From Lactobacillus kullabergensis (lineage in GTDB: Bacteria; Bacillota; Bacilli; Lactobacillales; Lactobacillaceae): a DNA stretch of 64,000 nt. Made by a program: the position numbers and the translations under genes. The stretch lies in contig NZ_KQ033870.1 in assembly GCF_000967195.1 (NCBI RefSeq), positions 1 through 64,000 of the forward strand. The letters are read 5' to 3'. The notes under the pieces were generated by a model, which was not told where the DNA came from, did no database searches, and was given only the letters and a program-made list of their open reading frames with translations. Positions 1-64,000 of this stretch are shown here, in pieces; the stretch's first letter is position 1; the number at the start of each line of letters is the position of its first letter.

Positions 1-1368
1 TTGTTTGACATTAATAAATTTTGGCATCATTTTAATAGCGAGATGCGTGAACATTTTAATGAAGTTGCTTATAACGCATGGTTTAAAAATACAAGACCAA
101 TTTCCTATAATAAGGAAACTCATGAACTAAAAATTGCCGTGCAAAATCCCGTAACCAAGGGGTATTGGGAAAAAAATTTGGCCTCACAACTGATTCAATC
201 TGCCTACGGCTATGCCAATATTGAAGTCATGCCGGTTTTTCAAATTGAAGGTGACAACAGTACTGAGCGCCTTGTAACACCTAAGCCAAAAACAGACTCA
301 ATGTCAGAAAGTGCACGACCTCAAATGGAAAATGCATTTGTCCGTAATCTTAAGCTTAACGAAAAGTACACGTTCGACAATTTTGTTCAGGGTGAAGGCA
401 ATAAATTGGCTGCAGGTGCAGCCTTGGCAGTTGCTGACAGTCCGGGCAGTTTTTACAACCCTCTTTTTATTTTTGGTGGCGTAGGGCTTGGAAAGACGCA
501 CTTGATGCAAGCTATCGGACATCAAATGCTGGCAGAGCGTCCCAATGCCAAAGTCGTTTATATTCAAAGCGAAACTTTTGTTAATGATTTTATAAACTCA
601 ATCAAAAACAAAACTCAAGATCAATTTCGTGCAAAATATCGCACTTGCGATTTGTTGCTTGTAGATGATATTCAGTTTTTCGCTAAAAAAGAGGGTATTC
701 AAGAAGAATTTTTCCATACTTTTGAGACTCTCTACAATGATCAAAAGCAAATAGTCATGACGAGTGATCGCCTTCCTACTGAAATTCCTGACCTATCAGA
801 AAGACTGGTATCTCGTTTTACCTGGGGTTTGCAAGTCGAAATTACCCCACCTGATTTGGAAACGCGCATCGCGATTTTACGTAAAAAAGCAGAGGCTGAG
901 AATCTAATAATAGATGATAATACACTCGACTATATAGCTTCCCAAGTTGATACTAATATTCGTGAACTTGAAGGGGCTCTGGTAAAAGTTCAGGCACATG
1001 CCACAATTGAACATGAAGATATCAATGTTAATTTGGCTAGAGAAGCCTTGGCAGATCTCAAACTAGTTCAAAAGAATCAGGGACTGCAAATTTCTAAAAT
1101 TCAAGAAGTTGTTGCTAACTATTTCCAGACTTCAACCTATGAATTGAAAGGAAAAAAGCGCGTTAGACAGATCGTTGTTCCCAGACAAATTGCAATGTAT
1201 TTATCACGCGAATTGACAGATTCCAGTCTTCCCAAAATCGGACAGGAATTCGGTGGCAAAGATCATACAACAGTGATGCATGCTTACGAAAAAATCAGTC
1301 GGGAAATTAAAACAAATGCTGATATCAAAACTGCAGTATTTGATTTAAAACAAATGCTTGATCACTAA
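1..1368 (+). CDS. dnaA: Chromosomal replication initiator DnaA
   Basis: DnaA binds DnaA boxes at oriC, melts the origin with ATP and recruits the replicative helicase. The 455-residue protein has the usual length and four-domain plan: N-terminal helicase-loading domain, a variable linker around residues 80-110, an AAA+ core with Walker A GGVGLGKTH and Walker B LLLVDDIQF, and a C-terminal DNA-binding domain with the DnaA signature GKDHTTVMHAYEKI. The start codon is TTG at base 1. Any upstream promoter or DnaA-box cluster lies before the window. dnaN follows after an origin-like spacer. Identification is secure. Confidence 0.98.
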   Translation: MFDINKFWHHFNSEMREHFNEVAYNAWFKNTRPISYNKETHELKIAVQNPVTKGYWEKNLASQLIQSAYGYANIEVMPVFQIEGDNSTERLVTPKPKTDSMSESARPQMENAFVRNLKLNEKYTFDNFVQGEGNKLAAGAALAVADSPGSFYNPLFIFGGVGLGKTHLMQAIGHQMLAERPNAKVVYIQSETFVNDFINSIKNKTQDQFRAKYRTCDLLLVDDIQFFAKKEGIQEEFFHTFETLYNDQKQIVMTSDRLPTEIPDLSERLVSRFTWGLQVEITPPDLETRIAILRKKAEAENLIIDDNTLDYIASQVDTNIRELEGALVKVQAHATIEHEDINVNLAREALADLKLVQKNQGLQISKIQEVVANYFQTSTYELKGKKRVRQIVVPRQIAMYLSRELTDSSLPKIGQEFGGKDHTTVMHAYEKISREIKTNADIKTAVFDLKQMLDH

Positions 1369-1540
1369 AAGTTATTAATTGTGGATAAGTAACGAACTTG
1401 TTCACATCTTCTTAACCGTAATAATTACGTTATTTTAAGAACTGTGTAACTTTTCAACAGAAATCACAGGACCTACTAATACTACTAATTAAATATATAA
1501 TTAATATAAAGGAAACAGACAAAATAACAGGAGGCACCAA
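1369..1540. other. dnaA-dnaN spacer, likely oriC unwinding region
   Basis: A perfect DnaA box on the minus strand (TTATCCACA) lies at 1380-1388 and a weaker one (TTGTTCACA) at 1398-1406. Further on, 1473-1490 reads as CTA/ATA triplets in series, which on the other strand is a run of 3'-GAT-like trinucleotides resembling the DnaA-trio of the Bacillus basal unwinding system. An almost pure A/T stretch (1486-1510) follows. The order box, spacer, trio, AT-rich tract matches known Firmicutes origins. A 13-base palindrome (1417-1429) sits between. The dnaN ribosome-binding site GGAGG precedes 1541. The origin function is inferred. Confidence 0.75.
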
Positions 1541-2671
1541 ATGAAATTTACAGTAAACAGAAATCTTTTCTTAGACAATTTAAACAACGTAATGCACGCA
1601 ATTTCTTCAAGAGCAACTATTCCTATTCTTAGTGGAATTAAAATTAATCTGACTGAAGATGAATTACTTCTAACAGGCAGTGACACTGATATTTCAATTG
1701 AGATTAAAATACCGGTAAGTGAAGACTTAACAGTTGCATCAACCGGTTCAATCGTTTTACCAGCTCGTTTTTTCAGTGAAATTATCAGACGATTGCCAGG
1801 AAAGGAATTTTCATTAGAAGTTAAAGAAAGTTTTCAAACACAAATTATTTCTGAAAACAGTGAATTTACTATCAATGGTTTAGATGCCAATAACTATCCA
1901 AGATTACCGGAAATTCCAGACGAGTCCTCTTTTGTTATTTCGGGGAAAACTTTTCGTGAAATAATCAACGAAACCCAATTTGCAGTTGCGACACAGGAAA
2001 GCCGTTTAGTGTTAACCGGAGTACACTTTACTTTTAGTCCAGACAAAATCCATGCTGTAGCGACAGACTCACACAGATTATCTAGTCGAGTATTGACTTT
2101 AGAAAATGGACCGCAAGCTAAAACGGATCTGATTATACCTGGAAAAAGTTTACTTGAATTAGCACGAATTATTGGTGAAACCGATCCGGAAATTAAAGTT
2201 TGTCCTGGTGAAAATCAAGTACTTTTTGAGATTGGCAATATTCTGTTTTATTCACGCTTACTTGAAGGTAGTTATCCTGATACTGAGCGCTTAATTCCGA
2301 CTGACAGTACAACAACTGTAGAATTTGATTTAATGGAACTTTCGAGTGCATTAGACCGGGCAAGTCTGTTGACACATGCGGGACGCAATAATGTGGTCGA
2401 TTTAACGCTAGATACCGAAAAACAAAGTGCAAAATTGTCCGGTGAGTCAGCAGAAATTGGTAATGTGGAAGAAGACGTTAGTTTTAAGAAACTAGATGGT
2501 AACAATCTAAAGATTTCGTTCAACCCGGATTACCTGCGAGACGCACTAAAAGCTTCAGTAACAGATTCTGTCATTATGGATTTCACGCAACCACTGCGTC
2601 CATTTACTGTCAATCCAGATAAAACTGATATTGATTTTGTTCAATTAATTACACCAGTTAGAACATTTTAA
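1541..2671 (+). CDS. dnaN: DNA polymerase III beta sliding clamp
   Basis: Forms the dimeric ring that tethers DNA polymerase III to DNA and serves as a docking platform for repair and replication proteins. The 376-residue length and the start MKFTVNRNLF with the early ISSRATIPILSGI segment are typical; the C terminus ends in LITPVRTF, a normal clamp tail. The ATG at 1541 has a strong GGAGG site. The gene lies between the origin spacer and a terminator at 2695, so it can be transcribed with dnaA while the following genes have their own promoter. Confidence 0.97.
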   Translation: MKFTVNRNLFLDNLNNVMHAISSRATIPILSGIKINLTEDELLLTGSDTDISIEIKIPVSEDLTVASTGSIVLPARFFSEIIRRLPGKEFSLEVKESFQTQIISENSEFTINGLDANNYPRLPEIPDESSFVISGKTFREIINETQFAVATQESRLVLTGVHFTFSPDKIHAVATDSHRLSSRVLTLENGPQAKTDLIIPGKSLLELARIIGETDPEIKVCPGENQVLFEIGNILFYSRLLEGSYPDTERLIPTDSTTTVEFDLMELSSALDRASLLTHAGRNNVVDLTLDTEKQSAKLSGESAEIGNVEEDVSFKKLDGNNLKISFNPDYLRDALKASVTDSVIMDFTQPLRPFTVNPDKTDIDFVQLITPVRTF

Positions 2672-2694
2672 TCATTGTCAAAACTACGAAAGAT

Positions 2695-2722
2695 AAAAAG
2701 TCATCATTTGATGACTTTTTTT
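2695..2722 (+). terminator. Rho-independent terminator after dnaN
   Basis: AAAAAGTCATC, a four-base loop and GATGACTTTTTTT form a short stem followed by a T run directly after dnaN. Confidence 0.85.
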
Positions 2723-2844
2723 GTAGTCAAATTTTTGTAATCAACCGAAAAAGCTTGCTGGTTTATTTTTAATGTCGATCACTATGAATTGTTTATTTTG
2801 GAAAAATCCGTTTATATGGCTTTATATGGGCTTTTAGTTGTTTT

Positions 2845-2872
2845 TTGTTTGTGAAACGAATATACTTATTAT
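2845..2872 (+). promoter_or_regulatory. Promoter for yaaA-recF-gyrB-gyrA
   Basis: A -35 TTGTTT (2845-2850) and a -10 TATTAT (2867-2872), 16 bases apart, precede yaaA by a short leader. It follows the dnaN terminator, which supports a separate transcription unit. Confidence 0.55.
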
Positions 2873-2898
2873 AGGTATTTAAAGTGGCGAAGGTGGTT

Positions 2899-3108
2899 AT
2901 GATCAAAGAAATAAAGTTAACGAGTGAATATATTACTCTGGGTCAATTTTTAAAAAAAGAAAGTATCATTTCTTCTGGTGGTCAGGCTAAGTGGTATTTG
3001 CAGGATAATCCTGTTTTATTAAACGGAATAAAGGAAAATCGACGGGGTAAGAAGTTACGTCCTGGCGATAAGCTTGAAGTTAATCAAAAAACTTACGAAT
3101 TGCGGTAG
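2899..3108 (+). CDS. yaaA: S4-domain RNA-binding protein YaaA
   Basis: Small S4-domain protein (about 69 residues) found next to recF across Firmicutes and thought to act in ribosome maturation. The sequence has the family pattern: an N-terminal strand ([14 protein letters not shown]), a GGQAKWYL segment and the S4-type core with [20 protein letters not shown] place the start at ATG 2899, which has AAGGTGG at a good distance; an in-frame GTG at 2884 would add five residues (MAKVV) and is less likely. recF starts five bases after the stop, so the two are probably translationally coupled. Confidence 0.85.
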
Positions 3109-3113
3109 CTTTA

Positions 3114-4253
3114 ATGTATCTCAAGCATTTTATTGCCCAAAATTACCGCAATTTACAACAATTTGAGGTTGATTTTGATCCTAATGTCAATATTTTTATA
3201 GGACAAAATGCTCAAGGCAAAACTAATCTGCTTGAAGCAATTTATTTTTTGGCTTTAACACGGTCTCACCGGACAAGTAATGACAAAGAACTAATTGCTT
3301 TTGGTAAAGATTATGCCAATGTTTCCGGGCACATTTATAAAAGTCAAGTTGATTTGTCCTTACGGGTTCTAATTACTACCAAGGGCAAAAAAGTTTGGGT
3401 AAATCGAGTCGAACAAGCGAAATTATCCAAGTATGTGGGACAATTGAACGCTATTTTATTTTCTCCGGAAGATTTAGACCTGATTAAGGGTGCTCCTAAT
3501 TTAAGACGACGCTTTATGGATCAAGAGTTTGGTCAAATTAGTGCAGAATATCTCTATTTTGCGGGCAAGTATAAGCAGGTTTTGCAGCAAAAAAACAATT
3601 ATTTAAAGCAGTTAGCCAAAGGCGAAGCCCGTGACACTATGTTTTTAGAAGTCTTATCAGATCAGCTGGCAGGTGTGGCTGCAGAAGTAATTGTTCGCCG
3701 TTTTCAATTTTTAAACTACCTAGACCAATATGCTAGAGACGCATACGCGCATATTAGTACCAGCGCAGAGAAATTGGAGGTAACTTATCGACCATCAGTA
3801 AAGGAAATTTCTGCAAAAGACAGTGTCGAAGAAGTTTACCATAAAGTATTAAATAATTTTCAGAAAAATAAAAAGGTTGAAATTCTCAAAGGTACGACAT
3901 TGAGTGGACCTCACAGGGATGACATTGAATTTGAGCTTGATGGAAAAAATGCACATTTGTATGGTTCCCAAGGACAACAAAGAACTATAGCACTTAGCAT
4001 CAAACTAGCAGAAATACAACTTGTGCACCAGATAACTGACGAGTATCCATTATTACTACTCGATGATGTAATGAGTGAGCTTGATCATAACCGTCAAAGT
4101 GCTCTACTTAACTACATCCACGGCAAAACGCAAACATTTATTACAACAACAGATCTTGAGGGTATTTCCTGGGAAATAATTAAAAAGCCGAAAATATACC
4201 GCATAAAATCTGGACAAATTTATTTAGAAGAGGGGAAATTGCATGGCAGATAA
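3114..4253 (+). CDS. recF: DNA replication and repair protein RecF
   Basis: SMC-like ATPase that helps load RecA on gapped DNA with RecO and RecR. The 379 residues carry Walker [10 protein letters not shown] near residue 30, the ABC-type signature region LSGPHRDD, and Walker [13 protein letters not shown] near the C terminus. The start ATG lies almost on the yaaA stop with only a weak ribosome-binding site, suggesting coupling. The 3' end overlaps gyrB by 11 bases, as in many lactobacilli. Confidence 0.97.
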
Positions 4254-6207
4254 TAACAAAGAAAATCTTAATCAAATTAAGCAATACGAAAAAGAAGCCG
4301 ATAAATATAATGCCAGTCAGATTCAAGTCTTAGGCGGACTTGAAGCAGTTCGTAAACGTCCAGGAATGTATATTGGCTCAACCAGTTCTCAGGGATTACA
4401 CCATTTAGTGTGGGAAATAATTGATAATGGTATCGATGAAAGTCTAGCCGGTTTTGCCAGTAAGATTGAAGTTACTATTAATGAAGATGGCAGTGTCACT
4501 GTTCAGGATGATGGACGTGGTATTCCGGTAGATATTGAAAAGAAAACTGGGCGGCCAGCTCTTGAAACTGTTTTTACTGTCTTGCATGCAGGCGGTAAAT
4601 TTGGTGGTGGCGGCTACAAAGTATCTGGCGGTTTGCACGGGGTTGGTGCTTCTGTTGTCAATGCATTGTCAACTAAACTTGACGTTACAACTATGCGTGA
4701 CGGGAAAAAGTATTTTATTGACTTCAGTCGTGGTCGCGTAGTTGATGAAATGAAAATGATTGGAAGCGTGCCCTTATCTGAACATGGTACTATAGTACAC
4801 TTTTTCCCAGATCCAGATATTTTTACTGAAACCACTTCTTTTGATGATAAAATTCTCAAAAATCGCATTCGTGAATTGGCTTTTTTAAACAAAGGGTTGA
4901 AGTTAACCTTTACTGACAAAAGAAAAGATAGCGCAGAAACCGATGTTTACCACTATGAAGGTGGTATTCAGGAATATGTGTCATTCTTAAACCGTGATAC
5001 AGAAGTGCTATTCGATGAGCCAATCTATGTCGAAGGTAACGACAACGATATTAACGTTGAAGTATCTTTGCAATATACAAAAGGCTATAAAACAACGTTA
5101 ATGACCTTTGCCAACAACATCCATACTTATGAAGGTGGAATGCATGAGGCTGGGTTTAAGACAGCTTTAACTAGGGTAGTTAATGATTATGCTCATAAGA
5201 CTAAGCTATTAAAGGATAGTGATGATAATCTTTCCGGAGAGGATATTCGTGAAGGAATGACCGCTGTAGTTTCTGTTAAACACCCTAACCCCCAATTTGA
5301 AGGTCAGACCAAGACTAAATTAGGAAATTCAGACGCTCGAACAGCTGTTGATCACGCGTTTTCGGAAACCTTCAACCGTTTCTTAATGGAAAATCCGCAG
5401 GTTGGTCGCAAAATTGTTGAAAAGGCCCAGTTAGCTGAACGTGCTCGGACAGCTGCTAAACGCGCTCGTGAGGTTACACGTAAAAAATCAGGACTGGAAA
5501 TTGCCAATCTGCCTGGTAAGTTAGCTGACAACACAAGTAATGACCCCAGCATTTCTGAATTATTCATAGTTGAGGGTAATTCTGCTGGTGGTTCAGCTAA
5601 ACAAGGACGTTCAAGATTAACTCAGGCAATTTTGCCAATTAGAGGTAAAATTCTGAACGTTGAAAAAGCTTCAATGGATCGTATTTTGGCTAACCAAGAA
5701 ATTCGGTCACTTTTTACAGCTTTAGGTACCGGTTTTGGTGCAGACTTTGATGTTTCTAAGGCTCGTTATCATAAGTTAATCATTATGACAGATGCCGACG
5801 TCGATGGGGCCCATATTCGGACCTTGCTCTTGACCCTCTTTTACAACTATATGCGTCCGATGATTGAAAAGGGCTATGTTTATATTGCACGTCCGCCTCT
5901 ATACCAAGTGCGTCAAGGCAAAGTTGTCAGATATTTAGATACCGACGAAGAATTGCATGATTATCTGGGTAGTTTACAACCGAGTCCTAAGCCACTGGTA
6001 CAGCGTTATAAGGGACTAGGTGAAATGGATCCGGAACAACTGTGGGATACAACCATGAATCCTGAAAATAGAAGACTCGATCGTGTCAGCCCAGAATATG
6101 CTAAAAATGCCGATGAGGTGTTTGAATTGCTAATGGGCAATGAAGTAGGACCGCGGCGCAATTTTATTGAAACTAACGCTAAATACGTTGAAAACTTGGA
6201 TGCATAG
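4243..6207 (+). CDS. gyrB: DNA gyrase subunit B
   Basis: ATPase subunit of gyrase, which introduces negative supercoils. The 654 residues include the GHKL ATPase motifs ([17 protein letters not shown], and the lid [15 protein letters not shown]), the TOPRIM domain with [14 protein letters not shown] and [11 protein letters not shown], and a C-terminal part with [10 protein letters not shown]. Length is normal for Firmicutes. It overlaps recF and is followed nine bases later by gyrA, whose AGGAGG site sits in the gap. Confidence 0.98.
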
Positions 6208-6216
6208 GAGGTTTAA

Positions 6217-8703
6217 ATGGATAACGACAATCAAGGTCAGGATCACAGAATAAGAAACGTTGATTTGACCAGCGTAATGAATAGTTCATTCCTGGATTAT
6301 GCCATGTCCGTTATTGTGGCAAGGGCTTTACCCGATGTACGCGATGGCTTGAAGCCGGTTCAACGCCGGATTCTATATGGCATGAGTGAACTAGGAGTTA
6401 CACCAGATAAACCATACAAAAAATCAGCCAGAATCGTTGGGGAAGTTATGGGTAAGTTTCATCCTCACGGTGATTCCTCAATTTATTTAGCGATGGCTCA
6501 TATGGCACAAGATTTCAGCTACCGCTATATGCTTGTCGATGGTCATGGCAACTTTGGTTCAGTTGATGGTGATGAGCCGGCCGCAATGCGTTATACTGAG
6601 GCGCGCATGAGCAAAATTGCAGTTGAAATGCTGCGCGACATCAATAAAAATACTGTTAATTGGCAACGTAATTATGATGATTCTGAAAATGAACCAGTAG
6701 TTCTGCCGGCTAGAATACCAAACTTATTAGTTAACGGTACTAGTGGTATTGCGGTTGGTATGACTACCAACATTCCGCCGCACAATTTATCAGAAGTGAT
6801 TAAGGGACTGCACATGCTAATGAAAAATCCTGATGTCACTACTAAAGAACTAATGAAGGCAATCCCGGGTCCAGATTTTCCTACAGGTGGTACTATCATG
6901 GGTCGCGGCGGCATTTATCGCGCCTATGAAACTGGTCGTGGCAATATCGTTGTTCGTGCTAATACTAATATCGAAACTGAAAAAAGTGGCCGTGAAAGAA
7001 TAGCTGTCACTGAAATACCATACTTGGTCAATAAAGCAGAACTGGTTAAGAAAATTGCTGATTTAGCGCGTGCGAAGACAATTGATGGCATTACCGGTGT
7101 GCGGGATGAATCAGATCAAACGGGGATGAGAATTACTATTGATATTCGCCGTGATGCCAGTGCCAGTGTGGTTTTGAATAACTTGTTTAAGCTGACCCAA
7201 ATGCAGGCTAATTTTGGCATGAATATGGTAGCAATCGTCGATGGTGCACCGCACTTTCTCAGCCTCAAGCAAATGTTGCAATATTACTTGGAACACCAAG
7301 AAGATGTTGTTACTCGCAGAACTAAGTTTGAGTTGGAAAAGGCTGAAGCCCGGGCTCATATTCTTGAAGGTCTGCAGATTGCTCTTGATCATATTGACGA
7401 AATTGTCCATATAATTCGTCAGAGTCAATCAAGTGATATTGCAAAAGCTGCTTTAATCAGTCGTTTTGGTCTTGATGACAAGCAGTCACAAGCTATTTTA
7501 GACATGAGACTGGTACGGTTAACCGGACTGGAACGTGACAAGGTTGAGGCTGAATACAAAGAACTACAAGCCAAGATTGCTGATTATAAAGATATTTTGG
7601 CAAAACCAGAGCGAATTAATGAGATCATTTATAATGAACTGCTGGATATTCAAAAGCGCTTTGGCGATGCTCGCCGGACTAAAATTGGCGCCAGTGAAGT
7701 TGTTTCAATTGAAGATGAAGATTTAATTGAAAAACAAGATGTTTTATTAACTTTAACCCATAGCGGCTACATTAAGCGGATGCCAATTACTGAATTTAAG
7801 ACCCAAAATCGTGGCGGCAAAGGTATTAAAGGCATGGGCGTTAAAGATGGCGACTTCATTGCCAACCTAATTTACTCAAGCACGCATGATACGTTGCTGT
7901 TTTTTACCAACAAGGGCAAAGTTTATTCTAAGAAAGCCTATGAAATTCCAGAATTTGGCCGTACTGCCAAAGGATTGCCAATAGTCAACTTGTTACAACT
8001 GGAAAAGGGCGAGAAGATCCAGACGATTGTCAATATTCCTGAAGATGCCGATGACCAGTATCTGTTTTTTATTACGAAGATGGGAACGGTCAAACGTACA
8101 AATGTCAGTGAATTCGGCAATATTCGCAACAGCGGCCTAATTGCATTGACATTGCGCGATGGCGACGAGTTAAATAATGTTTTGGCTACAGATGGCAAGC
8201 AGGATATTTTAATCGGCACTCACTTAGGTTATGCAGTACGCTTTAATGAAAAAACTGTTAGATCTATGGGTCGAACTGCTGCCGGTGTTCGCGGAATTAA
8301 TTTGCGTGAAAATGATTATGTTGTTGGTTCTGGGGTCGTTAAGAATAGTGATGAAGTCTTGGTCATTTCTGAAAAAGGCTATGGCAAGAGAACAGCGGCT
8401 TCTGAATATCCAACAAAGGGTCGTGGCGGTAAAGGTATTAAAACCGCAAATATTACCGAGAAAAATGGTCCACTTTCAGGAGTGACTGTGATCGATGGCA
8501 GTCAGGATATTATGGTTATCACTGATGATGGCATCATGATTCGCTTCAAGACAAATGACGTCTCTCAAACAGGTCGTAGCACTCTTGGTGTACGCTTGAT
8601 TAAAGTTAATGACAACAATAAAGTTGCAAGTCTTGCAATTGTTCCTGCTGAAGAAGACCAGGAAGTAGCAGCTTCAGAAGAAACTGATGAAGAGCAAGAT
8701 TAA
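6217..8703 (+). CDS. gyrA: DNA gyrase subunit A
   Basis: DNA breakage-reunion subunit of gyrase, 828 residues. The catalytic tyrosine is in [10 protein letters not shown] near residue 127. The C-terminal half carries the repeated beta-pinwheel blades, including a GyrA-box-like [10 protein letters not shown] near residue 530, and ends in an acidic tail. The quinolone-resistance region reads [17 protein letters not shown]: the serine equivalent to E. coli Ser83 is kept (Ser87), but the acidic residue equivalent to Asp87 is Leu91. Start is supported by AGGAGG at a standard distance. Confidence 0.98.
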
Positions 8704-8755
8704 TTACTAAATCAAAACTTTTAAAAATTATCAGATTATTTTACGTACTTACTAG

Positions 8756-8775
8756 TAAGAAATAAAAATTTCTTA
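8756..8775 (+). other. Short stem-loop after gyrA
   Basis: TAAGAAAT and ATTTCTTA pair around an AAAA loop. There is no T run after it, so it is at best a weak terminator or an RNA-stabilising hairpin between gyrA and the rpsF promoter. Confidence 0.35.
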
Positions 8776-8795
8776 TTGGATCACGTGAAGATAGT

Positions 8796-8824
8796 TTGGT
8801 AATTTTTTGTTTATGTGCTAGAAT
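8796..8824 (+). promoter_or_regulatory. Promoter of the rpsF-ssb-rpsR operon
   Basis: A -35 TTGGTA (8796-8801) and a -10 TAGAAT (8819-8824) are 17 bases apart, giving a leader of about 75 bases before rpsF. Confidence 0.65.
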
Positions 8825-8829
8825 TAGAG

Positions 8830-8904
8830 ATTGCGAGTAATAAAATTACTCCTTGTTCTTGATTTTTAGCAAGAACCATTTAGTCCAGAAGGAGGTGCAC
8901 TAGT
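8830..8904 (+). promoter_or_regulatory. rpsF 5' leader with two hairpins
   Basis: Two consecutive hairpins can form in the leader: GAGTAA/TTACTC (8835-8851) and GTTCTTG/CAAGAAC (8855-8876), followed by the GGAGGTG ribosome-binding site. In Firmicutes the rpsF leader is known to bind the S6:S18 complex for feedback control. I see structure in the right place but did not confirm the conserved CCG bulge of that motif. Confidence 0.45.
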
Positions 8905-9198
8905 ATGACAACTACTAAGTACGAAATAACTTATATTATCAAGCCTGACATTGATGAAGAATCAAAAAAGGCATTAGTTGAAAACTATGATAAGGTTATT
9001 ACCGATAACGGTGGTACGATGGTTGAGTCAAAAGACTGGGAAAAGCGTCATTTCGCATATGAAATTAATAAATATCGTGAGGGATTATATCACGTTATGA
9101 CTTTCACTGCTGATAACGCTGACGCAGTTAACGAATTTGACCGTTTGTCCAAGATTGATACTGCTGTTTTACGTTCAATGACCGTTAAAGTTGGATAA
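8905..9198 (+). CDS. rpsF: 30S ribosomal protein S6
   Basis: S6 of the small ribosomal subunit, which pairs with S18 on the platform. The 97-residue sequence has the family start ([10 protein letters not shown]), the central [25 protein letters not shown] region compatible with the ferredoxin-like fold, and a C-terminal strand ending in [12 protein letters not shown]. First gene of the rpsF-ssb-rpsR operon, with a strong GGAGG site and a structured leader. Confidence 0.97.
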
Positions 9199-9252
9199 TT
9201 AATAACAAAAACTTTATCGTTTTCGTGATTTAGGAAAGGAAGGACCTAAAGT

Positions 9253-9774
9253 ATGATTAATCGAGTTGTACTTGTTGGCCGTTTAACACGTGATCCTGAA
9301 TTGCGTACTACTGGGAGCGGAATCTCGGTTGCTACGTTTACTCTTGCTGTAGATCGTCAATATACAAACGCACAAGGCGAGAGAGGTGCAGATTTTATCA
9401 GTTGTGTCATTTGGCGCAAAGCTGCGGAAAATTTCTGTAATTTTACGTCTAAAGGTTCACTTGTTGGTATTGATGGCCGAATTCAAACCAGAAGTTACGA
9501 TAATAAAGATGGGCAAAGAGTATATGTAACAGAAGTTGTCGTTGACAACTTTGCATTGCTTGAATCACGTAAAGATCGTGAAGCCCGTGGTCAAAATGGT
9601 GGTTATACACCAAATAATAATGGCAATTTTGGTAATCAGAATACTAATAATACCCCTAACATGGGAGCATCTAACCAGAATAACTCCGCTAATAATGGAC
9701 CAGATGATACTCAGGATCCATTTGCAGGTTCAGGTGATACCATTGATATTTCTGATGATGATTTACCATTCTAA
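9253..9774 (+). CDS. ssb: Single-stranded DNA-binding protein
   Basis: Protects single-stranded DNA in replication and repair. The 173 residues comprise an N-terminal OB fold ([20 protein letters not shown] to about residue 105), an Asn/Gly-rich flexible linker (about 115-155), and the acidic protein-interaction tip DISDDDLPF. The position between rpsF and rpsR is the standard arrangement in Bacilli. Confidence 0.97.
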
Positions 9775-9796
9775 ATTAACAGAAAGGACCTAGGAT

Positions 9797-10039
9797 ATGG
9801 CTCAACAAAGAAGAAGCGGCGGCGCTCATCGTCGTCGTAAGGTTGACTACATTGCTGCCAACCATATTGATTACGTTGACTACAAGGACGTTGATTTGTT
9901 GAAACGTTTTATCTCTGAAAGAGGTAAAATCTTACCACGTCGTGTCACTGGCACCAGCGCTAAGAATCAACGTAAGGTAGCTAAGGCAATTGAAAGAGCT
10001 CGCATTATGGGCTTGTTGCCATTTGTTACTGAAGACTAG
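9797..10039 (+). CDS. rpsR: 30S ribosomal protein S18
   Basis: Ribosomal protein S18, 80 residues, basic N terminus ([13 protein letters not shown]) and the family core [25 protein letters not shown]. Last gene of the operon; a clear terminator follows at 10093. The AGAAAGGACC ribosome-binding site is at the expected distance. Confidence 0.97.
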
Positions 10040-10092
10040 TAACTAAATAAAAAATAGCTTTGCACTAATATTGGTTGTAAAGTGAAAAAGAT

Positions 10093-10127
10093 AAAAGCAT
10101 CAAGCTGATAATGGCTTGGTGCTTTTT
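10093..10127 (+). terminator. Terminator of the rpsF operon
   Basis: AAAAGCATCAAGC and GCTTGGTGCTTTTT pair around an eight-base loop, with a T run at the end. Confidence 0.85.
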
Positions 10128-10240
10128 GCTTCGTAAGATTTAAAATGAAATATCATAGCAACAGTATAAAGAGTGTAATTTTTGCAGGTAAGAGGATAGT
10201 TAAAACCTGAATATTGCCTAGTTTCTTATCCAGAGAATAC

Positions 10241-10271
10241 AATGTATAATAATAATGATGTATTATACATT
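10241..10271 (+). promoter_or_regulatory. Inverted repeat in the gdpP promoter/leader
   Basis: AATGTATAAT (10241-10250) and ATTATACATT (10262-10271) are exact inverse copies 11 bases apart. The left arm contains a consensus -10 (TATAAT, 10245-10250), so the repeat could be an operator or a 5'-UTR hairpin just before the AGGAAGGACC ribosome-binding site of gdpP. No good -35 is visible at 16-18 bases. Confidence 0.45.
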
Positions 10272-10290
10272 ATTTTAGGAAGGACCTTAC

Positions 10291-12312
10291 ATGAAAGATT
10301 TTTTACGTAAGCTTGAATTTCCTGCTTTTATTAAAGATTCTAGGCTGACGGCCTCAGTCATTATTATTTTAGCGTTATCGCTTTTGGGTAGTATCGTGGC
10401 AATGATCATGAACCCTTTATTTGGCTTGGCCATGGTTTTGATCTTTATATTAACTGTGGCATGCGTCGGTTATGGTGCGTATATCTTAGCTGTTAATGCA
10501 AACAATTTTGCTGTTAGTTTGTCTTACCGGATTAAGCGCAGCGAGCAAGAGGCAATGATTAAAATGCCACTCGGCATTTTACTTTATGATAAGGATCGGC
10601 AAATTCAGTGGGCCAATCCTTACCTGCAGCTTTATTTAAAAAATGAAGATTTGATTGGACATACAATTGCTTCTGTTGATCCTGAATTAGATAAATTGAT
10701 TGATGAATCATTGAAGGCCAAAACAGCTGAGAATCATGTAGTAAATTGGGATGGTCATCAATTTGAGATGGTTATCCAGGACAATCTCGGTGTTGTTTAT
10801 TTACTTGATATTACGCGTTATGCCAAAATCGAAGAAAGATACAACAACGAATTATTGGCTATTGGCCAGATTTTTATTGATAATTACGATGAATTAAGCG
10901 AAACAATGCATGACCAGGAGCTAACGACTACTAGTGCATATGTTCAGAATACTTTAAGTGATTATGCTAAAAATTTTAATGCCTATCTTAAGCGCATTGA
11001 TGAAGATCACTTTTTGTTGTTACTGCACATGCAAGATTTGGCTAAAATGGAAAAAGATAAGTTTTCTGTTTTGGATAAAATGCGTTTGGAAACCAGTCGT
11101 AATAATACGCCTTTAACTTTATCAATTGGTATTGCTTTTGGCAGCAGCTTAATTACCGAGTTAGCTGATCAAGCGCAGTCAAACCTCGACCTCGCGTTAG
11201 GCAGGGGCGGCGATCAAGTTGTTCTCAGTCAACCAGGCAAGGCTGCTCGTTTCTTTGGTGGTAAATCGAATCCGATGGAGAAAAGAACCAGAGTTAGAGC
11301 CAGAATGGTTTCTCAGGCGATTAGTGAGCTGTTCAAAGAGGCAGACCGCGTTTTTGTAGTTGGCCATGCCAGCCCTGACATGGACTCAATCGGCAGTGGC
11401 ATTGGCGTTGTTAAAATCGCTCGTCTGCACCATGTGAAGGCAAATTTTGTCTTAGATGTTAATAAAACCAATTATGATGTCAGCCGTTTAGTTGCTAAAA
11501 TGGAAAAGGTAAAGGGAGATAATGATATTTTTATTGCTCCTGGGGATGCCTTGGAAGCAGTGACTGACAAGTCTATGTTGGTTATGGTTGACCACTCGAA
11601 ATACTCTATTACTTATGCGAAAGAATTATATGATCGGTTAAGAGATAGAATTATTGTCATTGATCATCACCGTCGCGGTGAAGAATTTCCTGAAAATCCA
11701 ATGCTGACGTATGTTGAACCTTATGCCTCATCGGCCTGTGAACTGGTGACTGAGATGGTGGAATATCAGCAACCAAATTCCGGCAAGCGCGTGTTAACTG
11801 ACCTTGATGCTACGGCAATGCTGGCAGGAATTACGGTTGATTCCAAAGAATTCTCTTTGCGTACTGGTACTCGGACGTTTGATGCTGCCAGTTACTTGCG
11901 TTCGATTGGTGCAAGCACAATGGGTGTCAGTGAACTGCTGAAGGAAGATATTGACAGTTTTCTGGAACGTGCTCGTTTGGTCAGCAGCTTAAAGATGATC
12001 AAGCCCAAAATGGCTGTTTTATGCGGTCCAGATGACAAGGAAATTGATCCTATTATCACGGCTCAAGCAGCAGATACGGCTCTTGATTTAGAAAATGTCG
12101 AAGCCAGCTTTGCAATCACCAGGCGGAATAAGGATACAATTGGTATATCTGCCCGTTCAATGGGTGATATTAATGTCCAGGTAATTATGGAGAAACTTGG
12201 CGGCGGTGGCCATTTGTCTAATGCAGCTACCCAAATTAAAGGGATATCTGTTAAAGAGGCACTTGCCAAATTGATGGATGCGGTGGATACTTATGAACAA
12301 GAAAATGAATAA
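10291..12312 (+). CDS. gdpP: Cyclic-di-AMP phosphodiesterase GdpP
   Basis: Membrane-bound enzyme that hydrolyses c-di-AMP, a second messenger for potassium and osmotic balance. The 673 residues show two N-terminal membrane helices (about 20-75), a PAS-like region (about 85-180), a degenerate GGDEF domain (about 180-310) and a C-terminal DHH/DHHA1 module with VGHASPDMDSIGSG, VMVDHS and the DHH motif VIDHHRRG, ending in the DHHA1 GGGGH motif (LGGGGHLSNAA). The gene sits between rpsR and rplI, the standard place, and rplI follows 12 bases later. Confidence 0.95.
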   Translation: MKDFLRKLEFPAFIKDSRLTASVIIILALSLLGSIVAMIMNPLFGLAMVLIFILTVACVGYGAYILAVNANNFAVSLSYRIKRSEQEAMIKMPLGILLYDKDRQIQWANPYLQLYLKNEDLIGHTIASVDPELDKLIDESLKAKTAENHVVNWDGHQFEMVIQDNLGVVYLLDITRYAKIEERYNNELLAIGQIFIDNYDELSETMHDQELTTTSAYVQNTLSDYAKNFNAYLKRIDEDHFLLLLHMQDLAKMEKDKFSVLDKMRLETSRNNTPLTLSIGIAFGSSLITELADQAQSNLDLALGRGGDQVVLSQPGKAARFFGGKSNPMEKRTRVRARMVSQAISELFKEADRVFVVGHASPDMDSIGSGIGVVKIARLHHVKANFVLDVNKTNYDVSRLVAKMEKVKGDNDIFIAPGDALEAVTDKSMLVMVDHSKYSITYAKELYDRLRDRIIVIDHHRRGEEFPENPMLTYVEPYASSACELVTEMVEYQQPNSGKRVLTDLDATAMLAGITVDSKEFSLRTGTRTFDAASYLRSIGASTMGVSELLKEDIDSFLERARLVSSLKMIKPKMAVLCGPDDKEIDPIITAQAADTALDLENVEASFAITRRNKDTIGISARSMGDINVQVIMEKLGGGGHLSNAATQIKGISVKEALAKLMDAVDTYEQENE

Positions 12313-12324
12313 AAGGAGAGCACA

Positions 12325-12780
12325 ATGAAAGTTATTTTTACTAAAGATGTTAAAGGCCGGGGCAAACGCGGTGAAGTTAAAAATGTTCCTGATGGTTATG
12401 CCCAAAACTTTTTATTTAAGAGGGGATTAGCCAAAGCTGCTACTAAAGCAAATATGCATACTTTGGAAAGAGTTGCTGCTAACGAAAAAGCGACTTATGA
12501 AGCTGAAAAAGCTGAAGCTGAAAAAATTAAGACCGAACTAGATAAGGATGAAACAGTAGTTAACTTTAAGTCTAAGGCCGGTTCAGATTCTAGATTATTT
12601 GGCTCGATTTCTGGTAAAAAAATTGTCGAGGGCTTAGAAAAGCAATTTGGTATTAAGATTGATAAACGCAAATTAAACCTGCCTGAACCAATTAAATCGT
12701 TGGGCTACACGAATGTACCAGTTAAGTTATTTAAGGGCGTAGAAGGAAAAATCCGCGTCCATGTTACTGAACAGGATTAG
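12325..12780 (+). CDS. rplI: 50S ribosomal protein L9
   Basis: L9 of the large subunit, 151 residues. The N-terminal domain has the signature [20 protein letters not shown], the central long helix runs about residues 45-75 and is Lys/Glu/Ala-rich, and the C-terminal domain includes [15 protein letters not shown]. Good AAGGAGAG site; follows gdpP in an operon. Confidence 0.96.
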
Positions 12781-12816
12781 CCTTTAGTTGAATTCTGAAA
12801 AAAGTGGGCGTGATTA

Positions 12817-14196
12817 ATGGATAATATTGTCTCACAGCAGATACCGCATGACGATGAAGCTGAAAAAGCGGTTCTGGGCGCAATTTTTATAGATCCTGCT
12901 GCAATAGCTGATGCCAGTGCTGAGGTTCAGCCGGATGATTTTTATAAGAGAGCAAATCAGTTGGTTTTCCAGGCTATGCTTGATTTATCTGACCGTGAGG
13001 ATGCAATTGATCCGTTAACGCTGCAGGATGAACTGACTAAGAAAAATCAGCTTGATGATATTGGCGGCATTGCTTATGTTTCTGAGCTGGCCATGGCGAC
13101 TCCGACGGCTGCTCATGTCACTTATTATGCTAAAATTGTACACCGCAAAGCATTATTGCGGCGGCTTATTTCTGCCAGTCAAAAAATTATTACGAATGCA
13201 ATGCAAGACTCCGATGATGTTACTGATATTTTAGATAACGCCGAAAGCGAGATTATGAATGTCTCATCGGAAAATAATGCGAATGGCTTTCGCAGTATCA
13301 AGGATATTGTTAATTCCACGATTGATGAAATTAACAATATTCCTGAAGATGGCAATATGGTTACCGGTTTGCCTACTGGTTTTGTCGAGCTGGATAAAAT
13401 GACTACGGGTTTTCATGATGATGAACTGGTAATTGTGGCTGCTCGTCCCGGAGTGGGAAAGACTTCCTTTGCGCTTAATGTTGCCCAGTATGTTGGTTTG
13501 CATACTGATAAAACTGTGGCAATGTTTTCCTTGGAAATGAGTGGAGAACAGTTAGTGCAAAGAATGCTGGCTTCAGAAGGATTAATTAATTCGCAGCACT
13601 TGCGGACTGGCCAACTGGACGAAGATGAGTGGCCTAAGCTGGTTGCGGCATCCGGTTCTTTAGCAACAGCTAATATTTATATTGATGACACTCCAGGTAT
13701 TAAGATGAGTGAAATCAGGGCTCAATCTCGCCGCTTAGCTAAAGAAAAAGGCAATTTAGGCTTAATTGTCATTGACTACTTGCAGTTGATTGAAGGTCCG
13801 CACAGTGAATCACGCCAGCAGGAGGTTTCCGCTATTTCACGGCAATTGAAGAAACTGGCTAAAGAACTTCATGTGCCGGTTATTGCCTTATCGCAATTAT
13901 CGCGTTCAGTTGAACAGAGACAGGATAAAAGACCAGTTTTGTCCGATATTCGTGAGTCAGGTTCAATTGAGCAGGATGCCGATATTGTCTCCTTTCTTTA
14001 TCGTGATGATTATTACCGTGATGAAGAAGAGGGCGAAGAAAATAAAGAGGTATCAGCTGAAGATGATAACGGTGAAGTGGAAGTTATCATTGAAAAGAAC
14101 CGTTCTGGTAGCAGGGGCACAGTGAAATTAATGTTTTCTAAACCCTATAATCGCTTTTCGAACCTCGATTATAGTCATGATCAGCCTAACGAATAG
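12817..14196 (+). CDS. dnaB: Replicative DNA helicase DnaB (DnaC in Bacillus nomenclature)
   Basis: Hexameric 5'-3' helicase at the replication fork. The 459 residues include the N-terminal DnaG-interaction domain, Walker A AARPGVGKTSFALN near residue 214, Walker B LIVIDYLQLIEG, and the C-terminal KNRSGSRGTVKLMF segment. The acidic insert EEGEENKEVSAEDDNGEV near residue 405 is a variable loop. It is followed immediately by a terminator. Confidence 0.96.
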   Translation: MDNIVSQQIPHDDEAEKAVLGAIFIDPAAIADASAEVQPDDFYKRANQLVFQAMLDLSDREDAIDPLTLQDELTKKNQLDDIGGIAYVSELAMATPTAAHVTYYAKIVHRKALLRRLISASQKIITNAMQDSDDVTDILDNAESEIMNVSSENNANGFRSIKDIVNSTIDEINNIPEDGNMVTGLPTGFVELDKMTTGFHDDELVIVAARPGVGKTSFALNVAQYVGLHTDKTVAMFSLEMSGEQLVQRMLASEGLINSQHLRTGQLDEDEWPKLVAASGSLATANIYIDDTPGIKMSEIRAQSRRLAKEKGNLGLIVIDYLQLIEGPHSESRQQEVSAISRQLKKLAKELHVPVIALSQLSRSVEQRQDKRPVLSDIRESGSIEQDADIVSFLYRDDYYRDEEEGEENKEVSAEDDNGEVEVIIEKNRSGSRGTVKLMFSKPYNRFSNLDYSHDQPNE

Positions 14197-14204
14197 AAAT
14201 TAAT

Positions 14205-14244
14205 AAAAGCCACGGTGTTTTAAAGGAAAACACTGTGACTTTTT
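14205..14244 (+). terminator. Terminator after dnaB
   Basis: A 17-base stem (AAAAGCCACGGTGTTTT / AAAACACTGTGACTTTT) with a five-base loop and a T-rich tail. Confidence 0.9.
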
Positions 14245-14364
14245 GATTTATACTATATTTTAACAAAAAATAAGGCGTTTTTAATGACAATATTTCTACT
14301 AAATTGTACTATTAAGGTGTGAATAGCAAAATTTCGCTAATTTTTTGGGAAAGGACCGATTAAA

Positions 14365-14523
14365 ATGGCTGATAAAGGTTTTAAAGACAAGGTAGCTGGT
14401 AAAGCTAAAGAAGTCAAAGGCAAAGTTCAACAAGCTGCCGGTGATGTCAAAGACAAAGCTCAAGAAGCTACTGAAAACGTCAAAGACAAAGTTGATGACG
14501 TTAAGGATAAAATGAAAAAATAA
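14365..14523 (+). CDS. CsbD-like small stress protein
   Basis: A 52-residue, highly charged, Lys/Asp-rich protein beginning MADKGFKDKVAGKAKEVKGK and continuing with repeated KDK/VKDK turns. This is the composition and repeat pattern of CsbD-like proteins, which in Bacillus belong to the general stress regulon; their biochemical role is not known. GGGAAAGGACC is a good ribosome-binding site and the gene ends in its own strong terminator, so it is a single-gene unit. Confidence 0.85.
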   Translation: MADKGFKDKVAGKAKEVKGKVQQAAGDVKDKAQEATENVKDKVDDVKDKMKK

Positions 14524-14537
14524 TTGTTTAATTAACA

Positions 14538-14580
14538 AAAAAAGAGGCTGGAAAACTAAATGTTTTCCAGCCTCTTTTTT
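14538..14580. terminator. Bidirectional terminator between the CsbD-like gene and the lipase-fold gene
   Basis: AAAGAGGCTGGAAAAC pairs with GTTTTCCAGCCTCTTT around a short loop, flanked by A and T runs, so it can serve both convergent genes. Confidence 0.9.
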
Positions 14581-14599
14581 GGGTTACACATGAAACAAT

Positions 14600-15799
14600 T
14601 TACCGTAATTTACGCTGGATGCTTTTTGGCAACTTGATATTGGGACGTTCCGGATCGTAAAATTCATAAAAGACTGGAGCTTTATTAGAATCATTACTTT
14701 TAGGATAAAGTTCATAGTTGCTGTTCATCAAAGGCAGAGTCATATTCTTTTTATATGAATTCCAGATGTTGCTTAGTACCTGCGTCAGCAATTTTCTTTC
14801 TTCGGATTCCAAGGATAAAAAGGCGCGGCCAAAGCGATAAGTTCCTACTATTTTATTACTGGTTAGCTGGTGTAATTCATCAATATCGTAATTTTCAAAT
14901 GCCTCGAAAAGATCAGAAAAAGCATCGCTTCTTTCTTGATCAGGGATTGAATTATTAAAATTAATAAGAGCATGTCTGATAACACGACTGCCTGACGATA
15001 ACCCGTCAGCCAGGGTAAAACTGTCGCGCCCTACTGACCAGCGGCGCGGATCATGTTGGTTGCGCATAGGCACAGTACTTTTAACAACCAGTACTTGTTC
15101 AGGATGATCCAGCATTGCACCAAAGATTGAGCCTTGAGGGATGTAGGTTTTCATTTTAGGCATAGAAGCAGTGAAGCCGGGACTTGTGTACACTTTATGG
15201 AAAAAGCCCGGCCCGTCAAAACTAATCGCTTTTATTACCCGTTTTTGTATTTCAGGGCTAACTGCACTTAAAGCAAATTGAGCAAAATTGCCTCCTTTTG
15301 AATGACCTAAGAGGTAAATTTGCTGTTCACTAAACTTATGTGCAATTTCAGTAAGATATTTAGCGGCCACTTCTTGACCATAAATTTCCGGTAAATAATT
15401 CATGCCCATATCTTCATTTAGACCGATCATGGTGCCGTCGGTTCCCCGAAAAGCAATAGCTATGGTGTTTGAATCAATAAAAAAGGTGACAGCAGTAAAT
15501 TGTAACGGGTGAGGCTCCTTTTCCAGCCTGTCAGTCCAATCCAAAATTTTAATGTTGCCAATTCTAGGACTTTCTGGTAATAACATGACTTCAGTTGCTG
15601 TTTCGGCATACATTTGATGTTGAAAAGAAGGCAGCTTATACAGTTTTTCAGCTACTTCTCCTAAAGTATGACCAGTGGCAGAACTATCAGCTGGCAAATA
15701 AGCTATGGATGACAATAGCGAAGCATCTACACTGTTGAATGGTTTTTCTGAGAAGCTTAAGTCACCACGCCAGCGTAAATAATCAAGTGGTCCAGCCAT
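14600..15799 (-). CDS. Lipase-fold alpha/beta hydrolase (DUF2974, Mbeg1-like)
   Basis: A 399-residue cytosolic protein without signal peptide. The nucleophile elbow LLGHSKGGNFAQ and an upstream strand IAIAFRGTDGT are typical of class-3 lipase-like DUF2974 proteins, common in lactobacilli but without assigned substrate. The Ser in GHSKG is the predicted nucleophile. The start ATG at 15799 has AGGAGA behind it. Convergent with the CsbD-like gene. The fold is well supported; the substrate is unknown. Confidence 0.8.
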   Translation of the reverse strand: MAGPLDYLRWRGDLSFSEKPFNSVDASLLSSIAYLPADSSATGHTLGEVAEKLYKLPSFQHQMYAETATEVMLLPESPRIGNIKILDWTDRLEKEPHPLQFTAVTFFIDSNTIAIAFRGTDGTMIGLNEDMGMNYLPEIYGQEVAAKYLTEIAHKFSEQQIYLLGHSKGGNFAQFALSAVSPEIQKRVIKAISFDGPGFFHKVYTSPGFTASMPKMKTYIPQGSIFGAMLDHPEQVLVVKSTVPMRNQHDPRRWSVGRDSFTLADGLSSGSRVIRHALINFNNSIPDQERSDAFSDLFEAFENYDIDELHQLTSNKIVGTYRFGRAFLSLESEERKLLTQVLSNIWNSYKKNMTLPLMNSNYELYPKSNDSNKAPVFYEFYDPERPNIKLPKSIQRKLR

Positions 15800-15870
15800 A
15801 TAAATTCTCCTTTCACAAAAAAGTTTATATCAATATTGTAGTGAGTTTGCTCAGTTAAGATAAAAATTAT

Positions 15871-15898
15871 GCAAAAAAAACAATAGAATTAACTATTG
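15871..15898 (-). terminator. Terminator of the MgtC-like gene
   Basis: Read on the minus strand, CAATAG and CTATTG pair around a six-base loop and are followed by a run of eight T. Confidence 0.75.
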
Positions 15899-15916
15899 CT
15901 TAAAAAGTAACTTGCT

Positions 15917-16627
15917 TTATTTATCTATACTGGCATAACTGATGCGCTTGATGTCAGGATACTTGCGCAGAGCCATAATGATATCGTTTTCATCAATATT
16001 ATTGTTAATAATACCATCTACAAAAAAGATGATTCTTTCATCGCTGACAAAAAGTATTTTTACGGAAACATTTTCAACATGATTTGTCTCAAGCTCCTGT
16101 TCAATTATGTGCAGGATATCAGGCTTATTAACGGCTTCTATCTGGATATTAAACCTGATATGCATGATGATTTTATCAATTATGGTATCATCGTGAAACA
16201 TCATCTGGATAACAAAGAGCAAGGCAGTTGCTAATATGCCAATAAAGTATAAACCAGAACCAATTGCCATCCCGATAGCAGCTGTTGCCCAGATACCAGC
16301 AGCAGTTGTCAAACCAGAAATCTGTTGCTTTTTAATTAAAATCGTTCCGGCGCCAATAAATGAAATACCTGAAACTATTTGCGCAGCAATTCTGGAAGGG
16401 TCCAAAGCAACGTCTGACATTTTTAATAAATCGCCAAAACCATACTTTGAAACTATCATAAATAGCGCGGAAGAAAAGGCAACTACAATATGTGTCCGCA
16501 CTCCGGCACTTTTTCTTTGAATCGCACGTTCATAACCGATCAACGCTCCGCACAAAGAAGCTACTACAATTCTTAATAGCCATGGGAGTTCTGCGTTAAT
16601 CGATGCTAAATTTGCCATTACATCCAC
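15917..16627 (-). CDS. MgtC/SapB family membrane protein
   Basis: 236 residues with about four or five membrane helices in the first 145 residues (for example LLRIVVASLCGALIGYER and ISFIGAGTILIKK), then a soluble ACT-like C-terminal domain. The conserved MgtC features GxxIGxER and the GISFIGAGTI stretch are present. MgtC-like proteins are linked to Mg2+ limitation and cell-envelope energetics, but the activity is unsettled. Monocistronic, ending in a terminator. Confidence 0.85.
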   Translation of the reverse strand: MDVMANLASINAELPWLLRIVVASLCGALIGYERAIQRKSAGVRTHIVVAFSSALFMIVSKYGFGDLLKMSDVALDPSRIAAQIVSGISFIGAGTILIKKQQISGLTTAAGIWATAAIGMAIGSGLYFIGILATALLFVIQMMFHDDTIIDKIIMHIRFNIQIEAVNKPDILHIIEQELETNHVENVSVKILFVSDERIIFFVDGIINNNIDENDIIMALRKYPDIKRISYASIDK

Positions 16628-16772
16628 TCCATTTCTAAATCTATTCTTATATTATACTCTTAAAAAAGCACGCCAAATGACAGTTATAACAAAAACTGGG
16701 AAAAAGTCAAAAAATGCTTGCGTAAACTTTTAGAATATGTTTTAATTAATATCGTTGTCGAGATATGACAAT

Positions 16773-16845
16773 GCTGACTTAGCTCAGTTGGCAGAGCACG
16801 TCATTAGTAATGATGAGGTCGGAGGTTCGAATCCTCTAGTCAGCA
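16773..16845 (+). tRNA. tRNA-Thr (anticodon AGT)
   Basis: A 73-base cloverleaf: acceptor GCTGACT/AGTCAGC, D arm GCTC/GAGC, anticodon stem CGTCA/TGATG with loop TTAGTAA (anticodon AGT), and T arm GGAGG-TTCGAAT-CCTCT. No CCA is encoded. Its last 11 bases plus two downstream are repeated at 28484-28496, marking it as an integration site. The tRNA stays intact after integration. Confidence 0.93.
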
Positions 16846-16847
16846 TT
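16835..16847 (+). repeat. Left attachment site (attL) in tRNA-Thr 3' end
   Basis: TCTAGTCAGCATT, identical to 28484-28496. It covers the 3' end of the tRNA T arm and acceptor stem, the classic target of tyrosine integrases. Confidence 0.8.
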
Positions 16848-16860
16848 AATAAGAACGTTT

Positions 16861-16906
16861 AAGTCTTTCAGAAAAGCTTACAAAGCTTGAATTGAAAGGC
16901 TTTTTT
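16861..16906 (+). terminator. Terminator downstream of tRNA-Thr
   Basis: AAGTCTTTCA pairs with TGAAAGGCTT (one G-T pair) and is followed by TTTTT; a second small AAGCTT stem sits in the loop. Confidence 0.7.
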
Positions 16907-17014
16907 ATTACTTTGAACTAGAATGAAATTCTTTGAAATGATAGGAAATATATTGGAATAAACACATTTCAAACACACAGAAAATTTTTGTGTGCTTAAA
17001 AGTGTGTTTTGGTG

Positions 17015-17112
17015 AACACACGGAGTACTAAATATGTTGATACAGAGGGCTTTTTAGCCCTTTTTTTGTGTGTTTAAAATGTTGAAATTTCTAGTATATA
17101 ATTAAATTATTG
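17015..17112 (+). repeat. Terminator-promoter cassette, copy 1
   Basis: About 95 bases, near-identical to 17821-17915. It contains CACGGAGTACTAAATATG, a GGGCT/AGCCC hairpin with T run (terminator) and a promoter with -10 TATAAT at 17097-17102. It drives the broken secreted-protein gene. Confidence 0.8.
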
Positions 17113-17164
17113 CCTTTTTAGATAATAAAGTTATCAAAATAGTAATTATGGAGGAATATTAAGT

Positions 17165-17736
17165 ATGTCGAAATATAGGAAGTCAATAATTATAACTTTA
17201 ACCATCATTGTAAGTATTCTGTTAATACCCTTCTATAGTGGAAAGAGGGTTTCAGCACATAGTTTTACTTGGTGGGCTAAGAAACCTAGAACTGTTGTTT
17301 TAACTAGAAGTCGTTATATTTATGAAATACAAGGGACTATACCTAGATATAAAAATTATCTTATCAGAAAGAAGAAGTTAAGGGCAGGGACGGTTATCAA
17401 AATTCATCATGTTGCTTCATATGATTGGATAGTTAATAAAAAGGACTTGCTAGTGGATATTACACTTCATATGGTAAGTTTTGGGTAATTATCGATAGTA
17501 AGACGGATTGGAAAGATCCATATTCAAAATATGAATGGTGGGATAAGTCTCTATTAGATGGAAGTCCTAAAAATGAATATAAATATTACAAGTTATCTTG
17601 GAAGCAAGTATGTAAATTAGATTCTCTTAGAGTTATGGATGTTAACTATGATGTAACTAAACAAGTTTGGAGTTCAAAAATTCAGCCTTTAATTAAAAAA
17701 TGGAATTTAAAAGAAATACCTGAATCAAATTTATAA
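17165..17736 (+). pseudogene. Secreted protein gene broken by a frameshift
   Basis: The first frame gives 107 residues with an N-terminal signal peptide (basic start, hydrophobic stretch about 8-25, possible cleavage after VSA), then TWWAKKPRTVVLTRSRYIYE. It stops at 17488. From about 17455 the frame shifted by one base continues GYYTSYGKFWVIIDSKTDW and runs open to the stop at 17736 with the same composition, so one gene was split by a single-base-type indel near 17453-17457. Intact length would be about 190 residues. The style matches small exported lactobacillar proteins of unknown role. Confidence 0.75.
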
Positions 17737-17820
17737 AACCAAAAGAGTCAAAGTATGGAAACTTTTTTCTTCAAAAATAGTTAATTGAGATTTTAGCATT
17801 TTGATTCTTGTTTTTTCAGA

Positions 17821-17915
17821 AACACACGGAGTACTAAATATGGCGATACAGAGGGTTTTTGACCCTTTTTTTGTGCTTAAAATTTCAAAATTTCTAGTAT
17901 ATAATTAAATTATTG
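17821..17915 (+). repeat. Terminator-promoter cassette, copy 2
   Basis: Second copy of the cassette at 17015. The hairpin is GGGT/ACCC-like with a T run; the -10 TATAAT lies at 17900-17905, about 40 bases before the restriction gene. The downstream 25 bases (TTTCTAGTATATAATTAAAT and following) are identical in both copies. Confidence 0.8.
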
Positions 17916-17944
17916 TATTTAGAAAATTTAAGAGGAAATATGAT

Positions 17945-20900
17945 ATGGCTAGCTTTGATGAATTAGTAGAACAAATTGATAATAATATTGATAATCAACG
18001 AGATAGAGGTACGGCATTTGAAAAAATGGTGGTTGCCTATCTAGAAAATGAACCAGCCTATAAACAAAAATTTCAAAATGTTTGGATGTTAAATGAAGTA
18101 CCAGCAGAATATAACATCTCTAAAAAAGATACAGGTGTAGATATTGTAGCCAAAGGCTATGATGATAAGCTAACAGCTGTTCAAGCCAAGTTTTATAAAG
18201 GTAAAGTTGATAAAAAAGAAATTGATTCATTTATTGCGGAGGCTGGTAAGAATTATTATGATTCTGGGATGCTAGTTTCATCCACAGATGAATTAAATAA
18301 GAATGTTGAAGAAACATTTGCTAAACAGACAAAACCATTTACTACTATTGGATTAAGTCAATTAAGAAATGCACACTTCCAATGGCAAAAATTTTCTTTT
18401 TCAAAAGAGAATAAGAATCTTTCCACCAAAAAGAAAAATCAACCAAGAGATTATCAAAATGAAGCAATAGCAAGAGCAGTAAAATACTTTAAAACAAATA
18501 GTAGAGGAAAACTGATCATGGCTCCAGGAACTGGAAAAACCTTTACTAGTTTAAAGATTGCCGAAGCTTTAATGAATGATCAACACAAACAAGAATTTAA
18601 CGTCTTATATTTAGTGCCAAGTATTCAATTATTGTCACAAACTTTATTTTCTTGGAATGATAATGTTTCTGATGATATTCATATGACTTCATTTTCTGTT
18701 GTTTCAGATACTAAGGCTAATAAAAAGAAACAAAAAGACGATGATAATTTAGGTGCACAAGATATAGGCTTTGAGCCTACAACAAATGTTGAATCTTTAG
18801 TTAATAATTATAAATTTTCTGAAGCACATAAATTAAATAATGATATGAGGGTTGTTTTTTCAACTTATCAATCTATTGATGTTATTAAGAAAGCACAAGA
18901 AGCAGGGTATCCAGAATTTGATTTAATTGTTGCTGATGAAGCACATAGAACTACAGGTGCACAAGCATTAAATGAAGATAGTATATTTACCGAAGTACAT
19001 TCAAATAATAATGTAAAAAGTAAATTACGTTTGTATCAAACAGCTACTCCAAAAATTTATGATCAAAATGCTAAGAAAAAAGCTAAAGAAAAAAGTATCG
19101 TTGTTTCTTCAATGGATGATAAGGATATTTATGGTGAAGAAATTTATCGTTTAGGCTTTGGAGATGCCGTTTCTAAAGGTATTTTGACTGATTATAAAGT
19201 ATCTGTTTTGGCAATTAGCGAGAGCTATATTAACAAAGATATGCAGAAAATAATGTCTGCTGATAATCAATTGAAAGTAGATGATATTGGTAAAATTATT
19301 GGTGTTTGGAATGCAATGGTTAAACGTGATGGAATTACTGGCGAAATCACGGGAGCACCAATGAAGAGAGCTATTGCATTTAGTGATACTATCAAGCATT
19401 CAAAGATTATTGCAGATGAATTTAATCAAGTAGTTAATGATTATTTAGATTCAGATGATGATGCCAATATAGCAGAAGATAGTTTTCATGTAGATGTCCA
19501 CCATGTTGATGGTGGTCTTAACTCTATGGAAAAGAATTCCCAAATTGATTGGCTTGGTAGTGATGATATTGAAGAAAATCATGCTCGGGTACTATCTAAT
19601 GTTCGCTTCTTAACTGAAGGAATTGATGTGCCAAATCTTGATGCAATTATCTTCTTTAGTCCTAAAAAGTCTCAAGTAGATATTGTCCAGGCTGTTGGTA
19701 GAATTATGCGTAAATCAGAAGATAAACTTTATGGTTATATTATTTTACCAATTGTTGTCGCTGATGGATTAGATGCTAATATTGCTTTAGATAATGACAA
19801 AAAGTATAAGCAAGTTTGGCAGGTTCTTAATGCTCTTCGTTCAACTGATGAAAGATTTGATGCAGAAGTTAATACTCTTGATTTGAATAAGAAAAAGTCA
19901 GGACGTATTAATATTATTGGTGTTGATTCTAGCCCAGATGATACAGTTGATGAAGATACTCATAAAAGAGAAGAGATTTCAGAACAATTGGAATTTCCTT
20001 TACAGTATCAAGAAATGCAGAATGCATTTTATGGCAAAATTGTTCAACGTGTTGGTGATAGAAGATACCTAGAAGATTGGTCTAAAGATGTTGCAGATAT
20101 TGCAAAAATGTATATTAGACGAATTAATGATCTAATAAAGAGTAACCAAGGAGCAAAATTAGCTTTCAACAAGTTTATTAAATCATTGAAATATAATATC
20201 AATGACTCAATTGATCAAGAACAAGCTGTTGAAATGCTTGCGCAGCACTTAATTACTGAGCCAGTGTTTGATGCTTTATTTGGCGAATATGACTTTGTTA
20301 GAAATAATGCTGTTTCTAAATCAATGAATGATATTATTTCTGCTTTTAAAGTCTTTGGCCTTGATAAAGAACAGGAATCATTAAAACCATTCTATGATTC
20401 TGTAAAATTGCGTGCTTCTGGTATTGATAATATTCAAGGTAAGCAAAAGTTTATTATTCAGCTATATAATAGTTTCTTTAAGACTGCTTTCCCTAAAGTT
20501 ACTGATTCTATGGGAATTGTCTTTACTCCTGTAGAAGTAGTTGACTTTATTATTCATTCTGTTGATTGGGCATTAAATAAATATTTTGGTAAGTCACTAG
20601 CAAGTAAAAATGTTCATATTCTTGATCCATTTACAGGTACTGGGACATTCATTACCAGAACCTTGTATTATTTAAAAGAACAAATGGATGAAGGAAAAAT
20701 TACTTACGATGATATTTTACGTAAGTACACACAAGAACTACATGCAAATGAAATTGTACTTTTAAGTTATTATATTGCTGCAATTAATATTGAAGCAGTA
20801 TTCGATGAAATTAACGGACCAGATAGAGGTTATAAACCTTTTGAGGGCATTGTTTTAACTGATACTTTTGAAAGTACTGAGCGGGAAAACACATTAGATG

Positions 20901-22624
20901 ATGATATGTTTGGTGCTAATAATAAACGTTTAAAGAAACAACAAGAAGTACCAATTACTGCGATAATAAGTAATCCACCTTATTCTGGACGTCAAAAAAA
21001 TGAAAACGATAAGAACTCAAATATAAAATATCCTAAATTAGAAAAGTCAATAGAAAAAGATTACGTGAATACAAGTAATGCAGTAGCATCCCATGCTGTT
21101 TATGATTCATATATAAAAGCAATTAAATGGGCGAGCAATAGAGTCGGAGATAAAGGCATTATTGGCTTTATTACAAGTAACTCATATATTGATGGAAAAA
21201 GTTTAGATGGTTTTAGATATGGGCTATATAAAGAATTTGATAAAATTCTAATATTAGATTTAAAGGGGGCTTTACGTGGTAAAACAAAATTAGATTTAAA
21301 ATCTGAAGGACAGAATATATTTAATATTTTAACTGGAGTAGCAATTATTATCCTTATTAAGGACGGTAGCGATAATCATGTATTAAAATATGGATCGATA
21401 GGTGAAGGATTATCAAGAAAAAATAAACTTTCACTATTAAGAGAGAAAATGAATATTTGTAATTTTCATTTGGAAAAAATAATTCCTAATAAGAATAATG
21501 AATGGATAAATCAAACCTATGATGATAAAAAATCGCCATATATTTATAATGATAACTCTGTTCAAGACGGATTCTTTTACACTAAGCAGTTAGGAATCAA
21601 CTCTAAGCGTGATAAATGGGTATATAATTTTTCAGAACACGATCTTCAACGAAATATGCGCAAAACTATTGAAAATTATAATCTTGAAGTAAAAAAGAAA
21701 GAAAGAAATCCAAAATATGTTGCTACTGAAGATACGCAAAAAATTAGTTGGAGTTCAGAATTAAGAAAGAAGTATAAAAACAGAAAAGCACTTTCTTATC
21801 ACAAAGAAAAAATAATTAAAGCATTATATCGACCATTTACTTTAAAATATTTGTACTTAGATAATGATTGGATTGCTAGACATGGGAATTGGGATGAATA
21901 TAGTGGTCAATCCATGCTTATACTCCCAGGAAAGAGTAATAGGCGATCTTTTTCTATTTTGGTTTCTAAATATGTAATTGATCAAAACATGATGGATGCA
22001 GGTGCACAAACTTTCTTTATTCAAAATAACAGTGATGGATTATTAGAGACTACGAACTTTAATATTGCTTTATGTCAGAAATATGGATTGACATCAAAAA
22101 ACTTTATTTACTATGTGTATGCATTGTTGGAGTCAAAAGAATATCGAAAATTATATCGAGGAAACTTGAAAAAAAGACTTCCACAAATACCATTAATTAC
22201 AGAAAAGAAAAGATATATTGAAATAGGTAAAAAATTAATGAACCTACATCTAAATTATGAGTTGGTTCCGATTTATGATAAATGTGATATTACTTTTCAC
22301 GGTGAGGCTGATTATAAAGTAAGGAAGATGAAGTTTGCTAAAAAAGTTAATGATCGTTCAACTATTATTTTTAACGATGATATAACTATTAAGAATATTC
22401 CTGAAAAGGCGTATGAGTATGTGGTAAATGGTCGTTCTGCAATTGAATGGATAATGGATCAGTATCAAGTTAAAACGGATGATAAGTCAGGTATTATCGA
22501 TGATCCTAATGACTTTAGTGATGATCCTAAGTATATCTTTAACTTGTTATTGAGAATTATTAACGTTTCTGTTCAAACGGTTGATTTAGTAAATGAGCTT
22601 CCTAAGTTGGAAATAATCGAATAA
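17945..22624 (+). CDS. Type ISP restriction-modification enzyme (single polypeptide)
   Basis: A 1559-residue protein combining nuclease, helicase and methyltransferase, the size and plan of LlaGI/LlaBIII-type enzymes. In order: Mrr-like nuclease (Asp66 and QAK at 80-82), superfamily-2 helicase with Walker A APGTGKTF (about 190-197), DEAH box at 331-334 and motif VI QAVGRIMR (582-589), a helical coupler, an adenine methyltransferase with motif I DPFTGTGTF (from 894) and motif IV NPPY (1010-1013), and a C-terminal target-recognition region. Such enzymes methylate one strand of an asymmetric site and translocate to cut foreign DNA; the site here cannot be read from sequence. The frame is intact, with AGAGGAAATATG at the start and its own promoter. 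Confidence 0.93.
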   Translation: MASFDELVEQIDNNIDNQRDRGTAFEKMVVAYLENEPAYKQKFQNVWMLNEVPAEYNISKKDTGVDIVAKGYDDKLTAVQAKFYKGKVDKKEIDSFIAEAGKNYYDSGMLVSSTDELNKNVEETFAKQTKPFTTIGLSQLRNAHFQWQKFSFSKENKNLSTKKKNQPRDYQNEAIARAVKYFKTNSRGKLIMAPGTGKTFTSLKIAEALMNDQHKQEFNVLYLVPSIQLLSQTLFSWNDNVSDDIHMTSFSVVSDTKANKKKQKDDDNLGAQDIGFEPTTNVESLVNNYKFSEAHKLNNDMRVVFSTYQSIDVIKKAQEAGYPEFDLIVADEAHRTTGAQALNEDSIFTEVHSNNNVKSKLRLYQTATPKIYDQNAKKKAKEKSIVVSSMDDKDIYGEEIYRLGFGDAVSKGILTDYKVSVLAISESYINKDMQKIMSADNQLKVDDIGKIIGVWNAMVKRDGITGEITGAPMKRAIAFSDTIKHSKIIADEFNQVVNDYLDSDDDANIAEDSFHVDVHHVDGGLNSMEKNSQIDWLGSDDIEENHARVLSNVRFLTEGIDVPNLDAIIFFSPKKSQVDIVQAVGRIMRKSEDKLYGYIILPIVVADGLDANIALDNDKKYKQVWQVLNALRSTDERFDAEVNTLDLNKKKSGRINIIGVDSSPDDTVDEDTHKREEISEQLEFPLQYQEMQNAFYGKIVQRVGDRRYLEDWSKDVADIAKMYIRRINDLIKSNQGAKLAFNKFIKSLKYNINDSIDQEQAVEMLAQHLITEPVFDALFGEYDFVRNNAVSKSMNDIISAFKVFGLDKEQESLKPFYDSVKLRASGIDNIQGKQKFIIQLYNSFFKTAFPKVTDSMGIVFTPVEVVDFIIHSVDWALNKYFGKSLASKNVHILDPFTGTGTFITRTLYYLKEQMDEGKITYDDILRKYTQELHANEIVLLSYYIAAINIEAVFDEINGPDRGYKPFEGIVLTDTFESTERENTLDDDMFGANNKRLKKQQEVPITAIISNPPYSGRQKNENDKNSNIKYPKLEKSIEKDYVNTSNAVASHAVYDSYIKAIKWASNRVGDKGIIGFITSNSYIDGKSLDGFRYGLYKEFDKILILDLKGALRGKTKLDLKSEGQNIFNILTGVAIIILIKDGSDNHVLKYGSIGEGLSRKNKLSLLREKMNICNFHLEKIIPNKNNEWINQTYDDKKSPYIYNDNSVQDGFFYTKQLGINSKRDKWVYNFSEHDLQRNMRKTIENYNLEVKKKERNPKYVATEDTQKISWSSELRKKYKNRKALSYHKEKIIKALYRPFTLKYLYLDNDWIARHGNWDEYSGQSMLILPGKSNRRSFSILVSKYVIDQNMMDAGAQTFFIQNNSDGLLETTNFNIALCQKYGLTSKNFIYYVYALLESKEYRKLYRGNLKKRLPQIPLITEKKRYIEIGKKLMNLHLNYELVPIYDKCDITFHGEADYKVRKMKFAKKVNDRSTIIFNDDITIKNIPEKAYEYVVNGRSAIEWIMDQYQVKTDDKSGIIDDPNDFSDDPKYIFNLLLRIINVSVQTVDLVNELPKLEIIE

Positions 22625-22628
22625 AGTA

Positions 22629-22687
22629 AAAAAAGCATTGATAACAAATACTTGTGTTTAAGTACTAAATTATCAATGCTCTTTTAC
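22629..22687. terminator. Bidirectional terminator between the restriction gene and the divergent unknown gene
   Basis: AAAAAGCATTGATAA and TTATCAATGCTCTTTT pair around a loop of about 28 bases and serve the two convergent genes. Confidence 0.75.
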
Positions 22688-22758
22688 TATAATTTTTATC
22701 AAAAAATATTTTTTGATGGATAAGTCGTAAATCTATCGAAATATTCGACAGAAAATGC

Positions 22759-23490
22759 TTATAAAGGTTTTATTAAAGAGCTAAACTGTTCAAATGTACT
22801 TGTCAATGAGATAAGAAGTTTTTCTTCATACCAGTGAGTATTATTAAGAATTAGTCTTAATTGTTCTGCTGTAGTATTTGAATAATTTATTGCATTATGC
22901 TTTATAATTTCTGAATCTTGAATCGAGAAATAATTAAATGCAATATTAATTTCGTTCCTTAATATTTCACTGATAGATGAAGCATCCCATTCGTTAGGTC
23001 TAAAAGCAATGTTATGATTATTTGTAAATTGAGTTAATATCATGATTATTAATTTTGAATCTCTGATATAGGTTACTTGTTTAGATTTTTTGGCATAGTC
23101 TAAAAAATCTAAACCATCATCACCTTTATTTATTTGATCTATGATGTGTGTATAGCCTTTATTGGTTTTCATAAATCTTGTTAATTCGGAAATTGCTTGT
23201 AATCGAATGTATTGCTTGGTTTGGTATTGATCAATTAGGTAATTATTATTTAGTTTTGCTTCATCTAAATGCAATATTGGTAATAATAACTTTTTGTCAA
23301 CATTGCTTAAATTTTTCTTTCCATTAGCTAAATTTAGTAATTGCTCTTTACTTGCCAATGTCTTATACAGTAATGGATAAGATGGGTAAGCTTGTTTAAT
23401 GTTTTCAGAGTAATTATTACTAATTTTTTCCAAATCATTAATAACAATCGAGTAGGAGAGATTATTTAAAAAATTTATTTTTAGTTTCAT
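22759..23490 (-). CDS. Unknown 243-residue protein beside the restriction gene
   Basis: I do not recognise this family. It has no signal peptide or membrane helix, is rich in Asn, Leu, Ile and Lys, and looks largely helical, with a central segment SELTRFMKTNKGYTHIIDQI. It is convergent with the restriction enzyme and shares its terminator. Its start ATG (23490) has AAAGGA, and the upstream region holds a perfect 14-base palindrome. Position suggests an accessory of the restriction system or an independent defence or regulatory gene; this is inference. Confidence 0.6.
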   Translation of the reverse strand: MKLKINFLNNLSYSIVINDLEKISNNYSENIKQAYPSYPLLYKTLASKEQLLNLANGKKNLSNVDKKLLLPILHLDEAKLNNNYLIDQYQTKQYIRLQAISELTRFMKTNKGYTHIIDQINKGDDGLDFLDYAKKSKQVTYIRDSKLIIMILTQFTNNHNIAFRPNEWDASSISEILRNEINIAFNYFSIQDSEIIKHNAINYSNTTAEQLRLILNNTHWYEEKLLISLTSTFEQFSSLIKPL

Positions 23491-23516
23491 TATTGTCCTT
23501 TGCTATGGTGACAAAA

Positions 23517-23530
23517 GACAGGTACCTGTC
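23517..23530. promoter_or_regulatory. Perfect 14-base palindrome, likely operator
   Basis: GACAGGTACCTGTC equals its own reverse complement. It lies 27 bases upstream of the divergent unknown gene, where a repressor would block transcription. Confidence 0.55.
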
Positions 23531-23681
23531 ATGATGATAATTCATAAGATCTTAGTAATTATTTTGACAGTTACGAATTAAAATTTGTTGTTTTTTCAAA
23601 ATGACCAAAAAATAAAAATAATTTTTAAATTAATCAGTAAAAAATAACTATTAAAAGGTATAAAATTTCAATAATTCAGCA

Positions 23682-23709
23682 AAAAACCACCATTTATTTG
23701 GTGGTTTTT
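23682..23709. terminator. Isolated terminator hairpin
   Basis: AAAACCACC and GGTGGTTTT around an ATTTATTT loop, with A and T runs on both sides. No annotated gene ends here. Confidence 0.75.
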
Positions 23710-23811
23710 CTTAGTTACTAACAAAACAAGTATTTCAATTTAATCTTATATGTATCAAGTGAAATACACCTGATTATATTTAGTTCATATTAATTAATGG
23801 AGGAAACCGAA

Positions 23812-24291
23812 ATGGTACAAGATTTAAAGACGAAGATTAATGTAAGAGATGGTAAAGATTTATCGAACGATACTAATTATGTTCCAAGTACATTTGCTAA
23901 AGTTCATGTTTCTAAAACTTCTCCCATTCAGAGTAGATTAGATCAAGGACTTAGAGATATTATTGGATCTAGCTTTCTTCTAGTTGGGATTGAAAAGCAA
24001 AATAGTGTTGATCGTGGTACAGGTGAGGTTCACACAGCTACTATTTATACTGTAAGAATTATTTCTAGAAAAGCTAAAGCCTTTAGGGAACTCATTCAGA
24101 TTAAGGTTAAGGATTCCAAGCCAATTGTTAAGCAAGAGGAAATAGACCTCGTAATGATGCAACAGTCTAAACCAATTATCCTACGTTTTGAGAATGTGGC
24201 ACATTACGCATACATGGGAGGAGAAACTCTTAATGCAACTGGTGTAGATCGCTTAAACGTTAACATAAAGGATGCGATGAATTATGAGTAG
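23812..24291 (+). CDS. Conjugative-element protein, DUF961-like
   Basis: About 159 residues, first gene of the mobilisation operon. Features such as STFAKVHVSKTSPI near the start and the C-terminal ENVAHYAYMGGETLNATGVD resemble the DUF961 proteins (Tn916 Orf22/Orf23 group) that precede the coupling ATPase in this family; their role is unclear. An in-frame ATG at 23797 overlaps the GGAGG site, so ATG 23812 is preferred. The stop overlaps the next gene by eight bases. Confidence 0.65.
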   Translation: MVQDLKTKINVRDGKDLSNDTNYVPSTFAKVHVSKTSPIQSRLDQGLRDIIGSSFLLVGIEKQNSVDRGTGEVHTATIYTVRIISRKAKAFRELIQIKVKDSKPIVKQEEIDLVMMQQSKPIILRFENVAHYAYMGGETLNATGVDRLNVNIKDAMNYE

Positions 24292-24826
24292 TCACCTAGT
24301 CACGATCGATGGTAGGTATCCGTTAGGTATTAGTCCATGGACATATGGATCAGTAACTCTATTCTGGAAGTTTATTGTTTTTCTGATCTGGATTGCATTA
24401 ACTTTCAATAATGAAGCTAATTTTTTGGTGGCTACAATAGTTGCTATTTTTCCAGAATTTACATTTTTATTGTATTTAATAAAACGCAATAAAGACTATG
24501 GGTGGATTATTACACCAGTAATTAATACTATGCAGACAGCAGGCATGCTTAAAGAAGCCAAACCATTATATAGGATGATCTTTGGTTACAATAAAATAGA
24601 AGTAGCCCCTACGTTCTATTTGGATTCATTTAAAAACGGTGAGTATACCTTGTCTTTTGAACCTAACAGCTGTCCTAATGCTACTGTTGATCTTCTTCCT
24701 ATTTTACAACAGGAAATAAAAGGATATGAAATAACTCCTAAACATGGTTTAAATAAGCTATACATAATTCGAAAAAGAAAAATTAAAGGTAAGGTTCTAA
24801 ACAATGAGGACTTCTTTTGTGATTGA
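24284..24826 (+). CDS. Membrane protein, probable N-terminal half of a split FtsK/TcpA coupling protein
   Basis: 180 residues with two membrane helices (about 25-45 and 47-67: FIVFLIWIALTF, LVATIVAIFPEFTFLLYLI) followed by a soluble region of about 110 residues. It overlaps both neighbours. In Tn916-type elements the coupling protein carries N-terminal membrane helices and a C-terminal ATPase in one chain; here the ATPase starts in the next gene, with 23 bases overlap. I infer the two proteins work together. It is not a frameshift artefact by any sign I can see, since the second gene has its own ATG. Confidence 0.6.
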   Translation: MSSHLVTIDGRYPLGISPWTYGSVTLFWKFIVFLIWIALTFNNEANFLVATIVAIFPEFTFLLYLIKRNKDYGWIITPVINTMQTAGMLKEAKPLYRMIFGYNKIEVAPTFYLDSFKNGEYTLSFEPNSCPNATVDLLPILQQEIKGYEITPKHGLNKLYIIRKRKIKGKVLNNEDFFCD

Positions 24827-25580
24827 TAATGTTGAATTAAATATAAGGGGCTCAACAGGCTCCTTAATCGTAGGTAAACCAGGTTCTGGAAAGTCTGTGT
24901 TAACTTCATTGATGGCTTTACAACTAATGAAAGTAGGAGCATTAAGTTTTTTTATTGATAATAAGAAATCTGATTTTTATTCATTAAATACAATATTAGG
25001 TTCATCAAGGGTTGTATCAACTCCAGGTCAAACGGCAAAGATACTTAGAATTCTTACAGATTTTATGGATAAAAGCTATGAAACTCATCAATCGCATTGG
25101 GGATGGGATTGGGTTGATTACAATCTTAGACCGATTGTCGTGATTTTTGACGAATTTTCAGCTACATTAACTGAAGCAGATAAAGCAACGGCTAATGAAA
25201 TTATCAAGTATTTAAAACAGATTATCTTTAAAGCTCGTCAAATGGGAGGAATATATCTTATCTTAGCAAGTCAGAGATTAACGGCTGATGTGTTGGAACG
25301 AAACATATCTTCAGAATTTTCAACGCGAATTGGGATGCAGAATTTAGATCGAGTTAGTCTAAACCTTGCATTTCCAGGTTGTAATTTAGACGAAATTCCT
25401 GTTATTGAAAATATACCGGGTCACGGTCTAATGTATGATGATCATTTTGATACTATGATCCCACAACCATTTGTAGCTCCTGATATGAGTAATGTTGATG
25501 TACCTTTAGTAGTAAAGAAATTAGATGAAAGAAATAAGTTTAATAATTTTGCTAAAGAGAGTTATTGGCCATGGAAATAA
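24804..25580 (+). CDS. FtsK/SpoIIIE-like DNA-translocating ATPase (TcpA-like coupling protein)
   Basis: 258 residues: Walker A GKPGSGKS at 24-31, Walker B IVVIFDEFSA at 111-120, then a RecA-like core with QMGGIYLILASQR (sensor region) and MYDDHFDTMIPQP at the end. It has no membrane helices and is far shorter than Tn916 Orf21 (about 460 residues), because the membrane part is encoded separately upstream. Its likely job is to deliver the nicked element DNA to a helper secretion channel. The oriT-like region follows directly. Confidence 0.8.
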   Translation: MRTSFVIDNVELNIRGSTGSLIVGKPGSGKSVLTSLMALQLMKVGALSFFIDNKKSDFYSLNTILGSSRVVSTPGQTAKILRILTDFMDKSYETHQSHWGWDWVDYNLRPIVVIFDEFSATLTEADKATANEIIKYLKQIIFKARQMGGIYLILASQRLTADVLERNISSEFSTRIGMQNLDRVSLNLAFPGCNLDEIPVIENIPGHGLMYDDHFDTMIPQPFVAPDMSNVDVPLVVKKLDERNKFNNFAKESYWPWK

Positions 25581-25710
25581 TAGTCAAATTTGCGCAAGTG
25601 AGCTGCAAAAATGGCCGGCGATAGCCGACCAAGTGGAACGATTTTTAGCGGAGCGCACAGCTCACACCCGCTGTAGTAATACGGGTAATACGGGTGTAGT
25701 GACGGTTATT
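25581..25710 (+). other. Candidate origin of transfer (oriT) / nicking region
   Basis: A locally GC-richer 130-base island between the coupling ATPase and the relaxase, the place of oriT in Tn916. It has an inverted repeat GTGAGCTG (25598-25605) / CAGCTCAC (25658-25665), an inner hairpin CGGC-GATA-GCCG (25616-25627), a second inverted repeat ACACCCG (25664-25670) / CGGGTGT (25691-25697), and a tandem direct repeat GTAATACGG x2 (25676-25693). The nick site itself cannot be named. Confidence 0.65.
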
Positions 25711-25715
25711 ATGAT

Positions 25716-26510
25716 ATGAAAGCATTAAAAAACGTAAAGATTGACCAGATACGCTTCACAGTACCTATAGTAGAAGACAAATTAAAAGATACAGATGAGC
25801 CTAGTATTATTAAAGCTATTAATCGATATTTCAAGTTTAGATTAATATTCAATAACCCTGTAAAAAAACTAACTGGTAAAAATGGATATACAAATTCTAT
25901 TCTATGGGGTTCTAATGAACAAGGTGGATTAATATCCATCATGTATAACCCTAATCGGATTGATATGGGGGTAATGATCGATTTTACTTCTTCTGGAAAG
26001 TTATTATATGAATCTTTATGTCAACTAAATAGTATAGAGGTGAATTGGCGAAAAATAATTACAGCTATCTATCAACGCTATCATGGACATACAACAAGAA
26101 TTGATGTAGCAATTGATCTAATCAATAAAGGATATTCGGTTAATACCATCTATCAAAATCTGAAAAATGGAAAATACGTGTTTATCAATCCTAGGAATCA
26201 AAAGATTAACTCTAATCGTATTCAACATATCGGAACCAGTGATGTAGTAAACACAATATATGTGGGGAGTAGATTTTCAGATTCCTATCTACGAATTTAT
26301 GACAAAAAAACAGAACAACTATCTAAACAAGGTATGTTTCACACTTTGGCTAATAGTTGTGATGATTGGGTTCGAGTAGAAGGTGAGTTTAAAAATCGTG
26401 AATGTCATCAGATAGGTGCAATTGTATCGACTTTAACAACAGATAATATAGGACCGTATCTAGTGAATTATGTGAATAAGCACTGGAAGTTAGTGGTTAA
26501 TAATGACTAA
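25716..26510 (+). CDS. Rep_trans-family relaxase/replication initiator (MobT-like)
   Basis: 264 residues resembling the Rep_trans family (pT181 Rep, Tn916 Orf20). Family blocks: TTRIDVAIDL (about 126), VGSRFSDSYLRIYDKKTEQ (about 188) with the likely catalytic Tyr in RIYDKK, and WVRVEGEFKNREC (about 223). Such proteins nick oriT and can also start rolling-circle replication of the excised element. Usual members are 300-400 residues, so this one is short at the N terminus; no better start is visible and the ribosome-binding site is weak. It overlaps the next gene by eight bases. Confidence 0.8.
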   Translation: MKALKNVKIDQIRFTVPIVEDKLKDTDEPSIIKAINRYFKFRLIFNNPVKKLTGKNGYTNSILWGSNEQGGLISIMYNPNRIDMGVMIDFTSSGKLLYESLCQLNSIEVNWRKIITAIYQRYHGHTTRIDVAIDLINKGYSVNTIYQNLKNGKYVFINPRNQKINSNRIQHIGTSDVVNTIYVGSRFSDSYLRIYDKKTEQLSKQGMFHTLANSCDDWVRVEGEFKNRECHQIGAIVSTLTTDNIGPYLVNYVNKHWKLVVNND

Positions 26511-26943
26511 GAAAAAAGATGAATATCAATTAACACCTTTTTGGCAAGAAATCGCTGATATTACTCAAGAACCAGATTTTCAAGGAGAAGGACAAGGTAT
26601 AAAGGTAGATGGTGATTCTTTCATTTACAACAAATTACTTACTTTCCTCTATCGTGGAGCAGTTGGCACGTTATATGAAATCAAAGAGGCGTTAGGAAAA
26701 GAGCAGTTAGATTTATTTCTAAACTATATTTATTTTTACATTAATAATAGTGAAAAACCAGGTCATTATTATCCATCACAGTTAGTTAGAAAACAGATAG
26801 AAGAAATCAAACAGACAAAGGATTTATTTGATCTCAAAGATACTTTAAATGAGATTAGTAGGTTAGAATTTGAAAAACATGGCGTGAAAAATGTAAAGGG
26901 GTGGTTATCTGATGAAAGCAGAGGAGAGACAAAATCTACTTAA
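26503..26943 (+). CDS. Unknown 146-residue protein of the mobilisation operon
   Basis: Soluble, charged protein with no recognisable domain. It has an aromatic middle (LFLNYIYFYINN) and a Lys/Glu-rich helical C-terminal half. It overlaps the relaxase upstream and the excisionase-like gene downstream, so it is translationally coupled. A role in relaxase control or copy number is possible, but nothing in the sequence shows it. Confidence 0.55.
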   Translation: MTKKKDEYQLTPFWQEIADITQEPDFQGEGQGIKVDGDSFIYNKLLTFLYRGAVGTLYEIKEALGKEQLDLFLNYIYFYINNSEKPGHYYPSQLVRKQIEEIKQTKDLFDLKDTLNEISRLEFEKHGVKNVKGWLSDESRGETKST

Positions 26944-27109
26944 TCGTAGAGCACTCGCAAAAGCGCTTGGGTTAAGTGAAACAACACTTTGGCGTGTAAT
27001 CAAGAGTAATCAAGAAATTGCTCGACAGAACAAGTTAAGAAAGTGCCCAACACACCGTAATTATGCTGGTGGTAGGAAGTATTATTTGGTGGATGAAGTG
27101 CAATCGTGA
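26912..27109 (+). CDS. Excisionase-like small HTH protein
   Basis: 65 basic residues with an AlpA/Xis-type winged-helix start: RRALAKALGLSETTLWRVIKS, then a basic segment and a C-terminal RKYYLVDEV strand typical of MerR-like excisionases that read a helix-turn-helix at the N terminus. Its place directly before the integrase fits a recombination directionality factor. It overlaps the preceding gene by 32 bases. Confidence 0.7.
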   Translation: MKAEERQNLLNRRALAKALGLSETTLWRVIKSNQEIARQNKLRKCPTHRNYAGGRKYYLVDEVQS

Positions 27110-27164
27110 CTTGATTATATCAATAAATTCAGTTTGAAAAAGCACTGCTAACCAGCATATAATT

Positions 27165-27192
27165 AAGGAGTATCACATTAGTACTCCTTTTT
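27165..27192 (+). terminator. Terminator between the excisionase-like gene and the integrase
   Basis: AAGGAGTA pairs with TACTCCTT around TCACATTAG and is followed by TTT. It separates integrase expression from the mobilisation operon. Confidence 0.7.
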
Positions 27193-27207
27193 AATTAGGA
27201 GAAACAA

Positions 27208-28387
27208 ATGTCAATTTTAAAAATTAAGAAGGGACCTCAAGAAGGAAAGTATCGAGTTAGAATTCAACCAGTTGATCCAATTACTGGTAAACGTGTCACA
27301 ATTCCTGTTGAATATGCTGATACACGTAAAGAAGCTAAAGCTATAGAAAAAGCTATGTGGAATGAGTACAAAGCTAACATTCATTTAGGTGAAGCTGATG
27401 CAGTCTTTGCAGATTCGTTTCAACGGTATGTTAATCAAAGAGCTAATTCAGTTAGTCCAGTAACTTTGAAGAACTGGCAAGATTCAGCGAATGCTTTTAA
27501 AAAATATTTTGGTAAAGCAAAAATCAAAAATATTACTACAGCTTTAGTTTCACGTTATGCAGATGATTACGTATCTAAGCATAAGGTAACAGTTAGCAAA
27601 TCTTCTACAATAGCTAAACGATTAGTTCACATGAGAAACTTCTTTAATTCGATTAAAGGAATCAGTGAAAATCCAGTACCTGAAGCACCGTTAAAAGTTT
27701 TTTTCCGTAAAAGCGAATTTTCAATCTCCAAAGATTGGTACATTTTTACAGATGATCAATTAAGGAAAATTCGAGAGCTTATTCAAGATGATTTGGAACA
27801 TAGTTCCGTGATGAATTGGGGAAGTAAGTTAGCAATATTGATTGAAAGTTACACAGGGATGCGTATTGGTGAACTTCAAGCAATTAAGTTTAGTAATATT
27901 GTTTTTGAGAATAATGTGTGGAATTTAAAAATTAACGATAGTTGGTCAGATTATCTTAATGATTTCAATGGTAGCCTAAAGGCTAGACCTAGGGGAGCTT
28001 ATAGAACCTTATTACCTTTACCTGAACATATAGTTCTTTTACTCAAGCGTTACCAAGATAAACAAGCAAGTTTTATTAAAGAGCATGAATTAGACAATTC
28101 ACAAGATTTAATCTTTATTAATTTGCATAACTATAAGAGTATCTCAGGCAATCAGCCGATTAAGCAAAAAAGCATGAATGATATGCTGAGAGAAATTTGT
28201 AAAAAATTAGATATTCACGCAGGTGATAAACGTTCATACCATATGTACGAAATTAGCTAATACTCCAGGGATGTCATATCCATGGGCAGCTGAAAAAATG
28301 GGACACTCCTTACAGATGTTTATGAATACATATGTTGGTGTTAACCCTGACATAGATAAACAAATGACACAACTATTAATAGGATAA
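27208..28387 (+). pseudogene. Tyrosine integrase, frameshifted in the catalytic HxxR box
   Basis: The frame from 27208 gives an AP2-like arm-binding N terminus, a SAM-like core-binding domain and the first catalytic block YTGMRIGELQ (Arg near 220), but it stops at 28260 after ending RSYHMYEIS. The shifted frame continues [19 protein letters not shown] and on to NTYVGVN, containing the GH box and nucleophile Tyr, and stops at 28387. Adding eight bases after 28245 (as in ATTCGTCA) would restore HMIRHTKLAN, the standard HxxRH motif. So an 8-base deletion seems to have removed the catalytic Arg and His. Good GGAGAAAC site; located next to the right end as expected. Confidence 0.85.
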
Positions 28388-28483
28388 AATTTTCAAAATG
28401 TGTTTATTAAAAGCACATTCAAAGTAAGTAAAAGGCTAACAAACGTTGACATAATAGGAAGAAACTAGATCAAACTAAGAACT

Positions 28484-28496
28484 TCTAGTCAGCATT
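28484..28496 (+). repeat. Right attachment site (attR)
   Basis: TCTAGTCAGCATT, an exact copy of the tRNA-Thr 3' end at 16835-16847, about 100 bases past the integrase. Confidence 0.8.
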
Positions 28497-28514
28497 CAGA
28501 AGAGTAAAATTAGT

Positions 28515-28567
28515 AAAATAACCTTGATATATCAATATTTTCTGTTGGTAAGTTAAGGTTATTTTTT
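28515..28567. terminator. Terminator just outside the element
   Basis: AAAATAACCTT pairs with AAGGTTATTTT around a 29-base loop, followed by T. Probably the original terminator of the tRNA-Thr transcript, displaced by the insertion. Confidence 0.65.
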
Positions 28568-28722
28568 GTTTATTAAAGATAATTATGCACACAATACGGA
28601 ACACATTTTTAGCTGTGTTCCATGCAAAAACTTTTAGGTAGGCACTATGGCTGATATAACGGTATTTATAACCCTTTTTTTGTGTAGTAATAAATATTTT
28701 TCGGTGTAAAAACAAATTTACG

Positions 28723-28746
28723 GTGCAAAATAATTAAATTTTGCAC
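28723..28746. promoter_or_regulatory. Inverted repeat upstream of fic, likely operator
   Basis: GTGCAAAAT and ATTTTGCAC flank AATTAA. A related sequence (CGGTGCAGAATTTAATTAAA and on) lies just after the gene at 29899-29925, and a half-site CGGTGTAAAA lies at 28702. Confidence 0.5.
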
Positions 28747-28823
28747 TGATAAACTTTTAAATACACTGATACTTGGTATAAAATATATAGGAAGAAACTA
28801 GCTTATAAAGGAGACATAATATT

Positions 28824-29876
28824 TTGAAAGTTTTTGATTATCAAACTTTAAATGGTTTGAAAGTAACCACGAAGATGATTGAAAAACTCAATCTGATCTA
28901 TGAGTTCAAAGGTAAAACGAATCATATCTCCTTAAAGTCGAAAGACACAATGGATAAGTTATTGATGGTAGCAAAGATTGAGAGTACAGACTCATCAAAT
29001 CGAATTGAAGGAATTGCAACAAGTGATGCACGGCTTAAGAAATTAATGGATCAAAAAACGACTCCGAAAAATCGGAGTGAAGAAGAGATCTCTGGCTATC
29101 GTGATGTTTTAGCAGTAATTCATGATAATTATAAATATATCAAGATTACGCCCAATAATATATTGGCATTGCATAAGCAATTATTTGATTTCACTGAAAG
29201 CAGTTGGGGAGGTCAATTTAAGGATATTGATAATGAAATTATTACTACCTTTGCAGATGGTCATAAAGAAACTCGCTTTACTCCACCACCAGCTTGGATG
29301 ACACCCAAATTAGTCCAAAGTTTATGTGAAACTTATAATGATGCAATTTGTGATAATTCTCTTCCGCCATTAATATTGGCGGCAGCATTTATGTTGGACT
29401 TTGTATCAATTCACCCATTTAGAGATGGCAATGGCAGAATGTCACGCTTGTTAATGTTACTTGAATTACAACAATTAGGCTTCGGAGTTGGTAAGTATAT
29501 TAGTTTGGAACGTTTAATTGAAAAAACCAAGGCGCAATATTACCAGACTTTGTTAGAAAGTTCAGGAAAAGGATGGATTAATAATGAAAACGATTATGGA
29601 CCATACGTTGACTACTTTTTGAGTATCGTATTGCAAGCTTATCGTGAATTAGATTCAAGAATTGACATCACTGGTGATACGGAAAGGGATCCGGAATCAT
29701 TGCTATTGAGTAAAATTACTAATAGTTTAAAACCGCTATCTAGACAGGAACTAATGAATTTAGTGCCTCAATATGGTGAAAGTACCATTAAGCATGCTTT
29801 AGCCAAGTTGCGCAAAGAAAGAAAAATAGATTTAGTAGGCAAAGGAAAGGCAAGTCGCTATATTGCCAATGACTAA
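28824..29876 (+). CDS. Fic-domain AMP-transferase with C-terminal winged helix
   Basis: 350 residues starting at TTG (28824) with AAAGGAG ten bases upstream. The Fic motif HPFRDGNGR begins at His197 and is complete, so AMP transfer to a protein target is possible. An inhibitory helix motif SNRIEG at 58-63, fitting (S/T)xxxE(G/N), precedes it, making this a self-inhibited class II Fic. The C-terminal 70 residues look like a winged helix (LSRQELMNLVPQYGESTIKH), suggesting autoregulation through the flanking inverted repeats. It lies just outside the mobile element. Targets are unknown. Confidence 0.88.
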   Translation: MKVFDYQTLNGLKVTTKMIEKLNLIYEFKGKTNHISLKSKDTMDKLLMVAKIESTDSSNRIEGIATSDARLKKLMDQKTTPKNRSEEEISGYRDVLAVIHDNYKYIKITPNNILALHKQLFDFTESSWGGQFKDIDNEIITTFADGHKETRFTPPPAWMTPKLVQSLCETYNDAICDNSLPPLILAAAFMLDFVSIHPFRDGNGRMSRLLMLLELQQLGFGVGKYISLERLIEKTKAQYYQTLLESSGKGWINNENDYGPYVDYFLSIVLQAYRELDSRIDITGDTERDPESLLLSKITNSLKPLSRQELMNLVPQYGESTIKHALAKLRKERKIDLVGKGKASRYIAND

Positions 29877-29949
29877 AGCAGTGTAATAAACAAGTTATCG
29901 GTGCAGAATTTAATTAAATTTTGGCTCTTTGCCAAACATCCTAAATAGG

Positions 29950-29989
29950 AAGCAGATAGAAGTATGACAATATTTTTATCTGCTTTTTT
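29950..29989 (+). terminator. Terminator after fic
   Basis: AGCAGATA and TATCTGCT with an 18-base loop and a T run. Confidence 0.7.
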
Positions 29990-30040
29990 ATACTTAAAGT
30001 TGAAGTTGAGGTCGCCAACAGGATAAATTATAGAGTCGTA

Positions 30041-30080
30041 GAAGAGATAGGGCAACGTTGTCTCTATCTCCTCTTTTTTT
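30041..30080. terminator. Second hairpin terminator between fic and the toxin gene
   Basis: GAAGAGATAG pairs imperfectly with CTATCTCCTC around GGCAACGTTGTCT, followed by seven T. No gene visibly ends here on the plus strand, so it may be a remnant of a lost gene. Confidence 0.6.
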
Positions 30081-30118
30081 CGAACCTGTATAGAACTACA
30101 AAGTATAATATTTGCTAG

Positions 30119-30148
30119 TTGCTACTGATTAGTAGTAGATGCTATAAT
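30119..30148 (+). promoter_or_regulatory. Toxin-antitoxin promoter with operator
   Basis: -35 TTGCTA (30119-30124) and -10 TATAAT (30143-30148), 18 bases apart. The spacer holds the inverted repeat CTACT-GATT-AGTAG (30122-30135), well placed for autorepression by the HTH antitoxin. Confidence 0.65.
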
Positions 30149-30177
30149 AATGTAGAAATGATATTTGGAGGTTTGTA

Positions 30178-30468
30178 ATGGAAGTTGCTGAGGCATTAGC
30201 GAGGCTAAAATTCTTGGTGAAGCATGATCATTTTCAAATGGTTCAAAGAAGAGACAAAATGGCAATGCCAGTTTCAGTAACTTTGGCGAAAGAAATAGTT
30301 AAACAGTTGTCGATCAGTGATTTTGTCAAACATGAACCGAATAGAAGTAATCCATTACAATTTGTCTGGGTATTTAAAACAAGCGATGGCCAAACTTACT
30401 ACATTAAATTCGTATTTACTGAAGACAATCAAAAAGTAGTATTTATTAGTTTCCATCTTGATTATTAA
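30178..30468 (+). CDS. MqsR-like toxin
   Basis: 96 residues. The layout matches the MqsR mRNA interferase branch of the RelE superfamily: N-terminal helices (ARLKFLVKHDHF), a middle ending in QLSISDFVKHEP (compare the MqsR block with DFYKSM), and C-terminal strands YYIKFVFTEDNQKVVFISF, similar to the MqsR ending VYLKLTV...LIVSFKE. MqsR cuts mRNA at GC-rich triplets; whether this one does is unknown. GGAGG precedes ATG 30178. The antitoxin gene follows after 13 bases, with toxin first as in mqsRA. Confidence 0.7.
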   Translation: MEVAEALARLKFLVKHDHFQMVQRRDKMAMPVSVTLAKEIVKQLSISDFVKHEPNRSNPLQFVWVFKTSDGQTYYIKFVFTEDNQKVVFISFHLDY

Positions 30469-30481
30469 AGGAGGGGTTTAT

Positions 30482-31405
30482 ATGGCTTACCAAAAGGATT
30501 TCACTACTATTTATACTATTGCTGGACATAAGTATACAGTAACAGCACCAGCTCTTTTTGACAGTAAAACCAATGAACTGATTCCAGATAAGGCATTAGA
30601 TGATCAAGCTGCCGAAATTGCCCGTCAAAAATATCGTGACGAAATGGGTCTATTGTCACCAAAAGAAATAAAACAATATCGAGCTAAAGTTGGATTAACA
30701 CAACGTAATTTAGCAGAATTAACCGGATTAAGTCCAAATACGATTGCTCTTTACGAAGCGGGTGCATTTCCAACAAAGGCTAATAATAGGTTGTTAAAAG
30801 CTCTCATAAAAAGCGATAATGTACTTGAACAATATATTTCTGATGAGAAGAATAAATATTCTGATGAATTGATAGCAAAAGTTAATTCCTATTTGAACCA
30901 TAGTGATAGTGTTGTGGAATCACAACCTGAGCAGCCTAAGTTCACTGCTGTGCAGTTAGCCAATTGGTTTCGAGTTGAAAATTATTTTGAGTGGGATAAT
31001 GATTTGAATATTGATCCATTAACGCAAATGAAAGTCAATAAGCTTCTCTATTTTGCATATGGTAGATTTTTAGCTAAAACTAGAAGTAGACTGTTTTCTT
31101 CTCCTATTATTCATTTACAATATGGTCCAGTAATAACTGAAGTACATAAAAAGTTTAATGGTAAGCGTGTTTTAGATATTGATAAACCAGACAAAGAGGC
31201 CATGGATGACTATAACCTGGTTTCTAAAGATAGTGAGATTGTCGATTTATTAGATAAGGTTAATGAGGATTACATTAATTACAATGCTGCTCGATTAAGT
31301 AAGAAGACTCATCGACCTGGATCACCATGGGATTTAACTCCAGATCGAGGGATAATTAAAGATCAGTTGATTTTTGATTCGTTTAAACGAGGAGTAGAAG
31401 AATAG
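30482..31405 (+). CDS. Antitoxin with Xre-type HTH and Panacea (DUF4065) domain
   Basis: About 307 residues. Residues about 65-110 form an MqsA/Xre-type helix-turn-helix (YRAKVGLTQRNLAELTGLSP). Residues about 160-295 form a Panacea/DUF4065 domain (MKVNKLLYFAYGRFLA, then HLQYGPVITEVHKKF), a domain shown to act as a versatile toxin-neutralising module in other bacteria. I take ATG 30482 as start, with AAAGGAGGGG six bases upstream; an in-frame TTG at 30458 overlaps the toxin. The protein probably neutralises the upstream MqsR-like toxin and represses the promoter at 30119. Confidence 0.82.
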   Translation: MAYQKDFTTIYTIAGHKYTVTAPALFDSKTNELIPDKALDDQAAEIARQKYRDEMGLLSPKEIKQYRAKVGLTQRNLAELTGLSPNTIALYEAGAFPTKANNRLLKALIKSDNVLEQYISDEKNKYSDELIAKVNSYLNHSDSVVESQPEQPKFTAVQLANWFRVENYFEWDNDLNIDPLTQMKVNKLLYFAYGRFLAKTRSRLFSSPIIHLQYGPVITEVHKKFNGKRVLDIDKPDKEAMDDYNLVSKDSEIVDLLDKVNEDYINYNAARLSKKTHRPGSPWDLTPDRGIIKDQLIFDSFKRGVEE

Positions 31406-31533
31406 TTTAAGAAAAAACAAATAATAAGTGTCCTAATTTGGGGCTCAATGCATTTATTGAGTTGTAGTATCAGTCTTTTGCTTAAAATATAACTGAGCTA
31501 ACCGCCTTAAAAGAGGCTGCTTAAAATTCAGAG

Positions 31534-31563
31534 AAGAGGTCTTGTTTACAAGTCCTCTTTTTT
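31534..31563 (+). terminator. Terminator after the toxin-antitoxin operon
   Basis: AAGAGGTCTTG and CAAGTCCTCTTT form a stem with one mismatch and a T run. Confidence 0.7.
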
Positions 31564-31848
31564 ATATCCAACACTATAACGTGAATGAATTAGTCGCGTG
31601 CAAGAAATTGTTGTAGAAAGCGGAAGAGCCTTAAGCAATGTAAAAAACAGATTTTTTTGTCTTGAAAAGTTGTTAAACAGCCGGTGGCTACAGCTGCAGT
31701 TCATAGGAAATAATGCCGCCAAAAACGAATTAGAAAAAATTAAAATCTCAAGCATGCTTAATAGTGAAAATAGGAAAATATAAATATCATTCATTTAAAC
31801 TCTATAATTTTTTGCGAGCCATAATTATTAAGTTTTTAGAGCCTTTTT

Positions 31849-31860
31849 GAAACATGTTTC
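31849..31860. promoter_or_regulatory. Palindrome upstream of the EIIC promoter
   Basis: GAAACATGTTTC is a perfect 12-base palindrome ten bases before the -35. A half-site TTGAAACA recurs at 31879-31886 between -35 and -10. Possible binding site of the downstream RpiR regulator. Confidence 0.5.
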
Positions 31861-31869
31861 ATAAAAAAG

Positions 31870-31898
31870 TTGACTTTTTGAAACAAAATGATTATATT
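31870..31898 (+). promoter_or_regulatory. Promoter of the EIIC-rpiR unit
   Basis: -35 TTGACT (31870-31875) and -10 TATATT (31893-31898), spaced 17. Confidence 0.75.
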
Positions 31899-31902
31899 TA
31901 TA

Positions 31903-31916
31903 TGTAAGCGATTGCA
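31903..31916 (+). promoter_or_regulatory. CcpA-binding cre site before EIIC
   Basis: TGTAAGCGATTGCA fits the cre consensus TGWAANCGNTNWCA with one mismatch and lies just downstream of the -10, where CcpA represses. Confidence 0.7.
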
Positions 31917-31951
31917 TAATTGCTTTTAAACTAGTAGTAGGAGTGAGGAAA

Positions 31952-33256
31952 ATGTCTGAGAAAAAAGAAAATAATTTTCTTAACGAAAAATTGATTCCTT
32001 TTTTTAACAAAATATCTAGTGCCAGACACATGGTAGCATTGCGTGATGGGATGACAGCTGCTGTACCAATGATCATTATTGGTTCAATTTTTATGATTAT
32101 TGGTCAATTTCCCGTTAAAGGCTATTTAGACTTTATGGCCAGTATTTTTGGTCCAAATTGGTCTAATGTAGTACAGTATATTACCAATGCGTCATTTCAT
32201 ATTATGGGGTTAGTGGCTGTAGCCGGTATTTCATACAGTTTGGCCAGAAGCTATAAAAATATTGATCCATTTTCAGCAATGATTGTAGCGATAGGAGCTT
32301 TTATCTTAACAATTCCAATGCAAGTTGGAAAAGATGGCGGATTGCTAATCCCTCTGAATCAATTTGATTCATCAGGGTTATTTACCGCATTGCTAGTTGG
32401 GTTATTTGTTACTGACTTGTATGTTTGGTTGATGCATAAAAATTTGGTCTTTAAAATGCCAGATTCTGTCCCGCCAGCCGTAAGCAATTCATTTGCTGCA
32501 CTATTTCCGGGAGCAATCTCATTATTTGTAGTTTGGTTAATCAGACTTGGAGTTGAAGCTACTCCAATGAAGAGCATCCCAAATGTGATTACTTTCTTCT
32601 TACAAGCACCAATGAGTAAAGTTACCAATACTTTAGGCGGTGCGATCGTAATTGAATTAGTAGTATGTATACTATGGTTCTTTGGTATTCATGGTGCTAA
32701 CGCAATTTCTGGTGTTATTGATCCAGTATTATATGCTGCATTAAGCGTAAACTACACGGCTTTTAAGGCCAACAAGCCTCTTCCTAATATTATTACCAAA
32801 ACTTTTTTTGATAATTTTGTCCGAATAGGTGGTTGTGGTGCTACACTCGGTTTTGTTATTTTAATGGTTTTTGTTGCTAAAGACCAGGAAATGAAGGCAT
32901 TGGGGAAAATTTCAATCGGTCCAGCTATTTTTAACATTAACGAGCCGGTGGTCTTTGGTACACCTATTGTATTAAATTACCGTATCATTATTCCGTTTAT
33001 CTTAGCACCAATGGCCAATATCATTGCAACTTACACTGCAATGAAAATGGGCTGGGTAGCTAAAACGATTGGAATATATCCACCTTGGACAACACCGCCA
33101 ATTTTATCCGGAATTCTTTCCACGGGACATATTTCCGGCGGAGTGATGCAATTGTTTAACATCGTAATGGATACATTGATATATTATGGCTTCTTTAAGA
33201 GTATGGATAATGCTAAACTAAAAGCTGAAAAAGAAATGGAGCAGGCAAAGGCTTAA
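31952..33256 (+). CDS. PTS EIIC permease, cellobiose/lactose family
   Basis: About 434 residues, hydrophobic with around ten membrane helices. Family blocks include FFGIHGANAISGVIDPV and FNINEPVVFGTPIVLNY, the conserved NEP motif of the EIIC-Lac/Cel group, and a C-terminal WTTPPILSGILSTG. It imports and presents a beta-glucoside or related sugar for phosphorylation. ATG 31952 is chosen because AGGAG lies eight bases upstream; GTG 31943 overlaps that site. No EIIA, EIIB or phospho-glucosidase gene is adjacent, so the partners must come from elsewhere. cre and palindrome upstream suggest CcpA and RpiR control. Confidence 0.88.
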   Translation: MSEKKENNFLNEKLIPFFNKISSARHMVALRDGMTAAVPMIIIGSIFMIIGQFPVKGYLDFMASIFGPNWSNVVQYITNASFHIMGLVAVAGISYSLARSYKNIDPFSAMIVAIGAFILTIPMQVGKDGGLLIPLNQFDSSGLFTALLVGLFVTDLYVWLMHKNLVFKMPDSVPPAVSNSFAALFPGAISLFVVWLIRLGVEATPMKSIPNVITFFLQAPMSKVTNTLGGAIVIELVVCILWFFGIHGANAISGVIDPVLYAALSVNYTAFKANKPLPNIITKTFFDNFVRIGGCGATLGFVILMVFVAKDQEMKALGKISIGPAIFNINEPVVFGTPIVLNYRIIIPFILAPMANIIATYTAMKMGWVAKTIGIYPPWTTPPILSGILSTGHISGGVMQLFNIVMDTLIYYGFFKSMDNAKLKAEKEMEQAKA

Positions 33257-33283
33257 ATTAAAAATCTAAATTGAGGTATAAAA

Positions 33284-34003
33284 ATGCATACAAAGCAGAA
33301 ACTGACAGCAACACAATTGCAAATATACAATTATATTGTAGCTAATAAAAGGAAAGTAAAAGATATTACTTTACGTGAGCTTGCTGGTATTCTGTCCGTT
33401 TCACCTGCTTCTGTAGTACGAAGCTTAAAAGCTTTAGGCTACAAACATTACTACGATTTACAAAATGAAATTAAAGAAGAGTTGAACAGAAATAAAGTAG
33501 TTGATGATATTACTTATCAAGCACAATATTATTTTTCGCAAGATTTTTTAACCGATTATGACCAAAAGATTGCTGATTTTAAAAAAATTGCCAGCAAGAC
33601 AAAAGATTTTATCTTTTTTGGAATAGGATCCTCTGGTGACTTGTGTGAATATGGTGCCCGGCAGTTTGTTAATAATGGGCGAAATGCTTTTGCAATTGGC
33701 GATCCCTATTATCCAGTAGAGCTAAGCCGGGATTTATTTCATGGTAAAACTGTTATTGTGCTCTCAGTAAGTGGTGAGGGTCAGCCGACTATTGATCAGG
33801 TAAAAAATTTTCGGCAATTAGGTGCAACAATTGTCAGTATTACTAATAATGAAGATAATACGATTGCGCATTTGTCGGATTTAAACTTTGCTTATCATCT
33901 AGAATTTAAAATTATCGGTCAAACTATTAATTTAACTACTCAGGTTCCAGTTGTATATTTGCTTGAACGATTATCGCGGGCGCTAAACACTACAGGACAA
34001 TAA
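33284..34003 (+). CDS. RpiR/MurR-family transcriptional regulator
   Basis: 239 residues: N-terminal RpiR helix-turn-helix (ITLRELAGILSVSPASVVRS, about 26-46) and a C-terminal SIS sugar-phosphate-binding domain (FFGIGSSGDLCEYGARQF, then VIVLSVSGEGQPT). It follows the EIIC gene by 27 bases and likely senses the phosphorylated sugar to control it. AGGT before the ATG is a modest ribosome-binding site. Closed by a terminator. Confidence 0.87.
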   Translation: MHTKQKLTATQLQIYNYIVANKRKVKDITLRELAGILSVSPASVVRSLKALGYKHYYDLQNEIKEELNRNKVVDDITYQAQYYFSQDFLTDYDQKIADFKKIASKTKDFIFFGIGSSGDLCEYGARQFVNNGRNAFAIGDPYYPVELSRDLFHGKTVIVLSVSGEGQPTIDQVKNFRQLGATIVSITNNEDNTIAHLSDLNFAYHLEFKIIGQTINLTTQVPVVYLLERLSRALNTTGQ

Positions 34004-34022
34004 ATTTTATATCAAGCATAAT

Positions 34023-34079
34023 AAAACAGTTAGAAATAATAACACAGGAATTACTTCTAACTGCTTTTTGTTAGTAGTT
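34023..34079. terminator. Terminator between rpiR and the convergent secreted-protein gene
   Basis: CAGTTAGAA (34027) and TTCTAACTG (34065) with flanking A and T runs; usable from both sides. Confidence 0.7.
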
Positions 34080-34087
34080 TTAAATCA

Positions 34088-34636
34088 TTAATCTAAATTA
34101 TAGACGATTTTAAAGTCAAAGTCTTTATAGTGAGTTTTCTTGAACTTTTTAGCTAATTTGGGGCTGCGATACCAATGAACGTCTTCACTTTCAAAAGTGT
34201 CTCCATGTGCGATAGCATATCCCAAAACCGAATTTCCTTTTAACTTGGCTACACTGTAGTATTCGCCTGTTGAGTCTGGTTGCATGGTTATCCTGTTTAT
34301 GCCGTACCACGTATGACCTTTAACTTTTGTGGTTTCAGAACGATAAATCCAGTTTTTATTCTTTTTACTAGATTCAGGAAAAACCTTAGGTTGTTTGTGT
34401 AAGTAGCGTATGTGTTTGCCTTTTGTATCGTAAGTGATTTCCTTATTTTTAGTAAAAGTCTTTTTCAAGATTTTCTTCTTATTGAAATAAGCGTACCAGG
34501 TTCCACGCATCTTTTTGGGAAAAGTGGTTGTATTGGTTTTTGCTTGCACAGTACTTACAGAATTATGCGCTATACCAAAACCGGCAACCACACTAATTAG
34601 TGCTAATAATGTAATGATTTTTTTCTTAAATTTCAT
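34088..34636 (-). CDS. Small secreted protein of unknown function
   Basis: 182 residues from ATG 34636, which has GGGAGGT upstream; an earlier in-frame ATG at 34669 lacks a site. The start MKFKKKIITLLALISVVAGF is a signal peptide with likely cleavage after VQA near residue 31. The mature part is basic and aromatic, beginning FPKKMRGTWYAYFNKK, resembling the small exported lactobacillar proteins with a GTWY-like lipocalin-type motif. No anchor signal is seen. Function unknown. Confidence 0.75.
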   Translation of the reverse strand: MKFKKKIITLLALISVVAGFGIAHNSVSTVQAKTNTTTFPKKMRGTWYAYFNKKKILKKTFTKNKEITYDTKGKHIRYLHKQPKVFPESSKKNKNWIYRSETTKVKGHTWYGINRITMQPDSTGEYYSVAKLKGNSVLGYAIAHGDTFESEDVHWYRSPKLAKKFKKTHYKDFDFKIVYNLD

Positions 34637-34920
34637 TTTTACCTCCCAATTATTACTACTACTGCCCATTATATACTGCCCATTAATAATAAAAAATAGT
34701 ACTGATATTTTTTAGCTTTGACCAGCTCATTTATGTGCGCAATGGATCATTCTGTTAGTAAGTTGAATATAGATTTAGGCAAACAAGCAAAAATTTATAT
34801 ACTATAAATTAAGTATTTTTTAAGAAAATTAACTCCTGCTTTGTGCTAAAACAGATATAAGTCCAGTACGTGATGCTAGAAAAATAGTCAAAATAATTTT
34901 TTATGCGGGAGAAAATAATA
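34637..34920. other. Divergent intergenic region, no gene seen
   Basis: 284 bases, A+T-rich, between the secreted protein and a small membrane protein. I see no clear operator or RNA. Confidence 0.4.
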
Positions 34921-35136
34921 ATGAAAAATATTCAAAGACTAACTATGGTGTTAGCAATTGTTTTGTGGCTTGTCGTGATTGGTATTTTTGCAGTAGCCAT
35001 CGCTAAAAATCAGTTGTGGAGTATGGGACCGATTATTACCTATAACAGACCGCGAAATGCCCTTGGCTGGTTGATTGTAGCAGCTATTGCAGCATCAGCC
35101 GTCAGTGCAATTCTTAAGTTAACGCAAGATAAATAA
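34921..35136 (+). CDS. Small two-helix membrane protein
   Basis: 71 residues from ATG 34921, with GCGGGAG upstream; ATG 34903 overlaps that region. Two membrane helices (LTMVLAIVLWLVVIGIFAVAI and LGWLIVAAIAASAVSAILKL, roughly 8-28 and 45-65) joined by a short loop YNRPRN. Unknown family. Monocistronic, ending before the terminator at 35277. Confidence 0.6.
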   Translation: MKNIQRLTMVLAIVLWLVVIGIFAVAIAKNQLWSMGPIITYNRPRNALGWLIVAAIAASAVSAILKLTQDK

Positions 35137-35276
35137 AATTAAAAAAGATTATGGCATCATTAAATAAGGTCAAATTATATATGTAGTTACTAATAGTCTT
35201 TTTAAAAATCTTGCACACATTTCTAAAAAAGTGCCACTGCAAGTAATAAATATAACAGAAAACAAATCAGAAAAAT

Positions 35277-35311
35277 TACCTGACAAGAATTAAATACTGT
35301 CAGGCTTTTTT
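35277..35311 (+). terminator. Terminator before the dehydrogenase gene
   Basis: CCTGACA and TGTCAGG with a 12-base loop and six T. Confidence 0.8.
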
Positions 35312-35338
35312 GATGAAAGAAAAATACTAAAGTATAAT
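35310..35338 (+). promoter_or_regulatory. Promoter of the D-2-hydroxyacid dehydrogenase gene
   Basis: -35 TTGATG (35310-35315) starts in the T run of the preceding terminator; -10 TATAAT (35333-35338), spacing 17. Confidence 0.7.
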
Positions 35339-35426
35339 TAACATTAACGTGAAAATTCAATTTAAAGCTTTTTAGATAATGATCAATCTAGAGAAAAAAG
35401 CTTACAAACTAAGGGAGGGTTAGAAT

Positions 35427-36383
35427 ATGAGTAACATAAAAGTTTTGGTAACAGGGAGAATGCCAGAAGCTGGTTTAACGGAGTTAAGAAAAAACTTTGC
35501 TGTGACCCGTAAACCAGAAAAAGAAGGTAGAGCCTGGGTTTTAGCACACCTATCTGAATATGAAGGTCTGATACTCATGGGGACACAGGCTGACCGTGAA
35601 TTAATTGATGCCGGCACTAACTTGAAAATTATTTCTGCTAGTGGCGTTGGCTATGACAAAATTGACATTGACTATGCAAAGCAAAAAGGAATTGTTGTTG
35701 CCAATTGTCCTAAAAGCGTTCTTATTCCCACCGCTGAAATGACTTTTGCCCTAATTCTAGCAACTATGAGACGTTTGCATTTTTATGATAAAACTATTCG
35801 CACTGACAAATGGGTTGATGTTTCTAAACCGGAAAATATGGGAACGGGCCTTCAGGGGAAAACGCTTGGTATTTACGGTATGGGGCGTATCGGTTCTGAA
35901 GTAGCCAAGTATGCCCAAGTCTTTGGCATGAAAGTCATCTACCATAACAGACATCAGCTAAGTTCTCAAGAAGAAGCAAAAAAGAATGTTCATTATGTAG
36001 ATTTTGCTACCCTTGTTAAAACAGCAGATGTGATTACCCTGCATGCTCCGGCAACTCCTTCTACAACAGGCGTTTTCGATGCTCAAGTATTTAAGCAAAT
36101 GAAAAAGACAGCTTATATTATCAATGTTGCTCGAGGTAAGCTGATTAAACAAAATGATTTAATTGCCGCGTTGCAAAACGGTGACATTGCCGGAGCAGGT
36201 TTAGACGTATATGAAACTGAACCAGAAGTGCCACAAGCTTTATGTGAACTAGATAATGTGATTTTGTCACCTCATGCAGGTTCAGGAACACTGTCTGCCC
36301 GCACGAATATTGCTGCTGAGGCTTCACAAAATCTCATTTCATATTTACGGGATCATAAGCCATTAAACCAAGTTAATAAGTAA
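35427..36383 (+). CDS. D-isomer-specific 2-hydroxyacid dehydrogenase
   Basis: 318 residues, the usual length. The NAD(P)-binding motif is GIYGMGRIGSEVA (about 151-163); catalytic Arg in NVARGKLI, Glu in DVYETEPE and His in LSPHAGSGT are present. Closest in style to glyoxylate/hydroxypyruvate reductase or gluconate 2-dehydrogenase types rather than D-lactate dehydrogenase, but the substrate cannot be fixed. GGGAGGG is a strong ribosome-binding site. Single-gene unit between two terminators. Confidence 0.88.
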   Translation: MSNIKVLVTGRMPEAGLTELRKNFAVTRKPEKEGRAWVLAHLSEYEGLILMGTQADRELIDAGTNLKIISASGVGYDKIDIDYAKQKGIVVANCPKSVLIPTAEMTFALILATMRRLHFYDKTIRTDKWVDVSKPENMGTGLQGKTLGIYGMGRIGSEVAKYAQVFGMKVIYHNRHQLSSQEEAKKNVHYVDFATLVKTADVITLHAPATPSTTGVFDAQVFKQMKKTAYIINVARGKLIKQNDLIAALQNGDIAGAGLDVYETEPEVPQALCELDNVILSPHAGSGTLSARTNIAAEASQNLISYLRDHKPLNQVNK

Positions 36384-36412
36384 TTTTTTAATTAGTAAAA
36401 ATAATCATGAAT

Positions 36413-36440
36413 AAAAACCAAGTTTTTGCTTGATTTTTTC
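36413..36440 (+). terminator. Terminator after the dehydrogenase gene
   Basis: AAACCAAG and CTTGATTT around TTTTTG, then T run. Confidence 0.6.
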
Positions 36441-36457
36441 TTTTACTACAATATAAT
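36430..36457 (+). promoter_or_regulatory. Promoter of the Xre-regulator gene
   Basis: -35 TTGATT (36430-36435) and -10 TATAAT (36452-36457), spacing 16. Confidence 0.65.
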
Positions 36458-36472
36458 ATGAAGCTAACTACA

Positions 36473-36486
36473 TGAAGCATACTTCA
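36473..36486. promoter_or_regulatory. Inverted repeat between promoter and Xre gene, likely operator
   Basis: TGAAG-CATA-CTTCA lies between the -10 and the ribosome-binding site, the position of an autorepressor site. Confidence 0.6.
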
Positions 36487-36504
36487 CATTGCTAAGAAGG
36501 TGAG

Positions 36505-36723
36505 ATTATCAAAAATTTAGTAAAGGAAAATAGAAAAAAGCTGCACTTAACGCAACGTGAGCTTGCTTTCAAAGTGGGTGTCACTGAACGAACGATTATC
36601 TCAGTAGAAAATGGTAAATACAAGCCCTCACTCATCTTGGCGTATAAACTAGCGCAAGTTTTTAGGACCGATATTGAAACCTTATTTTGTTTACAGGAAT
36701 ATATAGAAAATGAAGAAGAATAA
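36505..36723 (+). CDS. Small Xre/Cro-type regulator with apparent ATT start codon
   Basis: 72 residues forming one helix-turn-helix domain: KENRKKLHLTQRELAFKVGV, then TERTIISVENGKYKPSLILA. In this frame the last upstream stop is at 36493, and no ATG, GTG or TTG occurs before the conserved region. The natural start position, which in relatives reads MIKN, is ATT at 36505, behind GAAGG. So it either starts at ATT (as infC does) or has lost its start. The frame is otherwise intact. Its end overlaps the next gene by 14 bases, a regulator plus membrane-protein pair. Confidence 0.7.
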   Translation: MIKNLVKENRKKLHLTQRELAFKVGVTERTIISVENGKYKPSLILAYKLAQVFRTDIETLFCLQEYIENEEE

Positions 36724-37168
36724 GAAAAGAAAGATCAAATATTATTTCGCAGCATGCTTTTTTACATTTTTAGCACTTCTTGAGTTAGTGCTGATCAGTT
36801 TAGAGGTTCTGCAGCACCGCAGGCAAACCGATATACCGAAAAATATTATTTATGCAGTTTTTGCTATTAGTTTTGCTTTTTATCTTTATTATAAAGCCAA
36901 AACTGTGGGCACAGATAAAGATGTTGAAGACGAGCGTGATGAGTTTATTGCAGTAAAAACTGATCACCAAATGTATAAAATAGCTAACTGGTTAATTTAT
37001 ATTCTGAGCCTGGTCTTTATAACTAGCGCAGCGTTCATGTATGAAGCTCAAGGCTTTACGACACCGGTCATAATATTGACAACCATTGCTGCTACTTTAA
37101 GCGTCTTATGGAACTTATTATTATTAATTGAAATGATTATAGGTATTACTAATGAACTTAGAAATTAG
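36710..37168 (+). CDS. Four-helix membrane protein (DUF2178-like)
   Basis: 152 residues with about four membrane helices (near 10-30, 45-62, 92-110 and 118-143). Between helices two and three lies VEDERDEFIAVKTDHQMYKIANW, wording typical of DUF2178-like proteins that are usually coupled to a small Xre regulator, as here. It overlaps the regulator gene. The function of these pairs is unknown. Confidence 0.7.
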   Translation: MKKNKKRKIKYYFAACFFTFLALLELVLISLEVLQHRRQTDIPKNIIYAVFAISFAFYLYYKAKTVGTDKDVEDERDEFIAVKTDHQMYKIANWLIYILSLVFITSAAFMYEAQGFTTPVIILTTIAATLSVLWNLLLLIEMIIGITNELRN

Positions 37169-37228
37169 TAAAATGTATAATTAAAAGTGTGGAAATTAAA
37201 AGAAATAGAAAAATATAATCCTAAAAGC

Positions 37229-37262
37229 AAAACACGATATCGATCATGATATCGTGTTTTCT
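37229..37262. terminator. Bidirectional terminator
   Basis: AAAACACGATATC and GATATCGTGTTTT around a short loop. Confidence 0.8.
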
Positions 37263-37338
37263 TTAGTTTGTTGAACTATAAGATCAAGTAATTATATATG
37301 AAATATATGTTCTTGGCTGTAAACCTTATTAATATAGC

Positions 37339-39237
37339 TTAAATAAATTTATTTTTTAATGCTTTTTTTATGGCTGTTTTAAAAGATATAAATGTTGGCT
37401 TTCTCCTAAAATCTTTTAGTAATTCCGGATTTTGAATTAAGGAGGAAATATAATACCAAAACTGAAATTCTTTAGGGTTATTTTTAGCAATTGAAACTAA
37501 CAAAATTAAGTTTATTGTATTATAGGAGTCCCATTTAATTTCATTTTTTAAAGCAACCACGGAGACAAATGTATCATTACTAACAGGTTCGGCAGTATGT
37601 GGAATGGCAATTTTGTTACCAAAATAAGTGCTATTTAATGTCTCACGATTTTTAACAGATTTTGCAAAGTCACCGGTAAGATGATAGTGACTTGTTGCAT
37701 TTTCAATAGCTAAATCTAAAGCTTCTTTTTTAGTCTTTATTTCACCGTAATAAAAACATGAGGGATCAAACTTTTCTAGAATGCTGTGAATATTGTCAAA
37801 ACCATTTAAAGCAAGCTTTATTTTTTTGTAATCATTTTCTGAAGGAAAAAGATTAATATAGGTAATCTCACCTTGATTGTTAATAATATTATTTTCAGTT
37901 GAAAAGATGGCATCATATTCTTCAACTAATATTTTTTCGTTATATTCAGTGGGATATGCAAAACGGATTTCAGCAATTTGTTTAGGGAACCAATTCAAAA
38001 TTTTATGCTTTAGTAGAATAGTTTCTGACTTACGTAAAGAAGTAATAATCAGAATTTTTTTACCTGATTCAGATGAAAGATAGTTTTCAATCCCATAATT
38101 AAAATAAAGAACCAAAAATGATAATTCATTTTTTGAAATTTTTAAGTGGCATTCTTTTTCTAAAAGCTGAGAAAAATATAGTGCAATGTCATAAGCCTGT
38201 GGGAAGGATGAATGTATTTTATTTTCAAGAGGATTGGGTAATTGGGTTCCAGACTGCACACGGTAAAACAAAGGGATTAAATGTAGAATCAAAAGTACTC
38301 TTAAATTATCTACTGCATCCAAGTTGATCGCAAATTTAGCATAAATGTCATCAAAGGCTGTATTTAAAAAATTATTCATCTTTTCATGTAATGCCTCGTC
38401 ATTGATGTAGTTAAGCTTTCCTAAAATAATTTGAGTTAATAGCAAAGTCTCATTAGTGAAATGCTTCTGATTAATACGGCAATTTTTAAAAACTTTTATC
38501 AGAATTTCTTTTGAAATTTGGTACTCTTCTGTCTTAATTAAATTGGAATTGATTGATTCCTCAATAAAATGGTTATGTTTAATTCTTTGTAATGCAATAT
38601 AAATGTGAGCCGTAATATTTTGCAGGATTTCTTCGTTAATGTGATATTTATGATTAAAGAAAATGTCTGCAGCAATATTATAGATTTTTGTTGTTTCTTC
38701 AGGCTCGAACTTATGCTTTTTATTTTTATAGTCAACTCCTAAGTGTGATAAATAGTTTCGCTTATTTAATTCACTACCGTTAATAAGATAACCACAGTTT
38801 GTTTTATATTTCAGAGTCAAGTTAAACTTTGATAAAACTTTTTCAATGTCTTTTGTTTGTTTATATAAAGTTGTTTCCCTAATATAAAACTTTCTCATTA
38901 ATTGACTTTTAGTAACATAACCGTAACTGCTCAGCAGGTAATTAATTATCAAATTGCTACGTTGCTCCTTATTATTTATTTCAAGATGTTGCTCCCACTC
39001 CTTGATTTTTAAATTTAATTTTTGACTATTAAAAACTGTAATCTTAGTACCTTTATTTGGGGCAGAAATAACCTTAAAAAGCCTCACTTGATGACTTAAA
39101 TTATTTAAGTCCCTGATGTCATTCTTAATAGTTTGAGGACTAACATCTAATTTAACCGATAAACTTTTTGCAGATACAAAAGTATTTTGATGGACTAAAT
39201 AGAATTCTAAAATTTTTACTTGTCTTTGGTTAATCAT
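37339..39237 (-). CDS. PRD-containing transcriptional activator with EIIA domain (BglG/MtlR/ManR type)
   Basis: 632 residues: N-terminal HTH (SVKLDVSPQTIKNDIRDLNN) and a second Mga-like HTH, two PTS regulation domains (about 175-385), an EIIB-like stretch (about 390-475) and a C-terminal EIIA-fructose/mannitol-type domain with the phospho-acceptor His547 in KIAIPHTAEP. Such activators are switched by PTS phosphorylation. It is divergent from the mannose-family PTS operon at 39516, which it probably controls. The EIIB-like part lacks an evident Cys signature. Confidence 0.85.
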   Translation of the reverse strand: MINQRQVKILEFYLVHQNTFVSAKSLSVKLDVSPQTIKNDIRDLNNLSHQVRLFKVISAPNKGTKITVFNSQKLNLKIKEWEQHLEINNKEQRSNLIINYLLSSYGYVTKSQLMRKFYIRETTLYKQTKDIEKVLSKFNLTLKYKTNCGYLINGSELNKRNYLSHLGVDYKNKKHKFEPEETTKIYNIAADIFFNHKYHINEEILQNITAHIYIALQRIKHNHFIEESINSNLIKTEEYQISKEILIKVFKNCRINQKHFTNETLLLTQIILGKLNYINDEALHEKMNNFLNTAFDDIYAKFAINLDAVDNLRVLLILHLIPLFYRVQSGTQLPNPLENKIHSSFPQAYDIALYFSQLLEKECHLKISKNELSFLVLYFNYGIENYLSSESGKKILIITSLRKSETILLKHKILNWFPKQIAEIRFAYPTEYNEKILVEEYDAIFSTENNIINNQGEITYINLFPSENDYKKIKLALNGFDNIHSILEKFDPSCFYYGEIKTKKEALDLAIENATSHYHLTGDFAKSVKNRETLNSTYFGNKIAIPHTAEPVSNDTFVSVVALKNEIKWDSYNTINLILLVSIAKNNPKEFQFWYYISSLIQNPELLKDFRRKPTFISFKTAIKKALKNKFI

Positions 39238-39515
39238 TGTTATTTTTTCCTTGCTATAACTTGCTCAAATTTCCCTTATTTTAACATGCAAAATGATTCA
39301 AAAAATTTGGACTCTTTACCTTAATTATCAGATAAAAGAGAGACAAAAATTTCTCTTTTTTTTTAGGCTAATTTGATCTAAAAGTAAAATTTTTTTAAAA
39401 AATTTCAATGTTATATTTAGTGTGATTGAAAAAGAATAACTATTTTAAGTTTGGAAAGGAGTAGAAAAATAAGTTAGAAATTGTAAAAGTAATAAAAGAT
39501 AGAAGGGATATATTA
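39238..39515. other. Divergent control region of the PTS operon
   Basis: 278 bases. A weak hairpin AGAGA/TCTCT followed by a T run lies at 39341-39366. No clear -24/-12 (sigma-54) promoter and no cre site seen. GGAAAGGAG at 39456 is an orphan ribosome-binding-site-like word without a following gene. Confidence 0.4.
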
Positions 39516-40016
39516 ATGATTAGTTTATATCGTATTGATGATCGAATTATTCATGGACAAACCATGATCAAACTACTACCGCAGTATCCATGTGATGGCA
39601 TTATCATTGTTGACAATAATATTGTCCAAAACAAGCCACTTTTTCGGATTTATAAGCAAGTAGTACCGGATACAATTAAAGTATTTTGCTTTTCAGTTGA
39701 TCAGGCTACAAAGAAACTTTCTGAAGCCCAGTTATCTCAGAAGAAATATATTATCATCTTTAAAAATGTTAAAACTGTTAAGGACTTATTTGACCATGGT
39801 TACCAGATCACAGATGAAATTAGTGTTGGCACTGCTAGTAAAAAAAGTGATGCACATTACATTGTTGATGGCTTTGCTTTAAATAATGAAGAGATTGATG
39901 TATTTGATTACTTAGATAATAATGGTTATCGCTTTTCAATCATTCCAATGGGCGGTGCAAGAAGAACAATTAGTTGGAAGGATGTTAAAGAAAAGGCTCA
40001 GGAGGCGAAATCATGA
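39516..40016 (+). CDS. PTS mannose/sorbose family EIIB
   Basis: 166 residues. The phospho-acceptor His is in the family motif YRIDDRIIHGQTMIK near residue 14. It accepts phosphate from EIIA and passes it to the incoming sugar. First gene of the operon IIB-IIC-IID-IIA-dehydrogenase; it overlaps IIC by four bases. AAGGGA serves as ribosome-binding site. Confidence 0.92.
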   Translation: MISLYRIDDRIIHGQTMIKLLPQYPCDGIIIVDNNIVQNKPLFRIYKQVVPDTIKVFCFSVDQATKKLSEAQLSQKKYIIIFKNVKTVKDLFDHGYQITDEISVGTASKKSDAHYIVDGFALNNEEIDVFDYLDNNGYRFSIIPMGGARRTISWKDVKEKAQEAKS

Positions 40017-40813
40017 CAATATTGCAAAGCTTGCTTATTGCTTTCTTTTGTGTAATTAGTAGTAATGAATTTCCTTTATATAGTTCCCAATTTGGCTGGT
40101 ATGTTTTGGGCAGACCCTTAATCGGTGGCTTTATTTGCGGCATTATTTTAGGAGATATTTCTACTGGCATCAGCTTAGGAGTAGCAGTACAACTAGTTTA
40201 TTTAGCTTTAGTTACACCGGGAGGATCAATTCCTATTGACCTAGCTTTTGTTTCATATCCAGCTATGGCTATTGCAATTGCTAATCATATGAACAGTGGA
40301 TCAGCGGTTGCATTAGCAGCTACTATCGGTGTTTTAGGAACTTTTGTTTATCAATTAAACTTGACTTTGGATTCTTTTTTCCATAAAGGACAGGATGATG
40401 CTATTGATAACGCTGATTATAAGAAACTTAATCGTTATATCTGGCTTTATCCACAACTAACAAAATTTATCACACGTGGTAGTCTCAGTTTCATGGCTGC
40501 TTATTTCGGAGCTAAATATGTTAATGAATTTTTAAAAATACTACCAGCGTTTGTTCAGAATGGCTTACTGATATTAGGAAGTGTTCTCCCAGCTGTTGGT
40601 ATTGCTACATTGTTAATACAAAGTGTACGTAAAAACTCCTATATTCTATTTTTCTTAGTAGGCTTTGTTGGCATCGTTTTTATGAAATTAAATATTCTAG
40701 GATTAACAATTTTTGGTGGCGTCTTAGCATTCCTCTATTACATGGCGAGCCAGAATAGTTCAGAAGAGAAAAGTAACAATAATGAAGATGATTTTGAAGA
40801 GGAGGTTCTGTAA
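40013..40813 (+). CDS. PTS mannose/sorbose family EIIC
   Basis: 266 residues, strongly hydrophobic, with family blocks GRPLIGGFICGIILGD and YLALVTPGGSIPIDLAFVSY. With IID it forms the membrane channel. An acidic C-terminal tail (NNNEDDFEEEVL) is present. Start overlaps IIB and stop touches the IID start. Confidence 0.92.
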   Translation: MTILQSLLIAFFCVISSNEFPLYSSQFGWYVLGRPLIGGFICGIILGDISTGISLGVAVQLVYLALVTPGGSIPIDLAFVSYPAMAIAIANHMNSGSAVALAATIGVLGTFVYQLNLTLDSFFHKGQDDAIDNADYKKLNRYIWLYPQLTKFITRGSLSFMAAYFGAKYVNEFLKILPAFVQNGLLILGSVLPAVGIATLLIQSVRKNSYILFFLVGFVGIVFMKLNILGLTIFGGVLAFLYYMASQNSSEEKSNNNEDDFEEEVL

Positions 40814-41655
40814 TGGAAGAAGAAAATATTAAGCCAGAAATTAAGTCTAAAACCACAGAAAGACTGACTAAAAAAGAACTTAATCGCATATGGTGGCGCT
40901 TTGCATGTTCCACTCCGGCTGCAGTTTCATGGGAAAAACTAATTGGAATGCAATTTCCTTGGTCTTTAATTCCTCTGTTTAAAAAGTACTATAACAAGGC
41001 TGGTCAAATTGATGGGATGAAAAGACATGCTACTTTTTATAATACAGAAACAGTCTTTGGCTTTGTTATTCCAGGCATTGTAACAGCAATGGAAGAGCAA
41101 AAAGCAATAAATCATAATGTTGACAATGAGGTTATTGAGACAACTAAAATCAGTCTAATGGGTCCCATGGCAGGTATCGGTGACGCGATGAATCCAGGGT
41201 TAATAATCCCGTTGCTTTTATCTATTGCAATTTCTTTTAGCAAAAACAATAGTCCATTTGGTGCATTATTTTATATGATTGCATACCCACTTGTAGTAAC
41301 AATAATTATGCGTTTCTTATTTAAAAAAGGATATGAATTAGGCGTTAATGGTATCAACGTTTTAATAGGTGAAAAGGCTAATAAAATCAAAGATACTCTA
41401 ATTTTGTTTGGCACTATTATTATGGGAGGAGTTGCTGCCAGCTACGTTAATCTACCGTTAAAATTAACTATTCCTAGTGGCAATGATCGAATTAAAGTTG
41501 AAAATTTGTTAAATGGCGTTTTCCCTAAGTTAGTACCATTACTTCTAGTGATCGGGACTTGGTATTTGATGAAGAAAAAGAAAATTAGCACATTAAAAAT
41601 GATAATTATATATATTATTGCTATTTTTGCTCTTTCATTTATCGGAGTAGTTTAA
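40813..41655 (+). CDS. PTS mannose/sorbose family EIID
   Basis: 280 residues. Family blocks: KLIGMQFPWSLIPLFKKYY near the start, FYNTETVFGFVIPGIVTAMEE and ISLMGPMAGIGDAMNPGLIIP, then C-terminal membrane helices. Partner of EIIC in the sugar channel. Preceded by GAGGAGG. Confidence 0.92.
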   Translation: MEEENIKPEIKSKTTERLTKKELNRIWWRFACSTPAAVSWEKLIGMQFPWSLIPLFKKYYNKAGQIDGMKRHATFYNTETVFGFVIPGIVTAMEEQKAINHNVDNEVIETTKISLMGPMAGIGDAMNPGLIIPLLLSIAISFSKNNSPFGALFYMIAYPLVVTIIMRFLFKKGYELGVNGINVLIGEKANKIKDTLILFGTIIMGGVAASYVNLPLKLTIPSGNDRIKVENLLNGVFPKLVPLLLVIGTWYLMKKKKISTLKMIIIYIIAIFALSFIGVV

Positions 41656-41711
41656 AAAGGCAAATATTGTATCTACTATGTCATGTAAAGTAAAAGTAAC
41701 GGAGGAAATTC

Positions 41712-42104
41712 GTGAAAGTCTTGATATTATCGCACGGAAGTTTAGCAAAGGGATTATATGAAGCTTGTAATATGATTGTTGGAAAAATGGACTTTCTTAG
41801 CTACCTTGGATTAGATAATCAAGGATTAGAGGACTTTAATCAAAGAATTAAATTATACCTAAATAAAAATAAAAATAAAAAAATTTGTTTTCTATTCGAT
41901 TTAAAATATGGCACGCCTTACAATCAAGTTTTAATTCAACTACTTAATTATAAAAATATACAGTATCAGATAATAACTGGGGTAAATTTACCTATTGTGC
42001 TTACGTTGTGTATGCAACTTTTATGTAGTGAAAATGAAGATGTTGACTTAAAAAAGATAGTCAATGATAGTAAAAATTCAATTGAAATTAGTGAAAGTAA
42101 ATAG
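41712..42104 (+). CDS. PTS mannose family EIIA
   Basis: 130 residues with the phospho-His in LILSHGSLAKGLYEA (near residue 8) and a DLKYGTPYNQ block. Takes phosphate from HPr and gives it to EIIB. It lies after IID with its own GGAGG site. Having EIIA in the operon contrasts with the second mannose-type PTS at 45731. Confidence 0.85.
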   Translation: MKVLILSHGSLAKGLYEACNMIVGKMDFLSYLGLDNQGLEDFNQRIKLYLNKNKNKKICFLFDLKYGTPYNQVLIQLLNYKNIQYQIITGVNLPIVLTLCMQLLCSENEDVDLKKIVNDSKNSIEISESK

Positions 42105-42116
42105 AAAGGAATAATA

Positions 42117-43241
42117 ATGAATAATGTTCTGATTATTGGAGCCGGAAAGCTAGGAAAAGGTTTTATCGGTGAAGCTTTTGAAAAAGCAAAATGGAACGTA
42201 ACTTTTTTGGATAAAGATCCAAAAGTGATTAAGAAATTAGCAGAAGGATCTTATCAAGTTGATATTTCTACTTCAGATAAGGTTTATACAAGAGTAGTTA
42301 AGAACTATCAACAAATTTTAACTTCTGATGCACATGATGAAATTGATAGTTTTCTTGCTAGCGATTTAGTTATGATACCAGTGTATCCAGAAGACTTAAA
42401 AGATGTGTTCAAATACTTAATAATTGATTTTAAAAAAATGATGGAGGAAAAACCAGACAAGAAACTAGATATTATTTTGTTGACTAATAAAATTTATTTA
42501 GTAAGTAAAATTAAAAAGTTCTTGAGTGAGAATGTAGATCCAGATTTAAATAGTTGGTTAGAGACACATATTTTTATTCATGATGCGATTATTCGTAGAT
42601 CGACTAGTGCCGATTCTAATTATGCTTTAAAACTTAACAGCATGGCTGTTGCATCTCTGCTCATTGAAAAGCCTTTGCATGTAGACTTATCTAAAGTTGA
42701 TTGGATGGAACCAATTGAAAATGTTCCAACTCTTAAAGAGGTAAAAATTTATGGGATTAATGGTCCCCATGCAGCTACTGCATTTTTCGGTTGGTATAAG
42801 AACTATAAAACAATTCCTGAAGCCCAATCGGATCATGAAATTCAAGAGTTTATTAAATGTATCAATGAAGAAATATACAATGTATGTCAGAAAGAATTTA
42901 ACTTAACTACTGCTGAATATGATCATTTGACCAAATTACCCTCTCTTAAGCAAGAAGTGCCAGATCCTATTAAGAGGGTTGCTTATGATCCGCTACGTAA
43001 ACTTTCTATTAATGACCGCCTTTGCGGACCGATTAGATTGAGTGAAAAATATGGTTTGGACAATGAGTGCTTGATTAAGGCAGTTGCCTTAGGACTTAAA
43101 TATAATGATGAGGATGATCCTAAGTCTCAAGAAATGCAGGAGATGATAAAAACAAAAGGAGTTCTTACTGCAATTAAAGAAATTACGGGTCTGGACGATA
43201 ACTGTGCTAACAAAATCTTAGACCAATATGAAAAGCTATAA
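42117..43241 (+). CDS. Mannitol-1-phosphate 5-dehydrogenase-like polyol dehydrogenase
   Basis: 374 residues, close to the usual 380. N-terminal Rossmann fold with GAGKLGKGFIGEA (7-19). The polyol dehydrogenase active-site pattern K-x4-N-x2-H is present as KIYGINGPH (Asn215, His218), followed by AATAFFG. The C-terminal block YDPLRKLSINDRLCGPI mirrors MtlD. It should oxidise a hexitol phosphate to the ketose phosphate. Last gene of the PTS operon, 12 bases after EIIA, implying that the PTS brings in a sugar alcohol. Not necessarily mannitol. Confidence 0.82.
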   Translation: MNNVLIIGAGKLGKGFIGEAFEKAKWNVTFLDKDPKVIKKLAEGSYQVDISTSDKVYTRVVKNYQQILTSDAHDEIDSFLASDLVMIPVYPEDLKDVFKYLIIDFKKMMEEKPDKKLDIILLTNKIYLVSKIKKFLSENVDPDLNSWLETHIFIHDAIIRRSTSADSNYALKLNSMAVASLLIEKPLHVDLSKVDWMEPIENVPTLKEVKIYGINGPHAATAFFGWYKNYKTIPEAQSDHEIQEFIKCINEEIYNVCQKEFNLTTAEYDHLTKLPSLKQEVPDPIKRVAYDPLRKLSINDRLCGPIRLSEKYGLDNECLIKAVALGLKYNDEDDPKSQEMQEMIKTKGVLTAIKEITGLDDNCANKILDQYEKL

Positions 43242-43482
43242 CGATTTTTGACTCTATCAAAAAAATTGGTATGAAATTTTAAAATGAATGATTAAGTAAA
43301 GAAAGAATCTTAACTAACACGTTAAGTTAACCCTGTATTTTAGTACAAAATTTGTCCCACTTGCTTTCCTAATAGTGACCTCTTAGTCAAATAGTATTGT
43401 AATCACGGCTCTTCTCAAGTTTAATTAATTTATCATCTTTAATGAATGAGAAAATTATTAACAAAACTGAGGGAGAAAAATA
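43242..43482 (+). other. Intergenic region before the ABC exporter
   Basis: 241 bases. One inverted repeat CTTAAC/GTTAAG (43309-43326); no T run follows, so it is not a clear terminator. No gene seen. Confidence 0.4.
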
Positions 43483-45054
43483 ATGATTTACCATAACTAT
43501 TCACATTTAAAATTCTTTTGGCTAAATGTTTTCGGTTTGATATACAGTACTTTAAATATCTTTGCTGCTTATATGCTTAGCAATTTGATTAATATGGCAA
43601 CTAAGAGACAATTTTCAGTCTTACCTTCTTTAGTGACGCAGATTATAGTAGCGCTGACTTTAATCTTAATTTCAGGCTTACTATTTAATTACTTAAAAAC
43701 CGATGCAGTTAAGCAGATTAACACTAAGTTGAGAACTAAAGTGTTAAAGGGGATGCTGCTAAATAAAGAAGAAGATAGTGCTAATTTAGGTTTTTTAACT
43801 AACGACTTTAAGTTATTAGAAACTAACCGTTATGAAGCTGAAATTGAAATTCTGATCTATACTTATACCGTTATTTTGGCGCTGGGTTATGCTTTATATT
43901 TAAATTGGTTTGTTACCTTGATTTATTTCGTGGGCTCAGCAATCCCTACAATCGTGTCCAACTTTTTTCAAAAACCAATTCAAAAGGCTTCAGGTGATTG
44001 GACTAAGGCTAACGACAAGTATGTCAGCCAAACCAAAAACATTTTAGCTGGCACCAGTACTTTTAATTTATACGGCGAGCAAGACAATGCTGTTAAGCAA
44101 AATAAGAGTGCCGTTGAACGCCTGGAAGAAAAACTGGCCAAAATGAATGTGCTGAATAATAATACTAATACCTACCTTAATATTATCGCGATTGCCAGTG
44201 CATTTTTACTACCATTTGCTTTTGGGACATTATTGGTAGTCAATGGTCAAATAACATTAGGAGCATTATTTGCCATCACTCAGCTTTCTAATTCTTTTGT
44301 TAATCCTATCCTGCAAATTTTAAATGAACGAAACAATTTATCTACCACTAAGGGTATCGTTAACAAGATCAATCAATTTATTGCTAAAGGTGAGCAAAAG
44401 CCGCAAAACGGTGTTGCTACTGATGACTTTAAGCAATTAGAAGTGAAAAATCTGACTTTAAAACGGCAGGATAAAGAATTAGCTAGTCAAATTAATTTTG
44501 CAGTTGCAAAAGGACAAAAGGTTGCGGTAATTGGACCTTCTGGCTCTGGTAAATCCACCATGCTCCAATATTTAATGTATGGCGATTATGGTCAGGCACA
44601 AGAAGAATTGCTTAATCAAAAGGCCGTTAAACCTGGTACTTTTACTAATTTGTTTGCATATTCAAGCCAAAGCGCGGTCATCTTTGCCGACTCATTGTGG
44701 TTTAATCTTACTTTGGGTGCAGACATCCCCTTAGAAGAAGTAACAGCAGTTTGTGATCATTTAGAACTGGGACAGCTGGTTAAAGAAAAAGGTTTTGACT
44801 ATCAATTAGGTGATAATGCGGACCAATTATCCGGTGGACAATTAGCACGAATTGAACTGGCAAGGGCTATCTTAGCCAAACGACCAATTTTATTACTGGA
44901 CGAAGTCAATGCATCATTGGACAAGGCAACTTCTCAGGCAATTCATGACTACTTGTTTGCGTCTAACTTCACTTTCATTGAGGTTATTCACCACTATGAA
45001 CCGGCAGAATTAAAACGTTATGATGCCGTAATTGACTTTAATGATTATGTTTAG
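43483..45054 (+). CDS. ABC exporter, fused membrane and ATPase domains
   Basis: 523 residues: an N-terminal six-helix transmembrane domain (about 1-290) and a C-terminal ATPase with Walker A GPSGSGKST, signature LSGGQ and Walker B ILLLDEVNASLD. Paralogue of the exporter at 56576 (both have TNDLK-type and LYGEQ/LYDAQ-type blocks). Half-transporter, probably a homodimer, of the drug/peptide exporter type. Substrate unknown. The ribosome-binding site is GAGGGAG. Confidence 0.85.
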   Translation: MIYHNYSHLKFFWLNVFGLIYSTLNIFAAYMLSNLINMATKRQFSVLPSLVTQIIVALTLILISGLLFNYLKTDAVKQINTKLRTKVLKGMLLNKEEDSANLGFLTNDFKLLETNRYEAEIEILIYTYTVILALGYALYLNWFVTLIYFVGSAIPTIVSNFFQKPIQKASGDWTKANDKYVSQTKNILAGTSTFNLYGEQDNAVKQNKSAVERLEEKLAKMNVLNNNTNTYLNIIAIASAFLLPFAFGTLLVVNGQITLGALFAITQLSNSFVNPILQILNERNNLSTTKGIVNKINQFIAKGEQKPQNGVATDDFKQLEVKNLTLKRQDKELASQINFAVAKGQKVAVIGPSGSGKSTMLQYLMYGDYGQAQEELLNQKAVKPGTFTNLFAYSSQSAVIFADSLWFNLTLGADIPLEEVTAVCDHLELGQLVKEKGFDYQLGDNADQLSGGQLARIELARAILAKRPILLLDEVNASLDKATSQAIHDYLFASNFTFIEVIHHYEPAELKRYDAVIDFNDYV

Positions 45055-45088
45055 GATATGGTTTCATATAAAAAATATTATGGTAAAT

Positions 45089-45127
45089 AAAAAGCTTACT
45101 TCTTTTTACAAAAAGTAAGCTTTTTTG
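45089..45127. terminator. Bidirectional terminator
   Basis: AAAAAGCTTAC and GTAAGCTTTTTT around a 15-base loop between convergent genes. Confidence 0.85.
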
Positions 45128-45168
45128 TATGTATATAAAATCATTAACTGAACTTTTTGGCAGCATCT

Positions 45169-45564
45169 TTATTTAATTTCCTCAATAATCAGACCACTCC
45201 GGAAATTAAAAATTAATTCAATAAACAAAAAGATTAAAAAGATAATAATTGCTGAAACATTTTGTGAAAAAGGGACATAGCTTTTAATCATAGGCGGAAT
45301 TAATAATAAAGCAGCAATCATAACAGCTATTAAGCCTGCTGATTTTGGATTCGGAATAACTTTATAATGAGCGTCAGTATTATTAATAATCATTTTGGCT
45401 GAGCGATTTAATAGGCCTTGAGTTAGTTGCAGCGTGTCCCCTTTTTTTAAATTTAATTTTAAAGCATAGCCAGCCGCAATACCTCCTACTCTTAAACCGT
45501 TAACTATTACAGTTGTGGGTTTGCCCATTGAAATATTACTTTTTGATCGTTGAACTGTAATCAT
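45169..45564 (-). CDS. Unknown protein with two C-terminal membrane helices
   Basis: 131 residues: a soluble N-terminal part of about 75 residues (VIVNGLRVGGIAAGYALKLN, beta-rich, PEGA-like) and two helices near 77-95 and 103-122. The soluble part is probably cytosolic or surface-exposed depending on topology. Divergent from the PTS operon at 45731. Family not recognised. Confidence 0.6.
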   Translation of the reverse strand: MITVQRSKSNISMGKPTTVIVNGLRVGGIAAGYALKLNLKKGDTLQLTQGLLNRSAKMIINNTDAHYKVIPNPKSAGLIAVMIAALLLIPPMIKSYVPFSQNVSAIIIFLIFLFIELIFNFRSGLIIEEIK

Positions 45565-45654
45565 ACCGTTACACTTTCTTTAATAATAGATGTTTAAGAT
45601 TAGCTTATTAATAAAACAGGTTAATGTCAATCTTGTTTACTAAAAAAAATTATG

Positions 45655-45683
45655 TTTACAAAACAAAATATATAAACTATAAT
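45655..45683 (+). promoter_or_regulatory. Promoter of the second mannose-family PTS operon
   Basis: -35 TTTACA (45655-45660) and -10 TATAAT (45678-45683), spacing 17. A direct repeat TGTTTAC (45634 and 45654) overlaps the -35 and may be an operator. Confidence 0.75.
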
Positions 45684-45698
45684 TTTGGTGTAAGTAAA

Positions 45699-45712
45699 TG
45701 TAAGCGATAACA
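45699..45712 (+). promoter_or_regulatory. Perfect CcpA-binding cre site
   Basis: TGTAAGCGATAACA fits TGWAANCGNTNWCA at every position and lies just downstream of the -10, close to the ribosome-binding site. Confidence 0.85.
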
Positions 45713-45730
45713 AGAAGGAGGTAATGAATT

Positions 45731-46222
45731 GTGCAGTTAGTTAATGTGAGAGTTGATAGCCGTTTGATTCATGGTCAAGTGGCTCGTGTATGGACTGGGC
45801 AATTAGGTGCAGAACGCTTAATGGTAGTTGGCGATAAAGTATCTAAGGATGACTTGGAAAAAACAGCTTTAAAATTAGCTCGTCCCACTCAAGCAGCTTT
45901 AAGTATTTTGCCACCAGATCGTGCAAGTAACAATATTGTTCAAGGACGCTATGCTGACCAAAAAATATTTATTATTACTCGTGAACCAGAGGCTCTGGTT
46001 AAGATGGTCGACGCAGGTGTACCAATTAAAGAAGTTAATGTTGGTAACTTGCCAAGTGGTGAAGGCAGACTGCAATTGTTCAAGAGCGTGGGAGTTAATG
46101 ACGAAGAAATAAAGGCTTTTAAGGAACTTGATGCTCGGGGAGTAAAGCTTTATCACCAGATGGTGCCAAACGATCCTAGAGAAGACTTTATGTCTGAATT
46201 AAATAAACGGATGGAGAAATAA
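45731..46222 (+). CDS. PTS mannose/sorbose family EIIB (second system)
   Basis: 163 residues starting at GTG with AAGAAGGAGG upstream. The phospho-His is in VRVDSRLIHGQVARVW near residue 15. First gene of an operon with IIC and IID; no EIIA gene is present here. Under the perfect cre site, so repressed while preferred sugars are available. Confidence 0.92.
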   Translation: MQLVNVRVDSRLIHGQVARVWTGQLGAERLMVVGDKVSKDDLEKTALKLARPTQAALSILPPDRASNNIVQGRYADQKIFIITREPEALVKMVDAGVPIKEVNVGNLPSGEGRLQLFKSVGVNDEEIKAFKELDARGVKLYHQMVPNDPREDFMSELNKRMEK

Positions 46223-46224
46223 TA

Positions 46225-47058
46225 ATGAATTCATTGAGTGTAGTTCAAATAATTTTGCTGTCTTTGTTTGCTTTCTTCCAAATCAATGAAATTATCACAG
46301 TTGGTATTGGTTTTGGTAACCCAGTTAACGCTGGATTAATTGCAGGACTAATTGTTGGTGATATGAAATTAGGTTTGGCCGTAGGAGCAACATTGCAGTT
46401 AATGATATTAGGTGTCGGTACCTTTGGTGGTGCTTCGATTCCTGATTATGCCACCGGAGCAATCATAGGTACTGCAATTGCGCATATTTCAGGAAAAGGC
46501 ATTAACTATGGTATTGGTGTTGCTATTCCAGTGGGTCTATTGATGGTGCAACTTGATATTTTGGCTCGTTTTGCTAATACCTATTTTGCACACAGAATAG
46601 ATAAGGCAATCGATCGTAACGATGATAAAGCTGTTGTACGAAATAGTCTTTATGGGGCTATTCCGTGGGGGCTTTCAAGGTCGGTTCCTGTACTGTTAGT
46701 GTTGATTTTTGGTGAAGCATTTGTCAAAAATGTACTGAACTATATGCCACAGTGGCTAATGGGTGGATTAAAATCTGCCGGAACTATGTTACCAGCAGTT
46801 GGTATTGCTATCTTAATGCATTACTTGCCTATTAAGAAATTTGGTGCATACATGATTTTTGGCTTTGTAGCCGCTGCTTATTTAAACGTACCGATGCTTG
46901 GTGTTGCACTTGTCGGAGTCGGCTTTGCCATTAATCATTATAATTCTATCATTCATGACAAAAACCAGTCTGGTAGCGGTAGCAATGGCTTAGATACAGA
47001 AAAAGCTGCTGAAATGGGTGTTGATGATAAAGGAGTAATTACCGGTGATGAAGAATAA
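46225..47058 (+). CDS. PTS mannose/sorbose family EIIC (second system)
   Basis: 277 residues with the family's membrane plan (GFGNPVNAGLIAGLIVGD, then GTFGGASIPDYATGA). C-terminal 25 residues are hydrophilic. Starts two bases after EIIB and overlaps EIID. Pairs with IID to form the channel. Confidence 0.92.
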   Translation: MNSLSVVQIILLSLFAFFQINEIITVGIGFGNPVNAGLIAGLIVGDMKLGLAVGATLQLMILGVGTFGGASIPDYATGAIIGTAIAHISGKGINYGIGVAIPVGLLMVQLDILARFANTYFAHRIDKAIDRNDDKAVVRNSLYGAIPWGLSRSVPVLLVLIFGEAFVKNVLNYMPQWLMGGLKSAGTMLPAVGIAILMHYLPIKKFGAYMIFGFVAAAYLNVPMLGVALVGVGFAINHYNSIIHDKNQSGSGSNGLDTEKAAEMGVDDKGVITGDEE

Positions 47059-47881
47059 TACTACTGAAAAAACTACGACAACACAGAGTCATAAGTTAAC
47101 TAAAAAAGATATTCGTAGCGCTAACTTACGCTGGATTTTTACCTCCGCACTAAGCTGGAACTACGAAACTATGATGGCTCCAGGCTATGTTGGTTCACAA
47201 ATGCCAATTTTACGTAAGTTATATGGTGATAAGCCTGAAGATATGAAGAAAATGATGCGTGTGCAGTCTGAGTACTTTAATACCAGTCCGCATATGGGCT
47301 CCATTATCCAAGGTGTCGACATTGCTCTGGAAGAAAAAGAGGGAATTGATTCAGTTGATGGTGTAAGAGGTATTAAAACTGGACTTATGGGACCATTTGC
47401 TGCTGTAGGTGACACCTTATTAGGTACCGTTCAATCCACTATTTTTGGTGCGATTGCATCATACATGGCTCTTAAAGGCAACCCGTTTGGTGCTATTTTA
47501 TGGATGGTTGCATTAGGCGTTATCTACATTTGGGCTTATACTTGGATGCCATTTGCCTATAAACAAGGGGTCAACCTGGTTACTTCAATGAGCTCTAAGC
47601 TTAACGCATTGACTGATTCAGCAACCCTGCTAGGAGTGACGGTTGTAGGAGCTTTGATTCCAACTGTTATTACTTTAAAAATCCCGTTTATCTTTAGAGC
47701 TGGAAAAGTTTCGATGAAGCTGCAGGATATTTTTAATCAGATTATGCCATCGCTTCTGCCAGTTTTACTAGTTGCCTTTATTTATTGGCTGCTTGATCGT
47801 AAACATATGAACTCTACTAGAGCAACTTGGTTTGTTCTAATATTGGCTATTATTTTATTCAATTTAAAAGTTGTTGCATAA
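47045..47881 (+). CDS. PTS mannose/sorbose family EIID (second system)
   Basis: 278 residues. Family blocks: SWNYETMMAPGYVGSQMPIL, YFNTSPHMGSIIQGVDIALEE, and GLMGPFAAVGDTLLGTVQST. The start is GTG 47045 or ATG 47048; AAGGAG at 47029 suits either. The operon then ends with a hairpin at 47954. Confidence 0.92.
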   Translation: MMKNNTTEKTTTTQSHKLTKKDIRSANLRWIFTSALSWNYETMMAPGYVGSQMPILRKLYGDKPEDMKKMMRVQSEYFNTSPHMGSIIQGVDIALEEKEGIDSVDGVRGIKTGLMGPFAAVGDTLLGTVQSTIFGAIASYMALKGNPFGAILWMVALGVIYIWAYTWMPFAYKQGVNLVTSMSSKLNALTDSATLLGVTVVGALIPTVITLKIPFIFRAGKVSMKLQDIFNQIMPSLLPVLLVAFIYWLLDRKHMNSTRATWFVLILAIILFNLKVVA

Positions 47882-47953
47882 AACATAGAAATTTAAAAAT
47901 AATCAGATTATCTGCTGAAAAAAGCCTGTTGCAAAATTAAGCGGGTAAATTGA

Positions 47954-47996
47954 GAAAACGCGGATGTATTGACAATAATGATACAACCGTATTTTC
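47954..47996 (+). terminator. Hairpin after the second PTS operon
   Basis: An imperfect 16-base stem (GAAAACGCGGATGTAT / ATACAACCGTATTTTC). The tail is T-rich but not a clean run, so termination may be partial and allow read-through into the LacI gene. Confidence 0.5.
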
Positions 47997-48111
47997 TTTG
48001 ATTTACAAAAAATATTTGATAGCATAATTGCAAAAATGCTGTAATAGCAGATTGTGTTTAGATTATCAGGTTCTAAAGTTTATATTTTTAAAACGAATTT
48101 TAATAGCACCT

Positions 48112-48122
48112 GTTATAATAAC
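48112..48122. promoter_or_regulatory. Palindrome over the -10 of the LacI-family gene
   Basis: GTTAT-A-ATAAC overlaps TATAAT (48114-48119), 25 bases before the gene; possible autoregulatory site. A -35 is not clear. Confidence 0.4.
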
Positions 48123-48147
48123 CAAATATGAAAGATGAGAAAATAAA

Positions 48148-49158
48148 ATGGCTAATATCAGACAGGTAGCTCAGTTAGCAGGTGTTTCGGCTGGTACAGT
48201 TTCACGAATCTTAAATAATGACGCTTCCCTAAGTGTAACTGATCAAACGCGTTTAAAAGTTTTGGCAGCTACTAAAAAGTTAAATTATCATACAAAAAAT
48301 AAAAGTAAAAAGAGTCCCGTCATTGGCGTGCTGACAACTATGAATTTAGACCAAGTAGCAGAATATACGTATTATCAGCAAGTAAAGCAGGGGATTATTG
48401 AAGAACTTAAAAAAGAGAAAATGACGTTAAGTTCGATCTACTATTTGAATAAATCTTTAGATAATTCATTTTGGGATGGACTGTATTATTGGGACGGCGT
48501 GATTGTTATCGGCGGCTTGTCCGAATCAGCCATTAGCGAACTAAAAAAATTAAACTCTAATATCGTCATTATTGAAGCAAGATATAAAAATAATTCCGTC
48601 AAGCTGGTTAATGCTAATTTAACTGCCGGAGTAAAAGAAGCTTTAACACAACTAGAAAAATTTGCTCAAACCAATATTGTATATGTTGGTGGTCCCCGTT
48701 ATATGACTAATTTGCAAGGAGAAAAAACTCAAGCAAAAGGTGAGGTTCGTTTAAATTGCTATCGGGAGTGGATGAAACTGCATGATCAAGATGAATGTTC
48801 AATTCTTACTCCGGGTTGGAGCATTGAAGATGGCGTCCAGGCGGGTAAAGAAATTGCACAATCACCTACTTTACCCAAAGGAATTTTAGCTGGAAATGAT
48901 CAATTGGCAATTGGAATAATGCAGGAATTGCATACAAAAGGTTTTCATGCTCCTGCCGATTACCATATTATTGGGTTCGATAATATTCAAATGGCGCAAT
49001 ATTATATTCCCAGATTGTCATCAGTTTCTGTTCCGGAAAAAGACCTAGGTATAACTGCTGTCCATTTAATTAGAGAAGACATAATAGAAAAAAAGACGCG
49101 CGCCGCTACAACGTTATTAGAAGTTAAACTAATTTTGCGAGAAAGTACTGGTAATTAG
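48148..49158 (+). CDS. LacI/GalR-family regulator
   Basis: 336 residues. N-terminal HTH (MANIRQVAQLAGVSAGTVSR, then ILNNDASLSV) and a periplasmic-binding-protein-like effector domain (GVLTTMN, LAGNDQLAIGIMQELH, GFDNIQMAQYY, SSVSVPEKDLG). Closest in plan to EbgR/MsmR types that respond to oligosaccharides. Only 14 bases separate it from the two DUF4832 genes, so it probably senses their substrate or product and controls this locus and the upstream PTS. Confidence 0.87.
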   Translation: MANIRQVAQLAGVSAGTVSRILNNDASLSVTDQTRLKVLAATKKLNYHTKNKSKKSPVIGVLTTMNLDQVAEYTYYQQVKQGIIEELKKEKMTLSSIYYLNKSLDNSFWDGLYYWDGVIVIGGLSESAISELKKLNSNIVIIEARYKNNSVKLVNANLTAGVKEALTQLEKFAQTNIVYVGGPRYMTNLQGEKTQAKGEVRLNCYREWMKLHDQDECSILTPGWSIEDGVQAGKEIAQSPTLPKGILAGNDQLAIGIMQELHTKGFHAPADYHIIGFDNIQMAQYYIPRLSSVSVPEKDLGITAVHLIREDIIEKKTRAATTLLEVKLILRESTGN

Positions 49159-49172
49159 TTTGGGAGGAAAAA

Positions 49173-50600
49173 ATGGAAAATTATTATCCTAAGCAGTTAA
49201 GTGGAGATCAAACGAAGATTTTACTCACAAACCCTGATCGTGGTTTTCGCTTTGAAGTTTATTTGGATGTAAAAACGGGTAAGAGCATATATGAATATGC
49301 GGATGAAGATGCTATTGCTGCGTTAAAAAGAGAAGCATCACTGTATACAGACGATCAGCCACGAATAGTGCAGGTTTATTTTTACTTAACAGGTTACCAG
49401 CATGATCCACTGGATGCACAAGCTTTTAACCATATGAGTGCATTTTTTGAGGAACTGGCTAAATTAAATTTAAAAGCATTGCTTCGTTTTGCTTATGTTT
49501 CTGAAGATAAAAGGCCTTATAGACAGGCTCCTAGTGTGCAGAGAGTAGAGCAGCACTTGGAACAGTTATCTGGCTGGCTCCACGAACATCGCAAGCAAAT
49601 TCATGCCTTACAGGCAGGCATTATTGGACCTTGGGGAGAATGGTCTGCCCATGCTCGTGAGACAACTGATGAATCAGCAATTTTACATAGTTTGCTGTTA
49701 AATTCTCCTCAAGATCTAACTGTACAAGTACGTTATTTAAATATAAAAAATCGTAATATAGATGTTGCTGAAAAAGAGAATGAACAACGAATTGGTTTTC
49801 ACGATGACTTTTTAATTGGTATTGGACATGAGTGGAATACAGCGGGTAAAAATCATGATTCGAATGAGTATCAACAATTAATAAGAGATTCAAAAACGAC
49901 AATCGTTGATGGCGAAAGTATCTGGCTATTTGCCAATCCTATGTATTTAAAAACAAAATACGTAGATCCTGAATTGACCACACAAAGAATGGTTGAAAAT
50001 CATTTTACTACCTTAAGTATTGCGCATAATTACCATGAGATAAAAACTAATTCATATTATAATGTGACCTTAGAAAATGAATTAAAAAGAACTGGCAAAC
50101 CAGAGGGGCTTAAATTTCCTCAAATGGGCTCATTTGAATATTGGAAGCATGTTCCTGTTACGCCTGATTTATTAGATAAAAAGCATTGGCCGTATCAAAA
50201 ATCATGGTTTTTGGATCAAAAGAATCAGACAATTGAACGTAATTATTTTGAATATTTGCGAGATTATTTAGGCTACCGTTTAGAAGTTAAACAAATTAGT
50301 TATAACTCCGCTTTAAATGCTGCCGTTTATCTCACACTGAAGAATACCGGCTTCGCCGCTCCTCTGGCTTTGAAACAAATAGAGTTATTTGCTGTAGATC
50401 AACAGCAGAATATTATTGGTAAGGCTTTCGTTGAAAAAAGTGCTTTACAAACTAACCGAGAAATAAATACGGTTATCCCATTAATAAAACATAATCAACC
50501 TGATAAAGTCGGAGTTAGGCTGCAGGCTACTAATAACAGCACAGCACGTCTTGCCAATGTTTGTCAGTGGGTAGATGGTATTAATTGGTTTAAATTGTAA
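49173..50600 (+). CDS. DUF4874/DUF4832 glycosidase-like protein, cytosolic
   Basis: 475 residues without signal peptide. The N-terminal DUF4874-like part opens with LTNPDRGFRFEVYLDVKTG; the middle has GIIGPWGEWSAHARE and GFHDDFLIGIGHEWNTAG; the C-terminal about 110 residues look like a beta domain. The plan suggests a TIM-barrel carbohydrate-active enzyme with the Glu of WGEW as a candidate catalytic residue. It aligns along its whole length with the next gene, which is secreted. No activity is established that I can name. Cotranscribed with the LacI regulator. Confidence 0.75.
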   Translation: MENYYPKQLSGDQTKILLTNPDRGFRFEVYLDVKTGKSIYEYADEDAIAALKREASLYTDDQPRIVQVYFYLTGYQHDPLDAQAFNHMSAFFEELAKLNLKALLRFAYVSEDKRPYRQAPSVQRVEQHLEQLSGWLHEHRKQIHALQAGIIGPWGEWSAHARETTDESAILHSLLLNSPQDLTVQVRYLNIKNRNIDVAEKENEQRIGFHDDFLIGIGHEWNTAGKNHDSNEYQQLIRDSKTTIVDGESIWLFANPMYLKTKYVDPELTTQRMVENHFTTLSIAHNYHEIKTNSYYNVTLENELKRTGKPEGLKFPQMGSFEYWKHVPVTPDLLDKKHWPYQKSWFLDQKNQTIERNYFEYLRDYLGYRLEVKQISYNSALNAAVYLTLKNTGFAAPLALKQIELFAVDQQQNIIGKAFVEKSALQTNREINTVIPLIKHNQPDKVGVRLQATNNSTARLANVCQWVDGINWFKL

Positions 50601-50614
50601 CTGGGGAATAACTC

Positions 50615-52081
50615 ATGAAAAAAATATTTAAAAAGCTAACTTTAATAACTGCATTTTTAGGGTTACTTTTATTTCAAAATCAGCAAAATTTGTGTTCAGT
50701 TAAGGCTGCAACTATTTCTGAATATGACGAAAAGCCTCTAACAGAGCAGCAAAATCAAGAAATGGCTAACAATAGCGATCGTGGCTTTCGCTTAGAGTTA
50801 AATTTAAATGTTAAAACCGGCATGGGACTATGGGGTAATGCGGATAAAACAGGAATAGCGCAAATGCAAAATGCGATAGCTACATTTGCTGATGATAATC
50901 CGCGACTTACACAAGTATACTTTTATCTGACTGATTATAAAGATAAGCCACTAGATCAAACTGCCTTTAATAATATGGATCAATATTTCCAAAAGTTGAA
51001 GCAAAACCATTTACAGGCTGTATTACGTTTTGCCTATATTTGGGATGATGCTCATCCTAAATCTCAGGAACCTACAACTGAGCAAGTGGTTGCACATATT
51101 AAGCAACTAGCTCCCTGGATTGCTCAGCATCGTGATCAAATAGCTAATTTACAAGCTGGATTTATTGGAGCTTGGGGAGAATGGGACAGCGGAGCCCGTA
51201 GCCGTATGAATGAAAAAGCAATTCTGCAGGCATTATTAGCCAATACTCCTAAAGATTTATTTATCCAAGTCAGATATTACAATATCAAGTCACGAAATGT
51301 TGATCCCCAGAGTTCTGACTGGCAAAGAGTTGGATTTCATGATGATTACTTGATTGGTCGCCCTCATGTGTGGAATACTGCAGGTGCAGATCCTAATTCT
51401 GCTGAATGGAAGGCGATGGCAGAACAATCTCAGACTGTACCGGTTGACGGTGAAATGATTTGGGGTTCTGCCAATGCATCAGACAATAACGGTCAGTTAA
51501 TTTCTGCACCACTGATTGCTCACCGTCTTGCAGTTCATCATTTTACTTCATTGAGTATAGCTCATAATTACAAAGAAGATGGCAAAGACTATTCTTTGAG
51601 TGCTTGGAAACGGCAACTAGTAACGCCTGCACTTTTAGACCAATATAAATTACCATATCAAAAATCATGGTTTAAAGATACTAATGATAATGAAATAAGT
51701 CGTTCTTGGTATGAATATATTAGGGATTATCTGGGTTACCGCTTAGCAGTTAAAGATATTAGCTATCAAGCAGATGGGCAGAATATTGACTATCAAGTTA
51801 ATCTAACTAATTATGGCCTGGCTGCTCCAGTTTTAATTAATAACGCAGAACTGGTATTACTGGATGAATCTAAAAATGTAGTGGCTGCTAAGGACGTAAC
51901 TGATATTGCTCATTTGCAGTCTTTGCAAATTTTACCAATCAAATGGCAGATAGATAAAACCTTAGTCAGTCAGGCAAAATATTTAGCCTTTAAATTTACT
52001 GGTTACAGTAATACGGGAAACCGCCTGGCAAACAATATAGCTTTTGATGATGGGTATAATTATTTGCTGACGCTTAAATAA
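50615..52081 (+). CDS. DUF4874/DUF4832 glycosidase-like protein, secreted
   Basis: 488 residues. Signal peptide at 1-32 (basic start, LITAFLGLLLF, likely cleavage after VKA). The mature part repeats the plan of the preceding gene: NSDRGFRLELNLNVKTG, GFIGAWGEWDSGAR, GFHDDYLIGRPHVWNTAG, GEMIWGSANASD, and the C-terminal beta domain from about 365. No LPXTG or cell-wall-binding domain, so probably released or loosely bound. Together with its cytosolic twin and the upstream PTS it suggests outside trimming, import and inside cleavage of one glycan. Confidence 0.77.
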   Translation: MKKIFKKLTLITAFLGLLLFQNQQNLCSVKAATISEYDEKPLTEQQNQEMANNSDRGFRLELNLNVKTGMGLWGNADKTGIAQMQNAIATFADDNPRLTQVYFYLTDYKDKPLDQTAFNNMDQYFQKLKQNHLQAVLRFAYIWDDAHPKSQEPTTEQVVAHIKQLAPWIAQHRDQIANLQAGFIGAWGEWDSGARSRMNEKAILQALLANTPKDLFIQVRYYNIKSRNVDPQSSDWQRVGFHDDYLIGRPHVWNTAGADPNSAEWKAMAEQSQTVPVDGEMIWGSANASDNNGQLISAPLIAHRLAVHHFTSLSIAHNYKEDGKDYSLSAWKRQLVTPALLDQYKLPYQKSWFKDTNDNEISRSWYEYIRDYLGYRLAVKDISYQADGQNIDYQVNLTNYGLAAPVLINNAELVLLDESKNVVAAKDVTDIAHLQSLQILPIKWQIDKTLVSQAKYLAFKFTGYSNTGNRLANNIAFDDGYNYLLTLK

Positions 52082-52097
52082 ATAGTTGTAAAAAGAC

Positions 52098-52143
52098 AAA
52101 AACCAATAAATTACGCTTTAAACGATGATTTATCGGTTTTTTT
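52098..52143 (+). terminator. Terminator of the LacI-DUF4832 operon
   Basis: AAAACCAATAAAT and ATTTATCGGTTTT around a 16-base loop, then T run. Confidence 0.8.
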
Positions 52144-52350
52144 ATTTATGATAAAAATTAAAGGCTAAATTCACCTGTTTTCTCAATCCTAATTATCATA
52201 TATGCAATTGTGCTGAGTTTATTATAAATTCATGATTATAAATGGTACTTAAGAAACTAGCTTTGCTTTTAGCTATAATAGAGCTAAATAAAATATGATA
52301 AAATCATTGTTAATTACTTTTCATTTTTAGTAAATCAGGTAGGCATTTCC

Positions 52351-53469
52351 ATGAAGAGAACTTATTTTAAGGCAAATTTTACTATTGCACGCAAATCAAA
52401 GAAAAATATTCTGTTAATGGGCGCTTTGGTTTTATTCATGGTTCTCTTTGTACTAGTGGTTGAAGCTCAAAACTTGGGAGATAACTACCGTCAGTGGCGC
52501 TCATACTATGATTCTCTTGAGGTTAATATCAGTTATTTTGACAGCAGTTTATTACGCAAACAAGAATATAAAGAGACTTATGACAATTTAAATGCCCAAG
52601 AAGGTTGTATTTTCAGTTTGCAAAATGGGGAAGTTTTAAGTGATCCCCAAACTTATTTAGACGGATCGATCACGTTATTTCAAACCATGTTAGACGGCTA
52701 CCGCAATAATTATCTGGGAGCCAGCACATTGAATGTTCCACCCAAGTATCAATTGCATCAAAGATTAGTTACCTATAAATATCTTTATCGTCATCATATA
52801 CCTGCAGTTATGAATTCAAAGGCATCAGCAACTTATTTAATCTATATTCTCAATTTTGTGGCTATTTTTATTTTCTTTTATATTTTGCTTATTTCTAATG
52901 ATGTGTGGATGGTTAAGTTGGATCATGATACGGTTTTGCGCAATATCCCTTATCGTGTAGAAGATGAGGTTAAAGGCAAAACCATGATCAATTTGGCTTT
53001 AGCCTTGGGTCCTTTACTTATTGGACTAGTTGGTGCATATCTTTTTGCCGGCTTACGAAATGGCTTTCGCAGTTTAAATTACCCTAACGTTTTTTACTTT
53101 AATAAAATAATAGCAATCCCAGTCTGGTTGGATTGTTTGCTCTTTTTACTTTATACCGCAGTATTGGTAGTATTTGTGACCAGTTTAACTTTACTTCTTA
53201 ACCAGATAACAAAAAATGTATATCTCACTACCTTTATTGGTATTGCTCTATATGTATTAACGTATTTGCCTGCCAAAATGCTTAAATTTATTGCTTGGCT
53301 GCCATCTGCATATTTAAATGTTAATGATGTGCTTAATGGTACTGTGGCAAGTAAAACAGGATTTGCAGGGCTAAACATAGTCACCAGCGGCTGTATCCTA
53401 TTAGTTTGGTCATTTATTTTGATCATCTGGTTCAGACACTTGGTTAATAAAGGAGGTATTGCACGATGA
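52351..53469 (+). CDS. ABC transporter permease, first subunit
   Basis: 372 residues. One N-terminal helix (about 19-38), an extracellular-looking segment of about 120 residues, then about five helices to the C terminus. Lacks recognisable catalytic motifs. First gene of the permease-permease-ATPase operon; it overlaps the next by four bases. Resembles ABC-2-type permeases of bacteriocin-immunity or lantibiotic-protection exporters in plan, but family identity is not certain. Confidence 0.72.
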   Translation: MKRTYFKANFTIARKSKKNILLMGALVLFMVLFVLVVEAQNLGDNYRQWRSYYDSLEVNISYFDSSLLRKQEYKETYDNLNAQEGCIFSLQNGEVLSDPQTYLDGSITLFQTMLDGYRNNYLGASTLNVPPKYQLHQRLVTYKYLYRHHIPAVMNSKASATYLIYILNFVAIFIFFYILLISNDVWMVKLDHDTVLRNIPYRVEDEVKGKTMINLALALGPLLIGLVGAYLFAGLRNGFRSLNYPNVFYFNKIIAIPVWLDCLLFLLYTAVLVVFVTSLTLLLNQITKNVYLTTFIGIALYVLTYLPAKMLKFIAWLPSAYLNVNDVLNGTVASKTGFAGLNIVTSGCILLVWSFILIIWFRHLVNKGGIAR

Positions 53470-54728
53470 AATGGCGTTATTTCCTCTTTCAGTTGAAGGC
53501 TTTTTTGGTTAATCCCAAAAATATTGGATTGTTTATTGCTACTGTGATTATGTCTTTATATTTTAGTCTGGTCAGTGTGCCTAACCGTCAGGTAATTGAA
53601 CAAGTCGATGCCAAGCCTATTAAAAAGGAATATATTGATGATACAGCCTTTCTGAAAGTGGCTATGCAAGAGATTGCTTATTCCAAGAAGCCAGGTTATT
53701 ATTCTATTCCTAGCAAAGGGGCAGTGGACGCTGTCAGTACTTACCCACAGGTCTTATCTTATGATAAAAAAATATTGCGCGCTATAAAGAAAAAAGACTG
53801 GGATGCTTATGCTAAATACGCCAGTGCTCGTTATCAATATATTGACGAGTTAATCTTTGTGGAAGGTAACCAAAACTTTTTGTATCCAGCTGCGTATAAT
53901 CAAAATGATAATTTTAAGCAGGATGGTCATTTTGGCTATCAACGGACGTATCACTTGTATAACGCACTTCTAGCCGGTAAAAAGGATAAGCAAACAGGGC
54001 TGAATAAAAACATTTTGGAAGAGCGCACAACATTACAAGTAATTCAAAACTCACTTTCTGGCTGGGCAGTCTTAATAATGGTAGTGATAGTTTGTTTCTT
54101 TGCTGCGGACATTGTGACTAATGACAGGAAATATTATACGGTCTTGGAAAATATTCCTTTAAGTAAACGCACTATTTTATGGTTGAAAACTGGAGTTGTT
54201 GAAGTAGGGGTTTTGCTTGACTTTGTAGTAGCTGGGATAATTGCTCTTCTTTGTATAACACCTAGATATGGTTTGGGATCATTAAGACTAAATACTGTTG
54301 ATTATTTAGGCAAAATAAACTTCAAAGCAACCTTTAGGACTGAAACACTAGGTATGTATTATTTGCAGTTTATCATTTTTGCAATCATTATTTCGTTTAT
54401 CTTTATCAGGTTAACAATTCTGCTGTCAATCGTTTTGCGTAACGAATATGTTGCCGGCATGCTTAGCAGTCTGTTTGCTATCAGTGCGAAGATGCTTTAC
54501 TTCTCGTTGGGCATGGGCTTTGTTTACCCGTTTTTGGAAAAATGGCCTATGACTTACTTTTCTATCGGTGACAGTATTACCGGCAACTTGGCTTATTTGA
54601 TGGATGCACCCGGATGGGGCTTTACTGCTGGCTTAGGGCCACTCATTTGTCTGGCACTTGTCATTGAAATTTTACTGTTTTTGTTCACGCAAATTAAAAG
54701 CATCCCTTTAGTTAGACGAGGTGATTAA
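53466..54728 (+). CDS. ABC transporter permease, second subunit
   Basis: 420 residues with the same plan as the preceding protein: N-terminal helix (about 15-33), an external segment (about 35-190), and five helices from about 205. It ends just before the ATPase gene. The two permeases likely pair as a heterodimer with the ATPase. Confidence 0.72.
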   Translation: MKWRYFLFQLKAFLVNPKNIGLFIATVIMSLYFSLVSVPNRQVIEQVDAKPIKKEYIDDTAFLKVAMQEIAYSKKPGYYSIPSKGAVDAVSTYPQVLSYDKKILRAIKKKDWDAYAKYASARYQYIDELIFVEGNQNFLYPAAYNQNDNFKQDGHFGYQRTYHLYNALLAGKKDKQTGLNKNILEERTTLQVIQNSLSGWAVLIMVVIVCFFAADIVTNDRKYYTVLENIPLSKRTILWLKTGVVEVGVLLDFVVAGIIALLCITPRYGLGSLRLNTVDYLGKINFKATFRTETLGMYYLQFIIFAIIISFIFIRLTILLSIVLRNEYVAGMLSSLFAISAKMLYFSLGMGFVYPFLEKWPMTYFSIGDSITGNLAYLMDAPGWGFTAGLGPLICLALVIEILLFLFTQIKSIPLVRRGD

Positions 54729-54729
54729 A

Positions 54730-55599
54730 ATGTTAAAAATAAAAGATGTCACATTGGCATTTGGAAAAAACGTTGTTTTAGACGATGTTAACTTGGAATT
54801 TAAGCAGGGCGAGATCGTTGGTCTCGTAGCGCCTAATGGTACTGGTAAGTCGACCTTGATCAACGTTATTTTGCATAATCTGACGCCGCAAAAAGGGTTT
54901 GTTGAATATGAAAATACACGTTATCAAACACAAAAAGACACGATTAAATTACACCAGGAAATCTGCTCGTTTCCTGAACAAAGCGACCTGTTTCCCTTTA
55001 TGACTGGACGGGATCATCTTAATTTATACGCTGATCTTTGGCACAATTCTGAAAAGCCCGTTGAGCAAATAATTACTGACTTGCAAATGGAAAATTACGT
55101 GGATAAGAAAGTACAGACTTATTCTTTAGGGATGAAACAGCGACTTTGTTTTGCAATGGTAGTAGCAGCTGATTCTCCTGTAATGTTGTTAGATGAAGTA
55201 ATGAATGGACTTGATCCACAGAACGTAGCTTTAATTTCACAGATGCTTCTTAAACTAAAGGATGAAAACAAGTTAATCATTATGGCTTCACACCTTTTGT
55301 CTAACTTGCAGCAATATGCTGACAGGGTCTTGTTTATGGGTAAAGGACACATTATTGAAGATCTAGACAATAAAAAGCAAAATAAACGGTATTTAAAGAT
55401 GCAGTCTACCCCTGAAACGACTAAGTTGCTAGCTAATTATGATTACGAAACTTTGCCTAATAACCTGATATTAGTTCCTCTAGAAAAAATTGAGCAGGAT
55501 AAGCTGACGCAACTTATAGCCAGCTTAGTTAGAGCTGATATTCAATACGCAGTTGAAAGAATTGATATCGAAGACTTATTTAATAAATTTTATGATTAG
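54730..55599 (+). CDS. ABC transporter ATP-binding protein
   Basis: About 289 residues: Walker A APNGTGKST, signature YSLGMKQRL (replacing LSGGQ, usual in BcrA/CcmA-like ATPases), Walker B VMLLDEVMNGLD, switch His in MASHLL, and a C-terminal regulatory region. ATG 54730 has GAGGTG upstream; the GTG at 54721 lies inside that site. Stop overlaps the stop of the convergent Rgg gene. Confidence 0.87.
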   Translation: MLKIKDVTLAFGKNVVLDDVNLEFKQGEIVGLVAPNGTGKSTLINVILHNLTPQKGFVEYENTRYQTQKDTIKLHQEICSFPEQSDLFPFMTGRDHLNLYADLWHNSEKPVEQIITDLQMENYVDKKVQTYSLGMKQRLCFAMVVAADSPVMLLDEVMNGLDPQNVALISQMLLKLKDENKLIIMASHLLSNLQQYADRVLFMGKGHIIEDLDNKKQNKRYLKMQSTPETTKLLANYDYETLPNNLILVPLEKIEQDKLTQLIASLVRADIQYAVERIDIEDLFNKFYD

Positions 55600-56441
55600 T
55601 TTAAAGCTTTAACCTGATTTAATATTTGCAGAAAATAAGCAGCCGTAGTTTGCATGTCCATATTAGTTAAAAAATGAATGATTGAGACAGCTGCTTCATC
55701 ATTGGCAGTATTGTGAAATGTAAGAATTGCATTTAAAAATTTGCGCCCAACAATTAACAACATTTCGTTATCTGGTAAGTCAATCTGGTTTATTCGTGTT
55801 AGCAGTTTATCTGCAAATTTAAACTGACTATTTGTAATTAAACCAATTACAGCTTCAAATAGAGCTGCTATACCAAAATGAAATGTACCTTCTCCTGCCT
55901 TTTTAATAAAAGAAATATTGCTGATAACCTGAACAGAGATTTGGTAAATAATTCTAGGACTAATAATAGGTATAACATTGGCAAACAGTGAAAGAAATTC
56001 ATGGCCCCAAACAGTTATTTTACTTAACTGATGGTTTAATTCGTTTTGCTGGGCTATAGGAAAGATGTTGTGTTGTGAAGTTTTATAATACAAACTGTAG
56101 GCTATTGCTGCATAATCGAGGTCAAAAGGATCTTGACTTGACTCGTATTTATTTAATGCCGCTTGAGCCAGTTTTTTCAAATAGTTTTTGTCGTGGTTAT
56201 TCCAAGATTCTTCTAAAATAAGCGCAATATGATCCTGCGGGTCGAGTTTAGCAAGCGCAATATATTCAGTTGCCGATAAACTAATTCTTTCGCACAGTTT
56301 TAACACCCGGTTAAAATCCATATGGCCCTGATCATTTTCCCAGCGAGAAAGCATTTGAATGGAACAAATGCCTTTAGCTGCTTCTTTAAGCGTAATATGC
56401 TGTTTTTTCCTTAATTGTTTAAATTCAATTCCTGACTGCAT
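55596..56441 (-). CDS. Rgg/GadR/MutR-family transcriptional regulator
   Basis: 281 residues: N-terminal Xre-type HTH (KQLRKKQHITLKEAAKGICS, then MLSRWENDQGHMDF) and a helical C-terminal region of about 210 residues, the standard Rgg plan. Such regulators often bind short peptide pheromones. It is divergent from the exporter at 56576 across a long palindrome and convergent with the ABC operon, so either may be its target. AAAAAGGA precedes the ATG. Confidence 0.82.
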   Translation of the reverse strand: MQSGIEFKQLRKKQHITLKEAAKGICSIQMLSRWENDQGHMDFNRVLKLCERISLSATEYIALAKLDPQDHIALILEESWNNHDKNYLKKLAQAALNKYESSQDPFDLDYAAIAYSLYYKTSQHNIFPIAQQNELNHQLSKITVWGHEFLSLFANVIPIISPRIIYQISVQVISNISFIKKAGEGTFHFGIAALFEAVIGLITNSQFKFADKLLTRINQIDLPDNEMLLIVGRKFLNAILTFHNTANDEAAVSIIHFLTNMDMQTTAAYFLQILNQVKALN

Positions 56442-56472
56442 GCTATTTTGTCCTTTTTAAGATATTATGCAC

Positions 56473-56496
56473 TTTTTTCTCATATATGAGAAAAAA
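56473..56496. promoter_or_regulatory. 24-base perfect palindrome between rgg and the exporter
   Basis: TTTTTTCTCATA and TATGAGAAAAAA are exact inverse copies, abutting. It sits midway in the divergent promoter region and is the best candidate Rgg operator. Confidence 0.6.
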
Positions 56497-56575
56497 AAGC
56501 CAGAAAAATAATTCATGCTTTAATATGTTTTAAAAAATATCTTAACCATTTTAATAATAAAGAAGGAGTAGAAAA

Positions 56576-58174
56576 ATGCAATCTTCATTAAAATTTGCAC
56601 CTAAATGGAAACTCGTTGCCTACACACTTTTAGCAATAGTAATGGCATTTGGCAATGTGGTAATTGCATATGTCACTAAGATCATGTTAAATGCAGCGCA
56701 ATATCGTCAAGGCGATAGCGGCAATTTAATTAGAATTGCTGGCATTGGTGCCGCAACAATCTTAATTATTATGTTGTCTAATTTTGTGTACCGTTATATC
56801 AAGTACGCTATTATTCAGGATGTCAATGTTTATCTTAAAGACAAAACGATGAGCTACCTGATTGAACAACGCAGTGACTCACAAAAGGATGGTTTAAGTC
56901 TGATGACGAACGATCTTAAACAGATTGAGACGTCTAAGACTACAAATGAATTAATGATCATTGCAGAATTAGTATCTTTTTTGCTATCAGTAGTAGTTGG
57001 TTTAATCAATTCCTGGATTTTAACTTTAATTTTTATGGTAACTACTTTAATTCCTGGACTAGTGCAAAGGGCTTTTACCAAAACAATTCAAGCAAAAGCA
57101 AAAGTTTGGGAGACAAATAACATCGCATACACTCAGAGTGTGAATGACGGGTTAAACGGAGCGCAGACTGTGGGCTTATACGATGCCCAAAGTTCGACTA
57201 TTAGTAAAGTGGTTAATAGTGCCAAAAGAATGGAAGAAGCATTAAAGAACTTAAACTTCACACAAGCTGCAGCAGGAGAGGTCATTATGGCTTTTGCAGA
57301 TATTTTTAGCTTTATACTGCCGTTTCTAGTAGGTGCCATCTTAATGCTGCAAGGTCAAATTGGTGTTGGTACTTTAATTATGATAGTGCAACTGTCTAAT
57401 GAATTTATTAACCCGATAGTTAATATTTTTGAACAATTGAATGCAATCAAGTCTACTAAGCCGATGTGGGATAAAGTAGAGCAGGCTCTGTCTTTTTCAG
57501 CTGACAGTACTAAAAGTGCGAAAACTGGTCAATTTACTGGTTTGAAAGTTGAAGATGCAACATACAGTCAAGGTGGCAGAGAGATTTTCACTCATCTTAA
57601 TCTTACCGTAGCACCTAATGAAAAAATCTTGCTCATGGCACCTAGTGGTTGGGGAAAGACTACGTTGTTAAATTTAATGTTAGGTAAAATTAAACCTAGT
57701 GAAGGTCATGTTTATATTGATGGTGAAGATGTCACTGGCAACTGGACCAAAGCTCACGATAATTTCAGTTACGTTAACCAAAAGCCGTTTATCTTTGATG
57801 ATACAATTAAGTTTAATATTTTACTGGGGCGGAAGGCTTCTCCAGAAAGTTTGGCTAAAGCAGTTGAATCGGCGGGACTAACTGAACTCGTGGATGAAAA
57901 AGGCTGGGATTATCAGGTTGGTGAAAAGGGGGCAAATTTATCCGGAGGACAAATCCAAAGAATTGAAATTGCACGTGCTTTTCTCTCTGAACGGCCAGTA
58001 TTGCTCGCTGATGAAGCTACTAGTGCCCTCGATCCGGAACTGTCACTTGCAATTCATAAAACGTTATTAAAAAAGCCTAATTTGGCAGTAATTGAAGTTG
58101 CTCATAAAATTTCTGAAACTGAAAAGTCGTTGTTTGATAGAATAATTAATTTGAATGGAAAAAATGGAGAATAA
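56576..58174 (+). CDS. ABC exporter, fused membrane and ATPase domains (second copy)
   Basis: 532 residues: six-helix membrane domain (about 1-300) and ATPase with Walker A APSGWGKTT (Trp replaces the usual Ser/Gly), signature LSGGQ and Walker B VLLADEATSALD. Paralogue of 43483. The start has GAAGGAG. The 3' end overlaps the DUF2087 gene. Under likely Rgg control; substrate could be a peptide. Confidence 0.85.
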   Translation: MQSSLKFAPKWKLVAYTLLAIVMAFGNVVIAYVTKIMLNAAQYRQGDSGNLIRIAGIGAATILIIMLSNFVYRYIKYAIIQDVNVYLKDKTMSYLIEQRSDSQKDGLSLMTNDLKQIETSKTTNELMIIAELVSFLLSVVVGLINSWILTLIFMVTTLIPGLVQRAFTKTIQAKAKVWETNNIAYTQSVNDGLNGAQTVGLYDAQSSTISKVVNSAKRMEEALKNLNFTQAAAGEVIMAFADIFSFILPFLVGAILMLQGQIGVGTLIMIVQLSNEFINPIVNIFEQLNAIKSTKPMWDKVEQALSFSADSTKSAKTGQFTGLKVEDATYSQGGREIFTHLNLTVAPNEKILLMAPSGWGKTTLLNLMLGKIKPSEGHVYIDGEDVTGNWTKAHDNFSYVNQKPFIFDDTIKFNILLGRKASPESLAKAVESAGLTELVDEKGWDYQVGEKGANLSGGQIQRIEIARAFLSERPVLLADEATSALDPELSLAIHKTLLKKPNLAVIEVAHKISETEKSLFDRIINLNGKNGE

Positions 58175-58430
58175 AGAATTATTAATGCGTTATATTGATA
58201 ATGATGGAGTTGTTAAAGTTTGGCCTGGTAAGGCTAAAAACCGGCTGTTGATTTTACAATATTTGGCAACTAAATTTGAACCAGCAAAAAAATATTCTGA
58301 GCAGGAAGTAAATTTAATTTTAATGCGTTATGTGGCTGATTATGTTACCAGAAGGCGAGATTTAATTGAAAATCATCTTTTAAAGAGAACGGATGATGGT
58401 CGAATTTACTGGCTAAATGAAGAAAATTAA
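58155..58430 (+). CDS. DUF2087 protein
   Basis: 91 residues (or 88 from the ATG at 58164). It fits the DUF2087 plan: KNRLLILQYLATKFEPAKKYSEQEVNLILMR, a region shared with ArsR-like regulators, and a C-terminal YVTRRRDLIENHLLKRTDDGRIY. Such domains are winged-helix-like and small. It overlaps the exporter by 20 bases, so it belongs to that operon. Confidence 0.75.
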   Translation: MEKMENKELLMRYIDNDGVVKVWPGKAKNRLLILQYLATKFEPAKKYSEQEVNLILMRYVADYVTRRRDLIENHLLKRTDDGRIYWLNEEN

Positions 58431-58440
58431 AAAAACAAAT

Positions 58441-58937
58441 AATGTATGTCAGCAATTGAAGGATAAATTTGGGGATATTAATGTAGCTAAATCATCTGAA
58501 AACTAGTCAGCAAGAGTGCTTAATGCTTTTGCAATCTATTTAAATTAAAGAGCTGGCGATCTATTAAATATGTTACAGTCCAAAGAATATAAACTTGATA
58601 TTAACAATGAAAAACAAATTATTCAGGGCGTTTATGTGTCTGATAAAGCTATGTATTTTGAGCTAAGAGGAGTTATTGTGGCTAGTCATCTAGAAGGTTA
58701 GGACCCAATTAAAAAAGATGTTGAAAGCGTATCAGATGGAGTTCTTAACCCAGACCCAGAGGAAGTTAAAGAAATTATGGAAATTTGGTAGGTAAATATC
58801 ACCCTGGTAATTTTCAAAAAAATGGCTATGAATTTTTCGATCATTCACGCTTTGATTATGCAGAGAAAAATATCAAAGACATTATTCATGGTCAGTCCAA
58901 ACAAGTAAGCTTAGAAGCAGACTATTTAAATTACTAG
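58441..58937 (+). pseudogene. Multiply broken gene
   Basis: One frame from about 58441 reads through to 58788 with clear protein-like content but in-frame stops at 58504, 58546, 58699 and 58789. Segments include KDKFGDINVAKSSEN, QIIQGVYVSDKAMYFELRGV and DVESVSDGVLNPDPEEVKEI. From 58788 a shifted frame continues VGKYHPGNFQKNGYEFFDHS to a stop at 58937. At least four lesions argue for an old decayed gene. I do not recognise the family. Confidence 0.65.
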
Positions 58938-59011
58938 ATGAATAAACTTCATACAATCATTTAAAGAGGGTAATGGCCGTAGTTGTAAAGTGCTTATGCT
59001 TGCTAGCTAAT

Positions 59012-59061
59012 ATCAAAATAACCACTTTACTTTTAATTGAAGTAAAAGTGGTTATTTTGAT
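59012..59061. terminator. Bidirectional terminator
   Basis: A stem of about 20 bases (ATCAAAATAACCACTTTAC against GTAAAAGTGGTTATTTTGAT, one bulge), serving the convergent flavoprotein operon. Confidence 0.85.
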
Positions 59062-59086
59062 TTTTAGAATTTATAAAGAAATTATA

Positions 59087-60898
59087 TTATTTGATTTTTG
59101 TTAATGCATCATTTACAGCGCTTTTAACAGCTTTCGAAGTCAGCGAAGCACCAGAAACCGCATCAACATTGGTTGAATTAGATTCAATAATGTTGTGAAG
59201 CAAAGGTTTAATGATTTTTTGACCAATTTCCTTAGTTTCACTTTGTTTGATTACATTGATATCTTGGATATTTTGGTTATTTTTATCCATGGTTACTTTG
59301 ACTACGAATTCATTTCCCATGCCTTGATCACTTTTACCCAGAAACTGATTGGCACCAAGTTGGTAATTTTCTGTTTGTTCATCACTAGCTAGAATTTTAG
59401 GGTCGAGTGGAGCAACACTATCCGCTTTTTCTACTGGTTCTTGGGCGACATTTTCTCCAGCAATTTTGCCAAATATCAACAACTCTGCAACATCTTGACC
59501 AGCTTGATATTGATTAGTGGTTATACTACCGGCTTCGCCAGCACTATATAAGCCCTTGATTGCCGAACCATCTGGCTTTAAAACTTCAGCCTTTTCGTTT
59601 CTGCGTGGACCACCCTGAGTGTTTAAAGCTGCAGGTTGCAACTTAATTGCGTATATTTGTCCATCAGCAAGTGGGGTCATTGTTTGGCCATTTCTGCTAA
59701 ATGAATAATCCTTGCCTAATTTAGCAAGTTCGTTAAAGTCCTTAACTGTGTTAGTAAAAATGGTTGAATCAAAATTAAGTTTTGCGGCAAGTTCACTAGC
59801 AGAGGAGGCTGCAATTGCTTTATTTAAAGCAGATTGTAATGCACTATCCTGTATTTGTTCCAATTTGGCTTTTTGCTTTTGGTCAAAAATAATCCAAGAT
59901 TGTGTAGTCAGATATGGGTGTCTGCCAAAGCCATGAATAAACAAATAGCCGGCTTTAGAATGCTGGTCTTCTGCAAAGTAACGTGTGCCATCATTACCTA
60001 CAACAAAAATGCTGCCTGTGTATAGTTCAGGCCAAGTGTATGATAAAATGCCGCGCTGGCCATTTGCAACTGCATAAGTCAAACCGTGATATAAGCCACC
60101 GCCATTGTAAACACTGGTATGCCACTGATCGGCACCAGCTTCAATACTTAAATTGATAGAATCCCCCTTATTATATAGAGTACCCATTGGCACCATTTTA
60201 GGAACGCCTAGGTAATCCTGAATTCGTTCAGGATCGTTTTCAAAGCCGCCGGCTGTGAAAACAACACCTTTTTTGGCGTGGACGTATACTTCTTGTCCAT
60301 GTCTGTTGATTACTGCTCCTATGACTTTGCCGGTTGAGTCTTGCACTAAGTAAATAGCCGGAGATTCATACCAAATGGTAATATGATCAAGGCGTTTCAT
60401 GACCTCATTTCTGAGAACTTTCCACAAAACTCCGTCTTCAATTTGCTGCCCATCATGTACAGTGTATAAGTCATAGTCGGAAGCTCCCGGATAGTCAGGA
60501 TAATCAGGGAAATCTCCTTTGACCGATTGAACTGCTGGTCTGTCTGGATGTGCTAAAAAGCTGAAAGGTTCAACATGAAGGTATTTTTTTAAGTAATTAG
60601 GCATATCAGCTACGCCATCAACAAAAGTATCTATGATTTTTTGATTAAGATCAAAGGGTGCTGTCATTTTGGAATAGTATTTTTGATAAGAAGATTTGCT
60701 TTTTGTACCTGCAATCATTTGTCCACAATAACGAGTATTACCACCTTCGTGGCCAACTGGTGCAACATCTGTTAAAAGTACTTTGCAATTATTGTCAGCA
60801 GCAAACCTTGCGGCAGTAGCGCCTGCTCCTCCAAAACCAATAACTATAACATCGAAATCAGCTTGCCATTTAAAATTGTTAATTTGTGTTGTTAGCAT
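59087..60898 (-). CDS. FAD/FMN flavoprotein reductase, FMN domain at C terminus
   Basis: 603 residues, cytosolic (no signal peptide). N-terminal FAD-binding fumarate-reductase-type domain (VIVIGFGGAGATAARFAADN at about 14-34, then GNTRYCGQMIAGT). The C-terminal FMN-bind domain (about 515-603) has VDAVSGASLTSKA, the motif where ApbE attaches FMN through Ser/Thr. Family members reduce fumarate, urocanate, acrylate and similar enoates; the acceptor here is unknown. Second gene of the operon; AAAGGA precedes the ATG. Confidence 0.83.
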   Translation of the reverse strand: MLTTQINNFKWQADFDVIVIGFGGAGATAARFAADNNCKVLLTDVAPVGHEGGNTRYCGQMIAGTKSKSSYQKYYSKMTAPFDLNQKIIDTFVDGVADMPNYLKKYLHVEPFSFLAHPDRPAVQSVKGDFPDYPDYPGASDYDLYTVHDGQQIEDGVLWKVLRNEVMKRLDHITIWYESPAIYLVQDSTGKVIGAVINRHGQEVYVHAKKGVVFTAGGFENDPERIQDYLGVPKMVPMGTLYNKGDSINLSIEAGADQWHTSVYNGGGLYHGLTYAVANGQRGILSYTWPELYTGSIFVVGNDGTRYFAEDQHSKAGYLFIHGFGRHPYLTTQSWIIFDQKQKAKLEQIQDSALQSALNKAIAASSASELAAKLNFDSTIFTNTVKDFNELAKLGKDYSFSRNGQTMTPLADGQIYAIKLQPAALNTQGGPRRNEKAEVLKPDGSAIKGLYSAGEAGSITTNQYQAGQDVAELLIFGKIAGENVAQEPVEKADSVAPLDPKILASDEQTENYQLGANQFLGKSDQGMGNEFVVKVTMDKNNQNIQDINVIKQSETKEIGQKIIKPLLHNIIESNSTNVDAVSGASLTSKAVKSAVNDALTKIK

Positions 60899-60911
60899 TT
60901 TTTAAAATCCT

Positions 60912-62717
60912 TTATTCTAAACCTAAAACTGACTTTGCTGCACGCCGGCCTTGATGAACGATGCCACCGATGGCTGTCCCAGAACCAGGGTAGTATGAAC
61001 CAAGCCAGCCGCCAGCATTGAGTCCTGCTGCGTACAAACCCGTAATAGGTTGATTATAAACATCAAGTACGTTGCATTTCTTATTAATCTTTAGTCCACC
61101 TAAAGCGCCTAAATTGCCTGGCGTGTTGCGGTATGCGTAGTAAGGTCCGGAAAATGGTCTTACACCATTTGTTCTGTTGTATTCGGGATCTGCGCCATTA
61201 GCGGTATTTTTATTCCAAGTATTAACGCTGTTAACCAGGTTTGCTTTAGGAACATTAATTTTGTCTGCTAATTCTTCGAGTGAATCGGCTTTGACTACTA
61301 AACCGCTTTTGACGTCGCTCTCTAATGATTCTGGGTTCCATGGACTAGTTTTTTCATTAATAGAATCTGCACCAAAAATCTGATAAGTTGGTTTGTCTAG
61401 TTGCTTTTCCTCGTTGAAAATTGCCCGGAATTCATAAGCATAAGTTGCATCTTCGTTAACAAATCTTAAGCCATTGCCATTAACAAAAATTGAAGGGATT
61501 GTAGGAACACGGTCATCAGTACCATTGCCAGTTCTGGCATCAAAATCAATTGTTCCGCCAAAGCCGGTAACGGCTGCGCCAATTGCCATGCCCATCACAA
61601 TGCCGTCACCTTGATCTGTTAAGACAGACCAGCAATGATGAGCTTTAACGTCTTCATAATGTTGAGGACTCAAGTCCTTAGCTAATGCTACATTTTGGTC
61701 AATCGAGGCTGTTGCTAAAATGACGCCGCGTCTTGCTTTTAGATATTTAAGCTGATGGTCTCTTCCTTCACTAACAACACCGATCACCTTGCGCTCAGTG
61801 CCGTCTCCAGCCGTAATTAATCCTATTACAGCAGTATTATAAGTAATTTCTGCTCCTTGTTTTAAAGCATATTTGAGGAGATGTTGGGTTAAAATAATAC
61901 CGTTGCCACTGGCACCGCCATTTTCATAAACATGAATTCGATCCGCAAAATGGTCTTTAGCATAAGGAATCTCAGAGTGGCCATAGACATTCGTCCATTT
62001 AATGCCCATATTGGCCAGCCACTCAATATTTTTCGGAGAGTTTTGGGTAAAATCATGTACTAAGTCTTGGTAAACACGACCTTCACCTGCTTTTAAATAT
62101 TCTTGCTCATGATTTTCAGGAGAATCATTTTGATATTTAGTAGTTTCTTTTTGTAATTTCGTACCTGCTGCTTGAATGACGCCTCCGGAATAGTTAGTTG
62201 TACCGCCAGCAATGCCTTGTTTTTCAATTACCATCACAGAAGCGTGATTTTCTGCGGCAGTAGCAGCAGCGGCTAAACCGGCACCACCAGAGCCAACAAC
62301 AATTAAATCATATTCACCGTCATATTCGTCTACATCATAATCGGTAACTGTTTCTTTAAGTAACGGATAATTTGCAATCTCGGGAATACCGTTTTCTTTT
62401 GTGTGAGAATCAGGTTGCGAGGCGCCTGATACAGCATCTACATTAGTTTTTGTCTTTATTCCTGCTTCATTAGCAGCCTTGATAGCAGCCTTTCTTAAAG
62501 CACCAGTTGAAATTGAGGCACCTGAAATGGCATCAACTTCAACAGAGTTTTCTTTGTTGGCTTTTTCCAACCAATTTTGAATTCCCGCTGCACCTACAGT
62601 ATTCGGCGTAACATTTTCAGCCCAAATCTGCTTAATTTTGTTTTCATTTTCATCAACGTCAATCACAGCTTTAATTATGCCGTGAAAGCCTTTTTCTTCT
62701 GCGCTATATTGACTCAT
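60912..62717 (-). CDS. FAD/FMN flavoprotein reductase, FMN domain at N terminus
   Basis: 601 residues, no signal peptide. The FMN-bind domain is at the N terminus (about 1-85) with VDAISGASISTGA, and a partial second motif VDAVSGASQ follows near residue 95. The FAD domain starts at DLIVVGSGGAGLAAAATAAE (about 140) and runs to the C terminus (YPGSGTAIGGIVHQGRRAAK). Reverse domain order relative to its neighbour, 13 bases apart, so the two are cotranscribed. Likely reduces a soluble enoate; donor unknown. AGAGGT is a weak ribosome-binding site. Confidence 0.83.
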   Translation of the reverse strand: MSQYSAEEKGFHGIIKAVIDVDENENKIKQIWAENVTPNTVGAAGIQNWLEKANKENSVEVDAISGASISTGALRKAAIKAANEAGIKTKTNVDAVSGASQPDSHTKENGIPEIANYPLLKETVTDYDVDEYDGEYDLIVVGSGGAGLAAAATAAENHASVMVIEKQGIAGGTTNYSGGVIQAAGTKLQKETTKYQNDSPENHEQEYLKAGEGRVYQDLVHDFTQNSPKNIEWLANMGIKWTNVYGHSEIPYAKDHFADRIHVYENGGASGNGIILTQHLLKYALKQGAEITYNTAVIGLITAGDGTERKVIGVVSEGRDHQLKYLKARRGVILATASIDQNVALAKDLSPQHYEDVKAHHCWSVLTDQGDGIVMGMAIGAAVTGFGGTIDFDARTGNGTDDRVPTIPSIFVNGNGLRFVNEDATYAYEFRAIFNEEKQLDKPTYQIFGADSINEKTSPWNPESLESDVKSGLVVKADSLEELADKINVPKANLVNSVNTWNKNTANGADPEYNRTNGVRPFSGPYYAYRNTPGNLGALGGLKINKKCNVLDVYNQPITGLYAAGLNAGGWLGSYYPGSGTAIGGIVHQGRRAAKSVLGLE

Positions 62718-62746
62718 AGTTTTACCTCTAAAATATTAAATTTTAT

Positions 62747-62760
62747 TGTTATCGCTTTCG
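62747..62760 (-). promoter_or_regulatory. CcpA-binding cre-like site of the flavoprotein operon
   Basis: On the minus strand CGAAAGCGATAACA differs from TGWAANCGNTNWCA only at the first base. Confidence 0.65.
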
Positions 62761-62781
62761 GAATTAGTATATTTTATTTAT

Positions 62782-62791
62782 ACTTATAAGT
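62782..62791. promoter_or_regulatory. Palindrome between lysR and the flavoprotein operon
   Basis: ACTTATAAGT, within ATACTTATAAGTGAAAT, has the dyad symmetry of a LysR-type site and lies in the divergent promoter region. Confidence 0.45.
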
Positions 62792-62837
62792 GAAATCAAT
62801 ATCAGTTATTAATAATAGAAATTATTTATAAGAAAAA

Positions 62838-63731
62838 ATGGATATAAAAAAATTAGAAACTTTTATTAATTTAGTTGAAACTCGCAATTATACTAGAACA
62901 GCAAAAGCACTTCATGTGACTCAACCGACGGTTTCTCATGATATTAAAGCAATTGAAAATGAAATTGGTGTAAAACTATTTAATCGTAATAAACGTTATG
63001 TAAATGTTACTCAAGACGGCAAAGCCTTTTACAAAAAAATCAGGCCTATAATTAATAACTATTATTCAGCTGTACAAGATATCCAAAAGAAAGACTTGGC
63101 TGATAATTATAAAATAATAATAGGCTACTCATATACACCTTTTAATGATATGTACATTCCAATCTGGATTAAAAATTTTCAGCAAATGTATCCCCAAGCT
63201 AAGTTTTCAATTATTAGTTTGAATCACAACGAATTGAAGCAACAAGTCTTATCGGGAGAAATAGATGTTATTATCACTACGGGACGGGATGCAGCAGATT
63301 TGAATAATATAAAAAGTTACCATATCGAGACTGAATCATTTAAAGCAATTGTTCCTAAAAAAAATCCTTTATGTCAGAAGAATAAACTTGAATTAGAGGA
63401 CTTTCAAAATGAAAAAATGCTTTTTCTTGATAACAACTGGGCAGCAGAGGATCTAATTAATTTACAAAATAAAGTAATGCATATAAATAATCAAATGCAT
63501 ATTACATATGTTAATGACTTATCTGCTCTTAATATTTTAATTAAAGCTGAACAGGGCATTGCTTTCGGACTGTATTGCCTTTATCCTCATTTGAATGAAT
63601 ATTCTGTTTATGTTCCGCTTGATTGGGAGCCACAAGTCGATTTAGTAGCCATTACGCAGAAAAATAATGAAAAAAGAGTTGTTTATCAGTTTATCAAGTT
63701 TATTCAAGATTTCGAATTTGACTTTAACTAG
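62838..63731 (+). CDS. LysR-family transcriptional regulator
   Basis: 297 residues. N-terminal HTH (NYTRTAKALHVTQPTVSHDI, then KAIENEIGVKLFNRN) and a periplasmic-binding-like effector domain (about 90-297). Divergent from the flavoprotein operon and the natural candidate to activate it, probably on binding the enoate substrate. TAAGAAAAA is a weak ribosome-binding site. Followed by a terminator. Confidence 0.87.
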   Translation: MDIKKLETFINLVETRNYTRTAKALHVTQPTVSHDIKAIENEIGVKLFNRNKRYVNVTQDGKAFYKKIRPIINNYYSAVQDIQKKDLADNYKIIIGYSYTPFNDMYIPIWIKNFQQMYPQAKFSIISLNHNELKQQVLSGEIDVIITTGRDAADLNNIKSYHIETESFKAIVPKKNPLCQKNKLELEDFQNEKMLFLDNNWAAEDLINLQNKVMHINNQMHITYVNDLSALNILIKAEQGIAFGLYCLYPHLNEYSVYVPLDWEPQVDLVAITQKNNEKRVVYQFIKFIQDFEFDFN

Positions 63732-63746
63732 TACAGAAAATATAAA

Positions 63747-63775
63747 AAGAAAGGCTGACAGGTCAGTCTTTTTTT
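63747..63775. terminator. Terminator after lysR, convergent with the GH13 gene
   Basis: AAGGCTGA and TCAGTCTT (one G-T pair) around CAGG, with A and T runs. Confidence 0.75.
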
Positions 63776-63783
63776 GCATTAAA

Positions 63784-63999
63784 CTATATTAATAAAGCCA
63801 GTGCTTCATATGGTTGTAAAGCTAAAGTTTTAGGCACTTCTTGTAAATTTTTATCGTAGTTGCTAATTAGAGTTTGTGCTTTTTGCCCTTTATAAGAAGT
63901 GGGTAAACCGTACATCACTTTTTGTCCATAAAAATTGTTAATTACTAGTAAGGTTTGTCCTTGGTAAAGTCTGCAATAAGCAAAAACTTGTGGGTGGTC
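63784..63999 (-). CDS. Alpha-glucosidase-like GH13 protein, C-terminal part
   Basis: Read on the minus strand the last 71 residues are visible, ending LQPYEALALLI. The pattern AYCRLYQGQTLLVINNF and the closing PYEA box match the C-terminal beta domain of oligo-1,6-glucosidase or trehalose-6-phosphate hydrolase type GH13 enzymes. The active-site barrel lies beyond the window, so the specificity cannot be told. Confidence 0.7.
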   Translation of the reverse strand, partial: DHPQVFAYCRLYQGQTLLVINNFYGQKVMYGLPTSYKGQKAQTLISNYDKNLQEVPKTLALQPYEALALLI

Positions 64000-64000
64000 C

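Follow-up and report, generated by a model that had tools for sequence, protein, structure and literature searches.

A sugar-use locus of Lactobacillus linking a mannose-family PTS and a LacI regulator to two DUF4874/DUF4832 proteins with predicted TIM-barrel folds

The closest characterized relatives of the proteins considered here are associated with the exopolysaccharide Pel. In 2025 SIR_1591 from Streptococcus intermedius, which carries the DUF4832 domain, was described as a glycoside hydrolase that breaks up GalNAc-rich Pel aggregates; as far as the available part of that report goes, disaggregation was the only assay applied to the protein, and deleting its gene gave no phenotype (PMC12345266). 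This corrects a first, sequence-only reading of the present locus, according to which no function could be named for DUF4832 proteins. Streptococcal and clostridial pel operons also contain DUF4832 genes (PMC7112168, consulted in part). Among lactobacilli of the bee-gut group, L. melliventris is reported to induce clusters for PTSs and glycan cleavage in response to pollen, and four related species reportedly coexist through niche partitioning (PMC8456714, in the part available).

We describe here a sugar-use locus of a Lactobacillus close to the bee-gut species, located in a window (the whole stretch of DNA analysed) of 64,000 nucleotides. It comprises genes for a mannose-family PTS in the order IIB-IIC-IID, followed by a LacI-type regulator gene and two DUF4874/DUF4832 genes. 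Full-text searches of open-licence PMC papers gave no published description of it among the papers listed. Features that the sequence-only reading had not noticed are the absence of an EIIA gene, the two-clade history of the DUF4874/DUF4832 pair and a clade-specific insertion that lengthens the strand-8 loop of one protein. DUF4832, a widespread domain classed as of unknown function, would acquire from this locus an enzymatic role that can be tested beyond the Pel loci, together with a link to a nutrient pathway in bee-gut-group lactobacilli. Enzymes of the family acting on a GalNAc-rich matrix may also be of practical interest against biofilms.

Gene content and control signals of the locus

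The three PTS proteins, EIIB (45731..46222, Pfam PTSIIB_sorb), EIIC (46225..47058, EII-Sor) and EIID (47045..47881, EIID-AGA), belong to the sorbose/mannose superfamily and are encoded on the forward strand, as are all genes downstream of them in the locus. A spacer of 266 bases (47882..48147) separates them from the regulator gene (48148..49158, Pfam LacI), whose product carries a LacI HTH and a periplasmic-binding-like domain. The genes of the cytosolic (49173..50600) and the secreted (50615..52081) DUF4874/DUF4832 proteins follow, with 14 bases between LacI and the first and 14 bases between the first and the second. The sequence-only reading had proposed this arrangement, with its tight spacing, a perfect cre ahead of the PTS genes and a signal peptide on one protein of the pair only; ORF coordinates and Pfam reproduce it, and a crude hydropathy test finds a leader on the second protein and none on the first. 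The genes adjoining the pair in the window are those of the PTS, LacI and an ABC transporter. Upstream, on the reverse strand, the ORF listing places a divergent gene for a small membrane-type protein of 131 aa (45169..45564), which matches no Pfam family above cut-off and also neighbours the PTS in Lacticaseibacillus chiayiensis (44% identity). No structured RNA reaches Rfam gathering scores between 44500 and 53000.

A motif scan places a sigma-70-type promoter match (11/12; 45655..45683, forward strand) immediately upstream of the perfect cre ATGTAAGCGATAACAA (45698..45713, forward strand, by consensus match); the region contains 41 promoter matches against 28.8 expected, and this one scores highest. 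Two perfect cre consensus matches occur in the window against 0.09 expected; with one mismatch allowed there are 6 against 3.17, which is not unusual. A cre occupies the equivalent place in four related loci (L021, L022, L023 and L024). The 13 bases TGTTTACAAAACA (45653..45665, forward strand), identical in L. chiayiensis and overlapping the -35 box, may be an operator for the LacI regulator. The window shows no enrichment of this motif: 14 sites have at most two mismatches where 11.3 are expected. Its spacer between IID and LacI contains a partial copy that, by eye, is not retained in L022 and L023.

Pfam detects EIIB, C and D only, and no EIIA gene, in the PTS operon. In L. chiayiensis the EIIA gene sits between IID and LacI; a degenerate EIIA at this position in the window was considered and rejected, the 266-base spacer holding no remnant. 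There are 19 EIIA-profile matches in the genome, and the best of 14 genome matches to the L. chiayiensis EIIA is that of an AgaS cluster (82.2 bits); with another match reaching 79.7, this cluster is no more than a candidate donor. No NCBIfam model that could indicate specificity reaches its cut-off with the PTS proteins, and none does so with the LacI regulator. The genus also has PTS paralogues at 48-57%; four such places, read from ORFs only, had varied neighbours that pointed to no substrate. AgaS-like and NagA genes are located elsewhere in the same genome, outside the locus, the AgaS and LacD matches scoring under curated cut-offs.

Predicted fold, kinship and clade-specific insert of the pair

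Both Pfam profiles, DUF4874 (PF16173) and DUF4832 (PF16116), exceed their curated cut-offs (30.1/29.2 bits) in both proteins, with 116.4/74.7 and 142.4/100.7 bits. Both are confidently predicted to form a TIM barrel (pLDDT 94.3 and 95.7) followed by a beta-domain. No solved structure was matched significantly by sequence. Fold comparison retrieved clan GH-A glycosidases (GH5, GH35, GH39, GH140) and GH14 beta-amylases, as matches of about 10% identity with TM-scores of 0.31-0.38. Two glutamates are invariant in each protein, one in the loop after strand 4 and one in strand 7: E156 and E248 of the cytosolic protein (codons 49638..49640 and 49914..49916, forward strand) across 101 sequences, and E189 and E280 of the secreted protein (51179..51181 and 51452..51454, forward strand) across 127. 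A barrel with two conserved acidic residues near strand ends is what is expected of a TIM-barrel glycoside hydrolase. In the predicted models these glutamates form a plausible catalytic pair, in keeping with the earlier idea that both proteins are enzymes, and both may well hydrolyse glycosidic bonds.

The cytosolic and secreted proteins share 40% identity (E 3e-122). Local duplication as the origin of the pair was rejected because the two fall in separate clades: that of the secreted protein has Lachnospiraceae, Oscillospiraceae and Breznakia among its named members, and the named members of the other are all Lactobacillales. One search returned at least 987 homologues of the DUF4832 domain; a plasmid collection gave 5 distant records, none of them lactobacillar.

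In the alignment, residues 290-318 of the cytosolic protein (50040..50126, forward strand) are an insert within the loop that follows strand 8. This loop is 28-37 residues long in the cytosolic PTS-type clade, to which the insert is confined, against 4-20 in the other rows, and the insert shows the motif S-[FY] ... N-E-L-[KR]-R. Its basic pair (K305/R306) is K-R at 6/6 PTS-linked loci read, in three genera, and is replaced by H-N at both Schleiferilactobacillus-type loci. We tentatively suggest, as a possibility short of an even chance, that the insert-bearing clade represents a new 6-phospho-glycosidase family, in which the strand-8 loop was gained and recognises the phosphate that the Man-PTS adds, the basic pair being replaced wherever import relies on something other than a PTS. 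The locus would then pair ancient paralogues, one cutting a polymer outside the cell and the other a phosphorylated oligomer inside, and a single family would display the change from a glycosidase to a PTS-coupled phospho-glycosidase. Somewhat more doubtful is a cytosolic glycosidase of the ordinary kind, acting on a non-phosphorylated sugar, with the PTS importing a monosaccharide and the insert unrelated to phosphate. Such an enzyme would fit the insert-bearing proteins of the two Schleiferilactobacillus-type loci, one lying beside an ABC transporter (L142) and the other with no PTS match within 10 kb (L032), and would also fit the finding that the most constant letters of the insert are N302 and E303 rather than the basic ones. 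The division between K-R and H-N argues against it, as does Enterococcus alishanensis, where the EIIA gene ends 30 bases upstream of the enzyme gene.

Distribution of the locus and a proposed pathway

PTS and LacI orthologues were found in exactly the five of 75 Lactobacillus genomes that have DUF4832, the five being close kin. Three of the Lactobacillus hosts have species names: L. laiwuensis, and also L. melliventris and L. apis, both of which have been studied in the gut of honey bees. The gene order recurs, with EIIA, in L. chiayiensis. These patterns support a joint inheritance of PTS, regulator and pair. The expected co-occurrence holds in part: PTS and LacI adjoin all five loci read that have both the insert-bearing cytosolic and the secreted type (the window and L021 to L024), but the clostridial locus L033, with one leader-bearing and two leaderless DUF4874/DUF4832 proteins, has no match to either. 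That PTS and pair are separate units, neighbours by chance, would agree with L033, with the promoter-like matches of the 266-base IID-LacI gap itself and with the secreted type, which has no Man-PTS match in the DNA examined from Clostridia and one Enterococcaceae genome. It is nevertheless very improbable in view of the joint presence and absence across the 75 genomes, of the order repeated in another genus and of Enterococcus, where a cytosolic DUF4832 protein occurs with a Man-PTS in a different gene order.

Neighbours of DUF4832 genes elsewhere include an AgaS-family gene in the Enterococcus cluster, GalK and GalM near the secreted type (L025; GalM also in L028), GH89 and GH123 in Bacteroidetes, and LacD, GH35, GH2 and GH31. 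These tallies, made without a background control, hint at glycans containing galactose or N-acetylhexosamine. The VIA lists leave GH20, GH84 or similar families unnamed, an absence which proves nothing.

We consider it slightly more probable than not that the locus is a glycan-utilisation module with an outside-in pathway resembling that of the gnb operon. The secreted enzyme would act extracellularly on a glycan that contains galactose or N-acetylgalactosamine, cutting it, and EIIBCD, with EIIA supplied from another operon, would import and phosphorylate a short product. The cytosolic enzyme would split this product, and the resulting hexosamine-6-phosphate or galactose-6-phosphate could enter NagA, AgaS or tagatose-type routes encoded elsewhere; LacI would sense the inducer and CcpA would repress through the cre. 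Several points weigh against this module: the missing EIIA, the Schleiferilactobacillus-type genomes and L033 with no PTS seen, the distance of SIR_1591, and fold matches to mostly beta-acting families when the linkage of Pel is alpha-1,4. The locus itself contains no GalNAc gene.

The same machinery might instead serve a glycan from pollen or plants, such as arabinogalactan or another galactoside; we regard this as unlikely. The bee-gut hosts, the pollen response of L. melliventris, GalK and GalM, and the GH35 and GH2 neighbours would suit such a substrate; AgaS, GH89 and GH123, and the action of SIR_1591 on GalNAc-rich Pel speak against it, and the pollen study does not, in its available part, name the window's locus (PMC8456714, eLife).

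Comparison with described systems

The families of clan GH-A and GH14 share with the pair a TIM barrel in which one glutamate follows strand 4 and another lies in strand 7. They differ in sequence (about 10% identity) and in the beta-domain that follows the barrel in the DUF4832 proteins. In clan GH-A an Asn usually directly precedes the strand-4 acid/base Glu, whereas in both proteins this residue is a Gly (W-G-E-W).

With SIR_1591 and the pel-operon proteins the pair shares the DUF4832 domain and, according to a published AF2 model, the TIM barrel; SIR_1591 is extracellular like the secreted twin (PMC12345266). The pel proteins are encoded in a polysaccharide-making operon, unlike the window's genes, and the available parts of both papers describe neither a PTS nor a cytosolic twin (PMC12345266, PMC7112168). 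We found five loci with DUF4832 beside pel-type genes named by eye (L115, L116, L117, L119 and L121; for L117, Pfam confirms PelG, CotH and DUF4956). Their proteins, compared in place of SIR_1591 itself, keep both glutamates (WGEW and GGE) and are distant relatives (profile match probability 94%, E 1.5e-07, 21% identity) whose DUF4874 match, unlike that of the pair, is under cut-off. These loci, the pel operons and the disaggregating activity of SIR_1591 would allow the pair mainly to break a Pel-like matrix of a neighbour or of the cell itself, for dispersal or competition with feeding secondary. We judge this improbable: a cytosolic paralogue with a PTS and a cre fits nutrition, and pel-type genes were not noticed by eye among the window's listed ORFs.

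The glycan-utilisation module that we favour is closest in layout to two clusters of Lacticaseibacillus casei. The gnb operon, for galacto-N-biose, likewise combines a mannose-class PTS with an intracellular glycosidase (PMC6109692, in the part available). It contains GH35, deaminase and deacetylase genes, none of which is among the ORFs of our locus; the latter has instead LacI and the DUF4832 enzymes, one of them secreted, with EIIBCD rather than a complete EIIABCD. The alf cluster (AlfB, AlfR and the PTS AlfEFG) is similarly a compact set of regulator, mannose-class PTS and glycosidase, but its enzyme is an alpha-fucosidase, and a secreted paralogue, for which the available part of the source has no mention (PMC6109692), is present in the locus described here.

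Organisation and inheritance of the locus

All genes named in the sequence-only reading were found in the window (ORFs and Pfam), and the tight spacing it described was borne out: 14 bases separate LacI from the cytosolic DUF4832 gene and 14 bases separate the latter from the secreted DUF4832 gene. The perfect cre (CcpA site) proposed upstream of the PTS operon also held and lies at 45698–45713, following an 11/12 promoter match at 45655–45683. The operon order is IIB-IIC-IID, in which IIB and IIC are 2 bases apart and IIC overlaps IID by 14 bases. IID is separated from LacI by 266 bases, and a terminator scan detected no terminator-like sites either in this spacer or after the last gene. The GC content of the six genes is 35.9–40.7% vs 34.8% for the window. 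A perfect cre occurs at the equivalent position in the homologous loci L021, L022 and L023; in Lacticaseibacillus chiayiensis (L024) it is likewise perfect and at the same position but its letters differ. A 13-base sequence, TGTTTACAAAACA, spans the -35 box and is identical across both genera (Lactobacillus and Lacticaseibacillus). It may be a LacI operator, with the -35 box itself accounting for part of the match.

The protein encoded at 45169–45564 (-) is small, of membrane type, and matches no Pfam family; its gene adjoins the PTS in Lactobacillus and Lacticaseibacillus. The window's sole other perfect cre match, 15978–15993 (-), falls within an MgtC-like gene (named by eye).

DUF4832 was detected in 5/150 searched genomes (G000, G028, G039, G062 and G064), all of the window's genus. 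Orthologues of both EIIC (93–100% identity) and LacI (92–100%) occur in exactly those five of the 75 genus genomes, the EIIC gene being cut by a contig end in G028 and split into two pieces with a stop in G039; the remaining EIIC matches at E 1e-60 in these 75 show at most 57% identity. The five genomes are close kin and a single acquisition may explain this shared presence. The order in L. chiayiensis is identical (small divergent gene, IIB, IIC, IID, IIA, LacI, cytosolic, secreted) and provides independent support that the PTS, LacI and the DUF4832 pair are inherited together as a unit. DUF4832 is rare across the order (10/395 genomes). DUF4874 was found in 5/397 family genomes, once below cut-off, and two copies occur only in G000 and G398 (taken as the L. 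chiayiensis contig). For the secreted protein, the counterparts in L. laiwuensis F551-2 and L. melliventris ESL0393 show 99% and 92% identity, respectively; the names of these relatives suggest a bee-gut origin.

A Pfam search of ORFs revealed no EIIA gene in the window's PTS operon, nor is there any trace of an EIIA remnant in the IID-LacI spacer. Since L. chiayiensis carries EIIA at exactly that spot (L024:7056–7475), the gene was probably lost in the Lactobacillus lineage and another EIIA of the genome, which has 19 EIIA profile matches, is probably used instead.

The window includes a second Man-family PTS set, ordered IIB, IIC, IID, IIA, at 37339–43241. It is accompanied by a divergent regulator of the PRD/EIIA type (PF00874, PF00359) and by a gene resembling mannitol-1-phosphate dehydrogenase, whose best NCBIfam match is below cut-off; the set is perhaps a sugar-alcohol system. 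A dnaA-like ORF (named by eye) starts the window at base 1. The tRNA-Thr at 16772–16846 (+), anticodon AGT, would require A34-to-inosine editing, which is unusual in bacteria. At 17945–28260, a large restriction gene of the helicase/methylase type (1559 aa) precedes genes resembling FtsK, Rep and integrase (all by eye); together they are probably an integrated mobile element.

Two modules at other loci

In Enterococcus alishanensis (L031) only the cytosolic type is present, starting 30 bases past an EIIA gene, in a cluster which also includes IIC, IID, IIB, a SIS-domain protein, an AgaS-family gene (below cut-off), tagatose-bisphosphate aldolase LacD, a GH35 beta-galactosidase and a GntR regulator. 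In four clostridial loci (L025, L026, L027 and L028) and one Enterococcaceae genome (L147), the secreted type is followed immediately by a related secreted gene or stretch; the DNA examined at these five loci showed no match to the window's Man-PTS. The locus therefore brings together two modules, one secreted and the other cytosolic and PTS-linked. The downstream secreted partner (L024:11471–13093, L025:11393–13009, L147:10916–12355) is present in L. chiayiensis but missing from the window. In L147 it bears F5/8 type C domains (Pfam), and it is likely to be a carbohydrate-binding partner.

The clostridial L033 (2802–17626) includes a GH2 enzyme and DUF4874/DUF4832 proteins, one with a leader and two without; the strand-8 loop is short in the one leaderless protein of the two that was measured. 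Neither the PTS nor the LacI of the window has a match there. Loosely, it can be regarded as a counter-case to the PTS-linked pair; it is another outside/inside set, with an importer different from the Man-PTS. More than one DUF4874/DUF4832 protein was observed at 5/82 loci (L021, L023, L024, L033 and L083) using a strict motif screen which missed known cases such as L022 and L034. L034, a clostridial contig, carries four DUF4832 genes (three in tandem with leaders, the fourth diverged) together with a GH35 gene (722–8440).

Downstream of the locus (52351–58174) are ABC transporter genes, another ABC exporter and, on the opposite strand, an Rgg-type regulator (named by eye). These are also downstream in L021, L022 and L023, with no match at L024.

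The strand-8 insert of the cytosolic clade

More than 25 residues separate the HNY and SxxxW motifs in 15/131 sequences, although many of the 116 scored without insert did not show both motifs. A leader (crude hydropathy test) was found in none of the 15 and the insert in none of the 88 leader-bearing sequences; 28/131 have neither. When a tree was calculated from 63 selected rows with the insert columns excluded, the 15 formed one side of a branch with support 100 (quick method). Their loops measure 28–37 residues vs 4–20 in the other 48 (20 in P0050). The insert is predicted to lie after strand 8, on the active-site side of the barrel.

Conserved insert positions (n=15) are N302 (14/15), E303 (15/15), R306 (13/15) and K/R305 (12/15). 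The KR pair was observed at all six PTS-linked loci read (the window, L021, L023, L024, L031 and L047), from three genera only. HN replaces KR in L032 (S. perolens), where nothing within 10 kb matches the window's PTS, and in L142 (same genus by genome groups), which adjoins an ABC sugar transporter on a contig that stops just past the gene. P0040 of L. rhamnosus has NR at this position. A link between the basic pair and PTS context would be a lead only, because the contrast is between two loci of one genus and the rest.

Substrate hints and relation to known systems

The AgaS-family, LacD and GH35 neighbours in L031 are accompanied elsewhere by GalK and GalM (L025), GalM (L028) and GH2 (L033). 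Using tblastn, the L031 GH35 has matches at 8/79 loci, at L046 about 9.5 kb distant. The Bacteroidetes-type tally (74 of 121 listed neighbour proteins, selected by hand from 23 loci with SusC-sized and some others omitted) includes SusD (14), GH89 (8), GH31 (7), GH16 (5), GH35 (4), GH123 (3) and the GH42 profile (5), which GH35 proteins also match weakly. The firmicute tally (75 of 107 listed proteins, 16 loci) includes GH35, aldose epimerase, EIIB, EIIC and EIID (2 each) and further DUF4832 (5). The tallies have no background set and are therefore hints, not enrichments. In the genome itself, NagA scores above its cut-off. Two LacAB-type isomerases are also present, as are a LacD-like aldolase and, adjoining an EIIBCDA set, an AgaS-like gene, both of which fall below the respective cut-offs.

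DUF4832 has been described as an accessory gene beside pel operons in streptococci and clostridia (PMC7112168). Here, it adjoins pel-type genes in L115, L116, L117, L119 and L121 (by eye), with PelG, CotH and DUF4956 verified by Pfam in L117. Expressed SIR_1591, the Streptococcus intermedius DUF4832 protein, broke up aggregates held by GalNAc-rich Pel, and its deletion is described in the same account as giving no phenotype (PMC12345266). A cellulosomal DUF4874-DUF4832-dockerin protein (PMC7480376) and a DUF4832 protein within a capsule cluster (PMC6258164) are also on record. The DUF4832 pair are likely to function as glycosidases, and our best guess for the substrate is one of the Gal/GalNAc class.

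In the galacto-N-biose (gnb) operon of Lacticaseibacillus casei, GnbG activity is low on non-phosphorylated disaccharides, and phosphorylated disaccharides may be its natural substrates (PMC6109692). That the cytosolic clade might recognise phosphate is the bold part of our proposal. The locus is real and co-inherited; its general type, with a regulator, a Man-PTS and a glycosidase, is a known one, and the enzyme family at its centre is little known.
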